The notes under the pieces are model-generated. The model made no database searches, had not been told where the DNA came from, and was given only the letters and a program-made list of their open reading frames with translations. The position numbers were made by a program, and so were the translations under genes. A stretch of DNA of 48,804 nt from an uncultured Bacteroidia bacterium (GTDB lineage Bacteria > Bacteroidota > Bacteroidia > Bacteroidales > UBA932): the NCBI GenBank assembly GCA_902779765.1, contig CACZCQ010000016.1:1-48804 (forward strand). Direction: 5' to 3'. Shown here one piece after another: positions 1 to 48,804 of the stretch. Each line of letters starts with the position of its first letter. Position 1 is the stretch's first letter.

Positions 1-91
1 AGGCTTTCAGGAATGCCGTCCTCGAGGATGACCCTGACCAGTAGTTTTTACGAATCTGATTATCAAGAGATTAAGTTTAAACAATAATAGT
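1..91 (+). other. Window-edge stretch before the first gene
   Basis: This probably holds the last codons of a gene lying mostly outside the window. Two frames stay open from the edge: one closes with TAG at 42-44 after 13 codons, the other with TAA at 85-87. I cannot decide which is real. A weak promoter-like TAAGTTTA sits at 72-79, 12 bases before the first start codon, with no convincing -33 partner. Confidence 0.25.
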
Positions 92-232
92 ATGACAATT
101 ATGGAAAGAAAGAATGAAAAGGACCTCCGCGCCTACGTGCGCCCGGAGGCAGAGATCCTGGTTATTAAATTCGGGAATATCTGCGGAGGAATAGAAGAAG
201 GCTCCGGTACAGAAGGAGATGATGATTGGTAA
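92..232 (+). CDS. Short charged peptide, 46 aa, unknown function
   Basis: A short open frame runs from ATG at 92 to TAA at 230-232. It has no signal peptide and no membrane segment. The first half is basic and carries a Tyr-x-Arg-Pro-Glu motif (residues 14-18), followed by a hydrophobic ILVIKF stretch and a Gly/Glu/Asp-rich tail ending DDDW. From memory, Bacteroidales genomes often have such 40-60 residue genes with a Y-x-[RK]-P-E motif just before genes for secreted Ig-like or fimbrillin-like proteins. That matches this place, 17 bases before the lipoprotein start at 250. The role is unknown. It could be a leader peptide or a small accessory factor. Coding status rests on position, codon pattern and the motif. 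Confidence 0.6.
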   Translation: MTIMERKNEKDLRAYVRPEAEILVIKFGNICGGIEEGSGTEGDDDW

Positions 233-249
233 TAGTTAACAGAGATATC

Positions 250-1974
250 ATGAAAAAAGTATTAATCTATGCATCTTTTGCTCTTATAGCTGCACTATCT
301 TCATGCAGTATTAATGAGGAAGTGTTGCCGGAGGCGAAAGAACCGCATTTCCGAGGAATAATGGAAATGCCCGTAATGTCTTCTGATACCCGTGCCTATG
401 CGGATGATGCCTATCGTGTATATTGGAATAATGGCGACAGGGTCACTATTTTCTATGATAAGACTTATAACAGGCAGTATGAATTCACTGGTAGGACTGG
501 TACTACGGCAGGCGATTTTGAAAGAGTTGGGAGCGACCCCGCTCATTTCACTGAAGTGGACATTGAATCCGGTTTCAACTATGCTATCTATCCTTATCAC
601 AGGTACAATGCTTGTGATTATGATGGGACACTTACTGTAGCATTCCCTACCGAGAGGGCCTTTGATGAATCTGCTCGTGGTATCGGTGCAAGCATAGTCC
701 TTGTCGCTAGGGCTGAAGACGGAGATTTCATGTTCAAACATGCAGCCGGTTATGTTGGTTTCAAACTTTACGGAGAAGGAGTCAAGGTTTCAAGTGTTAC
801 TCTCAAGAGTAACAATAAGGAGCCTCTCGCCGGATATCCGTATGTTGTCTACACGGACGATGATACACCTTTCGTCACTTTTGATGAGAATTCGGATGGA
901 GTCAGCCAGACAACGCTTGTATGCGATCCTCCGGTCGAGCTTAATGCCTCATCATCCGACTACAAGATTTTCTGGTTTGCCATTCCTCCGACTATCTTTA
1001 CAAAGGGTTTCACGTTCACTGTGACTGATGTCAATGGCGGAACATTCTCAAAGGCCCGTAATACAAGCTATGTTGTCGAGAGGAAGGTTTTCAGGACCAT
1101 GTCCCCCATTGAGGTCGTTCCTGAAGGCGGCCCTGATACTCCTGAAGTCGTTCCGGTTACAGGTGTCCAGATTGGCTCTTCCACTCTGGCTCTCGAGCCC
1201 GGTGAGACAGCCAACCTGACAGCCACGGTCACTCCTTCGAATGCTACGGACAAGACCGTTACCTGGTCCAGCAGCAACACGGCAGTCGCTACTGTCAGCA
1301 GCACTGGAAAGGTAACCGCAGTTGCAGCCGGCGAGGCCGTGATTACCGTCACCACTACAGATGGTGGCAAGACTGCGACCTGCACTGTAACTGTTACCAA
1401 TCCTGCCGTTCCCGTACAGTCGGTTTCTTTGGACAAGACAACTCTTGACCTGAATGTCGGCGAGGATATAACCCTTGTTGCTACGGTACTGCCTTCGAAC
1501 GCTGACGACAAGACCGTTACCTGGTCCAGCAGCAACACGGCAGTCGCAACTGTCAGCAGCACTGGAAAGGTAACCGCTGTTGCAGCCGGCGAGGCCGTGA
1601 TCACTGTTACCACAACGGATGGCAACAAGACTGCTACTTGCACCGTGACTGTCACCAATCCTGCCGTTCCCGTACAGTCGGTGTCATTGGACAAGACCAC
1701 TCTTGACCTGAATGTCGGTGAGAATGCGACCCTTGTTGCTACGGTACTGCCTGAGAACGCTGACGACAAGACCGTCACCTGGACCAGCAGCAATACGGCT
1801 GTCGCCACGGTCGATGCCACAGGAAAGGTAACCGCAGTTGCAGCCGGTGAGGCCGTAATCACAGTTACCACTACTGATGGCGGCAAGACTGCTACTTGCT
1901 CCGTCAAGGTTAACGACAAGGAGGCTAACCATCCTGGCGATCCCATCGGGGAAGGAGAAGAAGAGCAATTTTAA
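250..1974 (+). CDS. Fimbrillin-like lipoprotein with three BIG2 domains
   Basis: The 574-residue product begins with a lipoprotein signal ending in a Leu-Ser-Ser-Cys lipobox, which selects ATG 250 over an upstream in-frame start at 226. Residues about 30-290 resemble the fimbrillin/Mfa-like domain of Bacteroidales surface adhesins. Residues 301 to about 558 are three bacterial Ig-like group 2 (BIG2) domains of exactly 86 residues each, with the usual TWSSSN-AVATV and GKVTAV-AG core. The tail is short and acidic. The protein is probably anchored in the outer membrane and exposed as a surface or pilus-associated adhesin. The gene sits six bases before another fimbrillin-like lipoprotein, so the two are probably co-transcribed. 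The repeats are unusually alike at DNA level. The ligand cannot be told from the sequence. Confidence 0.85.
   Translation: MKKVLIYASFALIAALSSCSINEEVLPEAKEPHFRGIMEMPVMSSDTRAYADDAYRVYWNNGDRVTIFYDKTYNRQYEFTGRTGTTAGDFERVGSDPAHFTEVDIESGFNYAIYPYHRYNACDYDGTLTVAFPTERAFDESARGIGASIVLVARAEDGDFMFKHAAGYVGFKLYGEGVKVSSVTLKSNNKEPLAGYPYVVYTDDDTPFVTFDENSDGVSQTTLVCDPPVELNASSSDYKIFWFAIPPTIFTKGFTFTVTDVNGGTFSKARNTSYVVERKVFRTMSPIEVVPEGGPDTPEVVPVTGVQIGSSTLALEPGETANLTATVTPSNATDKTVTWSSSNTAVATVSSTGKVTAVAAGEAVITVTTTDGGKTATCTVTVTNPAVPVQSVSLDKTTLDLNVGEDITLVATVLPSNADDKTVTWSSSNTAVATVSSTGKVTAVAAGEAVITVTTTDGNKTATCTVTVTNPAVPVQSVSLDKTTLDLNVGENATLVATVLPENADDKTVTWTSSNTAVATVDATGKVTAVAAGEAVITVTTTDGGKTATCSVKVNDKEANHPGDPIGEGEEEQF
1150..1923 (+). 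repeat. Three tandem 258-bp repeats encoding BIG2 domains
   Basis: The units start at 1150, 1408 and 1666, a constant 258-base (86-codon) spacing. Parts of the units are nearly identical in DNA, for example the segments around 1256-1345 and 1514-1603 and the starts of units 2 and 3. The first unit is the most divergent at its 5' end. Such homology could let the number of domains change by slippage or unequal recombination, and it is also a place where a short-read assembly can collapse. Confidence 0.85.
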
Positions 1975-1980
1975 TAATGA

Positions 1981-4900
1981 ATGAATATGAAAAATAGATT
2001 AGCATATCTCTTCCTGGGTATCTTCGGCTTGGTCGGACTGGCTTCCTGCGAGAGCCAGCTCGAGGATGTTCCGGGCGTCAAGACCAGGACTGTCTTCTTT
2101 TCCTCTGTCGAAAAGGATGCAGCGACCAGGACAGGTATTACAATAGAGAACAAGGTCGTTACGCCTGATTGGCGCAAGACCAAGGCTGCCAACGTCCACC
2201 TGTTCGAGACAGGCAATGATGGTGGAGTTTCCACCGGTGAGGACGTTGAGATCACTGTTGCTTCGGACAACCTTACCGCCAGTTTCAAGGCGGACTTCCC
2301 GGCTGAATGGACGATTATAGTCGATCCAACTGAACCTACCGAGGAGGAAACGAAGGGTGGCGGCACGAAAGCCGCGAGCAATGCCCCTTACACCTATTCT
2401 GCGGTAGTCGCCCAGAAATCAGGCGAATCTTTCATCGTCCCTTCAGTCCAGTATCCTGACGCTGAGACCCTGATCGACCCTGATGCTGATTTCCTTATCG
2501 GTTACAGCAAAAAGTCGTATGGCGATCCTCATGACTATACGGAAAATGTGGTCGATCTGTATTTCGACCGTCCGGTAGCTCTTTCCCGCATTACTGTTAC
2601 CAATTTTGAGGAAGGCGAGAAAGTCAAGTCCGTGACCATCAAGGCTCAGTCCGGCCTGACCGGTTCTGCTGCCTACAATGCCATAGACTTCGAAAATGCA
2701 AAGGTCACCTTTACTCCTGGAACCGAATCCGGAACGATCGAGCTTTCATACGGAAATGGAATTGACATCGAGGCTGACGGCACTTTCGAAGCATACTTCG
2801 TATCGCTTCCCGGCACCATCACCATCACGGAACTTGCGGTCGCGACTGACAAGTATAACTACGTGAAGACTATCGAAGGAGGCAAGGAGTTCACCTTTAC
2901 CACCACGTCTTTGAAGCCGATCAAGTTCGATCTCACCACTGCTACCAAGGAAGAGGCCACCCCGGACAACACGGTCTGGTACAAGGCTTCCGTACTTGAG
3001 GATGGCATCGACTATCTGATCGTTTCCGGTGGTCAGGCCCTGAAGAACAATGATGGCTCAACAGCTGGTGTGGCCGTTACGGACAATGCTGGCGTCATCA
3101 CCTTCGAGACCGAAGTCGATCCTGCACTTGTATGGACGGCAACCGCTCATCAGGAAACAACAGGAGATAATGGCCAGGGCGGTGTAGTGGCCGGTCATTT
3201 CACACTTACAAATAACGGCTACTATCTGCTGCGAGACTCTCAGGAGATCACACTCGGTGATGCGATACCTTCAGCTAAACCGAAGTATGCCGTATGGGAT
3301 TATGACGGAACTTATCTGAGGCATGAGAGTTCGGAGACCATGACCTTCTACTGCTACTACGATGGCGGCTGGGCAACTGGTTATACCCAGAATGGCGCCG
3401 CACCTGGAAGTAGCATCAAGACCGTCCAGATCTACACCAGCCGTACTCCCCAGACAATGACGTTCAGCGAGTCGACGGTCAACTACGATGTTGATGCCGG
3501 TGGAGACTTCGTAGAGCCTACACTTGAAGGTGCCAAGACCGCGGTCACGTATTCTTCAAGCAATGAGGCTGTCGCATCTGTCGATCCTTCGACGGGCGCA
3601 GTGACCATCAAGAAGGCCGGCACAGTAACGATTACTGCAACTGCCGCAGGAAACGCCGAGTATCAGGCCGGTACTGCAAGTTACACGATTGTTGCTACTT
3701 CCGGCGCTATCGACACATTCTACCTTGCTTCCGAAATCGTTGCCGGTGAGTCATATATGGTCGTTTCCGGTGGATATGCCGTAACGACTGACGGTTCTAC
3801 CCTCGGTACGGTTCCCGTTACCGTCAATGACGGTATCATCCAGATTTCCGCGTCTGAGGTCGCACTCTTCGAGGCCGCTGCACATATCGAGTACTACGAG
3901 GGCACCAGCCCTGCAGGTCACTACACGCTAGCCAATGGCGGCAAGTATTTGCAGCGTCATTCTGACCAGGCTACCCAGACTGGTGCGATCGGAGCTGAGA
4001 ACGGTAAGTATTATGTTTGGGAATATGATGGAGAGCATCTCTATCAGATAAGCAGGACCGGAAACAACGGAACATACTATTTCTACTACAGCAGTGGCTG
4101 GACGTTCGATTATCAGTCGGTCCGGAATGCCTATCTCTACACCACCACCAAGCAGCTTCAGCCGCAGCATCTTTCATTCAGCAGCGAGTCCGTCACCGCA
4201 GTTTTAGGCCAGCCCTTCACTGCACCGACACTCTCCGGAGTCAAGACCACTGTCAGCTATGCTTCCAGTGATGCAAGCGTTGCGACCGTTGCTTCAGACG
4301 GTGCTGTTACTATCGTAGGTATCGGTACCACTACTATAACTGCAACGGCTGCAGCCAGCGACGAGTACAATGCAGGCAGTGCAAGCTACACCCTGAAGGT
4401 CACCGACGGCAATGTCCCGACCTGGTACAAGGCTGATGAAATCGAGGCTGGTGAGACCTACCTGGTTGTTTCCCACGGTTATATACTCAAGAACGATGGC
4501 AGCACAGGTGGTGTCGCGATTGACTTGGGCGCTACTGGAGACAGCTTCGAATATGAGGCCGATGAGGCTGTTATATGGACAGCGACCGAAAGTTCAGGAA
4601 AGTTCCGTCTGAACAATGGCGGTAAGGTACTGAGGCTGAGCGGTTCTTCGTTCCAGATCGGCACTGCATCCGGTACTGAGAGTAATAATCAGTGCGTGTT
4701 GAATGATGAAGCGCTCCTTATGATTTCCAGTTACTATGTCTATTACAGTACGAGTCAGAGCAAATGGGCTGTCAGCAACTCTGCTTCAGATTCTCACACT
4801 GGTTATCTGTATGGGCTGAACCCCGGCCGTCAGCAGCAAGAACTCGTATTCAGCGAGACTTCTGTGAACTATGATATCGCGACTGGCGGATCATTCACCG

Positions 4901-5556
4901 CTCCGACGCTCTCAGGGGCACAGACTGACGTTACCTATACCTCCAGCAAGCCTGCTGTCGCCACTGTGGACGCCGCTACCGGTGCTGTTGAGATTGTCGG
5001 AACGGGTACAACCATCATCACGGCCAGTGCAGAGGGTACAAGCACTATCAAGCCTGCTACAGCCTCCTATACGATTCATGTGACGGACAGCAGCAGCCCT
5101 GTTACTGAAGATACGTATGTTAAAGTAACCTCTGCAAGCGATCTCGTTGCTGGATCCAAGTATATACTTGTATATGAGGATGGGCCCAAAGTGTTCAAAC
5201 CAACTCTTAACGGTTCCAACTTCACCACAACGGGTAATGCACTTGATGTGATTATCACTGATGGGACCATTGTCTCCGATGACTTTAAGGATTGCCAGCT
5301 GACGTTGGAAGACGGGTATTATTTCTATGTTGAGTCTGTGTCAAGGTATTTGTATCCGACTTATAATAACATGGGAGCAGAAGAAACTAAGAGTTCTTCA
5401 CATAGCTTCTCTATCAGTATTAGCAGTGGAACCTCGACGATTTCCCGTACAAGTAATAATACCACGTATAATCTCCGTTATTCCACCTCTAGCAGTTACT
5501 TCCAGAGTTCTACAAGTTCTGCAAATGTGGCCCTCTACAAGTTAGAGGACAACTGA
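1981..5556 (+). CDS. Large modular surface lipoprotein with alternating repeats
   Basis: The 1191-residue product has a lipoprotein signal ending Leu-Ala-Ser-Cys (ATG 1981; the Met at 1987 is equally possible). Residues about 30-325 are fimbrillin-like. After that two modules alternate. Module A, beginning near residues 333, 580, 815 and 1046, carries a [WF]Y-x-A pattern followed by LIVSGG- or LVVSHG-type strands and Gly/Tyr/Trp-rich beta structure. An Ig-like BIG2-type module begins near residues 490, 728 and 953. The order is A-Ig-A-Ig-A-Ig-A. It is a likely outer-surface adhesin or carbohydrate-binding scaffold; the ligand is unknown. The stop TGA at 5554-5556 is followed in the same frame by an acidic Pro-Glu-Pro linker and a propeller-like domain, so the protein may once have been longer (see the next entry). 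Confidence 0.8.
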   Translation: MNMKNRLAYLFLGIFGLVGLASCESQLEDVPGVKTRTVFFSSVEKDAATRTGITIENKVVTPDWRKTKAANVHLFETGNDGGVSTGEDVEITVASDNLTASFKADFPAEWTIIVDPTEPTEEETKGGGTKAASNAPYTYSAVVAQKSGESFIVPSVQYPDAETLIDPDADFLIGYSKKSYGDPHDYTENVVDLYFDRPVALSRITVTNFEEGEKVKSVTIKAQSGLTGSAAYNAIDFENAKVTFTPGTESGTIELSYGNGIDIEADGTFEAYFVSLPGTITITELAVATDKYNYVKTIEGGKEFTFTTTSLKPIKFDLTTATKEEATPDNTVWYKASVLEDGIDYLIVSGGQALKNNDGSTAGVAVTDNAGVITFETEVDPALVWTATAHQETTGDNGQGGVVAGHFTLTNNGYYLLRDSQEITLGDAIPSAKPKYAVWDYDGTYLRHESSETMTFYCYYDGGWATGYTQNGAAPGSSIKTVQIYTSRTPQTMTFSESTVNYDVDAGGDFVEPTLEGAKTAVTYSSSNEAVASVDPSTGAVTIKKAGTVTITATAAGNAEYQAGTASYTIVATSGAIDTFYLASEIVAGESYMVVSGGYAVTTDGSTLGTVPVTVNDGIIQISASEVALFEAAAHIEYYEGTSPAGHYTLANGGKYLQRHSDQATQTGAIGAENGKYYVWEYDGEHLYQISRTGNNGTYYFYYSSGWTFDYQSVRNAYLYTTTKQLQPQHLSFSSESVTAVLGQPFTAPTLSGVKTTVSYASSDASVATVASDGAVTIVGIGTTTITATAAASDEYNAGSASYTLKVTDGNVPTWYKADEIEAGETYLVVSHGYILKNDGSTGGVAIDLGATGDSFEYEADEAVIWTATESSGKFRLNNGGKVLRLSGSSFQIGTASGTESNNQCVLNDEALLMISSYYVYYSTSQSKWAVSNSASDSHTGYLYGLNPGRQQQELVFSETSVNYDIATGGSFTAPTLSGAQTDVTYTSSKPAVATVDAATGAVEIVGTGTTIITASAEGTSTIKPATASYTIHVTDSSSPVTEDTYVKVTSASDLVAGSKYILVYEDGPKVFKPTLNGSNFTTTGNALDVIITDGTIVSDDFKDCQLTLEDGYYFYVESVSRYLYPTYNNMGAEETKSSSHSFSISISSGTSTISRTSNNTTYNLRYSTSSSYFQSSTSSANVALYKLEDN

Positions 5557-6238
5557 AGTGATCCTGAACCGGGTGACCTGCCGGTGATGGGTTCATATAC
5601 GAGCATCTCCACTACCGGCATACAGGGATTCTCCGGCATTTGCCTCGCCCCCGACGGAAGCGGCTTCATCGCCGCTTCCGACAGAGGGGGAGTCTACAAG
5701 GTCAGTTTCTCCGGTGAGGCTACGTCTCTCTATGTGCACCCTGGATCCTGCGACTGGCGATGTCTACTTCGTTGTCGAACGTGAGAAACAGGAGGTACGT
5801 CGTGTGAGAGCCCCGGAGTATAGCGAATCTGAAGTGCTCGCGGTCATTACCGAGGTCAGTTCAAGCAGCAACAGCGGTTTGGAGGCTATCACCTGGATGG
5901 GCGATGGAACTCTGATGGTCGGTAACCAGGCCAGTCCCCGCTTGCTCCTCCGCATTTCCGCAACGGACGGTTCCATTATCAGCCGTAAGGAAATCACTGG
6001 AGACATCACGGACATTTCCGACCTGTGTTACGACGCTGAGAGGAACGCACTCTGGATTGCAGACAGCGAGACAAGGACCATCAATCTCTGCGACTTGCAA
6101 GGCAACGTTCAGAAGAGCTATTCCGTTTCGTTCATCGACAATGGCGAAGGCTTGTGTATCGACCGTGAACGGCAGTGCATCTGGGTAAGCGACGACACTA
6201 CGTCCCAGATATACAAGATCAACTTCTCCAACTTGTAA
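5557..6238 (+). pseudogene. Broken SdiA-regulated beta-propeller domain
   Basis: Two frames together encode one SdiA-regulated-like domain. The first part, about 5557-5740, is in frame with the preceding lipoprotein and reads through a Gly-rich GICLAPDGSGF-type blade. The second part, from about 5736 to TAA 6236-6238, is shifted by one frame and begins LDPATGDVYF, with later blades carrying GLEAITW and GEGLCIDRE. Compared with my memory of the family, the D-x-EG stretch between the halves is missing, which suggests a deletion not divisible by three. There is no signal peptide, and the only internal ATGs have no export signal. Either the domain was the C-terminus of the upstream lipoprotein and was cut off by a nonsense change (GGA to TGA would be enough) plus the frameshift, or it is a separate dead gene. 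Assembly error is possible. Confidence 0.7.
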
Positions 6239-6253
6239 CTTTCATCAAGTTCT

Positions 6254-6286
6254 TTTAAGGGCGGCCCCATAGGGTCGCCCTTTTGA
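6254..6286 (+). terminator. Rho-independent terminator
   Basis: A GC-rich hairpin with arms AAGGGCG (6257-6263) and CGCCCTT (6276-6282) ends in a short T run, 18 bases after the stop at 6238. It closes the surface-lipoprotein region. Confidence 0.8.
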
Positions 6287-6292
6287 TTTCAC

Positions 6293-6371
6293 GGCCGGGG
6301 AAACCGCACGATTCCCGGCTGAGGAGTGTTAAAATACACTCCGAGGGCGGAAATAGGCCATATTCCCGGCC
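6293..6371. other. Cluster of inverted repeats between genes
   Basis: Several hairpins lie side by side. GCCGGGGAA (6294-6302) can pair with TTCCCGGC (6312-6319), with one bulged base. GGAGTGT (6323-6329) pairs exactly with ACACTCC (6336-6342). A second copy of ATTCCCGGC at about 6362-6370 could pair with the first arm instead. No T run follows. Function is unknown. Confidence 0.4.
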
Positions 6372-6399
6372 TTGGAGTATAGGGTCCACAGAGATTATG

Positions 6400-6407
6400 T
6401 ATATTTG
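6400..6407 (+). promoter_or_regulatory. TATATTTG -7 box for the gene at 6435
   Basis: The octamer matches the Bacteroidota -7 consensus TAnnTTTG and lies 27 bases before ATG 6435. A TTGG about 24 bases upstream is a poor -33 candidate because the usual spacing is about 19-21. Confidence 0.5.
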
Positions 6408-6434
6408 TAATAGAATAGATTATCATTTCTAATA

Positions 6435-7010
6435 ATGAAAAAACTGGCAGTAACGCTCATCTTCATATTCATATCCCTTGGAGCATGGGCACAGTATGCA
6501 GGAAACGGCACGATCCGCAGGGCAGGAACCCATATTGAAATGGAGGGGGAACATCTTTCTCCCGATGCACAGGCGGCATTGCTGGCCAATATCGGCGGTA
6601 AGGATTATAACGCCGCATGGGAACACGCCAGGAAGGGCAGGAGAACCGGAACCGGTCTTGCGATCGGCGGTGGTGCGACATTCCTGGTCGGAGGTGCGGT
6701 CGGTATGTTGGGACTGACTACCAGTGTACTCGGGGCAGCAGTCGGCGGCACCGTTGGAAGTATCGGAGGCCAGGAAGGTGCACAGAATGGTGCCGAAGAA
6801 GGCGCCAAAGCGGGCAGCCCGATGATTACGGCTGGGTTGATAGCCGCAGGGCTAGGTTTGGTGGCCACAGGTATCGGTATTCCGATGATCGTGTCGAATA
6901 CCAGGATGATGAACGGCATTGTCAATACCTATAACAATGGAAACCGTCCGTCAGCCCGGGTGAGCTTCGGAGCAACTGATAACGGAATCGGATTGGCCCT
7001 GAGGTTCTAG
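6435..7010 (+). CDS. Secreted or membrane glycine-zipper protein, unknown
   Basis: The 191-residue product has a clear signal peptide ending Ala-Trp-Ala-Gln (residues 17-20). After a short polar region come two very Gly/Ala-rich hydrophobic stretches, about residues 73-110 and 126-152, with repeated small residues at i and i+4 spacing as in glycine-zipper membrane proteins. Between them is a polar GGQEGAQNGAEEGAKAG segment. The C-terminus ends in Phe after alternating hydrophobic residues, as many outer-membrane beta proteins do, but the protein is too short for me to call a barrel. It stands alone, with its own promoter-like box upstream and a convergent gene downstream that overlaps by four bases. 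I do not recognise a named family. Confidence 0.75.
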   Translation: MKKLAVTLIFIFISLGAWAQYAGNGTIRRAGTHIEMEGEHLSPDAQAALLANIGGKDYNAAWEHARKGRRTGTGLAIGGGATFLVGGAVGMLGLTTSVLGAAVGGTVGSIGGQEGAQNGAEEGAKAGSPMITAGLIAAGLGLVATGIGIPMIVSNTRMMNGIVNTYNNGNRPSARVSFGATDNGIGLALRF

Positions 7011-8491
7011 GCTGTCTTTTCCCTGTCCTTCAGCTTGCGGACAGGGTCACAGGTCAGGCCGATACCAAGCTTGTTGAATGTCTTGCGGTCGACCTCGCTC
7101 AGCATCACCGTTGAGTGGACCTGAGCTCCTGCCAGGTTCGGCAACTGGTCGAGGGCCATCTTGCAGTTCTCGTCGATAAGGCTCATCATTGAAATGGCAA
7201 CCAGAACCTCGTCTGTATGCAGGCGGGGGTTGCGACCGTGCAGATAGGTGACCTTGGTCTTCTGGATAGGCTCGATCATCGTCTGGGGGATGAGCTTCAC
7301 GTTGTGGGCTATTCCGGCCAGGTGCTTCAAGGCGTTAAGCAGCAGGGCGGCGCTTGGACCGAGCAGGGAACTGGTTTCGGCGGTAAGGATAGTACCGTCA
7401 TTGAGTTCTATGGCAGCGGTAGCCCCGCTGGAGACCTCGAGCCTTTCCTTCGCGGAAACGGTGCTCTTCCTGTATGCAGTCGAGATCTTGGCCTTCTTCA
7501 TTAGGAGGGCGAGTTTATTAACCTCAGCCTCGGTGGCCTTGCCGTCTGCGAAATTGCACAAGGCGGTATAGTAACGCCTGATTATCTCCTGGAGCGATGC
7601 TTCACGGCAGACTTCGTCGTCGCAGATGCAGAAACCTACCATATTCACGCCCATATCTGTCGGGGACTTGTAGGGAGTGGAACCATAGATGTCGTCGAAC
7701 AGGGCGTTCATCACCGGGAATATCTCGACGTCGCGGTTGTAGTTGACTGCGGTTTCCCCATATGCGTCCAGATGGAACGGGTCGATCATGTTGACATCCT
7801 CAAGGTCGGCGGTTGCCGCTTCGTATGCGAGGTTGACGGGGTGGGTGAGAGGCAGGTTCCAGATGGGGAAGGTCTCGAACTTGGCGTATCCTGCCTTAAT
7901 GCCCCTTTTGTTCTCCTGATAGAGCTGGCTGAGGCAGACGGCCATCTTACCGCTTCCGGGGCCCGGGGCGGTCACCACGACAAGCGGCTTTGTGGTCTCG
8001 ACGTAGTCGTTCTTTCCGAATCCCTCATCTGAATCGATAAGGGCGACGTTGTGGGGATAGCCTTCGATAGTGTGGTGGTAGTATACCCTTATCCCCATCT
8101 TTTCAAGACGCTTCCGGTATGCCTCGGCACTGGCCTGCCCGTTGAAATGGGTGATTACCACGCTGTTGACACTTAGCCCCCTGTCCATGAACTCGTCCCT
8201 CAGGCGGAGTACGTCCATATCGTAGGTTATTCCGAGGTCGCTGCGTACCTTGTTCTTCTCGATGTCGACTGCGCTTATGACGATGATGATTTCGGCATCA
8301 TCCTTCATCTGCATGAGCATCTTCAGTTTGCTGTCGGGTTCGAAACCGGGGAGTACCCGGCTGGCATGGTAGTCATCGAAGAGCTTGCCCCCGAATTCCA
8401 TGTAAAGTTTGTCGCCGAAGGTGGCGATACGCTGCTTGATGTGCTCAGATTGGATCTTGAGATATTTGTCGTTGTCGAACCCGTATTTCAT
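7007..8491 (-). CDS. UPF0371 / DUF1846 family protein
   Basis: The 494-residue cytoplasmic protein starts MKYGFDNDKY. I chose ATG 8491 because the upstream extension would run deep into the divergent hexosaminidase gene and a promoter lies just ahead. Its length and sequence fit the DUF1846 (UPF0371) family, whose biochemical role is not established. A Walker-A-like APGPGSGK lies at residues 175-182, so nucleotide binding is plausible. The pattern FNGQASAEAYRKRLE and the conserved region around LPLTHPVN are family-like. The gene is transcribed alone and divergently from the GH20 gene. Its stop overlaps that of the convergent gene by four bases. There is no sign of damage. Confidence 0.85.
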   Translation of the reverse strand: MKYGFDNDKYLKIQSEHIKQRIATFGDKLYMEFGGKLFDDYHASRVLPGFEPDSKLKMLMQMKDDAEIIIVISAVDIEKNKVRSDLGITYDMDVLRLRDEFMDRGLSVNSVVITHFNGQASAEAYRKRLEKMGIRVYYHHTIEGYPHNVALIDSDEGFGKNDYVETTKPLVVVTAPGPGSGKMAVCLSQLYQENKRGIKAGYAKFETFPIWNLPLTHPVNLAYEAATADLEDVNMIDPFHLDAYGETAVNYNRDVEIFPVMNALFDDIYGSTPYKSPTDMGVNMVGFCICDDEVCREASLQEIIRRYYTALCNFADGKATEAEVNKLALLMKKAKISTAYRKSTVSAKERLEVSSGATAAIELNDGTILTAETSSLLGPSAALLLNALKHLAGIAHNVKLIPQTMIEPIQKTKVTYLHGRNPRLHTDEVLVAISMMSLIDENCKMALDQLPNLAGAQVHSTVMLSEVDRKTFNKLGIGLTCDPVRKLKDREKTA

Positions 8492-8517
8492 AAGAGAACT
8501 GATTTGAATACGGGTTA

Positions 8518-8548
8518 CAAATCTAATGAATTCGATTGAATTCTGAAA
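8518..8548 (-). promoter_or_regulatory. Bacteroidota-type promoter for UPF0371
   Basis: Read on the minus strand, TTTC (8548-8545) is followed after 19 bases by TAGATTTG (8525-8518), an exact TAnnTTTG -7 box. The start codon at 8491 lies 26 bases downstream. Confidence 0.65.
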
Positions 8549-8566
8549 TTTTTTTATCTTTACGAT

Positions 8567-10165
8567 ATGACTATTTTCAAGCATACCGCAGGAGCCCTTG
8601 TCATCCTGTTGCTGGTGACCGCATCCTGCTCCGGAACCCAGTCCGGCGATTTCGCCGTAAGTCCTCTCCCTCAGGAAATCGACTTGAGGGACGGAGCCCC
8701 GTTCGTGTTCGGACGACGAACGGCAATATGCGCTCCCGAGGCCCTCAGAACCATTGCGGTGCTTCTGGCCGACGACCTGGAAGAGGCGACCGGCAGACGT
8801 CCTAAAGTTTCTGACACCAAAGGAAACATCATACTCTCCACCGATGTCGAATACCCGGCGGAGGGTTATAGGATAGATTGCAGCAAGGATCGTATAGCCA
8901 TAACGGGAGGCTCTGCAAAGGGTGTCTTCTACGGTACGCAGACATTGTACAAGGCTCTTCCTGTGTCTTTCAAGGGCAGTGCCGCCCTGCCTGCGGCCGT
9001 GGTCGAGGATGCCCCCGAATATCCATACAGGGGGTTCATGATCGATGTCGGAAGGCATTTCTTCCCGGTTGATTACCTCGAGGAACTCATCGACATAATG
9101 GCCCTCCATAATATCAACGTATTCCATTGGCACCTTACCGAGGACCAGGGTTGGCGTATTCCCGTTCCCGGTTATCCCAAGCTGACCGAGGTCGGCTCAT
9201 ACCGTCCCGGGACCATCATCGAACCCGGTTCGACCCAGTACGATACCATTCCGGTCCAGGGCTTCTATACCAGGGAAGAGATGGAACATCTGGTGCGTTA
9301 TGCCGCTGACCGTCAGATAACTGTCATCCCGGAAATAGACATGCCCGGCCATATGCTGGCAGCTCTTGCCTCATATCCGGAGTTTGGCTGTACCGGAGGC
9401 CCCTATGAAGTGACGGGGCGTTTCGGGGTATTCGCCGACGTCCTGTGCCCGGGCAAGGATGCTACCCTCGAGTTCGCCCGCGCCGTGCTGAAGGAAGTGA
9501 TGGAGATATTTCCGTCGGAATACATCCACCTTGGAGGCGACGAGTGCCCCAAGGAGCGGTGGAAGGAATGTCCTGACTGCCAGGCAAGGATCAGGAAACT
9601 TGGTTTGAAGGACATGCCCGGCAAGACCAAGGAAAACCAGCTTCAGACCTGGTTCATGGGGCAGATGCAGAAGTATCTGGAGGAGAATGGCCGGAAGATG
9701 ATGGGATGGGACGAGGTCCTGGAGGGGACTCCGAACGAAGACGTGACTGTCTGTGCATGGACTTCTCCTGCAGCGATATACCGTTCCGCGAGCGAAGGAC
9801 ATCCCACTGTTGCCTGTCCGATCCAGCACCTCTATTTCAGCAACAGGAGGTTCAACGAACTTACGGGAAGGGAGAGCATCGGAAGGGTATATGGGCTGGA
9901 CATCGTACCACCTCAGCTGTCACCTGACCAAAGGCAGAACATCATCGGTGCCGAGGCCTGTATTTGGACCGAATGGGTGGCGGACACCGAAAAGATGGAA
10001 TGGGAGATGCTGCCCCGCATAGCCGCTCTTTCCGAACTCCAATGGGGCTCGGAGAGGGACCTGGATGCATTCCTCCCAAGGCTCAGGAAGATGACCGAGC
10101 TTTACGACAGGAGGGGATGGAATTGGAAAAAGGACATTGCAGAAGCCTGGGAGCAGACTCCCTGA
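8567..10165 (+). CDS. GH20 beta-N-acetylhexosaminidase lipoprotein
   Basis: The 532-residue protein has a lipoprotein signal with a Thr-Ala-Ser-Cys lipobox near residue 21. Residues about 30-140 form the GH20b-like N-terminal domain, and the GH20 TIM barrel follows. The YRGFMIDVGRHFF and WHLTEDQGWR blocks are typical. The catalytic Asp-Glu pair is D325-E326 in HLGGDE. The enzyme removes terminal GlcNAc or GalNAc from glycans by substrate-assisted catalysis with the neighbouring Asp. It probably acts on the cell surface or in the periplasm, on host N-glycans, mucin or chitin-type oligosaccharides; the exact substrate cannot be read. It is a single gene. A TATCTTTA box ends only four bases before the ATG, suggesting a very short mRNA leader. 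Confidence 0.93.
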   Translation: MTIFKHTAGALVILLLVTASCSGTQSGDFAVSPLPQEIDLRDGAPFVFGRRTAICAPEALRTIAVLLADDLEEATGRRPKVSDTKGNIILSTDVEYPAEGYRIDCSKDRIAITGGSAKGVFYGTQTLYKALPVSFKGSAALPAAVVEDAPEYPYRGFMIDVGRHFFPVDYLEELIDIMALHNINVFHWHLTEDQGWRIPVPGYPKLTEVGSYRPGTIIEPGSTQYDTIPVQGFYTREEMEHLVRYAADRQITVIPEIDMPGHMLAALASYPEFGCTGGPYEVTGRFGVFADVLCPGKDATLEFARAVLKEVMEIFPSEYIHLGGDECPKERWKECPDCQARIRKLGLKDMPGKTKENQLQTWFMGQMQKYLEENGRKMMGWDEVLEGTPNEDVTVCAWTSPAAIYRSASEGHPTVACPIQHLYFSNRRFNELTGRESIGRVYGLDIVPPQLSPDQRQNIIGAEACIWTEWVADTEKMEWEMLPRIAALSELQWGSERDLDAFLPRLRKMTELYDRRGWNWKKDIAEAWEQTP

Positions 10166-10168
10166 CGC

Positions 10169-10852
10169 CTAGAACAATCCCTTTATCAGGAACCATATGA
10201 CGGGGACGAGCAACGCCGGAAGATAATTCAGCGTCTTGCAGTCCTTGATATTCAGTATTGACAGACCCGAAGAGATAATCAGGACTCCACCGACTATTGC
10301 GAGTTCGTTGACCAGCGTGCCCTGGAGTATGGGACTCGTGGACGCCACGGTGGCGATCAGGTAGAACATCCCCTGCCAGAGGAAGAGTATCGGAGCGGCC
10401 AGTATGATGCCGATACCGTAAGTGGTGGCGAACACCATGGAAGTGACAAGGTCCAGGGTGGAGTTGGTGTACAGGAAGGTATTGTCTCCCTGAAGGGCGC
10501 TGAGCACGGGACCAACGATAGAGAATGTCCCGATACAGAACAGCAGGCAGGCGGATATCAGTCCCTGTGCAAAGGATTCGCCGCCGAACCTGGAAACAAG
10601 CCTCTTGGTCCTTCCGTCTATGTCCAGGGCAGTTCCGGCAATCCCTCCGATCGCAAGGCTCAGGATGAACAGGACTGGGAATTCGCTTTTGGGCATGTTC
10701 TGCACGAAGGAGTTGGCGCCAAGGGCCAGGGAAGCAAGTCCCATGGCATTGAAGAGTATCGTCCTGTACTTCTCGCCGAGTCCCTTCTTGAAAAGGGCCC
10801 CGACCAGGGATCCGACTATTATGCAGCCTGTATTTACGATTGTACCGATCAT
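10169..10852 (-). CDS. DUF554 family membrane protein
   Basis: The 227-residue integral membrane protein begins MIGTIVNTGCIIVGSLVG and has about six or seven hydrophobic segments with many small residues. It matches the DUF554 family (YqgA/YdfK-like), proposed to be transporters but without a settled substrate. The motif LGANSFVQNMP, a cytoplasmic loop with DIDGRTKRL, and the C-terminal tail ending LIKGLF fit the family. It is a single gene lying convergent with the GH20 gene (three bases between the stops) and divergent from the tryptophanase-family gene. Confidence 0.85.
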   Translation of the reverse strand: MIGTIVNTGCIIVGSLVGALFKKGLGEKYRTILFNAMGLASLALGANSFVQNMPKSEFPVLFILSLAIGGIAGTALDIDGRTKRLVSRFGGESFAQGLISACLLFCIGTFSIVGPVLSALQGDNTFLYTNSTLDLVTSMVFATTYGIGIILAAPILFLWQGMFYLIATVASTSPILQGTLVNELAIVGGVLIISSGLSILNIKDCKTLNYLPALLVPVIWFLIKGLF

Positions 10853-10856
10853 TACG

Positions 10857-10888
10857 TTTGTAAAGATATCAATAATTCCTTAACTTAG
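10857..10888 (+). promoter_or_regulatory. Promoter for the tryptophanase-family gene
   Basis: TTTG (10857-10860), then 20 bases, then TAACTTAG (10881-10888), one mismatch from the Bacteroidota TTTG-N19-21-TAnnTTTG promoter. The ATG at 10927 is 38 bases downstream. I see no TnaC-like leader peptide. Confidence 0.6.
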
Positions 10889-10926
10889 CACCCCTTAGTT
10901 GTTACGAACTTAAGATTATATCCAAT

Positions 10927-12375
10927 ATGCCCGTAAAATTCTATCAGAGCGAGAACCAGGTTCCGCTTGAAATGCACAAGGTGCGCGTAGTCCAGAAATT
11001 ATCCCTTCTGCCCGTCGAAGAACGTCTCAAATGTATCCAGGAAGCCGGAAACAATACTTTCCTGCTTCAGAACAGGGATATCTACCTGGACATGATCACT
11101 GATTCAGGAGTGAATGGAATGTCCGACCGTCAGGTAGCCGCCATGTCCATAGCTGACGATTCCTATGCCGGTTCCGAGACATTCAACCGTGTGAAGGCTG
11201 CCATCAAGGAAGTGTTCGGTACGGACAACGTCCTTCCCGCACATCAGGGACGTGCGGCTGAGAACATTCTCGCCGAGGCATATGTCAAGCCCGGAATGTA
11301 TACTCTGATGAATTTCCACTTCACCACTACCAAGGCCCATATCACAAGGCTTGGCGGAGAGGTGATCGAACTGGTCGACAAGAAGGGCCTTATCCCCAAG
11401 ACCGATGATCCTTTCAAGGGTGATTTCGACCTTAAGGCACTGCGCAAGTGCATCAAAGAACTCGGACCTGAAAAGGTGGCGTTCGTAAGGGTGGAGGCCG
11501 GTACAAACCTCATCGGAGGTCAGCCGGTGTCCCTTGAAAACATGCTCGCGGTTACGGATATCTGCCATGAATTCGGTGTCAGGAGCGTACTGGACGCCTC
11601 CCTCCTTCAGGATAACGTCTACTTCATGAAGATGCGCGAGCCTCGTTGCAAGTTCATGACCACCAAGGAGATATATCATATCCTGGCCGACCGTTTCGAC
11701 ATCATCTATTTCTCCGCCCGCAAACTGGGCTTCTCCCGTGGCGGAATCATCACCTCCCACGACAGGAAATTCACAGACGAGATGATGGAATTCGTTCCTC
11801 TCTTCGAGGGGTTCCTGACTTACGGAGGAATGGAGATCAGGTCCATGGAGGCGATGGCCGTGGGCCTCGTGGAATCCCTTGATATGGAATATATCAGCCA
11901 GGGACCGGAGTTCATAGCCTATCTGGTGGATGAGCTGGACAAGTACGGCGTGCCCGTGATCAAGCCTGCCGGTGGCCTGGGTGCACATCTCAACTGCTCG
12001 GAGATAGTTCCTGAGATTCCTCATAACCAGTATCCCGCAGCGGCCGTCGGCGCAGCCCTCTATATCGCAGGAGGTATCCGCGGTATGGAAAGAGGCACCG
12101 TGAGCGAGCAGCGCGAGCCTGACGGTACCGAGCGTTATGCCGAACTGGAGCTTCTCCGTCTTGCACTGCCGCGCCGCGTATTCACCCTTTCACAGGTCAA
12201 GTACTGCGCGGACCGTGTGAAATGGATGTACGACAACAGGAACCTCATCGGTGGACTCAAATGGGTCGAGGAGCCGAAGGTGCTCCGGTTCTTCTTCGGA
12301 AGGATGACCGAGATAGGGTACTGGCAGGAAGAACTCGCCAAGAAGTTCCGCGAGGACTTCGGCGATTCCCTGTAG
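10927..12375 (+). CDS. tnaA: Tryptophanase / beta-eliminating lyase (PLP)
   Basis: The 482-residue fold-type I PLP enzyme belongs to the tryptophanase/tyrosine phenol-lyase family. It matches in the N-terminal region (DSGVNGMSD), the AHQGRAAE block, and the PLP lysine K266 in SARKLGFSRGG, which corresponds to the SAKK lysine of E. coli TnaA. Tryptophanase turns L-tryptophan into indole, pyruvate and ammonia, and tyrosine phenol-lyase gives phenol. I cannot separate the two firmly, but tryptophanase is more common in this group. No tryptophan permease (TnaB) or TnaC leader peptide is next to it, unlike the enterobacterial operon. The gene stands alone with its own promoter. Expected location is the cytoplasm. 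Confidence 0.85.
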   Translation: MPVKFYQSENQVPLEMHKVRVVQKLSLLPVEERLKCIQEAGNNTFLLQNRDIYLDMITDSGVNGMSDRQVAAMSIADDSYAGSETFNRVKAAIKEVFGTDNVLPAHQGRAAENILAEAYVKPGMYTLMNFHFTTTKAHITRLGGEVIELVDKKGLIPKTDDPFKGDFDLKALRKCIKELGPEKVAFVRVEAGTNLIGGQPVSLENMLAVTDICHEFGVRSVLDASLLQDNVYFMKMREPRCKFMTTKEIYHILADRFDIIYFSARKLGFSRGGIITSHDRKFTDEMMEFVPLFEGFLTYGGMEIRSMEAMAVGLVESLDMEYISQGPEFIAYLVDELDKYGVPVIKPAGGLGAHLNCSEIVPEIPHNQYPAAAVGAALYIAGGIRGMERGTVSEQREPDGTERYAELELLRLALPRRVFTLSQVKYCADRVKWMYDNRNLIGGLKWVEEPKVLRFFFGRMTEIGYWQEELAKKFREDFGDSL

Positions 12376-12379
12376 GGTT

Positions 12380-13468
12380 TTATTTCAGCTTGACGGGACG
12401 TCCGGTCTCCGAACTCTTTTTTGCAGCCGTAAGTATCTCTACGACGATCAGGTTGTTCTCCAGGGATGAAAGATCCGTGGGGCTTACGGTTATTTCCCCG
12501 TGGACTGCTGCCTCGAAGTACCGGAACGGATTGTCGTAGGGGGCTTCGAGCGCCTTGACTTCCTCGGCGCCGCTGTTCAAGGATGTACCAACCCTTCTGG
12601 GATTGGCCTGGTACAGGAAACCGTCATTTCCGTATACGTACATGTCCTTGCGGTTGACCGGCCAGTTCCAGGATGCATTGATTTCGACGGTTGTGCCGGG
12701 GTATTTCAGGATTATCGTTGCATCATCATCTACCTTGGGATATACATCAGGCTTGAGATGCTGGAGGACTGCATATACGCTTGACGGCTTCTTGCCTCCG
12801 AGCAGCCATGTCGCCAGATTGGCACCGTAGCAACCGAAATCCATTACTGCTCCGCCGCCGTTGAGGACGGGGTCCGTAAGCCATTCGAGGAATTTCTTGC
12901 TGCAGTTGATCTCGACCGGTCCCTGATGGCCGTCGTAGACTTCGATCCTGAATATCGGGCCGATCTTTCCGGCATCGACCTCCTGCTTGACGTAGCGGTT
13001 TGACGCATACCAGGTCGTCTCGTAGTTGGTCAGCAGCAGGATGCCGTGTTTTCTGGCAAGGGCGGCCATCCTCTCGGCATCCTTGACGGTGGTCGCCAGA
13101 GGCTTTTCTACCATCACGTGGATACCCCGTGGGGCACAGGCCTCCACTACTGCCAGATGCTCCTTGATGGAACCATAGGCGACGACGGCTTCGGGTTTCG
13201 TCCTGTCCAGCATGGTCCCGAGGTCGGAGAAGAAGAGATCCTCCGGAAGCTTTCCGGTCAAGGAATTGTTGTGCAGGTAACGGGCGTCAGCTTCCCAGAC
13301 TCCTACTACCTGGATATCACCCTGCCTCAGCTGGTTGACCACCCCGTTCAGGTGGTCGTGGGTGATACCGGCTACGGCGATACGGAACGGTTCCTTAGCC
13401 AGAAGCGTTGAGCAAAGGGCTGTAAGGAGCAGGATGGCTGCGAATCTTTTTTTGAGGGGATTGTACAT
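12380..13468 (-). CDS. Secreted Gfo/Idh/MocA family oxidoreductase
   Basis: The 362-residue protein starts with a signal peptide (residues 1-24, ending LLAKEP), which is why ATG 13468 is preferred over upstream in-frame starts. A Rossmann-like NAD(P) domain follows. Its nucleotide loop is degenerate (AVAGITHDH instead of GxGxxG), but the EKPLA motif at 121-125 is canonical. The C-terminal Gfo/Idh substrate domain follows, with a GGAVMDFGCYG block. Such exported members in Bacteroidota often act on sugars or glycosides, and some hydrolyse glycosides with tightly bound NAD. It faces a GH5 gene divergently, with 69 bases between them. The substrate is unknown. Confidence 0.85.
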   Translation of the reverse strand: MYNPLKKRFAAILLLTALCSTLLAKEPFRIAVAGITHDHLNGVVNQLRQGDIQVVGVWEADARYLHNNSLTGKLPEDLFFSDLGTMLDRTKPEAVVAYGSIKEHLAVVEACAPRGIHVMVEKPLATTVKDAERMAALARKHGILLLTNYETTWYASNRYVKQEVDAGKIGPIFRIEVYDGHQGPVEINCSKKFLEWLTDPVLNGGGAVMDFGCYGANLATWLLGGKKPSSVYAVLQHLKPDVYPKVDDDATIILKYPGTTVEINASWNWPVNRKDMYVYGNDGFLYQANPRRVGTSLNSGAEEVKALEAPYDNPFRYFEAAVHGEITVSPTDLSSLENNLIVVEILTAAKKSSETGRPVKLK

Positions 13469-13537
13469 GGTAAGCTCATTTTCCAACAATATAGCCATTA
13501 TTTTCGTATATTGCTGATAATAACAGAATAACTGATC

Positions 13538-14638
13538 ATGAAACGCTTGTTGATATTGTTGATGGCCGCTGCCATTGTATCTTCGTGCAACAAAGAAGGA
13601 AAGTTCGAGATCCACAGGGGAGTGAACATCGCCCACTGGCTGTCCCAGAGCAATGTGAGGGGTGAAGGCCGAGCCAATTTCTTCGTAGAGAAGGATGTCG
13701 AACGGATCGCCGGCTGGGGATTCGACCATGTCCGTATCCCGATAGATGAAGAGCAGATGTTCCACGAGGACGGGACTAAGGACGAGGAAGCATTCGCTCT
13801 CCTCCGCAGTGGCCTGGACCTCTGCGGCAAGTATGGTCTCAGGGCTGTGGTAGACCTTCATATCCTGCGTTCGCACCATTTCAATGCGGCCGTAAAGCCC
13901 CTGTTTACTGAAAGGGCAGCCCAGGAGGCTTTCTATGAGTGCTGGCGGAAGATTTCAGGCGAACTGAAAGGCTACAGCAATTCGATGGTCGCATATGAAC
14001 TGATGAACGAGCCGGTCGCCGATGACCCGGAGGACTGGAACCGGATAGTAGGGGAGTGCTATTCCGCCATACGTGAGTTGGAAAAGGAGCGCGTGATCGT
14101 CATCGGAAGCAACATGTGGCAGTCGTTCAATACCGTCGGCCAACTGAGGCTTCCAGAAGGAGACCCCAATATCATACTCAGTTTCCATTATTACAATCCG
14201 ATGCTCCTGACGCATTACCAGGCCAGCTGGATGGATCTCCGCAACTATGGAGGCCCTGTCCACTATCCGGGGCAGGTCCTTACGGAGGAGGAATATGCGT
14301 CCCTGACGGAGGAAGAGCAGACCATAGCCCGCGAATGGCCGGGGCAGGTATATGACAAGGACCGATTCATTTCAGAATTCGGCAAGGTGGTCGAAGTGGC
14401 CAAAAGACACGGTATTCCCGTATATTGCGGTGAATATGGATGCCTCTCCGTCAAAGCTAACGAAGAGGCACGCTATCAATGGCTTGGTGATATGAACGAA
14501 ATCTTCGACTCCCTCGGGATCGCCCGAGCCGTGTGGGCTTACAGGGAAGGGATCGGCGGTTTCGGAATACTCTCCGGCCAGTCTGACCAACCGGACGGAC
14601 GTATGTTAGAGTGCCTTCTGGGAACAACCCTGGATTGA
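13538..14638 (+). CDS. GH5-family glycoside hydrolase lipoprotein
   Basis: The 366-residue protein has a lipoprotein signal (Val-Ser-Ser-Cys) and a single GH5 TIM barrel. The N-terminal RGVNIAHW and DHVRIPID blocks, the acid/base E158 in YELMNEP and the likely nucleophile E299 in CGEYG are all present, with WAYREG near the C-terminus. GH5 enzymes cleave beta-glucans, mannans or related beta-linked glycans; the subfamily is not clear. A surface or periplasmic site is expected. A TATATTGC box at 13507-13514 is a plausible -7 element. The last 33 bases overlap the 3' end of the convergent sugar kinase gene. Confidence 0.9.
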   Translation: MKRLLILLMAAAIVSSCNKEGKFEIHRGVNIAHWLSQSNVRGEGRANFFVEKDVERIAGWGFDHVRIPIDEEQMFHEDGTKDEEAFALLRSGLDLCGKYGLRAVVDLHILRSHHFNAAVKPLFTERAAQEAFYECWRKISGELKGYSNSMVAYELMNEPVADDPEDWNRIVGECYSAIRELEKERVIVIGSNMWQSFNTVGQLRLPEGDPNIILSFHYYNPMLLTHYQASWMDLRNYGGPVHYPGQVLTEEEYASLTEEEQTIAREWPGQVYDKDRFISEFGKVVEVAKRHGIPVYCGEYGCLSVKANEEARYQWLGDMNEIFDSLGIARAVWAYREGIGGFGILSGQSDQPDGRMLECLLGTTLD

Positions 14639-15505
14639 CCTGACTTCGTCCGGTATCTCAGGCATTGCGCCTGTTTTCGTGCAGACGAATGCAGACACCT
14701 GCACGGCGATCCTGTGAGCCTCTTCCACAGTCTTTCCTGAAAGGATGGACGCCACGAATGCACCGGTGAAAGAATCTCCGGCTCCTACCGTATCGGCTAC
14801 CTCCACCTTGGGCGTGGCGAGATATGACATACCTCCTTCGTGGAATACGTAGCTTCCTACTGCACCACAGGTGAGGATCAGCATTTTCAGACCGAACATC
14901 CCGACAAGCCTGCGGCTGATCTCCTCGAATCCCGTTTCCGGTATATCGAAGAGCCTGGCTACGATGACTATCTCGTCTTCATTAATCTTGAGGATGTCCG
15001 CCTTTTCCATCGAAGCTTCCAGCACCTCCTTTGAATAGAAATGCTGGCGGAGATTGATGTCGAAAACCTTCATGCAACCTTCCGGAACCGCATCCAGGAA
15101 CCAGCCTATGGTTTCCCTCGAGACAGGACTTCTCTGGGCCAGGGACCCGAAGCAGACAGCCCTGGTCTCCGAGGCGATCTCCGAGAGTTCCTTTGAATAG
15201 GGGATATTGTCCCAGGCCACGCCGGTCTTTATCTCGTATTGCGGAACGCCTTTATCATCAAGCGTAACCTGCACTGTCCCTGTAGGTTCCTCTACCCGGT
15301 CGATATGGAAGTTGAGGCCGTGCTCGGACAGGGAGTTCACGGTTTCTTCACCGAGGGCATCCCTTCCGACCGCACTTACTGCCAGGCCGCACAGCCCGAA
15401 TTGTGAGACATGGTACGCGAAATTGGCCGGGGCTCCGCCGAGTTTCTTACCGGTAGGGAATACATCCCAGAGTACTTCTCCGATTCCTACGATATAGTCA
15501 TTCAT
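14606..15505 (-). CDS. PfkB-family carbohydrate kinase (fructokinase-like)
   Basis: The 299-residue cytoplasmic kinase has the two PfkB signatures: an N-terminal GGAPANFAYH block and the C-terminal DTVGAGDSFTGAF with the catalytic base D244. The overall sequence is closest to bacterial fructokinases. It uses ATP to phosphorylate a sugar, probably fructose to fructose 6-phosphate. The start of this gene lies one base after the stop of... the downstream MFS permease is instead upstream in transcription: the permease stop at 15507 precedes this ATG at 15505, so permease and kinase form one minus-strand unit for uptake and phosphorylation. The 3' end overlaps the convergent GH5 gene by 33 bases. 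Confidence 0.88.
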   Translation of the reverse strand: MNDYIVGIGEVLWDVFPTGKKLGGAPANFAYHVSQFGLCGLAVSAVGRDALGEETVNSLSEHGLNFHIDRVEEPTGTVQVTLDDKGVPQYEIKTGVAWDNIPYSKELSEIASETRAVCFGSLAQRSPVSRETIGWFLDAVPEGCMKVFDINLRQHFYSKEVLEASMEKADILKINEDEIVIVARLFDIPETGFEEISRRLVGMFGLKMLILTCGAVGSYVFHEGGMSYLATPKVEVADTVGAGDSFTGAFVASILSGKTVEEAHRIAVQVSAFVCTKTGAMPEIPDEVRSIQGCSQKAL

Positions 15506-15506
15506 A

Positions 15507-16658
15507 TTATCTGGCGATTCTGGGGAGATAGAAGAATAGATATATCACACCAAGGGTCATGACTGCGACAGCACCTACCTGTCCGACAGCATCCGAAGCG
15601 AAGCCCATCAGGAGCGGGAATACGGTACCGCCGAAAAGACCCATTATCATAAGGCCGGAAACCTCGTTCTTCTTGTCCGGAACGGCGAGAAGGGCCTGAG
15701 AGAATATGACTGAGAACAGATTGGAATTGCCGAATCCGGCGAGTCCGATCGCTATATACAGTATGGCTTTGGTGTTGCCGAAGAACATCCCGCATATGGC
15801 CAGCGCAAGCAGCACGAGGCTGAAGAAGAAGAACTTCCTGTGGCTGAACTTGGAAAGGATCCAGGAACCGGCGAGGCAGCCTACGGTCCTGCAGATGAAA
15901 TACAGGCTGGTCGCGAAGCCGGCGGCGGTAAGGCTCATACCGACCCTTTCTATCAAGAGTTTGGGCGCGGTGGTGTTGATTCCCACGTCGATACCAACGT
16001 GGCACATGATGCTGAGGAAGGAAAGGAGGACGATGGGTTTTCCAAGAAGCTTGAAGCAGTCAGCGAAGGACGAGGCTTTCTCAGGCGCTTCTTCCCGCTC
16101 GATCGAAGTAACCAGCAGCAGGAGGGATGCCAGGATACCGATGGCCATGTAGACGGGGAACAGCACCCTCCATCCCAGGCCGAGCGACGGCATTGCCGCA
16201 GTGGCTCCCCACATAGCTATGTACGGGGCCATGAATGAGGCGATGGCCTTGACGAACTGCCCGAATGTCATGGTGCTGGCCAGGGAGTCTCCCTTTATGA
16301 TATTCGTAATCAGCGGATTGAGCGAAGTCTGCATCAGGGTGTTGCCGATTCCCAGCAGGGAGAAGCAGACCAGCATCAGGCCGTAGCTTTCCCCGAAAAT
16401 GGGCAGCAACAGCGACAGGACCGTGACTACAAGGCTCAGCAGCACGGTATTCTTGCGTCCGATCTTGTTCATCAACATTCCGGTGGGTACCGAGAATATC
16501 AGGAACCAGAAAAAGACCATCGAGGGGAATACATTTGCGGCGGAATCGGTTAGCCCGAGATCGGCCTTGACGTAGTTCGATGCGATGCCCACCAGGTCCA
16601 CGAATCCCATGGCGAAGAAGCAGAGCATCACAGGTATGAGCTGAATTTTCCTGTTCAT
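15507..16658 (-). CDS. MFS sugar permease (FucP/GluP-like)
   Basis: The 383-residue protein has about 12 hydrophobic segments and the major facilitator pattern, including a short MNKIGRKN loop after the second segment. It resembles the Bacteroidota fucose/glucose/galactose:H+ symporter group. I start it at MNRKIQL (ATG 16658), because the longer frame adds non-conserved residues upstream of a TATATTTC -7-like box (minus strand, 16680-16673). It lies one base before the PfkB kinase, so the pair probably imports and phosphorylates a hexose such as fructose. The exact sugar is inferred from the kinase, not seen in this protein. Confidence 0.88.
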   Translation of the reverse strand: MNRKIQLIPVMLCFFAMGFVDLVGIASNYVKADLGLTDSAANVFPSMVFFWFLIFSVPTGMLMNKIGRKNTVLLSLVVTVLSLLLPIFGESYGLMLVCFSLLGIGNTLMQTSLNPLITNIIKGDSLASTMTFGQFVKAIASFMAPYIAMWGATAAMPSLGLGWRVLFPVYMAIGILASLLLLVTSIEREEAPEKASSFADCFKLLGKPIVLLSFLSIMCHVGIDVGINTTAPKLLIERVGMSLTAAGFATSLYFICRTVGCLAGSWILSKFSHRKFFFFSLVLLALAICGMFFGNTKAILYIAIGLAGFGNSNLFSVIFSQALLAVPDKKNEVSGLMIMGLFGGTVFPLLMGFASDAVGQVGAVAVMTLGVIYLFFYLPRIAR

Positions 16659-16738
16659 TGTAGAGGATAATTGAAATATATAGCAATATAGCCATAAGTA
16701 AGGATAATACCAAATGTTCATTATTGCCGCAAAATCAT

Positions 16739-16746
16739 TAAATTTG
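16739..16746 (+). promoter_or_regulatory. TAAATTTG box directly before the 5-alpha-reductase operon
   Basis: An exact TAnnTTTG match ends three bases before ATG 16750. If this is the -7 box, the transcript begins at or within a few bases of the start codon, so it would be leaderless. If the start at 16714 is used instead, the box lies inside the gene and is fortuitous. Confidence 0.4.
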
Positions 16747-16749
16747 GGC

Positions 16750-17520
16750 ATGCTGTCCCTCCACTCATTCCACTTGTTCCTGCTTGTCATGGCCTTGATA
16801 GCCGTCGTCGTGTTTATCTGCCTGTTCTATGTAGATGCCGGATACGGCAAGTTCTACCAGCCCAAATGGGGGCCGTCTGTCGGCAACAGGCTCGGGTGGA
16901 TACTGATGGAAGCGCCTGTCTTCATAGCGATGCTTCTGCTCTGGTGGTTCTCTGACAGGAAGACGGATCCGGTACGCCTGGTATTCCTCTTACTCTTCGA
17001 GCTGCATTATTTCCACCGCTCTTTCATATTCCCGCTCCAGATCCGTGGCCGTAGCCGTATGCCTCTGAGCATCATCGTGATGGGGGCTTTGTTCAATACC
17101 CTCAATGCATTGATGCAGGGCGGGTGGATATTCTATCTGTCGCTGGCCGACCGTTATCCTTTGAGCTGGCTGGCTAGTCTCCCGTTCATACTGGGAACAG
17201 CTCTATTCCTGACCGGTATGTCCGTGAACATCGGTTCCGATTCGATAATCCGCAATCTCAGGGAGCCGGGTGATACCGCCCACTACTTGCCGAAAGGAGG
17301 AATGTTCCGTTACGTGACCAGTGCCAACTATTTCGGGGAATTCGTCGAATGGGTGGGCTTCGCCGTCCTGACTTGGTCCTGGGCCGGTGCCGTATTCGCT
17401 CTCTGGACATTCGCTAACCTGGCCCCCAGGGCTTCCAGGATATATGATATGTATGCCCGTGAGTTCCCGGATGAGCTGGATACGGAGAAGACGAAAAGAA
17501 TGATTCCATTTATCTTCTGA
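16750..17520 (+). CDS. Steroid 5-alpha-reductase family membrane protein
   Basis: The 256-residue polytopic membrane protein matches the 3-oxo-5-alpha-steroid 4-dehydrogenase family along its length. It has an N-terminal YGKFYQPKWG block (32-41), HYFHRSFIFPLQIRG (86-100), the signature SANYFGEFVEWVGFA (191-205) and a C-terminus ending KRMIPFIF like eukaryotic SRD5A enzymes. The family reduces the delta-4 double bond of 3-oxo-steroids with NADPH to give the 5-alpha (allo) configuration. I prefer ATG 16750; ATG 16714 adds 12 residues. It begins a five-gene operon with an Old Yellow Enzyme and two SDRs, a gene set recalling the gut Bacteroidota genes for allo- and iso-bile acids. The substrate is inferred. 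Confidence 0.88.
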   Translation: MLSLHSFHLFLLVMALIAVVVFICLFYVDAGYGKFYQPKWGPSVGNRLGWILMEAPVFIAMLLLWWFSDRKTDPVRLVFLLLFELHYFHRSFIFPLQIRGRSRMPLSIIVMGALFNTLNALMQGGWIFYLSLADRYPLSWLASLPFILGTALFLTGMSVNIGSDSIIRNLREPGDTAHYLPKGGMFRYVTSANYFGEFVEWVGFAVLTWSWAGAVFALWTFANLAPRASRIYDMYAREFPDELDTEKTKRMIPFIF

Positions 17521-17524
17521 AAAG

Positions 17525-18766
17525 ATGCCGATAGATTCCACCATATTCACCCCTGTCAGGATAGGACCTGTGACACTAAGGAACAGGATCATCCGTTCGG
17601 CCGCATTCGAAAACATGGCATATGGGAACAAACCTTCCCGGGACCTGATGGATTATCACGTCGCCGTGGCACGCGGTGGAGTCGGAATGACCACTCTGGC
17701 CTATGCTTCCGTGAACCGCAGCGGACTTTCATTCGACGGACAGCTCTGGATGCGTGAGGAGATAGTCCCGGATCTGCGGAAGATAACGGATGCGATACAC
17801 GCCGAGGGCGCGAAGGCTTCCATCCAGCTTGGCCACTGCGGCAACATGACACATCGCTCCACTTGCGGATGCATGCCCGTAGGGGCCTCCGGAGGCTTCA
17901 ACCTCTATTCTCCGACCTTCGTGAGGAAGATGCGGGAGGATGAGATCGAATCCCTTGTCGACGACTTCGGCCGTTCGGTCGAGCTTGCCCGGAAGGCCGG
18001 ATTCGACTGCGTGGAGATCCACGCCGGGCATGGATACCTGATCAGCCAGTTCCTTTCACCTTATACGAACCACCGCAGGGACCGTTTCGGCGGATCGCTC
18101 CAGAACAGGATGCGGGTGATGCAGATGGTCATACGGCGGGTGATGGAGGTTGCCGGGGATGACATGGGAGTGATAGTGAAGATGAATATGCACGACGGTT
18201 TCAGACGCGGGATGCAGCGGGACGAATGCTTGGAGGTTGCCAGGGAACTTGAAAGGCTGGGAGTGCATGCGATAGTCCTTTCGGCTGGTTTCGTCAGCAA
18301 GGCCCCGATGCAGGTGATGCGCGGTGCCATGCCCATACGTACGCTGGCACATTACATGGATCCACGGAAGTTTTGGTGGCTCAAGGCCATGGTCAGGGTG
18401 TTCGGACGGATGATCATTCCGACCGTACCATATAAGGATACATATTTCCTGGAGGATGCCAGGGAGTTCCGGAAGGCGGTCAGCCTGCCCCTGATATATG
18501 TCGGAGGCATGGTTTCCCGTTCTTCCATCGAGGAGGTGCTGGGATCGGGCTTCGCTGCAGTCCAGATGGCAAGGGCCCTTGTCCGTGATACGGATTTTGT
18601 CAACAAGCTGCAAAGCGGTGAAGTCGAGAGAAGCGAGTGCAGGCATTCCAATTATTGCATCGGCCGTATGTACACGCTGGAAATGAGATGCAATCACTGC
18701 GCAGGCGAACTTCCCGCTTCGCTGAGAAAGGAGATAGATAAAGCCGAGAAACGATGGTCGCGCTGA
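17525..18766 (+). CDS. Old Yellow Enzyme family NADH:flavin oxidoreductase
   Basis: The 413-residue protein is a single FMN TIM barrel of the OYE family, with RNRIIRSAAFEN, the catalytic-region HAGHGYLISQFLSP (166-179), the RFGGSLQNR block and the phosphate-binding GG at 327-328. It lacks the C-terminal FAD/NAD module of the larger BaiCD/2,4-dienoyl-CoA reductase type, so it needs an outside electron donor or uses NAD(P)H directly. Four cysteines near the end (C372, C378, C389, C392) could bind a metal or Fe-S cluster but do not match the usual spacing. It follows the 5-alpha-reductase gene by four bases and overlaps the SDR gene by 13. In the bile-acid reading it would be the 5-beta or delta-reductase partner. 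The substrate is unproven. Confidence 0.85.
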   Translation: MPIDSTIFTPVRIGPVTLRNRIIRSAAFENMAYGNKPSRDLMDYHVAVARGGVGMTTLAYASVNRSGLSFDGQLWMREEIVPDLRKITDAIHAEGAKASIQLGHCGNMTHRSTCGCMPVGASGGFNLYSPTFVRKMREDEIESLVDDFGRSVELARKAGFDCVEIHAGHGYLISQFLSPYTNHRRDRFGGSLQNRMRVMQMVIRRVMEVAGDDMGVIVKMNMHDGFRRGMQRDECLEVARELERLGVHAIVLSAGFVSKAPMQVMRGAMPIRTLAHYMDPRKFWWLKAMVRVFGRMIIPTVPYKDTYFLEDAREFRKAVSLPLIYVGGMVSRSSIEEVLGSGFAAVQMARALVRDTDFVNKLQSGEVERSECRHSNYCIGRMYTLEMRCNHCAGELPASLRKEIDKAEKRWSR

Positions 18767-19518
18767 TAACGGGAGGCAGTTCCGGAATGGGTCTGGAATT
18801 CGCCCGCGGACTGGTAGCCCGCGGGTATGACCTGATACTCGTAAGCAACAGGGAAGATGACCTGCAGGTAGCTGCATCCGGCCTCGGATCCGAACTCCCG
18901 GTCAAGGTCCGCACCCGTTTCCAGGACCTGGCGCAGCCACGTGCTGCAGATGACCTACATGAATGGTGCGTTGGAGAAGGTATCATCCCAGACGTGCTTG
19001 TCAACGATGCCGGGATGTTCTTTTTCAAGGAGCTGGGTGTTGAGGACTTGGACCGTGTCCAGGCCATGCTGGACCTGCATATCACCACGGTTACCAGACT
19101 ATGCCTTCTTTTCGGCCAGGATATGAAGGAACGGGGAAACGGTTATATACTTAACGTGTCGTCGATGGCGGCGAGGATTCCTGCTCCCGGGATAACCGTA
19201 TATTCCGCTACGAAGGCGTATCTGAAGAGTTTCGGCCGTTCACTTTCCTATGAGTTTGAACCCTATGGCGTCAGGATGACTACCGTGTGTCCTGCTGCTA
19301 TCGCTACGCCCCTTTACAGGCTTGATCCCAAATGGATGAAGCTGGGAGTGCGCATCGGACTCATCCGCACTCCCGGGTGGCTTGCAAAGCGCGCTCTGAA
19401 GGCGCTGTTCCGCGGGCGCCGTGTACTGAGTCCGGCTTTCATGAATATCTGGCTCCCACCTTTGATCGCAGCCCTTCCGGCCCCAATTGTCTCAAGGATA
19501 TGGAAAAGGTTAAGGTAA
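18754..19518 (+). CDS. SDR family NAD(P)-dependent dehydrogenase (first)
   Basis: The 254-residue short-chain dehydrogenase has the cofactor loop TGGSSGMG (6-13), NDAG (84-87) in place of NNAG, and the catalytic S137, Y150 and K154. The C-terminal 60 residues are hydrophobic with several basic turns, as in membrane-associated 17-beta-HSD/DltE-like members. It overlaps the OYE gene by 13 bases and the next gene by 19, so translation is coupled. Next to a 5-alpha-reductase and an OYE, the natural hypothesis is a hydroxysteroid dehydrogenase acting at C-3 of a bile acid or steroid. Position and stereochemistry cannot be judged from the sequence. Confidence 0.88.
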   Translation: MVALITGGSSGMGLEFARGLVARGYDLILVSNREDDLQVAASGLGSELPVKVRTRFQDLAQPRAADDLHEWCVGEGIIPDVLVNDAGMFFFKELGVEDLDRVQAMLDLHITTVTRLCLLFGQDMKERGNGYILNVSSMAARIPAPGITVYSATKAYLKSFGRSLSYEFEPYGVRMTTVCPAAIATPLYRLDPKWMKLGVRIGLIRTPGWLAKRALKALFRGRRVLSPAFMNIWLPPLIAALPAPIVSRIWKRLR

Positions 19519-20426
19519 CTCTCCTGGCATTGTTGGCGGCAGGGGTCCTTCCGTTGTCGGCGCAGCGCATCGAATTGCTCCCGTACGGGGATTTTGAGCA
19601 CTGGACGACCCGTAACATCAAGGAGTCCGCGATACTCGGAGGGGAAGTCAAGACGCTGTACACCCTTGGCCCCCTGGGCAATACTCCATGGGCATCATCC
19701 AATGCTCACGCTAAGGTCTCCGGTATTACCAAGACAAGCCTGTCCGTAGAGCCTGACAATGGGCCGAGCGGACGCTGCGTGAAGCTTTCGACCGTATTCG
19801 CTTCCTGCCGCGTCGCAGGCCTTGTGGATATCGAGGTCCTGGCCACGGGATCGTTATATTGGGGCAGAATGTTCGAACCCATCACGGGTGTCAGGAATCC
19901 TTATTCCAACATGGACTGGGGAATTCCGTTCACTTCTCATCCTTCCGCCCTCCTGGTGGATTACAGGGCCTTCCTGCCTGCAACCGGCAAGCTGGTCAAA
20001 GGTACTACTTTCAACAAGAAAGAATTCCCGGGAGAGGATCCGTGCCAGGTACTGCTCCTGCTCCAGCGCCGCTGGGAGGATCCGGACGGGACAATCCACG
20101 CCGAGCGCGTAGGAACCGCCGTCCTGCGGATCGGAACTACCACGTCCGGCTGGGTGAAGGACAAGCGTATACCAGTCGTGTACGGTGACGCCCGCAAACA
20201 GCCCGGTTACCGTCCTTATATGGATCTCGTGAAAGGGGAGAAGACTCTGTATGCAGTCAACAGCAAGGGGAAACGAGTCCCTGTCCGGGAGGAAGGTTGG
20301 GCCTCATCCGATGCCTCCTGCACCCACGCGGTGCTGCAGATCTCGTCCGGTTCCCAGGGTGGTTTTACAGGCGCCCCCGGCAACACGTTATGGGTGGACA
20401 ATCTGAGGATGGAATATGCAAGGTAG
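19500..20426 (+). CDS. Secreted PCMD domain protein
   Basis: The 308-residue product starts at ATG 19500 with a signal peptide (MEKVKVTLLALLAAG, cut after LSAQ). A longer in-frame extension upstream lies inside the SDR gene and is rejected. The mature part opens with LLPYGDFEHWTTR and ends with a TLWVDNLRMEY block, both typical of the PCMD (putative carbohydrate metabolism) family common in Bacteroidota. PCMD proteins form jelly-roll-like beta structures and are thought to bind carbohydrates. It overlaps both neighbouring SDR genes, by 19 and 11 bases, so it is part of the reductase operon. A secreted binding protein amid cytoplasmic and membrane redox enzymes is odd. It may capture a steroid conjugate or glycoside, which is speculation. 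Confidence 0.78.
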   Translation: MEKVKVTLLALLAAGVLPLSAQRIELLPYGDFEHWTTRNIKESAILGGEVKTLYTLGPLGNTPWASSNAHAKVSGITKTSLSVEPDNGPSGRCVKLSTVFASCRVAGLVDIEVLATGSLYWGRMFEPITGVRNPYSNMDWGIPFTSHPSALLVDYRAFLPATGKLVKGTTFNKKEFPGEDPCQVLLLLQRRWEDPDGTIHAERVGTAVLRIGTTTSGWVKDKRIPVVYGDARKQPGYRPYMDLVKGEKTLYAVNSKGKRVPVREEGWASSDASCTHAVLQISSGSQGGFTGAPGNTLWVDNLRMEYAR

Positions 20427-21222
20427 GATCATCATAACCGGCGCCTCCGGGTCGATAGGGTCCGTGGTGGCAAGGGAGATGGCTGCTGCCGGCCGTCCGG
20501 TCGTGATGGCCTGCCGCAACCCGCGGAAGGCAGAATCGGTCCGCGATGCCATCCTTGCAGACCTGCCGGGAGCCGAGATAGGCATACTGCCGCTCGACCT
20601 TGCATCCTTGGACTCCGTCCGTGCCTTCGTGGAGAGCATCGGGACTGAGCCTTTCGAAGCCTTGTTCAATAATGCCGGGACTATCAGCAAGAGTTATTCC
20701 TTGACTTCAGATGGGCTCGAGAACACATTTGCTGTCAATTACTTCGGGCCGGTGCTTCTGACCCGATTGCTGATTCCCAGAATGGCTCCCGACGCTCGGA
20801 TCGTGAATATGGTTTCATTGACTTGCAGGTACGTATCAGTAGATGAAGGCTCCCTCCTTCCGGCCCCCGGCGACTTCTCCCAGCTAGGAACATATGCCAG
20901 GGCGAAACTGGCTATGCTGAGGTTCTCTATGGAGCTTGCCAGGCGCTGTCCTCAACTCCGTATAAACCTTGCCGATCCTGGAATCGTGAACTCCAATATG
21001 ATATCCATGGGGCGATGGTTCGACCCTCTGGCTGATATCCTGTTCCGCCCCTTCTGCAAATCTCCTCAAAAAGGAGCCGGACCGGCCCTTGCAGCGCTTT
21101 CCTCACCGGAACGTAACCGCTACTTCGTCGGGAAACGCTGTACCGCCATACCATCCAGGTTCCAGGACCCTTATCTTGACCTCCGCCTTTGGAATGAGAC
21201 AGAGAAGATCATACAATTGTAA
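20416..21222 (+). CDS. SDR family NAD(P)-dependent dehydrogenase (second)
   Basis: The 268-residue short-chain dehydrogenase resembles the retinol dehydrogenase/protochlorophyllide reductase branch: cofactor loop TGASGSIG (8-15), NNAG (85-88), S134, Y160 and K164. Between the serine and tyrosine is an insertion with Pro and Gly (about 141-157) that is usual for this branch. It overlaps the PCMD gene by 11 bases and ends the tightly packed operon; the esterase follows after 12 bases. It may oxidise or reduce a hydroxyl of the same lipophilic substrate handled by the 5-alpha-reductase and OYE. This is inference from context. Confidence 0.88.
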   Translation: MQGRIIITGASGSIGSVVAREMAAAGRPVVMACRNPRKAESVRDAILADLPGAEIGILPLDLASLDSVRAFVESIGTEPFEALFNNAGTISKSYSLTSDGLENTFAVNYFGPVLLTRLLIPRMAPDARIVNMVSLTCRYVSVDEGSLLPAPGDFSQLGTYARAKLAMLRFSMELARRCPQLRINLADPGIVNSNMISMGRWFDPLADILFRPFCKSPQKGAGPALAALSSPERNRYFVGKRCTAIPSRFQDPYLDLRLWNETEKIIQL

Positions 21223-22395
<1,173 letters not shown>

Positions 22396-22419
22396 GACTG
22401 AGAATTTAATAATTGTGTC

Positions 22420-23235
22420 ATGAAAAAGATATTATTCATTGCGGCAGTCCTGGCTTTCGCCGTTTCTTGCTCGCAGGGCAAAGGCCCGAAGATCCTTGTA
22501 CTTTACTATTCGCAGAGTTCGACGACCGAGGCGGTCGCCCGGGAGATCAGCAACCGTCTGGGAGCTGATATGGAAAAGATCGTACCTGTAACTCCCTACG
22601 ACGGAACATATCAGGAGACCATCGAGCGTTCACGCAAGGAGAGGGAAGAAGGTATCCTGCCTGAACTGCAGCCCTTGAAATCGGATGTCCGGTCATACGA
22701 CATCATATTCCTGGGCTATCCGATCTGGTACGGTACTTATGCGGTACCCATGTCGACCCTTCTGAATACCGTGGATTTCTCCGGCAAGAAGGTCATTCCG
22801 TTCTGTACTTTCGGCAGCGGTGGCCTTGAATCCAGCACCAGGGACCTTAGTGAGAAACTTACAGGTGCAGAAATACTTCCCGGCTACGGTGTCAGGTCCG
22901 CGCGTATCGATGCGGCACCTGCCGAGATCGACCGTTTCCTGAAACAGGGAGGATTCATCGAGGGCGAAGTCGAAAAGTATGAAGAATTCCCGGAGATGCA
23001 TCAGGCGTCCGATGAGGAAGCAGCGATATTCGATGCAGCCGTAGGCGGCTACCCGATGATCAACGCAAAGGCCGAAAAGGCGTCGTCCCGTACAGTCTCC
23101 GGTGGAACGGAATATCTTTTCGAGGCAAGGGATGTCCCGAGAAACCCCGAACAGCAAGATATGGCTGGGACAATGAAGGTCTACGTGCTGGCAATGGATG
23201 GCCAGGACCCGGTGTTCACCCGGGTCGTCAGGTAA
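22420..23235 (+). CDS. Flavodoxin-fold lipoprotein
   Basis: The 271-residue protein has a lipoprotein signal (Ala-Val-Ser-Cys) and a flavodoxin domain. The FMN phosphate loop is YYSQSSTTEAVA (about 29-40), the first ring contact GYPIWYGTYAVPM, and the second loop CTFGSGG. An extra C-terminal domain of about 80 residues (190-271) has no family I can name. Flavodoxins carry one or two electrons on FMN. Anchoring one outside the cytoplasm is less common, although lipoprotein flavodoxins occur in Bacteroidota. It follows the esterase by 24 bases and may supply or accept electrons for the reductases upstream. That link is only positional. Confidence 0.85.
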   Translation: MKKILFIAAVLAFAVSCSQGKGPKILVLYYSQSSTTEAVAREISNRLGADMEKIVPVTPYDGTYQETIERSRKEREEGILPELQPLKSDVRSYDIIFLGYPIWYGTYAVPMSTLLNTVDFSGKKVIPFCTFGSGGLESSTRDLSEKLTGAEILPGYGVRSARIDAAPAEIDRFLKQGGFIEGEVEKYEEFPEMHQASDEEAAIFDAAVGGYPMINAKAEKASSRTVSGGTEYLFEARDVPRNPEQQDMAGTMKVYVLAMDGQDPVFTRVVR

Positions 23236-23250
23236 TGTCCAACTGCTTGA

Positions 23251-24186
23251 TCAACAGTATTTCCTGCCGGGGAAGAAGCGGTTTACCTTGGTACGGTAGC
23301 GCTCGAATTCGGGATATTTGCCTGAGCTGATCTCCTCTGCCAGTGCGGAGCTGCCCTGGAACAGGACTATCAGCAGCAAGGCGCCTATCACGCTCCAGTT
23401 GATGACACCGGTCCCGGCTCCGATCGAGAAAATGTAGAAAGACACCCAGATACTCTGTTCGGCGAAATAATTCGGATGCCGGCTCCTGCTCCAGAGACCA
23501 ACTGTGTTGAATCCTCTGTTGTAAGGTGCCGGCAGTTCTTCAAGTTTCTGACCGGAACCGATCATCGCCCATTTCCTGGTCTGGAAAGCCCATTGCTGTT
23601 CGTCGGCTATGGTTTCGTATATGATGAAACCAAGCATGAGTACAGCTGCTAGGCAGTCTACCCAGCCGAAAGGTACCGTGGAATTCATCGAAACGAGCGC
23701 CGGGAATGTGGTCATAAGGATCAGGGCGTTCTGGTAAATGGAGATGAACAGCAGGTCGAAGAGCATCCATGCCCAGCGCTTGCGGAAGGCGGGACCTGAG
23801 CGGACGATGCTCCAGCGGTAGTCTTCGTTCCCTTCCCAGAATTTCAGCCTGTAGGCTCCCTTGCGGGCGAAATTGAATGTCAGGCGCATGCCCCATAAGG
23901 TGGCGAGCACCGCCATGACCACGAGCCTTGTTGCCATTCCACCCCTGGCTGCTATGATCCAGGTATAAGCGATAGGGAGGATGCTCCAGAGCTTGTCCAT
24001 CTGGCTGTTGTTCCCGGTGATCTCACCGACTATGAAACAGTAGGCGGCACTGCAGGCGGCAATGATGCCGATAATCTTGAGGGTGTGCAACTGATTGGCA
24101 TCAAGGGCTGGTCCCAGGAAGAAATACATCAGTGGACACACGATGACGGACAGACAGATCAGTGTGCCCATCAGGGGGATGTTCAT
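23251..24186 (-). CDS. DUF1295 / steroid-reductase-fold membrane protein
   Basis: The 311-residue polytopic protein matches the DUF1295 family, distantly related to steroid 5-alpha-reductases and isoprenylcysteine methyltransferases. Conserved blocks are the N-terminal MDKLWSILP, RLTFNFARKGAY, and the C-terminal WSRSRHPNYFAEQ, followed by a tail with EEISSGKYPEFERYR. I use ATG 24186; a GTG at 24201 would add five residues. It is convergent with the flavodoxin gene, with 15 bases between the stops, and has its own upstream region. It is the second reductase-fold membrane protein in the window. Whether it acts on steroids, fatty chains or something else is not known. Confidence 0.85.
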   Translation of the reverse strand: MNIPLMGTLICLSVIVCPLMYFFLGPALDANQLHTLKIIGIIAACSAAYCFIVGEITGNNSQMDKLWSILPIAYTWIIAARGGMATRLVVMAVLATLWGMRLTFNFARKGAYRLKFWEGNEDYRWSIVRSGPAFRKRWAWMLFDLLFISIYQNALILMTTFPALVSMNSTVPFGWVDCLAAVLMLGFIIYETIADEQQWAFQTRKWAMIGSGQKLEELPAPYNRGFNTVGLWSRSRHPNYFAEQSIWVSFYIFSIGAGTGVINWSVIGALLLIVLFQGSSALAEEISSGKYPEFERYRTKVNRFFPGRKYC

Positions 24187-24351
24187 CGTCTTGTTGTTCA
24201 CGTCGAATCTGTTTTAACTGCAAAATACGCATTATTATCCAATAATCATTTGCTTTTTAGTCTAAATCATTGTCCATTAGATACCTTTTATTTGCAATAA
24301 TGGAGGAAACGGGGTAAATTAGTAGAATAATACTGGAACTATAACTGCATT

Positions 24352-26424
24352 ATGAAATATCCGTTTATATCACTTGCCATCTGCATGGCAGTCATCGCCG
24401 TTTCTTCCTGCGGGAACAGATGGCAGGAAGAAACCAGGGACGGTTACAATCTAGTTACACAGACGAAGGGACCTTCTTTGGGTTACGGTTCCGATTCAGG
24501 AATCCGGATATTGAACAAGGGAGGACGCGCCTTCAAGGACATGAACCGGAACGGTGTCATCGATCCCTATGAGGACTGGCGTCTGCCGATGGACCGGCGT
24601 ATCTCCGACCTCGTCGGACAGATGACGCTGGAGGAAAAGGTAGGCTTGATGTTCCATCCCAACATCGCTGTCCGGGAGAGCGGAGAAATCAAGTATGATT
24701 TCACCCCGGAAGAGAAAGAGGCCATGAAAAAGGCCGAGGAAGAGAGATATGCCGGACCTATCGGCCCCGGCGGGCAGAATGCAGGTGCGATGGCAATGGG
24801 ACAGATGAGACGTGCTGCCACCGCGAAATCCTATATCGAAGAGAAGAATTTCCGTTGCATCCTCAACAATGGTGTAGCCGCACCTGATAAATTCGCGAAC
24901 TGGTCCAATGGCATGCAGAAGATAGCCGAAGGCTCACGGCTGGCCATCCCCATCATGTTCTCTTCCGATCCGCGCCATAGCGCCAAACTCGGGGGCCACG
25001 TGAGCGGCACCCAATACTTCTCCCATATCACAAACGGTGAAGGGCAGGTTGGTATTACGGCAGGTGGCGATCCTGAGATGATGCGCCGCTTCGGAGAGAT
25101 AATGGCTGATGAATATCGTGCAGTCGGCCTCCACATGTTCCTCGGTCCGCAGATCGATGTCATCACTGAGCCGCGCTGGAGCAGGAATATGGGCTGTTTC
25201 TCCGAATCTGCCGAACTGACTGCGGAAATGACTGCAGCCCTTATCGAAGGCGCCCAGGGAGACAATGTGGGCCCGGGAAAGATACTGGTCCATCTGAAGC
25301 ACTGGCCCGGAAGCGGCCCACATCTTGGCGGCAGCGGGCGCTGGCTGGTATATCCGGGAGACAACCAGGAATACCATTACATTCCCTGGAAGAAGGGCAT
25401 AGAGAAGGGCGCTCTTGCAGCGATGGGCTATTACAGCGGAACCTACTATGACTCCCTGAATGTCAATTATTCCTACCATATGTCCACCGAGGTCCTCTAC
25501 GGTGAGCTTGGTTTCAAGGGTGCCATCTGCACCGACTGGGGTGTGGTCGGCAACGGACCGCTCAAGCCTTCCCTCCAGGGCAAGACTTCCGTCAAGGACA
25601 ATATGGAGATGATCATCAACGCCGGTGTGGACCAGATGGGCTCCGAGACAAGGCCCGAACTTGTGCTCGAACTCGTGAAAGAGGGCAGGGTCTCCGAGGA
25701 AAGGATAAACCAGGCTGCTTCCAGGATCCTGCAGTGGCACTTCATACTCGGCCTGTTCGAGAATCCCTACGTCGATCCGCAGGCCGCGCTCAAGACTCTG
25801 CAGGCTCCCGAATATGAGGCTTTCGGACTTGAGTGCCAAAGGGTTTCCAACGTCCTTCTGACGAATGACGGCTCATTGCCTGCGAAGGAAGGCGTCAAGA
25901 TATTCGTGGATGGTATAGCACCTGAAGTGGCAAAGGAATACGGCACCTTGGTGGATAATCCCGCAGACGCCGACCTGATCATTTATCGGACAACTTCTTC
26001 CCTGGACAGGAGGGGAGGTTTCGGACCGCCTCAGGCGCCTCAGCCTAACAGGCCTCGGAATGCCCAGGCTCCCAGGACAAATCCCTCCGCTCCACGTGAA
26101 GTGGACATAGATTTCCCTGCAGAGAAGTTCAGCCGTCTGAAGGAACTTGCCTCTTACGGCAAGCCGGTGGTTGCGGACATCAATCCCACAGGATCCTCGC
26201 TTGTCATAACCCCCGGACTGAAGTCTCTTCCGAACGCCATGATCCTCTCTTTCGATCCGACTGACGCCGCGGTGATGGATGTAGTCTTCGGTCGCCACAA
26301 TCCCAAGAGCAAGCTTCCGTTCGAGATTCCTTCATCGATGGATGCCGTCAGGGCGCAAAAGGAGGATGTTCCCTTCGATTCCCCAAATCCTTCATTTGAG
26401 TTCGGTTTCGGATTGAGTTATTGA
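24352..26424 (+). CDS. GH3-family beta-glucosidase-like lipoprotein
   Basis: The 690-residue protein has a lipoprotein signal (Val-Ser-Ser-Cys), a GH3 TIM barrel and the alpha/beta sandwich domain. The Lys-His motif is in LKHWPGSG and the nucleophile is D395 in GAICTDWG. The protein stops directly after the FEFGFGLSY motif, so it has no fibronectin-III domain, which follows this motif in many GH3 beta-glucosidases. A Pro/Arg/Asn-rich stretch (about 555-582) is inserted into the second domain. It probably removes terminal beta-glucose, xylose or similar residues at the surface or in the periplasm. The stop at 26424 is one base before the hypB start, so the two genes appear translationally linked. 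Confidence 0.9.
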   Translation: MKYPFISLAICMAVIAVSSCGNRWQEETRDGYNLVTQTKGPSLGYGSDSGIRILNKGGRAFKDMNRNGVIDPYEDWRLPMDRRISDLVGQMTLEEKVGLMFHPNIAVRESGEIKYDFTPEEKEAMKKAEEERYAGPIGPGGQNAGAMAMGQMRRAATAKSYIEEKNFRCILNNGVAAPDKFANWSNGMQKIAEGSRLAIPIMFSSDPRHSAKLGGHVSGTQYFSHITNGEGQVGITAGGDPEMMRRFGEIMADEYRAVGLHMFLGPQIDVITEPRWSRNMGCFSESAELTAEMTAALIEGAQGDNVGPGKILVHLKHWPGSGPHLGGSGRWLVYPGDNQEYHYIPWKKGIEKGALAAMGYYSGTYYDSLNVNYSYHMSTEVLYGELGFKGAICTDWGVVGNGPLKPSLQGKTSVKDNMEMIINAGVDQMGSETRPELVLELVKEGRVSEERINQAASRILQWHFILGLFENPYVDPQAALKTLQAPEYEAFGLECQRVSNVLLTNDGSLPAKEGVKIFVDGIAPEVAKEYGTLVDNPADADLIIYRTTSSLDRRGGFGPPQAPQPNRPRNAQAPRTNPSAPREVDIDFPAEKFSRLKELASYGKPVVADINPTGSSLVITPGLKSLPNAMILSFDPTDAAVMDVVFGRHNPKSKLPFEIPSSMDAVRAQKEDVPFDSPNPSFEFGFGLSY

Positions 26425-26425
26425 T

Positions 26426-27100
26426 ATGGACGGAGTCAAGATCATCGAGATAAAGAAAAGCGTGTTCGCGGAGAATGAGAAAGACGCGGACGAGCTCAGG
26501 AAAGAATTGAAAGACAAGGGAGTATATCTGCTGAACCTGATGTCTTCTCCGGGAAGCGGCAAGACCACCACGCTTATCCGGACTATTAACCTTCTCAAGG
26601 ACCGGATCCGCATTGCCGTGATGGAAGCTGACATCGACAGCGATGTCGACGCCATAAAGATCAAGGAGGCTACCGGCATCCAGTCCATACAGCTTCACAC
26701 AGGCGGGATGTGCCACCTGGATGCCGAGATGACGAGGCAGGGGCTGGACGGACTGGACCTTGAAGACATCGACCTGGTCGTCCTGGAAAACGTCGGGAAC
26801 CTGGTCTGCCCTGCGGAGTTCGACACAGGAAGCGTCCGCAATGCGATGATCCTGTCCGTTCCCGAGGGTGATGACAAGCCGCTGAAATATCCTTTGATGT
26901 TTTCGGTCTGCGACGTGGTCGTCGTCAACAAGATCGATGTCCTGCCGTTCTTCGACTTTGACATTGAGAAGTGCAGGGAATATATCCACATGCGTAATCC
27001 GAAGGCCAGGGTAATTCCTGTCTGTGCAAAGACAGGGGAGGGTGTCGATGCTTTCGCCGAATGGATCCTGGAAGAAGTGTCTGAATGGAAAACACAATGA
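26426..27100 (+). CDS. hypB: HypB-family nickel-insertion GTPase
   Basis: The 224-residue GTPase has the P-loop SSPGSGKTT (40-48) and the NKID specificity motif (168-171). The dimer-interface metal site is complete: C96 and H97 in GMCHLDA and C128 in NLVCPAEFD, with the same 32-residue spacing as E. coli HypB. The N-terminal CxxCGC high-affinity nickel site of E. coli HypB and the His-rich tract of rhizobial HypB are absent. HypB with HypA loads Ni2+ into [NiFe]-hydrogenase, or into urease in Helicobacter. Here hypA lies two genes downstream, but no hydrogenase or hypCDEF is in the window. It starts one base after the GH3 stop and is followed after 23 bases by the large oxidoreductase. Confidence 0.93.
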   Translation: MDGVKIIEIKKSVFAENEKDADELRKELKDKGVYLLNLMSSPGSGKTTTLIRTINLLKDRIRIAVMEADIDSDVDAIKIKEATGIQSIQLHTGGMCHLDAEMTRQGLDGLDLEDIDLVVLENVGNLVCPAEFDTGSVRNAMILSVPEGDDKPLKYPLMFSVCDVVVVNKIDVLPFFDFDIEKCREYIHMRNPKARVIPVCAKTGEGVDAFAEWILEEVSEWKTQ

Positions 27101-27123
27101 TAAATAACCAATAACCAGTCAAT

Positions 27124-29952
27124 ATGCCTGAGATGTCCAAAAAGTTTGTCCCCAAGCACTTTGGTGACAAGAATCCAAATCCCAAGCTGATCAGATTCGT
27201 CCGCCACGTAACGGACCGCATTCCCGGAAAGGTGAAGATGACCACCGAAGCCCCTGAGTACTGGGGCCTTGCCTGCATCTTCGAGGACGAGATGGATGCC
27301 GTGACCCGCGAGGCCTCCCTGGACCTTCTCCTGGACATGCTCCCAGGGAATTTCTTCAAGGTCCGCAAGCATCACACGTATGCCTGTCTCCACGGTATGA
27401 ATGCGGAAAAGCATTATACTCCGGACGACAAGTCCTTCGACGACCTGCTTGACAAGCTGGCTTATTTCGGGATGCTCGAGTACGACTACGGAGACAAATA
27501 CACCAAGGACGGTCCCGTTCCCGGGACGACATACGAAAGGGAAGACCGGATCTACTGGGTGCCCATGTTCGTTCCCGGTTCCGCCGAATACACGAACATG
27601 AATACCGGCCTTATGGACAGGCATCCCGAGCTGGCGATGTTCTTTGAGCGGATGACGTTCCTGCCTCTCGAGAAAGTCACTCCGATGGTACCTATGGGAG
27701 GCTCAGGAATAGGCATGCACGTGATCCCGGTCGAGAAGGCTATCTCAATGGAGAACCAGTCGGTCGACATCGAGCACATATCATATTGGCTCAAGAGATA
27801 TGAAGGCCATATCGGAGTGGGAATCTGTTCCTGCCGTTACGGCCGCAAGAAACTGGATGAGGGTTGCGCCGACGACTACCGCGACTGGTGCATCGGCGTC
27901 GGTGACATGGCGGACTATCTCAGGGAGACCGGCCGCGGTCACGACATAACATACGAAGAGGCCATGGCCATCCTGAAGAAGGCAGAGGACCATGGTTTCG
28001 TCCACCAGATCACTAACATTGACGGGGAAGGGAAGATATTCGCCATCTGCAATTGCAATGTCAAGATCTGCAATGCGCTTCGTACCTCGCAGCTGTTCAA
28101 CACTCCCAATCTGTCGCGCAGCGCCTATGTGGCCGAAGTGGATCCTAAGAACTGCGTCGCCTGCGGCCGCTGTGTCGAATACTGTCCGGCCGGTGCAGTC
28201 AAGCTCGGTCAGAAGCTCTGTACCAAGAACGGACCGGTGGAATATCCAAAGCAGGAGCTACCTGACGCATCGGCTTGGGGCAAGCACAAATGGACTGAGG
28301 ATTATCGTGACAGGAACCGTATAAACTGCTATCCGACAGGTACTTCTCCATGCAAGACCGCATGCCCGGCCCATATCGCCGTCCAGGGTTACCTGAAGAA
28401 GGCTGCAGAAGGCAAGTACACCGAGGCCCTTGAACTCATCAAGCGGGAGAACCCCTTCCCGGCAGTCTGCGGAAGGATATGCAACCGCCGGTGCGAAGAT
28501 GCCTGTACGCGCGGGACCATCGACCAGCCGATTGCCATCGATGCCGTCAAGAAGTTCATTGCCGAGCAGGACCTGAAGGCCGGGACCCGTTTTGTCCCGG
28601 AGGTCAATATCGTCTCCAATGTCCAGGACCGCTGGGAAGAGAAGATCGCCATTATCGGAGGAGGTCCGGCCGGCCTGAGCTGCGCCAACTATCTGGCGAC
28701 CATGGGTTACCTTCCCACTGTGTTCGAGAAGAACGAAGAGCCCGGAGGAATGCTGCGTTATGGTATCCCTTCATACAAGCTGGAGAAGGATGTTATCGCA
28801 GCCGAGATCGACATAATGAAGGAGATCGGGGTAGAAATACGTACCGGTGTCGAGGTTGGGAAGGACGTTACCATCCAGCAGCTCCGTGAGGAGGGCTATA
28901 AGGCATTCTACGTGGCCATCGGCTGCCAGGGCGGCCGCCTGCCCGGTATTCCCGGTGAGACCCTTCCAGGCACTGCCACGGCAATCGATTTCCTGCACGG
29001 TGCCAACACCGGCAAGGTAAAGGTTTCCGGCAAGGTCGTGGTGGTCGGCGGAGGTAATGTCGCCATCGACGCCGCCCGAGTAGCAAAGCGAAGCGGAGCT
29101 TCAGATGTCACTATGCTTTCGCTTGAAACCGAGGATATTATGCCCGCATCGCCTGAAGAGAGAACTGAGGCACGTGAAGACGGAATCGTGCTGAAACCTG
29201 GTTGGGGGCCGAAGGAAGTCCTCGGTTCAGACAAGGTCGAGGGGATCGTTTTCAAGAAATGTACTTCCGTATTCGACGGGAACCATCGTTTCGCTCCCGA
29301 ATATGACGAGAACGAGCTCATTACCCTTGATGCTGACATGGTTATATTCGCCATCGGCCAGACGGTCATCCTCAATGACCTGCTCAAGGACACGAAGGTC
29401 GAATTCTTCCGTGGTGTCTATCCTGTCGCAGACAAACTTACCTACCAGACAGCGGAGGAAGACATATTCGTAGGAGGGGATGTTTTCACAGGTCCAAAGT
29501 TCGCCATCGATGCCATTGCGGCCGGAAAGGAAGCGGCCGAATCGCTTCACCGGTACGTGCAGCACGGTCATATGACAATAGGCCGCAACCGCCGCGATTT
29601 CATAGAGCTGGACAAGGGTAACATAGAGGTCGGATCCTATGACAATTCATCCCGTCAGGATCCGGGAGTCACTCTGCTCAAGAATCCTTTCCGCGAGTAC
29701 CATAACACCCTCACCGAAGAGCAGGTACGCAGGGAAACCGCCCGCTGCCTCAGTTGCGGTGCATCTGTCGTGGATGAGAACAAGTGCATCGGATGCGGAA
29801 TCTGCACGACGAAGTGCGGTTTCGATGCAATCCATCTGCACAGGGTGCATCCGGAGGCCAGCCACATGGTCACTTCGGAGGATAAGTTCAGCGGAATCCT
29901 GCCCTACATGCTCAAGCGTGCCGGAAAGATTCTCGTCTCCAAAAAGAAATAA
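27124..29952 (+). CDS. Multi-cluster Fe-S/FAD oxidoreductase, GltD/NfnB-like
   Basis: The 942-residue cytoplasmic protein has several parts. Residues 1 to about 340 are a novel-looking cysteine domain with C235-x-C237, C248, C256 and C309-x-C311/C316. A 4Fe-4S ferredoxin motif follows at C344, C347, C350 and C354. Then comes a GltD-type Fe-S segment (C402, C410, C414, C449, C453, C457, C461), FAD binding (GGGPAG 512-517), NAD(P) binding (GGGN 642-645) and a C-terminal cysteine region (C875, C878, then C888, C891, C894, C898). The middle is the glutamate-synthase-beta/NfnB module that moves electrons between NAD(P)H and ferredoxin-like partners. There is no glutamate synthase large subunit nearby. 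Its place between hypB and hypA suggests it feeds or drains electrons for a nickel-dependent partner; that is inference. Confidence 0.85.
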   Translation: MPEMSKKFVPKHFGDKNPNPKLIRFVRHVTDRIPGKVKMTTEAPEYWGLACIFEDEMDAVTREASLDLLLDMLPGNFFKVRKHHTYACLHGMNAEKHYTPDDKSFDDLLDKLAYFGMLEYDYGDKYTKDGPVPGTTYEREDRIYWVPMFVPGSAEYTNMNTGLMDRHPELAMFFERMTFLPLEKVTPMVPMGGSGIGMHVIPVEKAISMENQSVDIEHISYWLKRYEGHIGVGICSCRYGRKKLDEGCADDYRDWCIGVGDMADYLRETGRGHDITYEEAMAILKKAEDHGFVHQITNIDGEGKIFAICNCNVKICNALRTSQLFNTPNLSRSAYVAEVDPKNCVACGRCVEYCPAGAVKLGQKLCTKNGPVEYPKQELPDASAWGKHKWTEDYRDRNRINCYPTGTSPCKTACPAHIAVQGYLKKAAEGKYTEALELIKRENPFPAVCGRICNRRCEDACTRGTIDQPIAIDAVKKFIAEQDLKAGTRFVPEVNIVSNVQDRWEEKIAIIGGGPAGLSCANYLATMGYLPTVFEKNEEPGGMLRYGIPSYKLEKDVIAAEIDIMKEIGVEIRTGVEVGKDVTIQQLREEGYKAFYVAIGCQGGRLPGIPGETLPGTATAIDFLHGANTGKVKVSGKVVVVGGGNVAIDAARVAKRSGASDVTMLSLETEDIMPASPEERTEAREDGIVLKPGWGPKEVLGSDKVEGIVFKKCTSVFDGNHRFAPEYDENELITLDADMVIFAIGQTVILNDLLKDTKVEFFRGVYPVADKLTYQTAEEDIFVGGDVFTGPKFAIDAIAAGKEAAESLHRYVQHGHMTIGRNRRDFIELDKGNIEVGSYDNSSRQDPGVTLLKNPFREYHNTLTEEQVRRETARCLSCGASVVDENKCIGCGICTTKCGFDAIHLHRVHPEASHMVTSEDKFSGILPYMLKRAGKILVSKKK

Positions 29953-29963
29953 CCGCAGCCGGA

Positions 29964-30314
29964 ATGCACGAATTGGGTATAGTCTTCTACATCATCCGCG
30001 ACGTCAAGCAGGCGGCCGGGGAAAACAATGTCGACCATGTCTCGGCAGTGGTGATGAACATCGGGGAAGTCTCGACGGTCATCCCCGAATACCTTGCAGA
30101 CTGCTGGAGATGGGCTGCTGACAAGGAGCCGCTGCTTGAAGGATGCGAGTTGAAGGTCAATATCATTCCGGCGGTCACCCATTGCGATGATTGCGGGAAG
30201 GATTACGAGACTGTCAAATATGGGAAGACCTGCCCGTTCTGCAGCAGCGGGAATACCTTCCTCCTCCGTGGTAACGAGGTGGAAATAAAAGAAATAGAAG
30301 TATCAAACAATTAA
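29964..30314 (+). CDS. hypA: HypA-family nickel metallochaperone
   Basis: The 116-residue protein has the essential N-terminal nickel-binding Met-His-Glu (MHE) and the zinc site formed by C74-x2-C77 and C90-x2-C93. This is the full HypA pattern at the normal length of about 113-118. The segment IGEVSTVIPEYL matches the family consensus. HypA receives or delivers Ni2+ together with HypB. It follows the oxidoreductase by 11 bases and precedes a small membrane protein by 11 bases, so all are one transcription unit. No nickel enzyme of known type lies in the window, so its client is unknown and could be the DUF5692 protein or an enzyme elsewhere in the genome. Confidence 0.95.
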   Translation: MHELGIVFYIIRDVKQAAGENNVDHVSAVVMNIGEVSTVIPEYLADCWRWAADKEPLLEGCELKVNIIPAVTHCDDCGKDYETVKYGKTCPFCSSGNTFLLRGNEVEIKEIEVSNN

Positions 30315-30325
30315 AAGACAATCAT

Positions 30326-30682
30326 ATGGCTTGTTTTGTAGTCCCTCTTATCCAGGCTGTCGCGACAAGCGTGTACCGCAAGCGCAACATCCAGTCTGTC
30401 ACGAGTCCCGATGCATCGCCTTTCAAACGGCATCTCCCGTCACTCGAGAAGATGCTCTGGGGTGGAACGGTCATGCTTATCGTGGACCACATAATCAACG
30501 GAGAACTCACGTGGCGTTTCCCGTTCTTCACCGCCCTTGACCAGGCTGGCGGGGGAGCGGTAATGCTCAAGGAGATGCTGACCGTGGGTGTTCCGATGTC
30601 ACTTGCCCTGACTGCCTTATGGGCGGTATGGGCTGTTTTGGAATCCAGGAAGGAATCTATTCATATCCAAACTAATAACTAA
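30326..30682 (+). CDS. Small membrane protein of the hypAB/DUF5692 cluster
   Basis: The 118-residue protein has an N-terminal hydrophobic start, a basic loop with YRKRN and FKRHLPSLEK, a membrane segment at about residues 43-60 and another at about 88-106, and a polar tail. A DHIINGELTW stretch lies between the two segments. I know no named family. The spacing (11 bases from hypA and 11 to the DUF5692 gene) makes it a likely partner of the DUF5692 protein, perhaps a second subunit of one membrane complex. That assignment is positional only. Confidence 0.8.
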   Translation: MACFVVPLIQAVATSVYRKRNIQSVTSPDASPFKRHLPSLEKMLWGGTVMLIVDHIINGELTWRFPFFTALDQAGGGAVMLKEMLTVGVPMSLALTALWAVWAVLESRKESIHIQTNN

Positions 30683-30693
30683 AATCTAGAGTT

Positions 30694-31785
30694 ATGTTTT
30701 TCCAAGTGTATGGGGCTGATGCCCTTGCCCAATGGGGGATGCTGCTGGTCGTCCTTGTCGGCCTGATCCTCCTTAATGAATTCGCACGCCGCACCAAGGT
30801 CGGCGGTGCCATCATGTTCTTCGTCATTCCGGCCATCCTGACCGTCTATTTCGTGGCGATAGCCATAGGTGCCGCCAACGGATCGGAATGGGCGTTGAAG
30901 AACCAGACCCATCTGTACATGAACGGCTGGTTCCATTATGCCAAGCTCTACGCTGCCCTGACTGGCTGTATCGGCTTCATGATGATCAAGTACAAATGGG
31001 GGATCGGTGCAAAGCACTGGTTCAAGCCTTTCCCGTTCGTCATCGTGGCCATCAACATCCTCATCGCAGTGGCCTCCGACTTCGAATCCGCAATCAAAGG
31101 ATGGAACTGCTGGTGGCTCTCCAGCGAGGGAGTGTGGCTCTATGGAGGCTGGCACAACGTGATGAACGGTGTCGCCGGTATCCTGAATATCTTCTGTATG
31201 ACTGCATGGTGGAACGTCTATGCGTCCAAGGACAAGAAGGATATGATCTGGGCCGACATGACCTGGGTCTATATAGTCATCTACGATATCTGGAACTTCG
31301 CCTATACCTACAACTGCCTTCCTACCCATTCCTGGTACTGCGGTATCGCCCTGCTCCTTGCTCCGACCGTGGCAGCTATCTGCTGGAACCGTGGAGGATG
31401 GATCCAGAACCGCGCCAACACCCTTGCCATCTGGTGCATGTTCGCCCAGGTGTTCCCGCTCTTCCAGGAGACCTTCAAGGATGGCCGTCAGTGGTTCGAC
31501 TGGGCAGTCCTTCCTGTACAGTATCCCGAGGGCGTGACCACCATCGAGAAGATCTATGAAGTTGCAGGAGGCAATGCTGCGGCTGTAGGCACAACCGTTG
31601 ACAGCGTGGCAGCCAATCCTACGATGATGACGGTTATCAGCGCACTCGCCCTGGTCACCAACCTCATCGCTATCTGCTACATCATCAGCGTCTCCAAGAA
31701 ACGCCATATCAATCCTTACAAGGAGGATGTGTTCATCAACCAGAAGTACTACAAGGATTCGATGGCCCGCGCCGATGTCTCCTAG
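30694..31785 (+). CDS. DUF5692 family multi-pass membrane protein
   Basis: The 363-residue protein has about eight or nine membrane segments, is rich in Trp and Tyr, and fits the DUF5692 family of unknown function. Potential metal or proton ligands cluster in and next to membrane segments: H in NQTHLYMNGWFHYAK, H in GGWHNVMNG, acidic residues in MIWADMTWVYIVIYDIW, and Cys/His in NCLPTHSWYC. It ends the cluster before a strong terminator. Linked hypA and hypB make a nickel-dependent membrane protein, or a nickel or electron pathway across the membrane, worth considering. The function is not known, and nothing here proves metal binding. Confidence 0.82.
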   Translation: MFFQVYGADALAQWGMLLVVLVGLILLNEFARRTKVGGAIMFFVIPAILTVYFVAIAIGAANGSEWALKNQTHLYMNGWFHYAKLYAALTGCIGFMMIKYKWGIGAKHWFKPFPFVIVAINILIAVASDFESAIKGWNCWWLSSEGVWLYGGWHNVMNGVAGILNIFCMTAWWNVYASKDKKDMIWADMTWVYIVIYDIWNFAYTYNCLPTHSWYCGIALLLAPTVAAICWNRGGWIQNRANTLAIWCMFAQVFPLFQETFKDGRQWFDWAVLPVQYPEGVTTIEKIYEVAGGNAAAVGTTVDSVAANPTMMTVISALALVTNLIAICYIISVSKKRHINPYKEDVFINQKYYKDSMARADVS

Positions 31786-31805
31786 TCCAGGCTGACAGAA
31801 TAATC

Positions 31806-31840
31806 AAAGTCCCGGAAAACCAATGGTTTCCGGGACTTTT
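31806..31840. terminator. Strong bidirectional terminator
   Basis: A 13-bp perfect stem, AAAGTCCCGGAAA (31806-31818) with TTTCCGGGACTTT (31827-31839), lies between two convergent genes, 20 bases after the DUF5692 stop. T runs follow on both strands, so it can serve both directions. Confidence 0.9.
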
Positions 31841-31858
31841 CATTCTTGGGTATACTGC

Positions 31859-33178
31859 CTAGAATATGTAGTTGAGTCCGATGTTGATACCGATGTTGCC
31901 GTCGTTGGGATCCAGGCACTTCGCGAATTCGAAGTTGATGTTGAAGTTCTGGTTCATGATGACGTGGAGTCCGATACCTGCTCCCATGTGGAGTTTCTCG
32001 GCATTCTGGGTATAGAAATCGGCAGCGGTATAGGTCTTTCCGTCAACGTTGGATACGACTGTCTTGTCATTCAGCAGGGACTTCATCTGTTCTGCCCTGT
32101 AGGGACTCACGATCATTCCTGCATCGAAGAACGGATTCGTGGCAAGGGTCCAGTTCTGGTTGATCCAGCGGAACTTGGCGAAACTCCAGCGAAGCTCGAA
32201 GTTGGACCAGGCGTAACTGTTGCCCATCAGCCTGTTGGCAGTGGTACCGCGGACGGTGCAGGTGGATCCGAGACCTTCCGTGTTGATCTGCTTCATGTTC
32301 AGGGACTGGATGCTCTGAAGCAGGTAGAATGGCGCGTTGCCGGCTATAAGTCCCTGATATGCAAGATGGTATCCAAATGTCAGGCGGTCCTGGACAACTG
32401 GGAAGAATTGTTTCCAGTGTGCAGCGAGCTTAAGGTAGTTGTTATCATGCTTGGAAATGATATCCGGTGATCCGAAGGCATAGAGTTCAAGATTGGCTCC
32501 ACGTGTAGGATTGTTCTCGTGGTCACGGCTGTCATAGACCACGCCTGCCTTGAATTCGAGATGCTGTCCGCCATTCTTCTCGGCATCAGGGATGACTCCG
32601 TTCTTGAGATAGAGGTCATACAGCGAGGTCGTTCCGTCCACCAGTCCCTTGTTCCTGGCATGTCCGGTCTTCATATTCCAGTATGTGATACCGCCGGCCC
32701 ATCCCCATTTGCTGTCTCCGAACGTGCCCTGGAGGCATGTCATGATGCGGAATATGTCACGCTTCATGATAAAGAAGCCGAGTCCGTCGTCGGTGATCCT
32801 GTCAAGTTCCGGCACGTAAAGCGATGATGCGCCGTTGAAGCCATAGAACGAATATGTATTGTTACCGAAATAGGATATAGCCGCTGATACCCTCAGCCCG
32901 GGGATAAGGTATTTGCTGTCGAAGAAGCTGTGGAGCACGGTGTTTCCCTTCGAGTAGCGGGACACTTCCACATTGGCTTTCCACATGTATTCAGGATAAG
33001 TGGAGCCGTCGCCATACCAGTAGATATCGGTAAGTGCGCCATAGTGCCATCCAAGGTCGGATGAGTAACCGACGGCAGGAAGCGGACCGAAATTGAGGCC
33101 GGTCTTCTTGACTTCCTGGGCATTGGATGAGAGGATGCAGCCGGCCAGAAGGGCGGCCGCCAAAATTGTTTTTTTCAT
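31859..33178 (-). CDS. Omp85/BamA-like outer-membrane beta-barrel protein
   Basis: The 439-residue protein has a signal peptide ending SSNAQ and then continuous beta-barrel-like sequence with amphipathic strands. A VYDSRDHENNPTRGANLELYAF block and a C-terminal strand ending in Phe (LNYIF) are like the BamA/TamA surface-antigen domain. There are no POTRA repeats before the barrel, so it is a short stand-alone barrel of the kind seen in Bacteroidota with unclear roles. The start codon overlaps the acyltransferase stop by four bases (ATGA), so translation is coupled. It is the last gene of the symporter-acyltransferase-barrel unit. Confidence 0.85.
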   Translation of the reverse strand: MKKTILAAALLAGCILSSNAQEVKKTGLNFGPLPAVGYSSDLGWHYGALTDIYWYGDGSTYPEYMWKANVEVSRYSKGNTVLHSFFDSKYLIPGLRVSAAISYFGNNTYSFYGFNGASSLYVPELDRITDDGLGFFIMKRDIFRIMTCLQGTFGDSKWGWAGGITYWNMKTGHARNKGLVDGTTSLYDLYLKNGVIPDAEKNGGQHLEFKAGVVYDSRDHENNPTRGANLELYAFGSPDIISKHDNNYLKLAAHWKQFFPVVQDRLTFGYHLAYQGLIAGNAPFYLLQSIQSLNMKQINTEGLGSTCTVRGTTANRLMGNSYAWSNFELRWSFAKFRWINQNWTLATNPFFDAGMIVSPYRAEQMKSLLNDKTVVSNVDGKTYTAADFYTQNAEKLHMGAGIGLHVIMNQNFNINFEFAKCLDPNDGNIGINIGLNYIF

Positions 33179-34389
33179 ACTTGATTGGTTATTAAATGCT
33201 TGTAAGTATCTTTAAGTTTCTTGTGTCCTATGAGCAACCGGATGTCGGATATGAAGATCCGTCCCCTTTCCAAGGCTTCATAGAATACCGTGTAGGAACC
33301 CAGGGCCAGCAGGAAGGCAAGGGCAGCCATTTTGAACGGCAAGCAGAGGAAGAAGACGAGCCCCCACACGATAAGCATCAGTGGCATAATGGCGAATTTG
33401 ACTCCGAAACGTGCGGTACGGACGAAGGCCTTGTCCTTGATCTTTGCCGCAAGATATTCAGAAAGGAGCCACATCGGGGCAGAGACCACGGTTGAGAAGA
33501 GGACGAGAGGCAACATGATTATACCGGCCAGGGTCTTGCCGATGATTCTCAGCAGAGGCTTTCTTCGGCCGAATGACCATGAAGATATCCTTTCGGATTT
33601 CCTCCTGAGGTCGAACTCTCCCGCCCGGTTGATCATCTCTTCTCCTGCAGCCATCGCTGTATCCTGTCCTGATATCTTGGTCAGCGACCAGCGTCCGTCG
33701 TAAGTTTCATCGTCCGGAAGGCAGGTGAAAAGTGAGGAAATCCGTTCTCTCAGTATTTCCAGGATCAACTTGTACAGCTTGCTTTTCACCATCCCGGGAT
33801 TGGAGGCTGCCAGCTCCGTCACATTGACGGGCTCGCCGTAACGGATGGACATCGGGGTGCGGATACGGTAATAGTCCTGGTATTCAAGTCCGACGGGAAC
33901 GATGTATACAGGCTTCCTTCCTCTGATCTTTTCGTTCGTGAGGAGCGCCGTGCGCACAATACCTTTCTTGAGCGGGAGGAGTGAATGCTTCGGACGGTGA
34001 GTCCCTTCGCAGAACATGCAGTACTTCATTCCGTGGTCCAGGCATTCGACCACTTCTTCCATTGTCTTATGGTTCTCCAGGACAGCCTGGACTCCATCCC
34101 TCACCCTGGGGATAGGAAGGATCTTCAGGAAACGCAGGATCCTGTTGACTGCAGGTTTCCTGAAAATGTCCGCCCTGGCACCGAACAACGTGGCCTCTTT
34201 CCAGTCCTGCAGGATGACGAGGGCGTCCATCAAGGTATTGCAATGGTTCGGGGCGAGCAGAACGGCACCATCCTTGGGAATATTCTCCTTCCCTTCGGAC
34301 TTTATGCTGCTGAATATGCTGCGGATGGCATCATCGCACCATATCCTGGCCCAGGAGTATCTCCAGTCTTTTTCGAATGGTTTTCTCAT
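33175..34389 (-). CDS. PlsC-like acyltransferase with C-terminal membrane domain
   Basis: The 404-residue protein has a 1-acylglycerol-3-phosphate acyltransferase domain in its first 250 residues. The catalytic motif is NHCNTLMD with H49 and D55, a five-residue spacer rather than the usual four, which I recall in the Bacteroidota branch of the family. FCEGTH supplies the second motif. The last 130 residues hold two or three hydrophobic segments. It probably makes phosphatidic acid or another acyl ester at the inner membrane. It starts two bases after the symporter stop codon and overlaps the barrel gene start by four bases. The acyl acceptor is not certain. Confidence 0.88.
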   Translation of the reverse strand: MRKPFEKDWRYSWARIWCDDAIRSIFSSIKSEGKENIPKDGAVLLAPNHCNTLMDALVILQDWKEATLFGARADIFRKPAVNRILRFLKILPIPRVRDGVQAVLENHKTMEEVVECLDHGMKYCMFCEGTHRPKHSLLPLKKGIVRTALLTNEKIRGRKPVYIVPVGLEYQDYYRIRTPMSIRYGEPVNVTELAASNPGMVKSKLYKLILEILRERISSLFTCLPDDETYDGRWSLTKISGQDTAMAAGEEMINRAGEFDLRRKSERISSWSFGRRKPLLRIIGKTLAGIIMLPLVLFSTVVSAPMWLLSEYLAAKIKDKAFVRTARFGVKFAIMPLMLIVWGLVFFLCLPFKMAALAFLLALGSYTVFYEALERGRIFISDIRLLIGHKKLKDTYKHLITNQV

Positions 34390-34390
34390 G

Positions 34391-35344
34391 CTAGCCGTTC
34401 AGGCGTTTGTCACGTATATTGAATATCGAAGAAACCGTCAGTCCGGAGATGATATGCCAGATACCCCACCAAGCCGTGATCACGAGCATGCCTCCGTGAG
34501 GAGGGAAGCCGGTGAAGATGGAAGTGCCCAGCAGGAGAACAAGCCCGAGGCCGGAATTCTGGATACCGGTTTCGATTGTCAGGGTCCTCCTGTCACGGAA
34601 GGGTACCTTGAAAGCCGTCCCCATTCCGAAACCGATGCACAGGGCCAGGAGATTATGGATGAATACGACAACGAATATGTATTTGACGCACTTGAGGAAG
34701 GCGTCTATGTTGCCTGTGAAGGAGAGGACCACCATTGCGATGAAGAACACGATGGATATCCATTGGAACGGTTTCTTGAGTTTGTCGGCGACCTTCGGAA
34801 GGAAATGCGAGCATAGGATGCCGAGGGTAAGGGGGATACCGAGCAATATGAATATGGTCTTGAAGACGTCCCAAAGCGGAATGACCAGGGTCGGCACCTC
34901 TGCGGCGACATTTGCAGTATGAAGGTACAGGTTACCCCACAGGAAGAAGTTCGCCGGAGTCATCAGGACGGCAAGGGCAGTGCTGATGGCAGTCAGTGAT
35001 ACGGACAGCTCGATGTTGGCCTTGGAAAGCGAGGACATGAAATTGGAGATGTTCCCACCCGGGCAGGATGCGACAAGTATCATTCCGAGTCCCATCATCG
35101 GGGAAATCCAGTTGCCCATCAGCACCGCCAGCAGGAAAGTGAATGCCGGCAGGAGGACGAGCTGGCAGAGCATGCCGAGCAGGACGGATTTGGGTTTCTT
35201 GAATACTTCGATGAAGATGTGTGGCTTGATGCCGAGAGCGACTCCGAACATTACGAAAGCAAGCACGATATTGATTGTGTTCATGCCCCCTGCATTCAAT
35301 GTTACATCGATCTTGTCAATGATGGCGGCTGTTTCTGGACTCAT
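34391..35344 (-). CDS. Bile acid:Na+ symporter (BASS) family transporter
   Basis: The 317-residue inner-membrane protein has nine or ten hydrophobic segments and the SBF/BASS signatures: GMILVASCPGGNISNFMSSL (88-107), which forms the first crossover, and ETGIQNSGLGLVL in the second half with the Na+-site Glu and Gln. I start it at MSPETAA (35344). An in-frame ATG at 35380 would add 12 residues and is less likely. BASS proteins carry bile acids, pantoate, pyruvate or other organic anions with Na+. The substrate here is not fixed by the sequence, but steroid-type reductases lie elsewhere in the window. It is the first gene of the unit with the acyltransferase and barrel genes. Confidence 0.9.
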   Translation of the reverse strand: MSPETAAIIDKIDVTLNAGGMNTINIVLAFVMFGVALGIKPHIFIEVFKKPKSVLLGMLCQLVLLPAFTFLLAVLMGNWISPMMGLGMILVASCPGGNISNFMSSLSKANIELSVSLTAISTALAVLMTPANFFLWGNLYLHTANVAAEVPTLVIPLWDVFKTIFILLGIPLTLGILCSHFLPKVADKLKKPFQWISIVFFIAMVVLSFTGNIDAFLKCVKYIFVVVFIHNLLALCIGFGMGTAFKVPFRDRRTLTIETGIQNSGLGLVLLLGTSIFTGFPPHGGMLVITAWWGIWHIISGLTVSSIFNIRDKRLNG

Positions 35345-35367
35345 AATTGCAAAAATAGCAATAATCG

Positions 35368-35397
35368 TTTGAATCTGCATTAAAATCAATATATTTG
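35368..35397 (+). promoter_or_regulatory. Bacteroidota-type promoter for the gene at 35418
   Basis: TTTG (35368-35371), an 18-base spacer and TATATTTG (35390-35397), an exact TAnnTTTG match. ATG 35418 follows 20 bases later. On the opposite strand, TATTTTTG (35357-35350) ends five bases before the symporter start and may be its -7 box. Confidence 0.7.
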
Positions 35398-35417
35398 CTT
35401 TAAATAACAAACCAGCG

Positions 35418-35951
35418 ATGAAACGGATCTTTATTATTTTTACCCTTATCTTCGTATCTTCCCTGGTGTTCGCCCAGAAATTCCAGGTTGGAGTGCGTGA
35501 TGAGATCTTCACTGTAGAAGAGGATGATAATGAATATGCCATTTTCGGCTACATGGACGAGGACGGAACGAGTGGCTACTATCTTGGGCTGGGCAGGCCG
35601 GATGTCATCCCGGGAGCGATAATCGCTTTCGACGTTTATCACGAAACATGTGTCTACCTGGGAGCTACCCTTGCCGAGTCCCTCGAGACCATGGGATACA
35701 TCGTCGCCCTTTTCAATCAGTCCATCGGTTCCAACAAGGTCTTTGACGCTCGTCTCGGGACCGGGGAGTTACTGAAGGACAAGGGCCAGGCAATCGGAAC
35801 CTTGGAAAGGAGGATCATTGTAGGGAAACATATCAGTTTCTCATTCAAGACTCCCTCTTACCTGACCGAGAGCTTCCTGAACAAGATTACCGCCAAATCC
35901 CTTCTTTCCGGATTGAAAACGTACATCAAGATCCACCCGAAACAAGCCTGA
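35418..35951 (+). CDS. Secreted protein of unknown function
   Basis: The 177-residue protein has a signal peptide ending SLVFAQ. The mature part is mixed alpha/beta, with acidic residues early (EEDDNEYAIFGYMDEDG), a Gly/Tyr stretch and a basic C-terminus. No cysteine pattern or membrane segment follows the signal, so it is expected in the periplasm. It begins a plus-strand pair with the lipoprotein TIM barrel, whose ATG follows three bases after this stop, so the two may work together. I do not recognise the family. Confidence 0.78.
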   Translation: MKRIFIIFTLIFVSSLVFAQKFQVGVRDEIFTVEEDDNEYAIFGYMDEDGTSGYYLGLGRPDVIPGAIIAFDVYHETCVYLGATLAESLETMGYIVALFNQSIGSNKVFDARLGTGELLKDKGQAIGTLERRIIVGKHISFSFKTPSYLTESFLNKITAKSLLSGLKTYIKIHPKQA

Positions 35952-35954
35952 CGA

Positions 35955-36815
35955 ATGATGGACAAGACTTTTATTCTGGCTGCCATCGCGGCCTTTTGTA
36001 TCGGCTTTGTGTCATGCCGTAAGGCCGCTGAACCGGCATTGCCCGGGATTTCCATATTCTGCGACCATATAGAAACGGTCGCTAGACAGGAGGGAATACC
36101 GTTCGCGGAAGCTGCCGCCCGGATCAAGGAACTGGGATATGAGGGGGCTGATGTCAGGGTATTGCAGAATCCTGAAACGATAAGGATACTGGACAGTCTG
36201 GGCTTTGCCCATTCGTGCGCGATCACCGATATCGATTACGCGAAAGGGGACCAGAAGGAAATCGAGGACAGGACAATCGCTTTCATGGATGAATACGGAT
36301 ACGACCGTCTCCTCCTCGTGGTCGGGGTTATGCCTGAAGAGGGCCTTTCAGATGAAGAAAGGGAAGCGGTCAGGCAGAGGATCGCATCCTTCGCTTCGAG
36401 GGTTGCCGGTCGCGGATATACCATCATGGTAGAAGACTATGACAGCAAAAGGTCCATTTCTTATAATGCTGAGAGGATCGATTCATTATTTGCGATGTCG
36501 AAGGATCTCGGGCTGGTATTCGACTCCGGCAATTTCATTTATGCCGGTGAAGATGCGCTCGAACAGCTCGACCATTTCCGTGGCAGGATCGGGCATGTCC
36601 ACCTGAAGGACAGGACTTCACCTACCGATATGAAGTGCGTCCCGATCGGGACGGGTTGCGTTGCCATAAAGGAGATTATCGGCAGACTGGTCGAGACCGG
36701 ATATGACGGTTGGCTGACCGTCGAGCAGTTCGGGTCACGCAACATGCTCGAAGACAGCGGGGTTTCCGTGCGCAACGTAAGGGCTGCGCTTGGAAAGGAT
36801 CAGCTTTTGAAATAA
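35955..36815 (+). CDS. Xylose-isomerase-like TIM barrel lipoprotein
   Basis: The 286-residue protein has a lipoprotein signal (lipobox Phe-Val-Ser-Cys, C21) and a sugar phosphate isomerase/epimerase (AP-endonuclease-2/xylose-isomerase-like) barrel. The likely divalent-metal ligands E160 (VEDYD), D190 (FDSGNF), H216 (HVHLKD) and E257 (TVEQFG) are present, so the active site looks intact. Such enzymes isomerise or epimerise sugars, inositols or keto-acids. Export as a lipoprotein is common in Bacteroidota members with unclear substrates. The 3' end overlaps the convergent DUF3667 gene by 16 bases. Confidence 0.85.
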   Translation: MMDKTFILAAIAAFCIGFVSCRKAAEPALPGISIFCDHIETVARQEGIPFAEAAARIKELGYEGADVRVLQNPETIRILDSLGFAHSCAITDIDYAKGDQKEIEDRTIAFMDEYGYDRLLLVVGVMPEEGLSDEEREAVRQRIASFASRVAGRGYTIMVEDYDSKRSISYNAERIDSLFAMSKDLGLVFDSGNFIYAGEDALEQLDHFRGRIGHVHLKDRTSPTDMKCVPIGTGCVAIKEIIGRLVETGYDGWLTVEQFGSRNMLEDSGVSVRNVRAALGKDQLLK

Positions 36816-37699
36816 GCGATCGTAACGACGACAGCAGTAACCACTACGAGCATTGCCGCATAGAGAAGTACGTAGTGGATGCCGGTGGAAATAGCCAGCT
36901 TGAAGCTCTTCTTATAGCTGGTACCCAGCCATTGATGGTAATCTATCAGAAGTAACAGCAGCATCAAAACAACGCTGATGGATGTACTCTTCCCGAAGGT
37001 GAGGAGTACGGCGAACATCATGAAGAAGCAGAACTGGCATAGGACATAAGCCGATGCCGCAGCGCAGGCCGGAATCCCTGCCTTTTGGCGGCGGAGTGCT
37101 ATGGCCATTGCAAACCAAAGGAAAAAGAACTTGCTGAGGAACAGGGGGATTCCCTGGCTCCGGAGGTTCCTTTCTACGGCTGCCAGGGAGGTTTCCTGCG
37201 GCGTGTCCACCTCGTCCGGGAATTCGTCCAGGTGAAGATATGTATATGCACCCTGCACGATACGGATCGTATTCTTGACGACGCTTACCATTTTTTCTTC
37301 ATGTGCTCCTTTGACCTCGATGTCCGAGTTGTCGGCATTGAAAGGGAGCGTCTTCTTCTGTTGGATTGGCTGGAGTATGGATGACAGCAGCGCGAAGAAG
37401 GCGAAAAAGACAATCAGGGATGTAAGAGGGGCCAGATACTTGTCACGGTCTCCCTTTATATAGTCCCTGATCATATAACCGGGACGGAGGATGAGGTGCG
37501 TGAAGGTCCTTTTCGCGTCTTCATTCAAGAACGGGATACCGTCGAAAGCCCCTTTGTAGAAGTCACCGGAACTCTTCTTGAATATCCTCTTCTTCGGTTC
37601 CTTCGGTTTCTTCCAGGGGTTGAAACCCACTTTTTGCCAAATCACAAAAGCGCGTCTGCGGACACTGAGATAATGCTGTATGTCCATTGCCTTTACCAT
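36800..37699 (-). CDS. DUF3667 family membrane protein
   Basis: The product is a protein of about 299 residues with a soluble N-terminal third, then four or more membrane segments. The block RPGYMIRDYIKGDRDKYLAPLTSLI (in part) is the DUF3667 hallmark. Unlike many family members I see no N-terminal zinc-ribbon cysteines. I use ATG 37699; ATG 37687 is close behind, and both lie shortly after a TATATTCA box (minus strand, 37716-37709). Function is unknown. It is convergent with the TIM-barrel gene and divergent from the AlkZ-like gene. Confidence 0.82.
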   Translation of the reverse strand: MVKAMDIQHYLSVRRRAFVIWQKVGFNPWKKPKEPKKRIFKKSSGDFYKGAFDGIPFLNEDAKRTFTHLILRPGYMIRDYIKGDRDKYLAPLTSLIVFFAFFALLSSILQPIQQKKTLPFNADNSDIEVKGAHEEKMVSVVKNTIRIVQGAYTYLHLDEFPDEVDTPQETSLAAVERNLRSQGIPLFLSKFFFLWFAMAIALRRQKAGIPACAAASAYVLCQFCFFMMFAVLLTFGKSTSISVVLMLLLLLIDYHQWLGTSYKKSFKLAISTGIHYVLLYAAMLVVVTAVVVTIAYFKS

Positions 37700-37770
37700 A
37701 ATAACGAATGAATATAGCAATATTAATCAGTTTTTTCATCATAGTTGACTACTATTTCGCGACTATGCTG

Positions 37771-37778
37771 TATATTTA
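37771..37778 (+). promoter_or_regulatory. TATATTTA -7-like box for the AlkZ-like gene
   Basis: One mismatch from TAnnTTTG, 12 bases before ATG 37791. I see no convincing -33 element. Confidence 0.4.
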
Positions 37779-37790
37779 CGTTATCAGAAT

Positions 37791-38831
37791 ATGAATCCGG
37801 TAGCCCTTCGACTTCTCAACCAGCAACTCATTAGTCCCCAGTTCAACGACCCGGCTGAGGTCGTTGGTTATATGGGTGCCGTCCAGGCCCAGGAATACCG
37901 CCTGATGAGATGGGCGGTGGCGATGCGTACGCGCCGTCCCTCGGCAAAGGCTTTCAAGAAGGCTTTTGACAGCGGCAGGATAGTAAGGCTGCATCTGATG
38001 CGCGGTACGTGGCAGTTGGTATCGGCCGAAGATTACTGGCCATTGCTCGGATTATGCGGATCCAAGGCTTTGGCTGTGACAAAGGGATGGATGCACAGCA
38101 ACAAGATAAGCATTCCGGATGATGAAATCGCCGGAATACGGGAAATCCTTGCCTGGACTGCTGACGGAAAGGGGAGTGCAACCAAGGAAGACTTCATTCT
38201 CTCTCTGGCCGCAAAAGGGATAAGGATGGATGATCACAGGCTCTCGTACCATATCCGCCTGGCTGAGATTTCCGGGATCCTTTGCAGCGGTGACCTCCTG
38301 CCGATGAAGGCTACATATTCACTGACTGAAAACAAGGTCCGTCCACGGAGGGAGACTGACCGTGACGAGGCATTGCTGACACTGACAAGAAAGTACTTCC
38401 AGAGCCGCCAACCTGCAACCCTCGAGGACTTTGTCTGGTGGTCGGGACTGAATATCAGTGACTGCCGCAGGGGGATAGGGCTCATGGGCGGTTCTGTCCA
38501 TAGGGAACTGTATGCAGGCCGCGAATACTATCTTACGGACAGTTGCAGGACACGCGGATTCAGGAAGGGGAGATACCTGTTCATCCCCCCTTACGATGAA
38601 TATCTGATCAGTTATAAAAGCCGCGATATCGTACTGCCACCCGAGCACAGTCACAGGGCGCATAACAACAGTGGCATATTCCAGCCCGTCATAGCGCTCG
38701 ACGGGACCATTTGCGGCAACTGGACTCCTTTCAAGGAGGATTTTAAGACGGAATTCTTCCGTGGTGACCATTCCGCGGGTATCCGCGAAGAATGGACAAG
38801 ATTCAGGAATTTTCAGAATAATACTAAATAA
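37791..38831 (+). CDS. AlkZ-like DNA glycosylase (winged-helix HTH_42 family)
   Basis: The 346-residue cytoplasmic protein belongs to the winged-helix family that includes AlkZ and YcaQ. The catalytic Gln-x-Gln motif is Q32-A33-Q34 in GAVQAQEYR, and the block RIVRLHLMRGTWQLV is characteristic. AlkZ/YcaQ enzymes remove bulky or crosslinked bases from DNA, some giving self-resistance to genotoxic natural products. Here there is no biosynthetic cluster beside it, so a general repair role is likelier. It follows its own TATATTTA-type box and lies ten bases before an M28 peptidase gene. Confidence 0.87.
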   Translation: MNPVALRLLNQQLISPQFNDPAEVVGYMGAVQAQEYRLMRWAVAMRTRRPSAKAFKKAFDSGRIVRLHLMRGTWQLVSAEDYWPLLGLCGSKALAVTKGWMHSNKISIPDDEIAGIREILAWTADGKGSATKEDFILSLAAKGIRMDDHRLSYHIRLAEISGILCSGDLLPMKATYSLTENKVRPRRETDRDEALLTLTRKYFQSRQPATLEDFVWWSGLNISDCRRGIGLMGGSVHRELYAGREYYLTDSCRTRGFRKGRYLFIPPYDEYLISYKSRDIVLPPEHSHRAHNNSGIFQPVIALDGTICGNWTPFKEDFKTEFFRGDHSAGIREEWTRFRNFQNNTK

Positions 38832-38841
38832 TTGAACGACG

Positions 38842-40113
38842 ATGGCTAATCCAAACTACTTTAAAAGAATGCTGGTCCTCCTGCTGACCGTTGTCTCTGT
38901 GCAGGTTTATGCCCAGGACATGGTTCATTACAAGAGGGTGGTGAAGGAGTTGAGTTCGGCAAAGTACCAGGGGCGTGGCTATGCCCGTGGAGGTGCGAAC
39001 AAGGCGGGGAAATTCCTTCGGAAAGAGTTCGCTAAGGCTGGGGCAGATGAAGTGATATGCCAGCCTTTTGTATTGGATATCAATACCTTCCCTGGGAAGA
39101 TGAAACTTTCAGTCGACGGGAAGAAGATGATTCCAGGAGTGGATTTTACCATGCGTGAGTTTGCACCCGGATTCCGCGGGACATTCCCGATATATTACAT
39201 CGATACGTTGAACTACAATTCCGAAAAGATATTCAGTGACCTGTCCCTGCCTGAGAACAAGGATGCTTTTGTGGTTTGCGACTTCATGTTCTCATACAAG
39301 CACGGAGCGGATTTCAAGCGCTTGCAAAGCAAGGACGGAGCGCCGAACGCAGGCATAATCTTTACCTGGGATGAACCTCTGAAGTTCTACAAGGCCTATG
39401 GCGAGAGGGTCGGTGACAAACCCGTTATGTGGGTGCCGCACAGGTTCCCGAAGGATGCCAGGACCCTGACTGCCGACATCGAGAACAAGTTCCTTGACGA
39501 CTACGAGTGCTTCAACGTCATCGCCAAGGTAGAGGGACGCAGGCACGACAGCTGTTATGTGTTCACGGCTCATTACGACCATCTTGGTAACCTTGGCCGT
39601 CGGGTGTATTATGCAGGGGCTAATGACAATGCGTCAGGAACTGCCGCCATCGTCACCTTTGCCGCGTATTATGCGAAGAACCGTCCCGAATACGACATGT
39701 ATTTCATTGCTTTCTCGGGTGAAGATGCCTATCTGCGTGGATCCGAGTGGTATGTCGACCATCCTGTCGTTCCGCTCGGGAGTATCCGGTATCTTTTCAA
39801 CATCGACATGATCGGTGACAACAATCCGGTCCAGTACTGCGAGGTCAGCGATGAAGGGATGAGGGGTTATGCCTTATTCGAGAAGATCAACGATGAAGCG
39901 GATTATTTCAAGGCACTGAACCGTGGCAAGCTGGCAGGAAACAGCGACCATTATCCTTTTGCCGTCCGTCACGTGCCCTGCATTTTCCTGGAAAACGAAG
40001 AGGGTGACACCTTCAAGTATTATCACACGATTCATGACACTTGGGAGAATGCAGTTTTCGACAGTTACGAACCCGTTTTCCGTCTGGTCAGGGATTTCAT
40101 TGAAAGATACTAG
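38842..40113 (+). CDS. Secreted M28-family zinc aminopeptidase
   Basis: The 423-residue protein has a signal peptide ending VQVYAQ and an M28 domain in its second half. The first-metal ligand H244 is in HYDH and the bridging D262 in ANDNASG. E294 in FSGEDAYLRGS is the catalytic base region, D322 is in NIDMIGD and H395 in YHTIHDT. The usual EE pair is ED, which other family members tolerate. It probably removes N-terminal residues from peptides in the periplasm or outside. The next gene follows after eight bases, and the AlkZ-like gene ends ten bases upstream. Confidence 0.9.
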   Translation: MANPNYFKRMLVLLLTVVSVQVYAQDMVHYKRVVKELSSAKYQGRGYARGGANKAGKFLRKEFAKAGADEVICQPFVLDINTFPGKMKLSVDGKKMIPGVDFTMREFAPGFRGTFPIYYIDTLNYNSEKIFSDLSLPENKDAFVVCDFMFSYKHGADFKRLQSKDGAPNAGIIFTWDEPLKFYKAYGERVGDKPVMWVPHRFPKDARTLTADIENKFLDDYECFNVIAKVEGRRHDSCYVFTAHYDHLGNLGRRVYYAGANDNASGTAAIVTFAAYYAKNRPEYDMYFIAFSGEDAYLRGSEWYVDHPVVPLGSIRYLFNIDMIGDNNPVQYCEVSDEGMRGYALFEKINDEADYFKALNRGKLAGNSDHYPFAVRHVPCIFLENEEGDTFKYYHTIHDTWENAVFDSYEPVFRLVRDFIERY

Positions 40114-40121
40114 TCAACGTC

Positions 40122-40568
40122 ATGAAAACCACTCCCTGGATCTGGCTTTGTATCGCAAGCCTTCTTCTGGTGTCCTGCTCAGCTCCGAGGCATGCACCGT
40201 TGAATGATGCATACACATCAGAAGAACTTACGGACTATATCTGGAAATTCAAGGATTCGCATCCGGAAGGGTTCACACTCTCGCTCAGTACATTGACTGA
40301 ACCTTCGGAAGGTATCAGTGCCGCCTATTATTCTTCAAGCATGGTCCTTGACAAGGATGGCTTGGAAACCGTCGTGTCGCATTCGCTTGCGCATGATGGG
40401 CATGTGGGGGGATGGTTCAGTTCCAAGGACAGTCTCTATTACATAGACAGTGTCCGCCTGTTCCCTGAGAATAAAAGGAACAAGGCGCTCCGTTTCGCCC
40501 GCAGGAACAAGCAGGATGCCGTTTATGTGATTTCGACCTCGGAAGAGATCTGGGTGCGTTATGACTGA
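40122..40568 (+). CDS. Small lipoprotein of unknown function
   Basis: The 148-residue product has a lipoprotein signal (Leu-Val-Ser-Cys). The mature part is polar and mixed alpha/beta, with HDGHVGGWFSSKDSLYY in the middle and a basic NKRNKALRFARRNKQD helix before a short C-terminal strand. No cysteine other than the lipobox stands out, and I recognise no family. It follows the M28 peptidase by eight bases and is probably co-transcribed. Its 3' end overlaps the convergent beta-helix gene by ten bases. Confidence 0.75.
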   Translation: MKTTPWIWLCIASLLLVSCSAPRHAPLNDAYTSEELTDYIWKFKDSHPEGFTLSLSTLTEPSEGISAAYYSSSMVLDKDGLETVVSHSLAHDGHVGGWFSSKDSLYYIDSVRLFPENKRNKALRFARRNKQDAVYVISTSEEIWVRYD

Positions 40569-41911
40569 TTGAACGGACGTCCGGGTGAATACACGACGGA
40601 GTCAGGATTGTCGCATTCTACCCTTTCCAGCCTGACCAGCGTCGTATCATACTCCATCCCGGGCGCGTCTATTGCATTGAGGAGGCGGATTACGCTCTTA
40701 CCGATCCTGGAGTCTCTTAGGATGATGCTGTCTACAGGAGTACGGCTCTGTATAAGTACCGGGATTTCGTTTTCCACTGATACCCGTTCGAAGACAATGT
40801 TGCTTTGTACGGGTATTTCTGCATAGGGATAGTAGCTGCGGGAGTATTGGTCATGGTCGAAATGCAGGCACAGCGCAACGTTCCGTTTTTTCTGCAGCCT
40901 GATGTCGCGGAATACCACATTGCGTACTCCACAGCTGTGGCAGATGTTCGTGTCCTGGGACATGGTCCAGGTGATTCCGTCAGGATAGGTGACCGTCCCT
41001 TCCTTATGGTCCGGCCTGCAAGTCGAAGTGTAATTCATCTTTACCTTCGGACCGTTGCTCCGGTAGATCCTTCCGTTACTCACCACGGCGTCTCCCGATG
41101 ACTGGATATCCATCCCTTCCTCCCAGTCTCGCCAGCCTCCTGCAAGGATCCTCGCGAAAAACCCGGTAGTACCGTTCTCGGGGTCGTCTAGGTCGACGCA
41201 GTCTTCGATGATGCCGTCCTCGATCCAACCGAGTTCCGGGTTGGATGTCGTATAATCATGAGCATTGAGGGCGATAGGGTCGTCGTACGTCTTGAATACG
41301 CCGTGTCTTACTGCGAAACCTTTTCCCGGACCGAAATGCACCGCATCCTTCATGCCCTCGATGTGTACGTTCTCCACCGTCGCGTTTTCAAATGTGCATA
41401 TCTGGATGGCAAAGTCGTGAGGGGGAAGGTCCAGAAGGGTAAAGTGGTCTATCTCCAGGTTCTTTACATAGAAAAATGCCGCCTGGCAGGAAAGGCCCAC
41501 TATGCCGGGCATGTCCAATCCTTGTCCTGAGCGGCTGTCCAGCCCGTTGCATCGGAGATGGAGCCCGTCGATACGGATATTTTCATCATATTCCCTGTTG
41601 AACGCACCACGGTTGATGAATGCGAACCTGGCAGCGAGACTGTCGGGACCGATGGTTTTGCTCAGGACCACACCTTCATCGAATGACAGGTCTGTCTCAG
41701 AATCCAGGATCATCGTCCTGCAGATGGAATAAGTCCCGGCCTTCCGTACACGGATCTTTCCTCCTCCGTCCAGGCATTTTTGCAATGCCGCTGAATTCGC
41801 CATGGCGTCATTCTCCGGAAGGAAGCCGTACTTGTCGGCATATTTTACAGGCTGGCAGGCGGCAGATATGGCCGCAACGATCAGAATACAGTGTAAGAAT
41901 CTCTTGTTCAT
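40559..41911 (-). CDS. Right-handed beta-helix protein, polysaccharide-enzyme-like
   Basis: The 450-residue exported protein has a signal or lipoprotein signal (Ala-Ala-Cys near residue 19), then a pectate-lyase-like N-terminal cap (NDAMANSAALQKCLDGGGKIRVRKAGTY, in part) and about ten parallel beta-helix turns. It most resembles GH28-like or related helix enzymes that act on uronate-containing or other plant polysaccharides. The helix shows Asp pairs such as YDDP and DLDDPEN, but I cannot assign catalytic residues with certainty. It is the last gene of the minus-strand operon; its ATG overlaps the stop of the other beta-helix gene by four bases. Confidence 0.8.
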   Translation of the reverse strand: MNKRFLHCILIVAAISAACQPVKYADKYGFLPENDAMANSAALQKCLDGGGKIRVRKAGTYSICRTMILDSETDLSFDEGVVLSKTIGPDSLAARFAFINRGAFNREYDENIRIDGLHLRCNGLDSRSGQGLDMPGIVGLSCQAAFFYVKNLEIDHFTLLDLPPHDFAIQICTFENATVENVHIEGMKDAVHFGPGKGFAVRHGVFKTYDDPIALNAHDYTTSNPELGWIEDGIIEDCVDLDDPENGTTGFFARILAGGWRDWEEGMDIQSSGDAVVSNGRIYRSNGPKVKMNYTSTCRPDHKEGTVTYPDGITWTMSQDTNICHSCGVRNVVFRDIRLQKKRNVALCLHFDHDQYSRSYYPYAEIPVQSNIVFERVSVENEIPVLIQSRTPVDSIILRDSRIGKSVIRLLNAIDAPGMEYDTTLVRLERVECDNPDSVVYSPGRPFNQS

Positions 41912-43941
41912 TGTAATCCAGCGGGTGTATGCAGTTCGTCAGAAACGCCGTTCACCCGGCCTGAGAAGCCGGCAACGGAGAAGGCGGAGGCCTTGGAGGT
42001 AGGTGGGATCCGGGACAGGTCCGGAAGGATGAATCCGGGAATTGAATCCAGTATGGCCGGGTGGTCGGTAAAGCCCGCCAACGGGTCGGATGTGTCACGG
42101 AATCCGGGATTCCATTCAGTCTTCCAATTGTCACTCATGTGGGATATGAAATTGGCGCTTCCGGAGATGTCGTCATTGTAGTAATGTTCACTCCATACCA
42201 CTTTCTCAAAAGCCCATCTTACATTGTAGAAAACATTGCGGATGAATTCGTTCCGCTGGGGTTCGGCGGGGTCCCCTTCATAATAAGAGGTGAATTCGGG
42301 ATAGTGTGCCCTGAATGCCGGTCCGTCCACCAGGGCCACGGAGTCCCGGTGGGCGACTAGCCGGTCGGCTCCCCAGGTCTTCAGGCGTCCATCAGTCTTC
42401 ACGGCAGCGCATGGAAGGTCCATGAATATGTTGTCATGGTAGCGGATATCGCTTCCGCCACCGATCTGTACCGGCGGGGAAGTGATGTTCCTGAATATAT
42501 TCCCGTATACTTCAACGGCTCCGGAGCCATCGTCGTGGTAAAGCGCTCGTACGTTGAATGGCACTTCTATGTCGTGGAAATAATTCCCGCGTATCACGCT
42601 GCCACGCTGGGCTGGATTGCGGCCGTGGTAGAGAGCCCCGTTGTCTTCTATATCCATGCAGACGTGATGCACGTTGCAGTACTCCACAGTCTGGTCGTTG
42701 CCCAGCATCAGGATGGCCATGGTCGCCGACTGATAGAATTCGCAACCTGAGATGCGGTTGCCCAGTCCTGCCATGACGACTCCCACACGGTATTGCATCT
42801 CTATGCGGTTGAAGTTATGGATGCGGCAGTTCTCCACGTAGTTGTCTCCACGGACTATGTTCACGCGGTCACCGCCTCCCAGTTCCACAGCTCCTGCTCC
42901 CAAGTCGTAAAGTTCGCACCGGCTGAGTCCGCACGAGCGGCTGTCGCGGTCTATCCTGGCTGCAACATGCCCCATCCCATGGATGCTGCATTCTTCCAGG
43001 CGTGTATTCCGACATCCGTTGATGGCCACGGCGTCCCCGCGGGAGCAGGAAAACTCCAGACCCGAGAGAACCACATCGCTGCATCCGGTAAGCAGCACTA
43101 GCACATCTGGCATCACACTTATCTCAAGGCAGCGCGTGCCTTCGGGGAGCATGAGCCAGCCCCTTCTGCCGGGAACATCCAGGGAATACTCTCCCGGGAG
43201 GGTGACTTCATCAGGGATATTCAGGACCTTCCAGCGCTGGAACTGTTCGCCCGGCTGATGACCGAATCCATAATTGGTCAGGCTGCCCGCCTCGATGGTC
43301 TTGTCCTGGCCGATATGCCTGATCGGCACCAGTTCGGAGGTCCACCCGAAACGGAAACATCCCCATAACCAACCCAGTCCGGGATACCTCCACTCAAGCG
43401 GGCGGTCTTCCTTGAAAGCGATGACTCCATACCCGTCGCCTTCGGCCGGACGGATATAACCTCTTCCTGGTATGACGACGGAATCAAGTGGTATGGGAGC
43501 CTTGTCCGGCCATTCGCTCAGGCGCATCGGTACCCCGTCAGCGAACATTTCGGACCAGGAAGGTCCGGTAAGGTGCGGGTCACCTTTAGGAATAATATCT
43601 CCCAGAGGATAGCGCCGGAGGTTCACCCGCATCACTCCATTCCCGAATTCCTTATCGCGGTGCAGACGGCGCAAGGGGATGCGCACGCCTCCGTTGATGC
43701 ACGCTCCTTCGCCACGGATCACCAAGTCTGTCTTCCCTTCGATTCTCAATGATTCCTTGAGCCTGTAAACTCCCTTATGCAGCACTATGGTGTCTCCACT
43801 GCACGCTTGGTCGACTGCCCGCTGCAATGCGGTTGCACGCCGCACAGTGATCGTCCGTGCATGGATGCCGGGACTCGTCACGGCCAGGACCGACATGGCG
43901 GCCGCAATAAAAGCCAAAGTATTTCCCAGTAACGGTTTCAT
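41908..43941 (-). CDS. Right-handed beta-helix protein, GH141-like candidate
   Basis: The 677-residue exported protein has a signal peptide and an N-terminal cap (TALQRAVDQACSGDTIVL). An inserted beta domain follows with the MFADGVPMRLSEWPDK pattern (about residues 130-145), and a long parallel beta-helix with HDIEVPFNVRALYHDDGSG follows that. The combination resembles GH141/GH110/GH120-type helix enzymes that remove sugars from complex pectins or arabinoxylan; GH141 is my best guess. ATG 43941 is preferred over the TTG three bases earlier. Its start touches the AmrS stop (TGATG), and it overlaps the next beta-helix gene by four bases, so the two are coupled. Confidence 0.78.
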   Translation of the reverse strand: MKPLLGNTLAFIAAAMSVLAVTSPGIHARTITVRRATALQRAVDQACSGDTIVLHKGVYRLKESLRIEGKTDLVIRGEGACINGGVRIPLRRLHRDKEFGNGVMRVNLRRYPLGDIIPKGDPHLTGPSWSEMFADGVPMRLSEWPDKAPIPLDSVVIPGRGYIRPAEGDGYGVIAFKEDRPLEWRYPGLGWLWGCFRFGWTSELVPIRHIGQDKTIEAGSLTNYGFGHQPGEQFQRWKVLNIPDEVTLPGEYSLDVPGRRGWLMLPEGTRCLEISVMPDVLVLLTGCSDVVLSGLEFSCSRGDAVAINGCRNTRLEECSIHGMGHVAARIDRDSRSCGLSRCELYDLGAGAVELGGGDRVNIVRGDNYVENCRIHNFNRIEMQYRVGVVMAGLGNRISGCEFYQSATMAILMLGNDQTVEYCNVHHVCMDIEDNGALYHGRNPAQRGSVIRGNYFHDIEVPFNVRALYHDDGSGAVEVYGNIFRNITSPPVQIGGGSDIRYHDNIFMDLPCAAVKTDGRLKTWGADRLVAHRDSVALVDGPAFRAHYPEFTSYYEGDPAEPQRNEFIRNVFYNVRWAFEKVVWSEHYYNDDISGSANFISHMSDNWKTEWNPGFRDTSDPLAGFTDHPAILDSIPGFILPDLSRIPPTSKASAFSVAGFSGRVNGVSDELHTPAGLQ

Positions 43942-44804
43942 CAAATATTACCTAGATATACATCAATCATTCCGGATGCATGGGCGATTTCCTTCGCCCT
44001 CAAAAGAGTATTCTTCGGAGTCGGTTCCGATTCAGTCCACCTGTACCTTGGGAAGAATCTGCTGAAATGCAGAGGCACGTGCTGAAGGCCGTTCTCCGCC
44101 ATCCATCTGCAGAGTCTGCCTACTTGTTCCTCCGAATCATTGAGTCCGGTGACAAGAAGGTTCGTGATTTCCATATGTACACCGGCATCCCTCATGGTCA
44201 GGATATTCCTGAGCACAGGCTTGAGGGATGCTCCGCAGTATCTGCGGTAGAAAGAGTCGTCCATCGCCTTGATGTCGATATTGGCGGCATCGATGAACGG
44301 CAGAAGCTCCCTTAAGGGTTCCTCTTCCACGTATCCTGCTGAAACGATGATGTTTTTAAGGCCATTGTCGTGGGCGAGAACTGCGATGTCGTACATATAC
44401 TCCCACCAGGTGAACGGCTCGGTGTATGTGAAAGCGATGGAAGGTAGCCCTTGATTCAGGCATAGACCGACGACCTCGTCCGGAGGCAGTGGAGTGGAAT
44501 CCGCCTGTTCAGGAGTGACCTGGGAGATGGAACTGTTCTGGCACCATCGGCAAGAAAGGTTGCATCCGGTACAGCTCAGCGACAGACAGAATGATCCGGG
44601 CATGAACTGATTGAGGGGCTTCTTTTCGACAGGGTCTACGGCAAGCGCGCAGGGAATCCCGTACGAGAGGGCGTACAGTTTGCCGTCACGGCATTCACGG
44701 CTGCGGCAAATCCCTCTCCCGCCTTCCCTGATCAGGCAATGATGGGGACAGAGCTGGCATTGCACTCCTTCGGCTGAAGGCTTATAGAACCTGGCCTCTT
44801 TCAT
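43941..44804 (-). CDS. amrS: AmmeMemoRadiSam system radical SAM enzyme
   Basis: The 287-residue radical SAM protein has the cluster motif C81-x3-C85-x2-C88 in GCNLSCRWCQN. Four N-terminal cysteines (C16, C19, C23, C33) probably hold an extra site, as in pyruvate formate-lyase activase-like AmmeMemoRadiSam enzymes. The GYVEEEPL block and the DIKAMDD motif are typical. The reaction is not known for the family. Its ATG overlaps the stop of the fused B-A gene by four bases, and its stop touches the beta-helix start. The start was chosen at MKEARFY because the longer frame is not conserved. Confidence 0.92.
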   Translation of the reverse strand: MKEARFYKPSAEGVQCQLCPHHCLIREGGRGICRSRECRDGKLYALSYGIPCALAVDPVEKKPLNQFMPGSFCLSLSCTGCNLSCRWCQNSSISQVTPEQADSTPLPPDEVVGLCLNQGLPSIAFTYTEPFTWWEYMYDIAVLAHDNGLKNIIVSAGYVEEEPLRELLPFIDAANIDIKAMDDSFYRRYCGASLKPVLRNILTMRDAGVHMEITNLLVTGLNDSEEQVGRLCRWMAENGLQHVPLHFSRFFPRYRWTESEPTPKNTLLRAKEIAHASGMIDVYLGNI

Positions 44805-46246
44805 TCCTGTTCTTTTCCTGGCAGTTCGGATTCCCTTACGATTTCGGTCTGATAGGTGTACAGGTCGGCATCCTTCCATCCGTCGTATCCGATGCCTGCC
44901 TTGTCCTGCGCACAGTGCCCCAGGAACTCCTCGGTGTCCCAGCCGGTTTCCTCCGCCACCTGGGGAAGGAAAGTCCCGTGGTGGTATCCTTTTATCATGT
45001 AGATACCGTCACGGCCCAACTTGAATTCTTCGATGGATTCGATCTTCCTGAGGGGAGAAAGTACTGAAACTTCAATCTCCAGCTTGGTGGCTTCCCGTGC
45101 GGAAATGGGAGTGAAGCGTGGATCGGAGAAAGCGGCGCTCCTGGCCATCTCCCTGATAGTGGAGTGAAGTGCAGAGGGGGAAGAAAACCTGCCGATGCAT
45201 CCCCTCAGCCTGTCGTTCAGATAGAGGGTTACGAATACTCCGTATCCTTTCTCCTTCAATATTCCGACGGGGGAATCGTTTCCGTCATAATCCAGGCCCA
45301 GGGATGAATAAATTGCAGAACGCGCTGCGGCAATCATGCCCACCTTCTCTTCTTCCGTGAAGCTGAACAGATGACCGTCATCTTCCGGGCCGTCGAATAC
45401 GATCGAATTGTATCCTACGACCCTGTCCTTTTCACCGTAAGGGGAATCTCCCGAATTGCGGTACATCAGGTGCTCGGCGGTAAGGTCCCGTCCCTGCGCA
45501 TCCATCATTGAAAGCAGGACGGCTATGGCTGAGGCCCCGCATGCCGCTGTACCCTGTCCTGGATAGCCTCGTTTGCTTATGTTCGAAAGAGCCTTGAGGA
45601 AGTCCTCCAGTCCTCCCGATGATATGGTTTCAGCCAGGTACAGATCGGAGGCCTTGGCATCATTGTAGGAAGGATAGTGCGAGAAGTCTGAGCTGATAAT
45701 GAAAAGGTTACCTTCATTGAAATAAGGCTCCAAAACTTCGGCTATCCTTTTAAGTACGCTCAGTCTCTCAGTCCCTATCACTATGGGTACGATTTGTGGG
45801 ACGGCTTTAAAAACCATCTGCAGGAAGGGTATCTGGACCTCCAGGCAATGCTCCAGGTCGTGGGCATCTTTCCTGCAGGTGAAGACACCGTCTCCTTCCC
45901 TGATGAGTTTTTCTCCCAGGGATACATCAATCTGCACCCTGCCCAAGGGGGTTTCGGCAAAGGAATACAGGGTATCTACGCTGGCGCCGGCAAAACCTGC
46001 CCTGTGGCTCGGACCAAGAAGGAATATCCTTCTGTAAGAGTGTCCGGCCGGTATCCGGCTGTAGGCCGATGCCGCCACTTCGCCGCTGAATACATATCCG
46101 GCATGCGGCACTATGATGGCCCTGGGAGCGGGGGCGCCGGCATCAGGTACATCCAGCCACTCTCCCAGCATCGACTCGATTTCCATCGCTGAAGAGGGAT
46201 AGAATGAACCTGCAACAGCAGGCTTTCTGACTTTCGGGGTAACCAT
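44801..46246 (-). CDS. amrB: AmmeMemoRadiSam system B-A fusion (MEMO1 + AMMECR1)
   Basis: The 481-residue protein joins two families. Residues 1 to about 288 are the MEMO1/AmrB domain, beginning VRKPAVAGSFYP, with IIVPHAGYVFSG, GPSHRAG and SSDFSHYPSYNDA as its dioxygenase-like core, whose His residues line the MEMO1 metal site. Residues about 295-475 are the AMMECR1/AmrA domain with the RGCIGRF motif, the AAFSDPRF block and a GYHHGTFLPQVAEETGW block. Together with the radical SAM enzyme downstream it makes the complete AmmeMemoRadiSam set, whose biochemical purpose is unknown. ATG 46246 is chosen at MVTPKVRKP; the longer frame is not conserved. Confidence 0.92.
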   Translation of the reverse strand: MVTPKVRKPAVAGSFYPSSAMEIESMLGEWLDVPDAGAPAPRAIIVPHAGYVFSGEVAASAYSRIPAGHSYRRIFLLGPSHRAGFAGASVDTLYSFAETPLGRVQIDVSLGEKLIREGDGVFTCRKDAHDLEHCLEVQIPFLQMVFKAVPQIVPIVIGTERLSVLKRIAEVLEPYFNEGNLFIISSDFSHYPSYNDAKASDLYLAETISSGGLEDFLKALSNISKRGYPGQGTAACGASAIAVLLSMMDAQGRDLTAEHLMYRNSGDSPYGEKDRVVGYNSIVFDGPEDDGHLFSFTEEEKVGMIAAARSAIYSSLGLDYDGNDSPVGILKEKGYGVFVTLYLNDRLRGCIGRFSSPSALHSTIREMARSAAFSDPRFTPISAREATKLEIEVSVLSPLRKIESIEEFKLGRDGIYMIKGYHHGTFLPQVAEETGWDTEEFLGHCAQDKAGIGYDGWKDADLYTYQTEIVRESELPGKEQE

Positions 46247-46250
46247 TTGT

Positions 46251-46439
46251 TTATTTCTTATAGCCGTCTTTGGTGACGATCGGTTTGCCGTCGGAGTCAA
46301 GCAGCGGTGTGAGACCACCGCCATAACCGCGACAAACGTACAGATAGTTGACACCGGTTTCCTTATCGATGATGATAACCGCATCTGTCATCAGGCTTAT
46401 GCCTTCTTTCTCTTTGATGTCGAATCTGTCTTTTTTCAT
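46251..46439 (-). CDS. DUF6440 family small protein
   Basis: The 62-residue protein begins MKKDRFDIKEKEG and carries the VIIIDKETGVNYLYV and GYGGGLTPLLD blocks of the DUF6440 family. It is soluble, with no signal. Family members are short and of unknown role. ATG 46439 is used; the longer frame begins at TTG. It follows the metallophosphoesterase by 18 bases and precedes the AmmeMemoRadiSam fusion by four, so it is probably transcribed with both. Confidence 0.8.
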   Translation of the reverse strand: MKKDRFDIKEKEGISLMTDAVIIIDKETGVNYLYVCRGYGGGLTPLLDSDGKPIVTKDGYKK

Positions 46440-46457
46440 GGTATGTTTCAATCAATG

Positions 46458-47537
46458 CTATCGGTTTATGTGAAGGACCAGGTATTCCGAGCGGGTGCCT
46501 ATGCGTATCTTGGGTCCCCAGATACCGAGCCCTGAACTGATATAGTATTGGGTTTCGCCTCTGGAATGATGTCCCCAGGCTTTCTCGAAAATGGCATCGG
46601 TTACCCAGGACAGTGGCCATACCTGCCCGTGATGTGTGTGACCGCTGAACTGGAAGTCGATTCCGGCTTCTTCCGCCTCCTCCAGATGGGAAGGCTGGTG
46701 GTCAAGGATTATCGTGAATCCCTGGATCGATCCGGTCAGTTCGGACAGTTCCTTGCGCACCCTATTGCTGCGGTCGTCGCGGCCGATTATGTCCAGTCCC
46801 TTGAAATTGGCAACTGAATCCCTGAGAAGGCATATTCCAGCATCTTTCATGAAGCGTTCGGAGCCTTTTTCATCCCCATAGTACTCATGATTGCCCATAA
46901 CTGCATAGGCCGGTGAGGCGAGTCGACGGAACTCCTCTGCATACCCACCTTCAATTACGGGCCTGAGGTGCATGTCAACGATGTCGCCTCCGAACAGGAC
47001 CAGGTCAGGTTTCTCGGCATTGATGAGGTCGATCCAACGGGCGAGTTCCGCCCTGCGGTTGCTGTATCCTACATGAAGGTCGCTGGACAGGACTATCGTG
47101 AGCGGTTTTTCAAGTGGTTTGTCCGTGCGGATGGTCAGTTCTTCGCGGTACTTGTGCCTGTAGTGTATCGAACCGAGCACCATCACCAAGGCGACCAGCC
47201 CCAGAACCGTAAGCATCCCTGATGTGCTCCCTTTCAGGAAAGAGTTTGGGATGACCTTGCAAACGGTGAGGATATCGGCCAGGATGAATGTCATAAGGAG
47301 GTAAAGGAAGGCGATAAGCCACGGATGGCCGATTTCGGTCAGGATCGTCGCCGCCTTGACTGATACCTTTTCGCTGATTCCCATGTTGGCAAACGCAAGG
47401 ACCATCCAGGCCAGGAAGAATGCCGATACGATGAGTTTGGCCGGCCACCCTCCGGGCGTAATCCGCCACAGATGCCAGATTACATATCCAAGGGAGGCGA
47501 GGAATACAAGTAAGATTGTAAGGAAGCCTGCTCTCAT
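46458..47537 (-). CDS. Membrane-anchored metallophosphoesterase
   Basis: The 359-residue protein has about four membrane segments in its first 140 residues and then a calcineurin-like phosphoesterase domain. All metal motifs are there: SSDLHVG, GGDIVD, GNHEYYG and SGHTHHGQ. Such YkuE/YaeI-like enzymes hydrolyse phosphate esters; several act on lipid or UDP-sugar-type substrates at the membrane. ATG 47537 is used; an upstream start at 47579 would overlap the divergent gene. It is the first gene of a minus-strand unit running to the beta-helix enzymes, with a TAAATTTG box (minus, 47551-47544) just before it. Confidence 0.88.
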   Translation of the reverse strand: MRAGFLTILLVFLASLGYVIWHLWRITPGGWPAKLIVSAFFLAWMVLAFANMGISEKVSVKAATILTEIGHPWLIAFLYLLMTFILADILTVCKVIPNSFLKGSTSGMLTVLGLVALVMVLGSIHYRHKYREELTIRTDKPLEKPLTIVLSSDLHVGYSNRRAELARWIDLINAEKPDLVLFGGDIVDMHLRPVIEGGYAEEFRRLASPAYAVMGNHEYYGDEKGSERFMKDAGICLLRDSVANFKGLDIIGRDDRSNRVRKELSELTGSIQGFTIILDHQPSHLEEAEEAGIDFQFSGHTHHGQVWPLSWVTDAIFEKAWGHHSRGETQYYISSGLGIWGPKIRIGTRSEYLVLHINR

Positions 47538-47543
47538 ATCGAC

Positions 47544-47573
47544 CAAATTTACGAAAAAAGTTACGTATATTCG
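47544..47573. promoter_or_regulatory. Back-to-back -7 boxes between divergent genes
   Basis: In the 40-base gap between two divergent starts are TAAATTTG on the minus strand (47551-47544), six bases before ATG 47537, and TATATTCG on the plus strand (47566-47573), four bases before ATG 47578. Both fit the Bacteroidota -7 pattern (the second with one mismatch) and would give very short leaders. Confidence 0.5.
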
Positions 47574-47577
47574 CGCC

Positions 47578-47892
47578 ATGAATTACAGCGGTATAATAGT
47601 TGGCGCGGCCGTGCTCCTCTGTATCGGGATCTGCCATCCGGCCGTCATCAGGATGGAGTATCACCTAGGAAAGAAGAGCTGGTGGATATGGCTTGTCATA
47701 GGTTTGTGTTTTGCAGGGACTTCACTGTTCGTATCCAACCAGATTGTATCCACAATACTCGGCGGCTTTGCCTTTTCATGTCTCTGGGGTATCCTGGAGA
47801 TGCACCAGCAGGAGAAACGGGTCCTGAGGGGGTGGTTCCCGGAGAACCCCAAGCGCCATGATTACTATGAATCCTTGAGGAACAGGAAATGA
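47578..47892 (+). CDS. DUF4491 family membrane protein
   Basis: The 104-residue protein has three hydrophobic segments and the block HPAVIRMEYHLGKKSWWIWL, matching the DUF4491 family of Bacteroidota. ATG 47578 is chosen because upstream sequence belongs to the divergent gene. The C-terminal half is basic and cytoplasmic, with RGWFPENPKR. The function is unknown. Its stop overlaps the start of the ZIP transporter gene by four bases (ATGA), so the two are coupled and it may be a small partner of the transporter. Confidence 0.82.
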   Translation: MNYSGIIVGAAVLLCIGICHPAVIRMEYHLGKKSWWIWLVIGLCFAGTSLFVSNQIVSTILGGFAFSCLWGILEMHQQEKRVLRGWFPENPKRHDYYESLRNRK

Positions 47893-48653
47893 GTCCCGTA
47901 GCGATAGCATTGTTGATTCCCTTCCTGGGGACCGCTTTGGGATCCGCTTTCGTTTTCTTCATGAAGCGGGACATGCCTCCCATGGTCCAAAAGGTGCTGC
48001 TAGGATTTGCATCCGGAGTGATGGTGGCGGCATCGGTATGGTCGCTGATCATCCCTTCGATCGGGATGGGGGAGGGAACAACAGCGATCATCCCTCCTAC
48101 CATAGGTTTGCTTGCCGGTTTCGCATTCCTGCTGCTTATCGATTACATAACACCGCATATCCATCCGGTCGGTGGTCCAGAGGGCCCGAAGAGCAGGCTG
48201 TCCCGCACAGCAAAGCTTGCCCTGGCAGTCACCATCCACAACTTCCCGGAGGGAATGGCTGTTGGTGTCGCAATCGCAGGAGCCCTCACCGCCGATTTCA
48301 ACATGGCTGGTGCGCTGGCGTTATCCCTTGGCATAGCTATCCAGAATATTCCTGAAGGAGCCATCATCTCAATGCCGTTGCGCGCAGAAGGCAACAGCAG
48401 GTGGAGAGCTTTCGGAATAGGCTCCCTCAGCGGCATTGTGGAGCCCCTGGGCGGTGCCTTGGTTCTGCTTCTGGCGACATCCGTCCTGGGTATAATGCCC
48501 TATATGCTGGCGTTCGCGGCCGGTGCGATGCTTTATGTCGTAGTGGAGGAGCTGGTCCCGGAATATTCACAAGGGGAGCACTCTAACATCGGCACCATCG
48601 GTTTCGCCCTCGGCTTCGCCCTGATGATGGTGCTGGATGTCGTGCTGGGGTAG
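47889..48653 (+). CDS. ZIP family metal transporter
   Basis: The 254-residue inner-membrane protein has eight segments and the two ZIP metal-site motifs: HNFPEG (117-122) and QNIPEG (152-157). A His-containing loop (YITPHIHPVGG) lies between segments 3 and 4. ZIP transporters bring zinc, iron or other divalent metals into the cytoplasm. The second site has Q instead of H, which is common in ZupT-like bacterial members. It overlaps the DUF4491 gene by four bases. The metal is not decided by the sequence. The gene ends nine bases before the convergent fragment. Confidence 0.9.
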   Translation: MSPVAIALLIPFLGTALGSAFVFFMKRDMPPMVQKVLLGFASGVMVAASVWSLIIPSIGMGEGTTAIIPPTIGLLAGFAFLLLIDYITPHIHPVGGPEGPKSRLSRTAKLALAVTIHNFPEGMAVGVAIAGALTADFNMAGALALSLGIAIQNIPEGAIISMPLRAEGNSRWRAFGIGSLSGIVEPLGGALVLLLATSVLGIMPYMLAFAAGAMLYVVVEELVPEYSQGEHSNIGTIGFALGFALMMVLDVVLG

Positions 48654-48662
48654 CAGTTTTTC

Positions 48663-48804
48663 TTATGCTGCCTCAGAGAGTCTCTTACGCATATGGTATA
48701 TGACCAGATATGCGTTGTTCTTAGAGATTCCTTCCCTGCGTGCCATTTCCTCCGCGTCAAGGCCGTCGATCTGCCACGCGAGGAAACGCTTGTCACGTTC
48801 GCTC
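48663..48804 (-). CDS. C-terminal end of a sigma-70-like helix-turn-helix protein (partial)
   Basis: The last 46 codons of a minus-strand gene that runs off the window. They read as LDAEEMARREGIS (first helix and turn) followed by KNNAYLVIYHMRKRLSE (recognition-type helix), the shape of sigma-70 region 4 in ECF or RpoD-like factors and of related HTH proteins. The stop is TAA at 48665-48663. The rest of the gene is outside the window, so the family and whether it is a true sigma factor cannot be settled. Confidence 0.6.
   Translation of the reverse strand, partial: SERDKRFLAWQIDGLDAEEMARREGISKNNAYLVIYHMRKRLSEAA

Follow-up and report, generated by a model that had tools for sequence, protein, structure and literature searches.

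The gene cluster described here, which lies in a window of 48,804 nucleotides (the whole stretch of DNA analysed, from an uncultured member of the Bacteroidales), probably encodes an IsrA-type reductase that acts on an unactivated and likely conjugated C=C bond, is matured by the nickel chaperones HypA and HypB and serves as an electron sink; we infer both the nickel and the C=C reduction. The client of the chaperones is likely the IsrA-like protein, rather than the membrane protein DUF5692, and the cluster is a recurring module in a family in which no NiFe-hydrogenase was detected. IsrA itself was described from Acetobacterium wieringae ISORED-2 and strain Y as a putative isoprene reductase, and its association with hypA, hypB and DUF5692 was published in 2023 (PMC10134865; all statements on IsrA given here draw on the accessible part of that source), so that the system is not, as the initial annotation had it, an undescribed one.

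Layout and extent of the module

The coordinates in Table 1 leave intergenic gaps of 1, 23, 11, 11 and 11 bp from GH3 to DUF5692, and the tight gene order that had been described, with no gap over about 23 bases, is borne out, the gaps within the module being 11-23 bp. The GH3 glycosidase, which had been counted as a member of the cluster, must be excluded from the unit, since, of the 12 genomes of the same genus with a DNA match to isrA, 10 have this match starting at window positions 26423-26444, that is at hypB, and since a GH3 relative was found in only one of 80 related loci, where it is distant, on the opposite strand and 23% identical (GH3 is adjacent in none of the 80). As for the strong terminator proposed at the end of the cluster, the hairpin is present, but the region holds five such sites against a shuffle mean of 6.2, and hence no excess. 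A misbinned contig is not supported: a single search gave matches between the module and genomes of the same genus, mostly at 73-80% DNA identity, and longer matches, at about 65-80%, for other genes of the window.

Table 1. Features of the cluster and its surroundings, in window coordinates
Feature	Position	Strand	Basis or remark
GH3 glycosidase	24352-26424	+	PF00933/PF01915; directly upstream local neighbour, outside the conserved module
hypB, nickel GTPase, without N-terminal metal-binding extension	26426-27100	+	TIGR00073
isrA-like reductase, 942 aa	27124-29952	+	Pfam/NCBIfam: Fer4, Fer4_20, Pyr_redox_2
Region coding for the seven-Cys site	27826-28071	+	Alignment with IsrA-like and free-standing relatives
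hypA, nickel metallochaperone, MHE and two CxxC	29964-30314	+	PF01155 above cut-off
Small membrane protein, 118 aa	30326-30682	+	No family; about three hydrophobic segments by hydropathy
DUF5692, predicted nine-helix membrane protein	30694-31785	+	PF18948, 435 bits
Intrinsic terminator-like hairpin, end of cluster	31806-31839	+	Consensus match; 13 pairs

The small membrane protein, for which neither Pfam nor NCBIfam returned a family, is present in 49 of the 56 loci with 2.5 kb or more of sequence after hypA. It is also kept in a rearranged layout, where its gene stands beside hypB on the same strand, and is thus a frequent, though not universal, fifth component of the module.

Nickel chaperones and their partners across genomes

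HypB scores 238 bits against TIGR00073 (cut-off 121), while HypA passes the PF01155 cut-off and reaches 70.4 bits against TIGR00100, under the equivalog cut-off of 88.1. Both were said to keep their metal ligands, and they do: HypB has C96, H97 and C128 together with its P-loop, and HypA has M1-H2-E3 and C74/C77/C90/C93. The three HypB ligands, and H2, E3 and the four zinc cysteines of HypA, do not vary in any of the 77 loci in which the respective gene was found (of the 80 related loci); residue 1 of HypA is V in 13 loci (GTG start). A genome-wide search of the window's genome, which is 97.75% complete, gave a single HypA match, the hypA of the cluster, and no match to the NiFe large subunit, HypD, urease alpha or the CODH/prismane family. 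The earlier picture of nickel chaperones that occur without a NiFe-hydrogenase and are tied to the 942-aa redox protein therefore stands as far as the large subunit and HypD are concerned, as neither they nor urease and CODH were matched elsewhere in the genome.

Among 199 family genomes, isrA was found in 15, hypA in 15, both in 14 and DUF5692 in 17, and a NiFe large subunit above cut-off in none; the module is confined to three of the 25 genera in this sample, and the co-occurrence reckoning ignores shared ancestry. In the 80-locus set, hypA adjoins isrA on its downstream side in 75 of 75 loci with enough downstream sequence, and of the 74 loci that reach far enough upstream, 73 have hypB adjoining it. 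Two genomes keep all five genes in a different layout, and a record with the label Subdoligranulum variabile (Bacillota) carries hypB-isrA-hypA-DUF5692 with an IsrA 61% identical to that of the window, so the association survives rearrangement and, if the label is right, a change of phylum. One could suppose that HypA and HypB serve some conventional nickel enzyme whose gene lies elsewhere, such as lactate racemase, and that their adjacency to isrA is incidental: the nickel enzymes covered here were NiFe-hydrogenase, urease and CODH, and a gene may be missing from a genome of this completeness. The four unmatched enzyme and maturation families, and the fidelity with which hypA tracks isrA (14 of 15 genomes) and follows it (every one of the 75 loci), make this highly improbable.

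Within the genus, 12 of 20 other members match within isrA, one more (G348) has its match confined to DUF5692 and the gene of the small membrane protein, and another draw of the genus gave DUF5692 in 0 of 18, which together point to a patchy presence. Across the order, few genomes carry isrA at full length: among the matches listed for a sample of 149 genomes, the window's genome is the only one that does. A viral collection gave no relatives. The cluster was found on 80 contigs of the Bacteroidales, and many of their titles name ruminant hosts. In one of the 80 loci (L002), a 5-alpha-reductase homologue directly follows DUF5692, a lead for a link to steroid reductases.

The candidate nickel client

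The 942-aa protein consists of an N-domain, a Fer4 domain, Fer4_20 with an FAD/NAD(P)H half (Pyr_redox_2), and a C-terminal Fer4. By its architecture and cysteine spacing, rather than by placement in a tree, it resembles the IsrA type ('clade 9', Kronen). Over residues 1-331 neither Pfam nor NCBIfam nor the PDB gave a sequence match, and a structure model of the N-domain, of low confidence (pLDDT 54.8), gave no Foldseek match at E<=0.001. The N-domain holds C235, C237, C248, C256, C309, C311 and C316, which are invariant in all 80 isrA-like loci. Its two CxC motifs (235/237 and 309/311) are 74 residues apart, as are C180/182 and C254/256 of IsrA, and Fer4 C344-C354 keeps the offset of 55 that is seen for the IsrA Fer4 at 289-300, in a comparison made via the residue numbers given in PMC10134865 and not via the IsrA sequence. 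Judged from sequence, the seven-Cys site is the counterpart of the 'cluster V' site of IsrA.

The FAD half has sequence matches to solved structures of Nfn, dihydropyrimidine dehydrogenase and glutamate synthase small subunits. These matches would suit an electron-bifurcating enzyme of the Nfn type (NAD(P)H:ferredoxin oxidoreductase) that does not act on any organic C=C compound, a reading that we regard as unlikely. Nfn is not known to have a large N-domain without annotation or a HypAB pair of its own. Electron bifurcation has been discussed for IsrA, whereas the strong induction of IsrA by isoprene counts against the Nfn reading (PMC10134865).

A search with the N-domain gave 28 matches: 19 were taken with wider flanks, 18 of them free-standing copies (17 genomes) and the other a full-length isrA (L196); eight (L172-L175 and L177-L180) lie outside the alignment and have flanks of up to 1.5 kb; and the last is the window itself. 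The alignment comprised the 19, L146 and three IsrA-like N-domains. All 18 free-standing relatives keep the seven cysteines, and none has a hypA or hypB match in the 5.6-11 kb of sequence taken, whereas both genes were matched beside L196; the eight further matches have neither within up to 1.5 kb on each side. The seven-Cys site alone is thus no nickel signature, and its candidacy as one is weakened. The free-standing relatives also have a cysteine at the positions of N312 (18 of 18) and K314 (17 of 18), where the full-length proteins have N and K. A search of a plasmid collection with the free-standing N-domain gave no match. These observations leave room for HypAB to serve IsrA with another metal or in an assembly step, for instance of an unusual Fe-S cluster in the N-domain, a reading that overlaps partly with the one we prefer; with the nickel-binding residues of HypA and HypB invariant wherever the genes were found, we consider it possible but rather doubtful. 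In one genome (G190, 76% complete) hypA-hypB stand beside a free-standing IsrA N-domain, with no DUF5692 match, which suggests the N-domain as the part of the protein that is the client.

The initial annotation had instead named DUF5692 as the candidate client, and one could still speculate that HypAB deliver nickel to it as a membrane metalloprotein or nickel transporter. Of the 56 loci that reach 2.5 kb or more past hypA, 52 have the start of DUF5692 within 1 kb of that gene, and in eight aligned DUF5692 sequences many polar residues are invariant, including H81, D129, D198 and H212. However, the remaining four of these loci have hypAB-isrA and no DUF5692 within 1 kb (in one, it lies 7.8 kb off), the G190 pair comes with no DUF5692 match, and DUF5692 itself occurs in the absence of detected isrA or hypA in three of the 17 DUF5692-positive family genomes. 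Two of these (G161 and G225) have a full copy, 82-83% identical, with about 9 kb upstream free of isr/hyp genes; in the third, DUF5692 starts at a contig end. A lone DUF5692 gene is also present in a plasmid record of Latilactobacillus curvatus. In a phylum sample it was above cut-off in 1 of 296 genomes, the window's own, with one more match below threshold. The AlphaFold2 model of DUF5692, of middling confidence (pLDDT 67, pTM 0.69), had no Foldseek match at E<=0.001, and the class C receptors and rhodopsins on its match list were in the noise range. With isrA and hypA co-occurring in 14 of 15 genomes and DUF5692 also found alone, the IsrA-like protein is the likelier client, and DUF5692 in this role seems very improbable indeed.

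In the working that we propose, HypB would bind Ni(II) and hand it to HypA in a GTP-dependent step, and HypA would load the IsrA-like protein; the likeliest place for this is the seven-Cys Fe-S site of the N-domain or its surroundings. The FAD half would be reduced by NAD(P)H, and the 4Fe-4S clusters would carry electrons to the seven-Cys site. There a hydrophobic compound would be hydrogenated at a C=C bond that is unactivated and probably conjugated; candidate substrates are isoprene- or terpenoid-like compounds, a conjugated fatty acid or a steroid-like compound. This hydrogenation would act as an electron sink in the gut, and the small membrane protein and DUF5692 may be accessory membrane parts, perhaps for substrate handling or docking. 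Only tentatively would we go further and propose that the reductase, an Fe-S flavoprotein matured by HypAB, stands for a new class of nickel enzyme and hydrogenates unactivated conjugated C=C bonds of plant isoprenoids, conjugated fatty acids or steroids as a hydrogen or electron sink in many rumen-type Bacteroidales, with DUF5692 and the small protein as its membrane partner.

Hydrogenation of C=C bonds in the rumen competes with methane formation for reducing power and shapes the fats of milk and meat, and the portable cluster would offer a direct gene target for testing who carries it out. Should nickel be present in the IsrA-like protein, the few nickel enzymes known would be joined by one more, and HypAB would gain a second dedicated client.

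Comparison with known systems

In the published survey of 988 clade-9 IsrA homologues, the neighbour frequencies were 0.73 for HypA, 0.56 for HypB and 0.40 for DUF5692, and Bacteroidetes are among the named carriers (PMC10134865). IsrA homologues at 47-49% identity occur in strains of Acetobacterium, and several of these strains, when tested, did not reduce isoprene (PMC10134865), so that the function of IsrA is not simply transferable. In the literature covered, DUF5692 came up in one paper. Our search of the literature on isoprene reductase, biohydrogenation and rumen use found no later biochemical study of IsrA, and no nickel measurement in IsrA is reported in the accessible text of the sources found. 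That text mentions neither the small membrane protein, nor the layout in which the five genes are rearranged, nor the pairing of hypAB with a free-standing N-domain, and relative to it these three are new.

HypA and HypB of the window share with those of NiFe-hydrogenase maturation their families (PF01155 and TIGR00073), the nickel and zinc ligands and the GTPase P-loop; they differ in that this genome has no NiFe large subunit or HypD match and in that HypA scores under the NCBIfam equivalog cut-off. With the FAD-FeS half of NfnB, GltD and dihydropyrimidine dehydrogenase the 942-aa protein shares Fer4_20 and Pyr_redox_2, but the matches span only residues 390-880 or so and none covers the seven-Cys N-domain.

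The closest likeness is to IsrA as described in the accessible part of PMC10134865. Clade-9 proteins are about 900 aa long, with an N-domain of about 270 aa that has no known domain, two CxC motifs and further cysteines of the cluster V site, Fer4, dihydropyrimidine dehydrogenase domain II, an FAD/NAD(P)H domain and a C-terminal Fer4, all of which have their equivalent here (942 aa, residues 1-331 unmatched), and their hypA/hypB neighbours, frequent but not universal there, are present as well. The A. wieringae protein agrees in size, N-domain, CxC spacing, Fer4 offset and Fer4_20 with the FAD/NAD(P)H half, and in its operon, too, hypA and hypB adjoin the reductase gene in a genome without NiFe-hydrogenase or hypCDEF. 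That five-gene operon, however, has two hypA genes and a 4Fe-4S ferredoxin, whereas the stretch 24352-31785 has one hypA and no separate ferredoxin, and adds DUF5692 and the small membrane protein in a Bacteroidales host.

Composition and conservation of the module

The initial annotation had described a hypA/hypB gene cluster with retained metal ligands, an observation that is sound with respect to both gene calls and ligand positions: six plus-strand genes in a row, from GH3 to DUF5692, are confirmed in the window, HypB carries C96, H97 and C128, and HypA carries H2, E3 and the four zinc cysteines.

Features of the hypA/hypB gene cluster in the window
Feature	Coordinates	Strand or position
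GH3	24352-26424	+
hypB	26426-27100	+
942-aa Fe-S/FAD protein (isrA-like)	27124-29952	+
hypA	29964-30314	+
118-aa hydrophobic protein	30326-30682	+
DUF5692	30694-31785	+
Hairpin	31806-31839	after DUF5692

By pattern scan of a species-genome collection, 437 of 597 stretches among the matches listed encode a relative, and we kept the best 80. These loci are 85-94% identical; their titles all name Bacteroidales, Bacteroidia or Paludibacteraceae, and many refer to goats, sheep, deer, buffalo or rumen collections (we take "RUG" in record titles to mean rumen). Of the 74 loci with 900 bp or more of upstream sequence, 73 have hypB next to isrA; all 75 with 600 bp or more of downstream sequence have hypA after it. 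Where the sequence downstream of hypA reaches 2.5 kb or more (56 loci), DUF5692 begins no more than 1 kb from hypA in 52 cases, and the small protein occurs in 49. The metal ligands of HypB and HypA are invariant in 77/80 related loci, these being the loci where each gene was found. Beyond these, every neighbour gene is shared by at most 6 of the 80 loci; the neighbour clusters listed at 7-9 loci are reverse-strand frames lying over the module. The module's flanks in the window (22420-24201 and 34391-35542) carry genes for a flavodoxin-domain protein, a reverse-strand DUF1295 protein and a member of the bile-acid:sodium symporter family.

Twelve same-genus genomes match within isrA; in 10 of them the matching DNA starts at hypB and not in GH3. 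The five genes from hypB to DUF5692 are all kept in a different layout in two sampled genomes (G334 and G362), with DUF5692 reversed, isrA-hypA forward, and the small gene and hypB reversed. In this layout (loci L148 and L152), hypB and the small gene share a strand and DUF5692 is divergent from isrA. A plasmid record labelled Subdoligranulum variabile has the order hypB-isrA-hypA-DUF5692, with an IsrA 61% identical and no match for the small gene. Among the matches listed for 149 order genomes, full-length isrA occurs only in the window's genome, the others covering mainly the FAD half; a larger order sample added one (G710). Within the genus, one draw gave an isrA match in 12 of 20 other genomes, and another gave DUF5692 in 0 of 18.

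The probable nickel client and the seven-cysteine site

The window makes up an entire contig (C16). The assembly it belongs to measures 2.48 Mb, is 97.75% complete and has the window's own hypA as its sole HypA match, with no match for HypD, urease alpha, the CODH/prismane family or the NiFe-hydrogenase large subunit. Across 199 family genomes, the large subunit is above cut-off in none, with three weak sub-threshold matches. In the same 199, isrA (a match to the N-domain, its unannotated N-terminal part, at E<1e-100) and hypA (above cut-off) each occur in 15 genomes and together in 14 (P ~2e-19, ancestry ignored); DUF5692 occurs in 17, of which 14 have isrA. isrA without hypA occurs in G339, where the gene runs up to the edge of its contig. 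hypA without isrA occurs in G190, which is 76% complete, has no match for DUF5692 or full isrA, and encodes hypA-hypB followed by a 360-aa free-standing N-domain protein with two Fer4 and without the FAD half (L146, 2443-4555). Of the DUF5692-only genomes, G212 has the gene at a contig start, and G161 and G225 have full-length copies with no isr or hyp genes in about 9 kb upstream, G161 holding an additional copy cut by a contig end. hypA therefore tracks with isrA or with its N-domain rather than with DUF5692. The nickel idea of the initial annotation is reasonable, but its candidate client, DUF5692, gives way to the IsrA-like protein as the probable one.

Free-standing N-domain proteins are more widespread, with a match in 23 of 393 order genomes, including the window's genome and G710. 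Neither hypA nor hypB gives a match around 18 such copies (17 genomes; 5.6-11 kb around each), a test that detects both at L196, a full-length isrA locus, and at L146. Since the seven cysteines of the N-domain (C235, C237, C248, C256, C309, C311 and C316) are kept in all 18, the site is, judging from these sequences, probably an old Fe-S site, and the result counts against reading it as a nickel site, though hypAB-linked versions may hold nickel. The free-standing copies also have Cys at the N312 position (18/18) and the K314 position (17/18); the hypAB-linked L146 protein shares these two cysteines, and full-length IsrA-like proteins do not have them.

Membrane proteins and substrate leads

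The predicted structure of DUF5692 has nine long helices (pLDDT 67, pTM 0.69), and the model gave no significant structural match; 84 positions are invariant in eight aligned sequences, the window's included. Compared with L002, the closest contig among the 80 loci (DUF5692 at 5520-6611), DUF5692 is 99% identical in protein and 90% in DNA, against 80-94% and 74-83% for the other four module genes, which could reflect either unusually strong conservation or local recombination. One could speculate that DUF5692 and the small protein serve hydrophobic substrate handling or reductase docking. A lone DUF5692, about 35% identical, lies on a Latilactobacillus curvatus plasmid record (CP117684, 5995-6924); the 12.7 kb retrieved from that record gave no match to hyp or isr genes.

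Positions 16714-21222 of the window hold a steroid 5-alpha-reductase family gene (PF02544), two short-chain dehydrogenase genes and the gene for an OYE-family reductase similar to BaiCD, a set that we take to resemble gut steroid/bile-acid reducing sets. On L002, the match to a 5-alpha-reductase homologue of 91% identity begins 21 bp past the DUF5692 stop, the only such case in the 80 loci; this linkage is a lead to the substrate.

Comparison with IsrA

The system, initially called undescribed, is already in print in outline. In the published sections considered, Kronen et al. 2023 (PMC10134865) describe IsrA as a 901-aa, isoprene-induced reductase of Acetobacterium wieringae, whose operon also encodes HypB, two HypA proteins and a ferredoxin; the genome has neither NiFe-hydrogenase nor hypCDEF. 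Neighbours among 988 IsrA homologues include HypA (0.73), HypB (0.56) and DUF5692 (0.40). Kronen et al. propose IsrA itself as the nickel target, a possible place being a six-cysteine site with two CxC motifs (C180/182 and C254/256). In the window protein, the CxC motifs lie at 235/237 and 309/311, with the same spacing of 74 residues and the same offset of 55 to the next Fer4; its architecture and spacing thus suggest an IsrA member, IsrA being known here by its published positions. Relative to those published sections, what is new is the small protein as a fifth component and the rearranged layout, the pairing of hypAB with an N-domain protein, the co-occurrence seen across the family in the absence of NiFe-hydrogenases, and a caution raised by the hypAB-free relatives.
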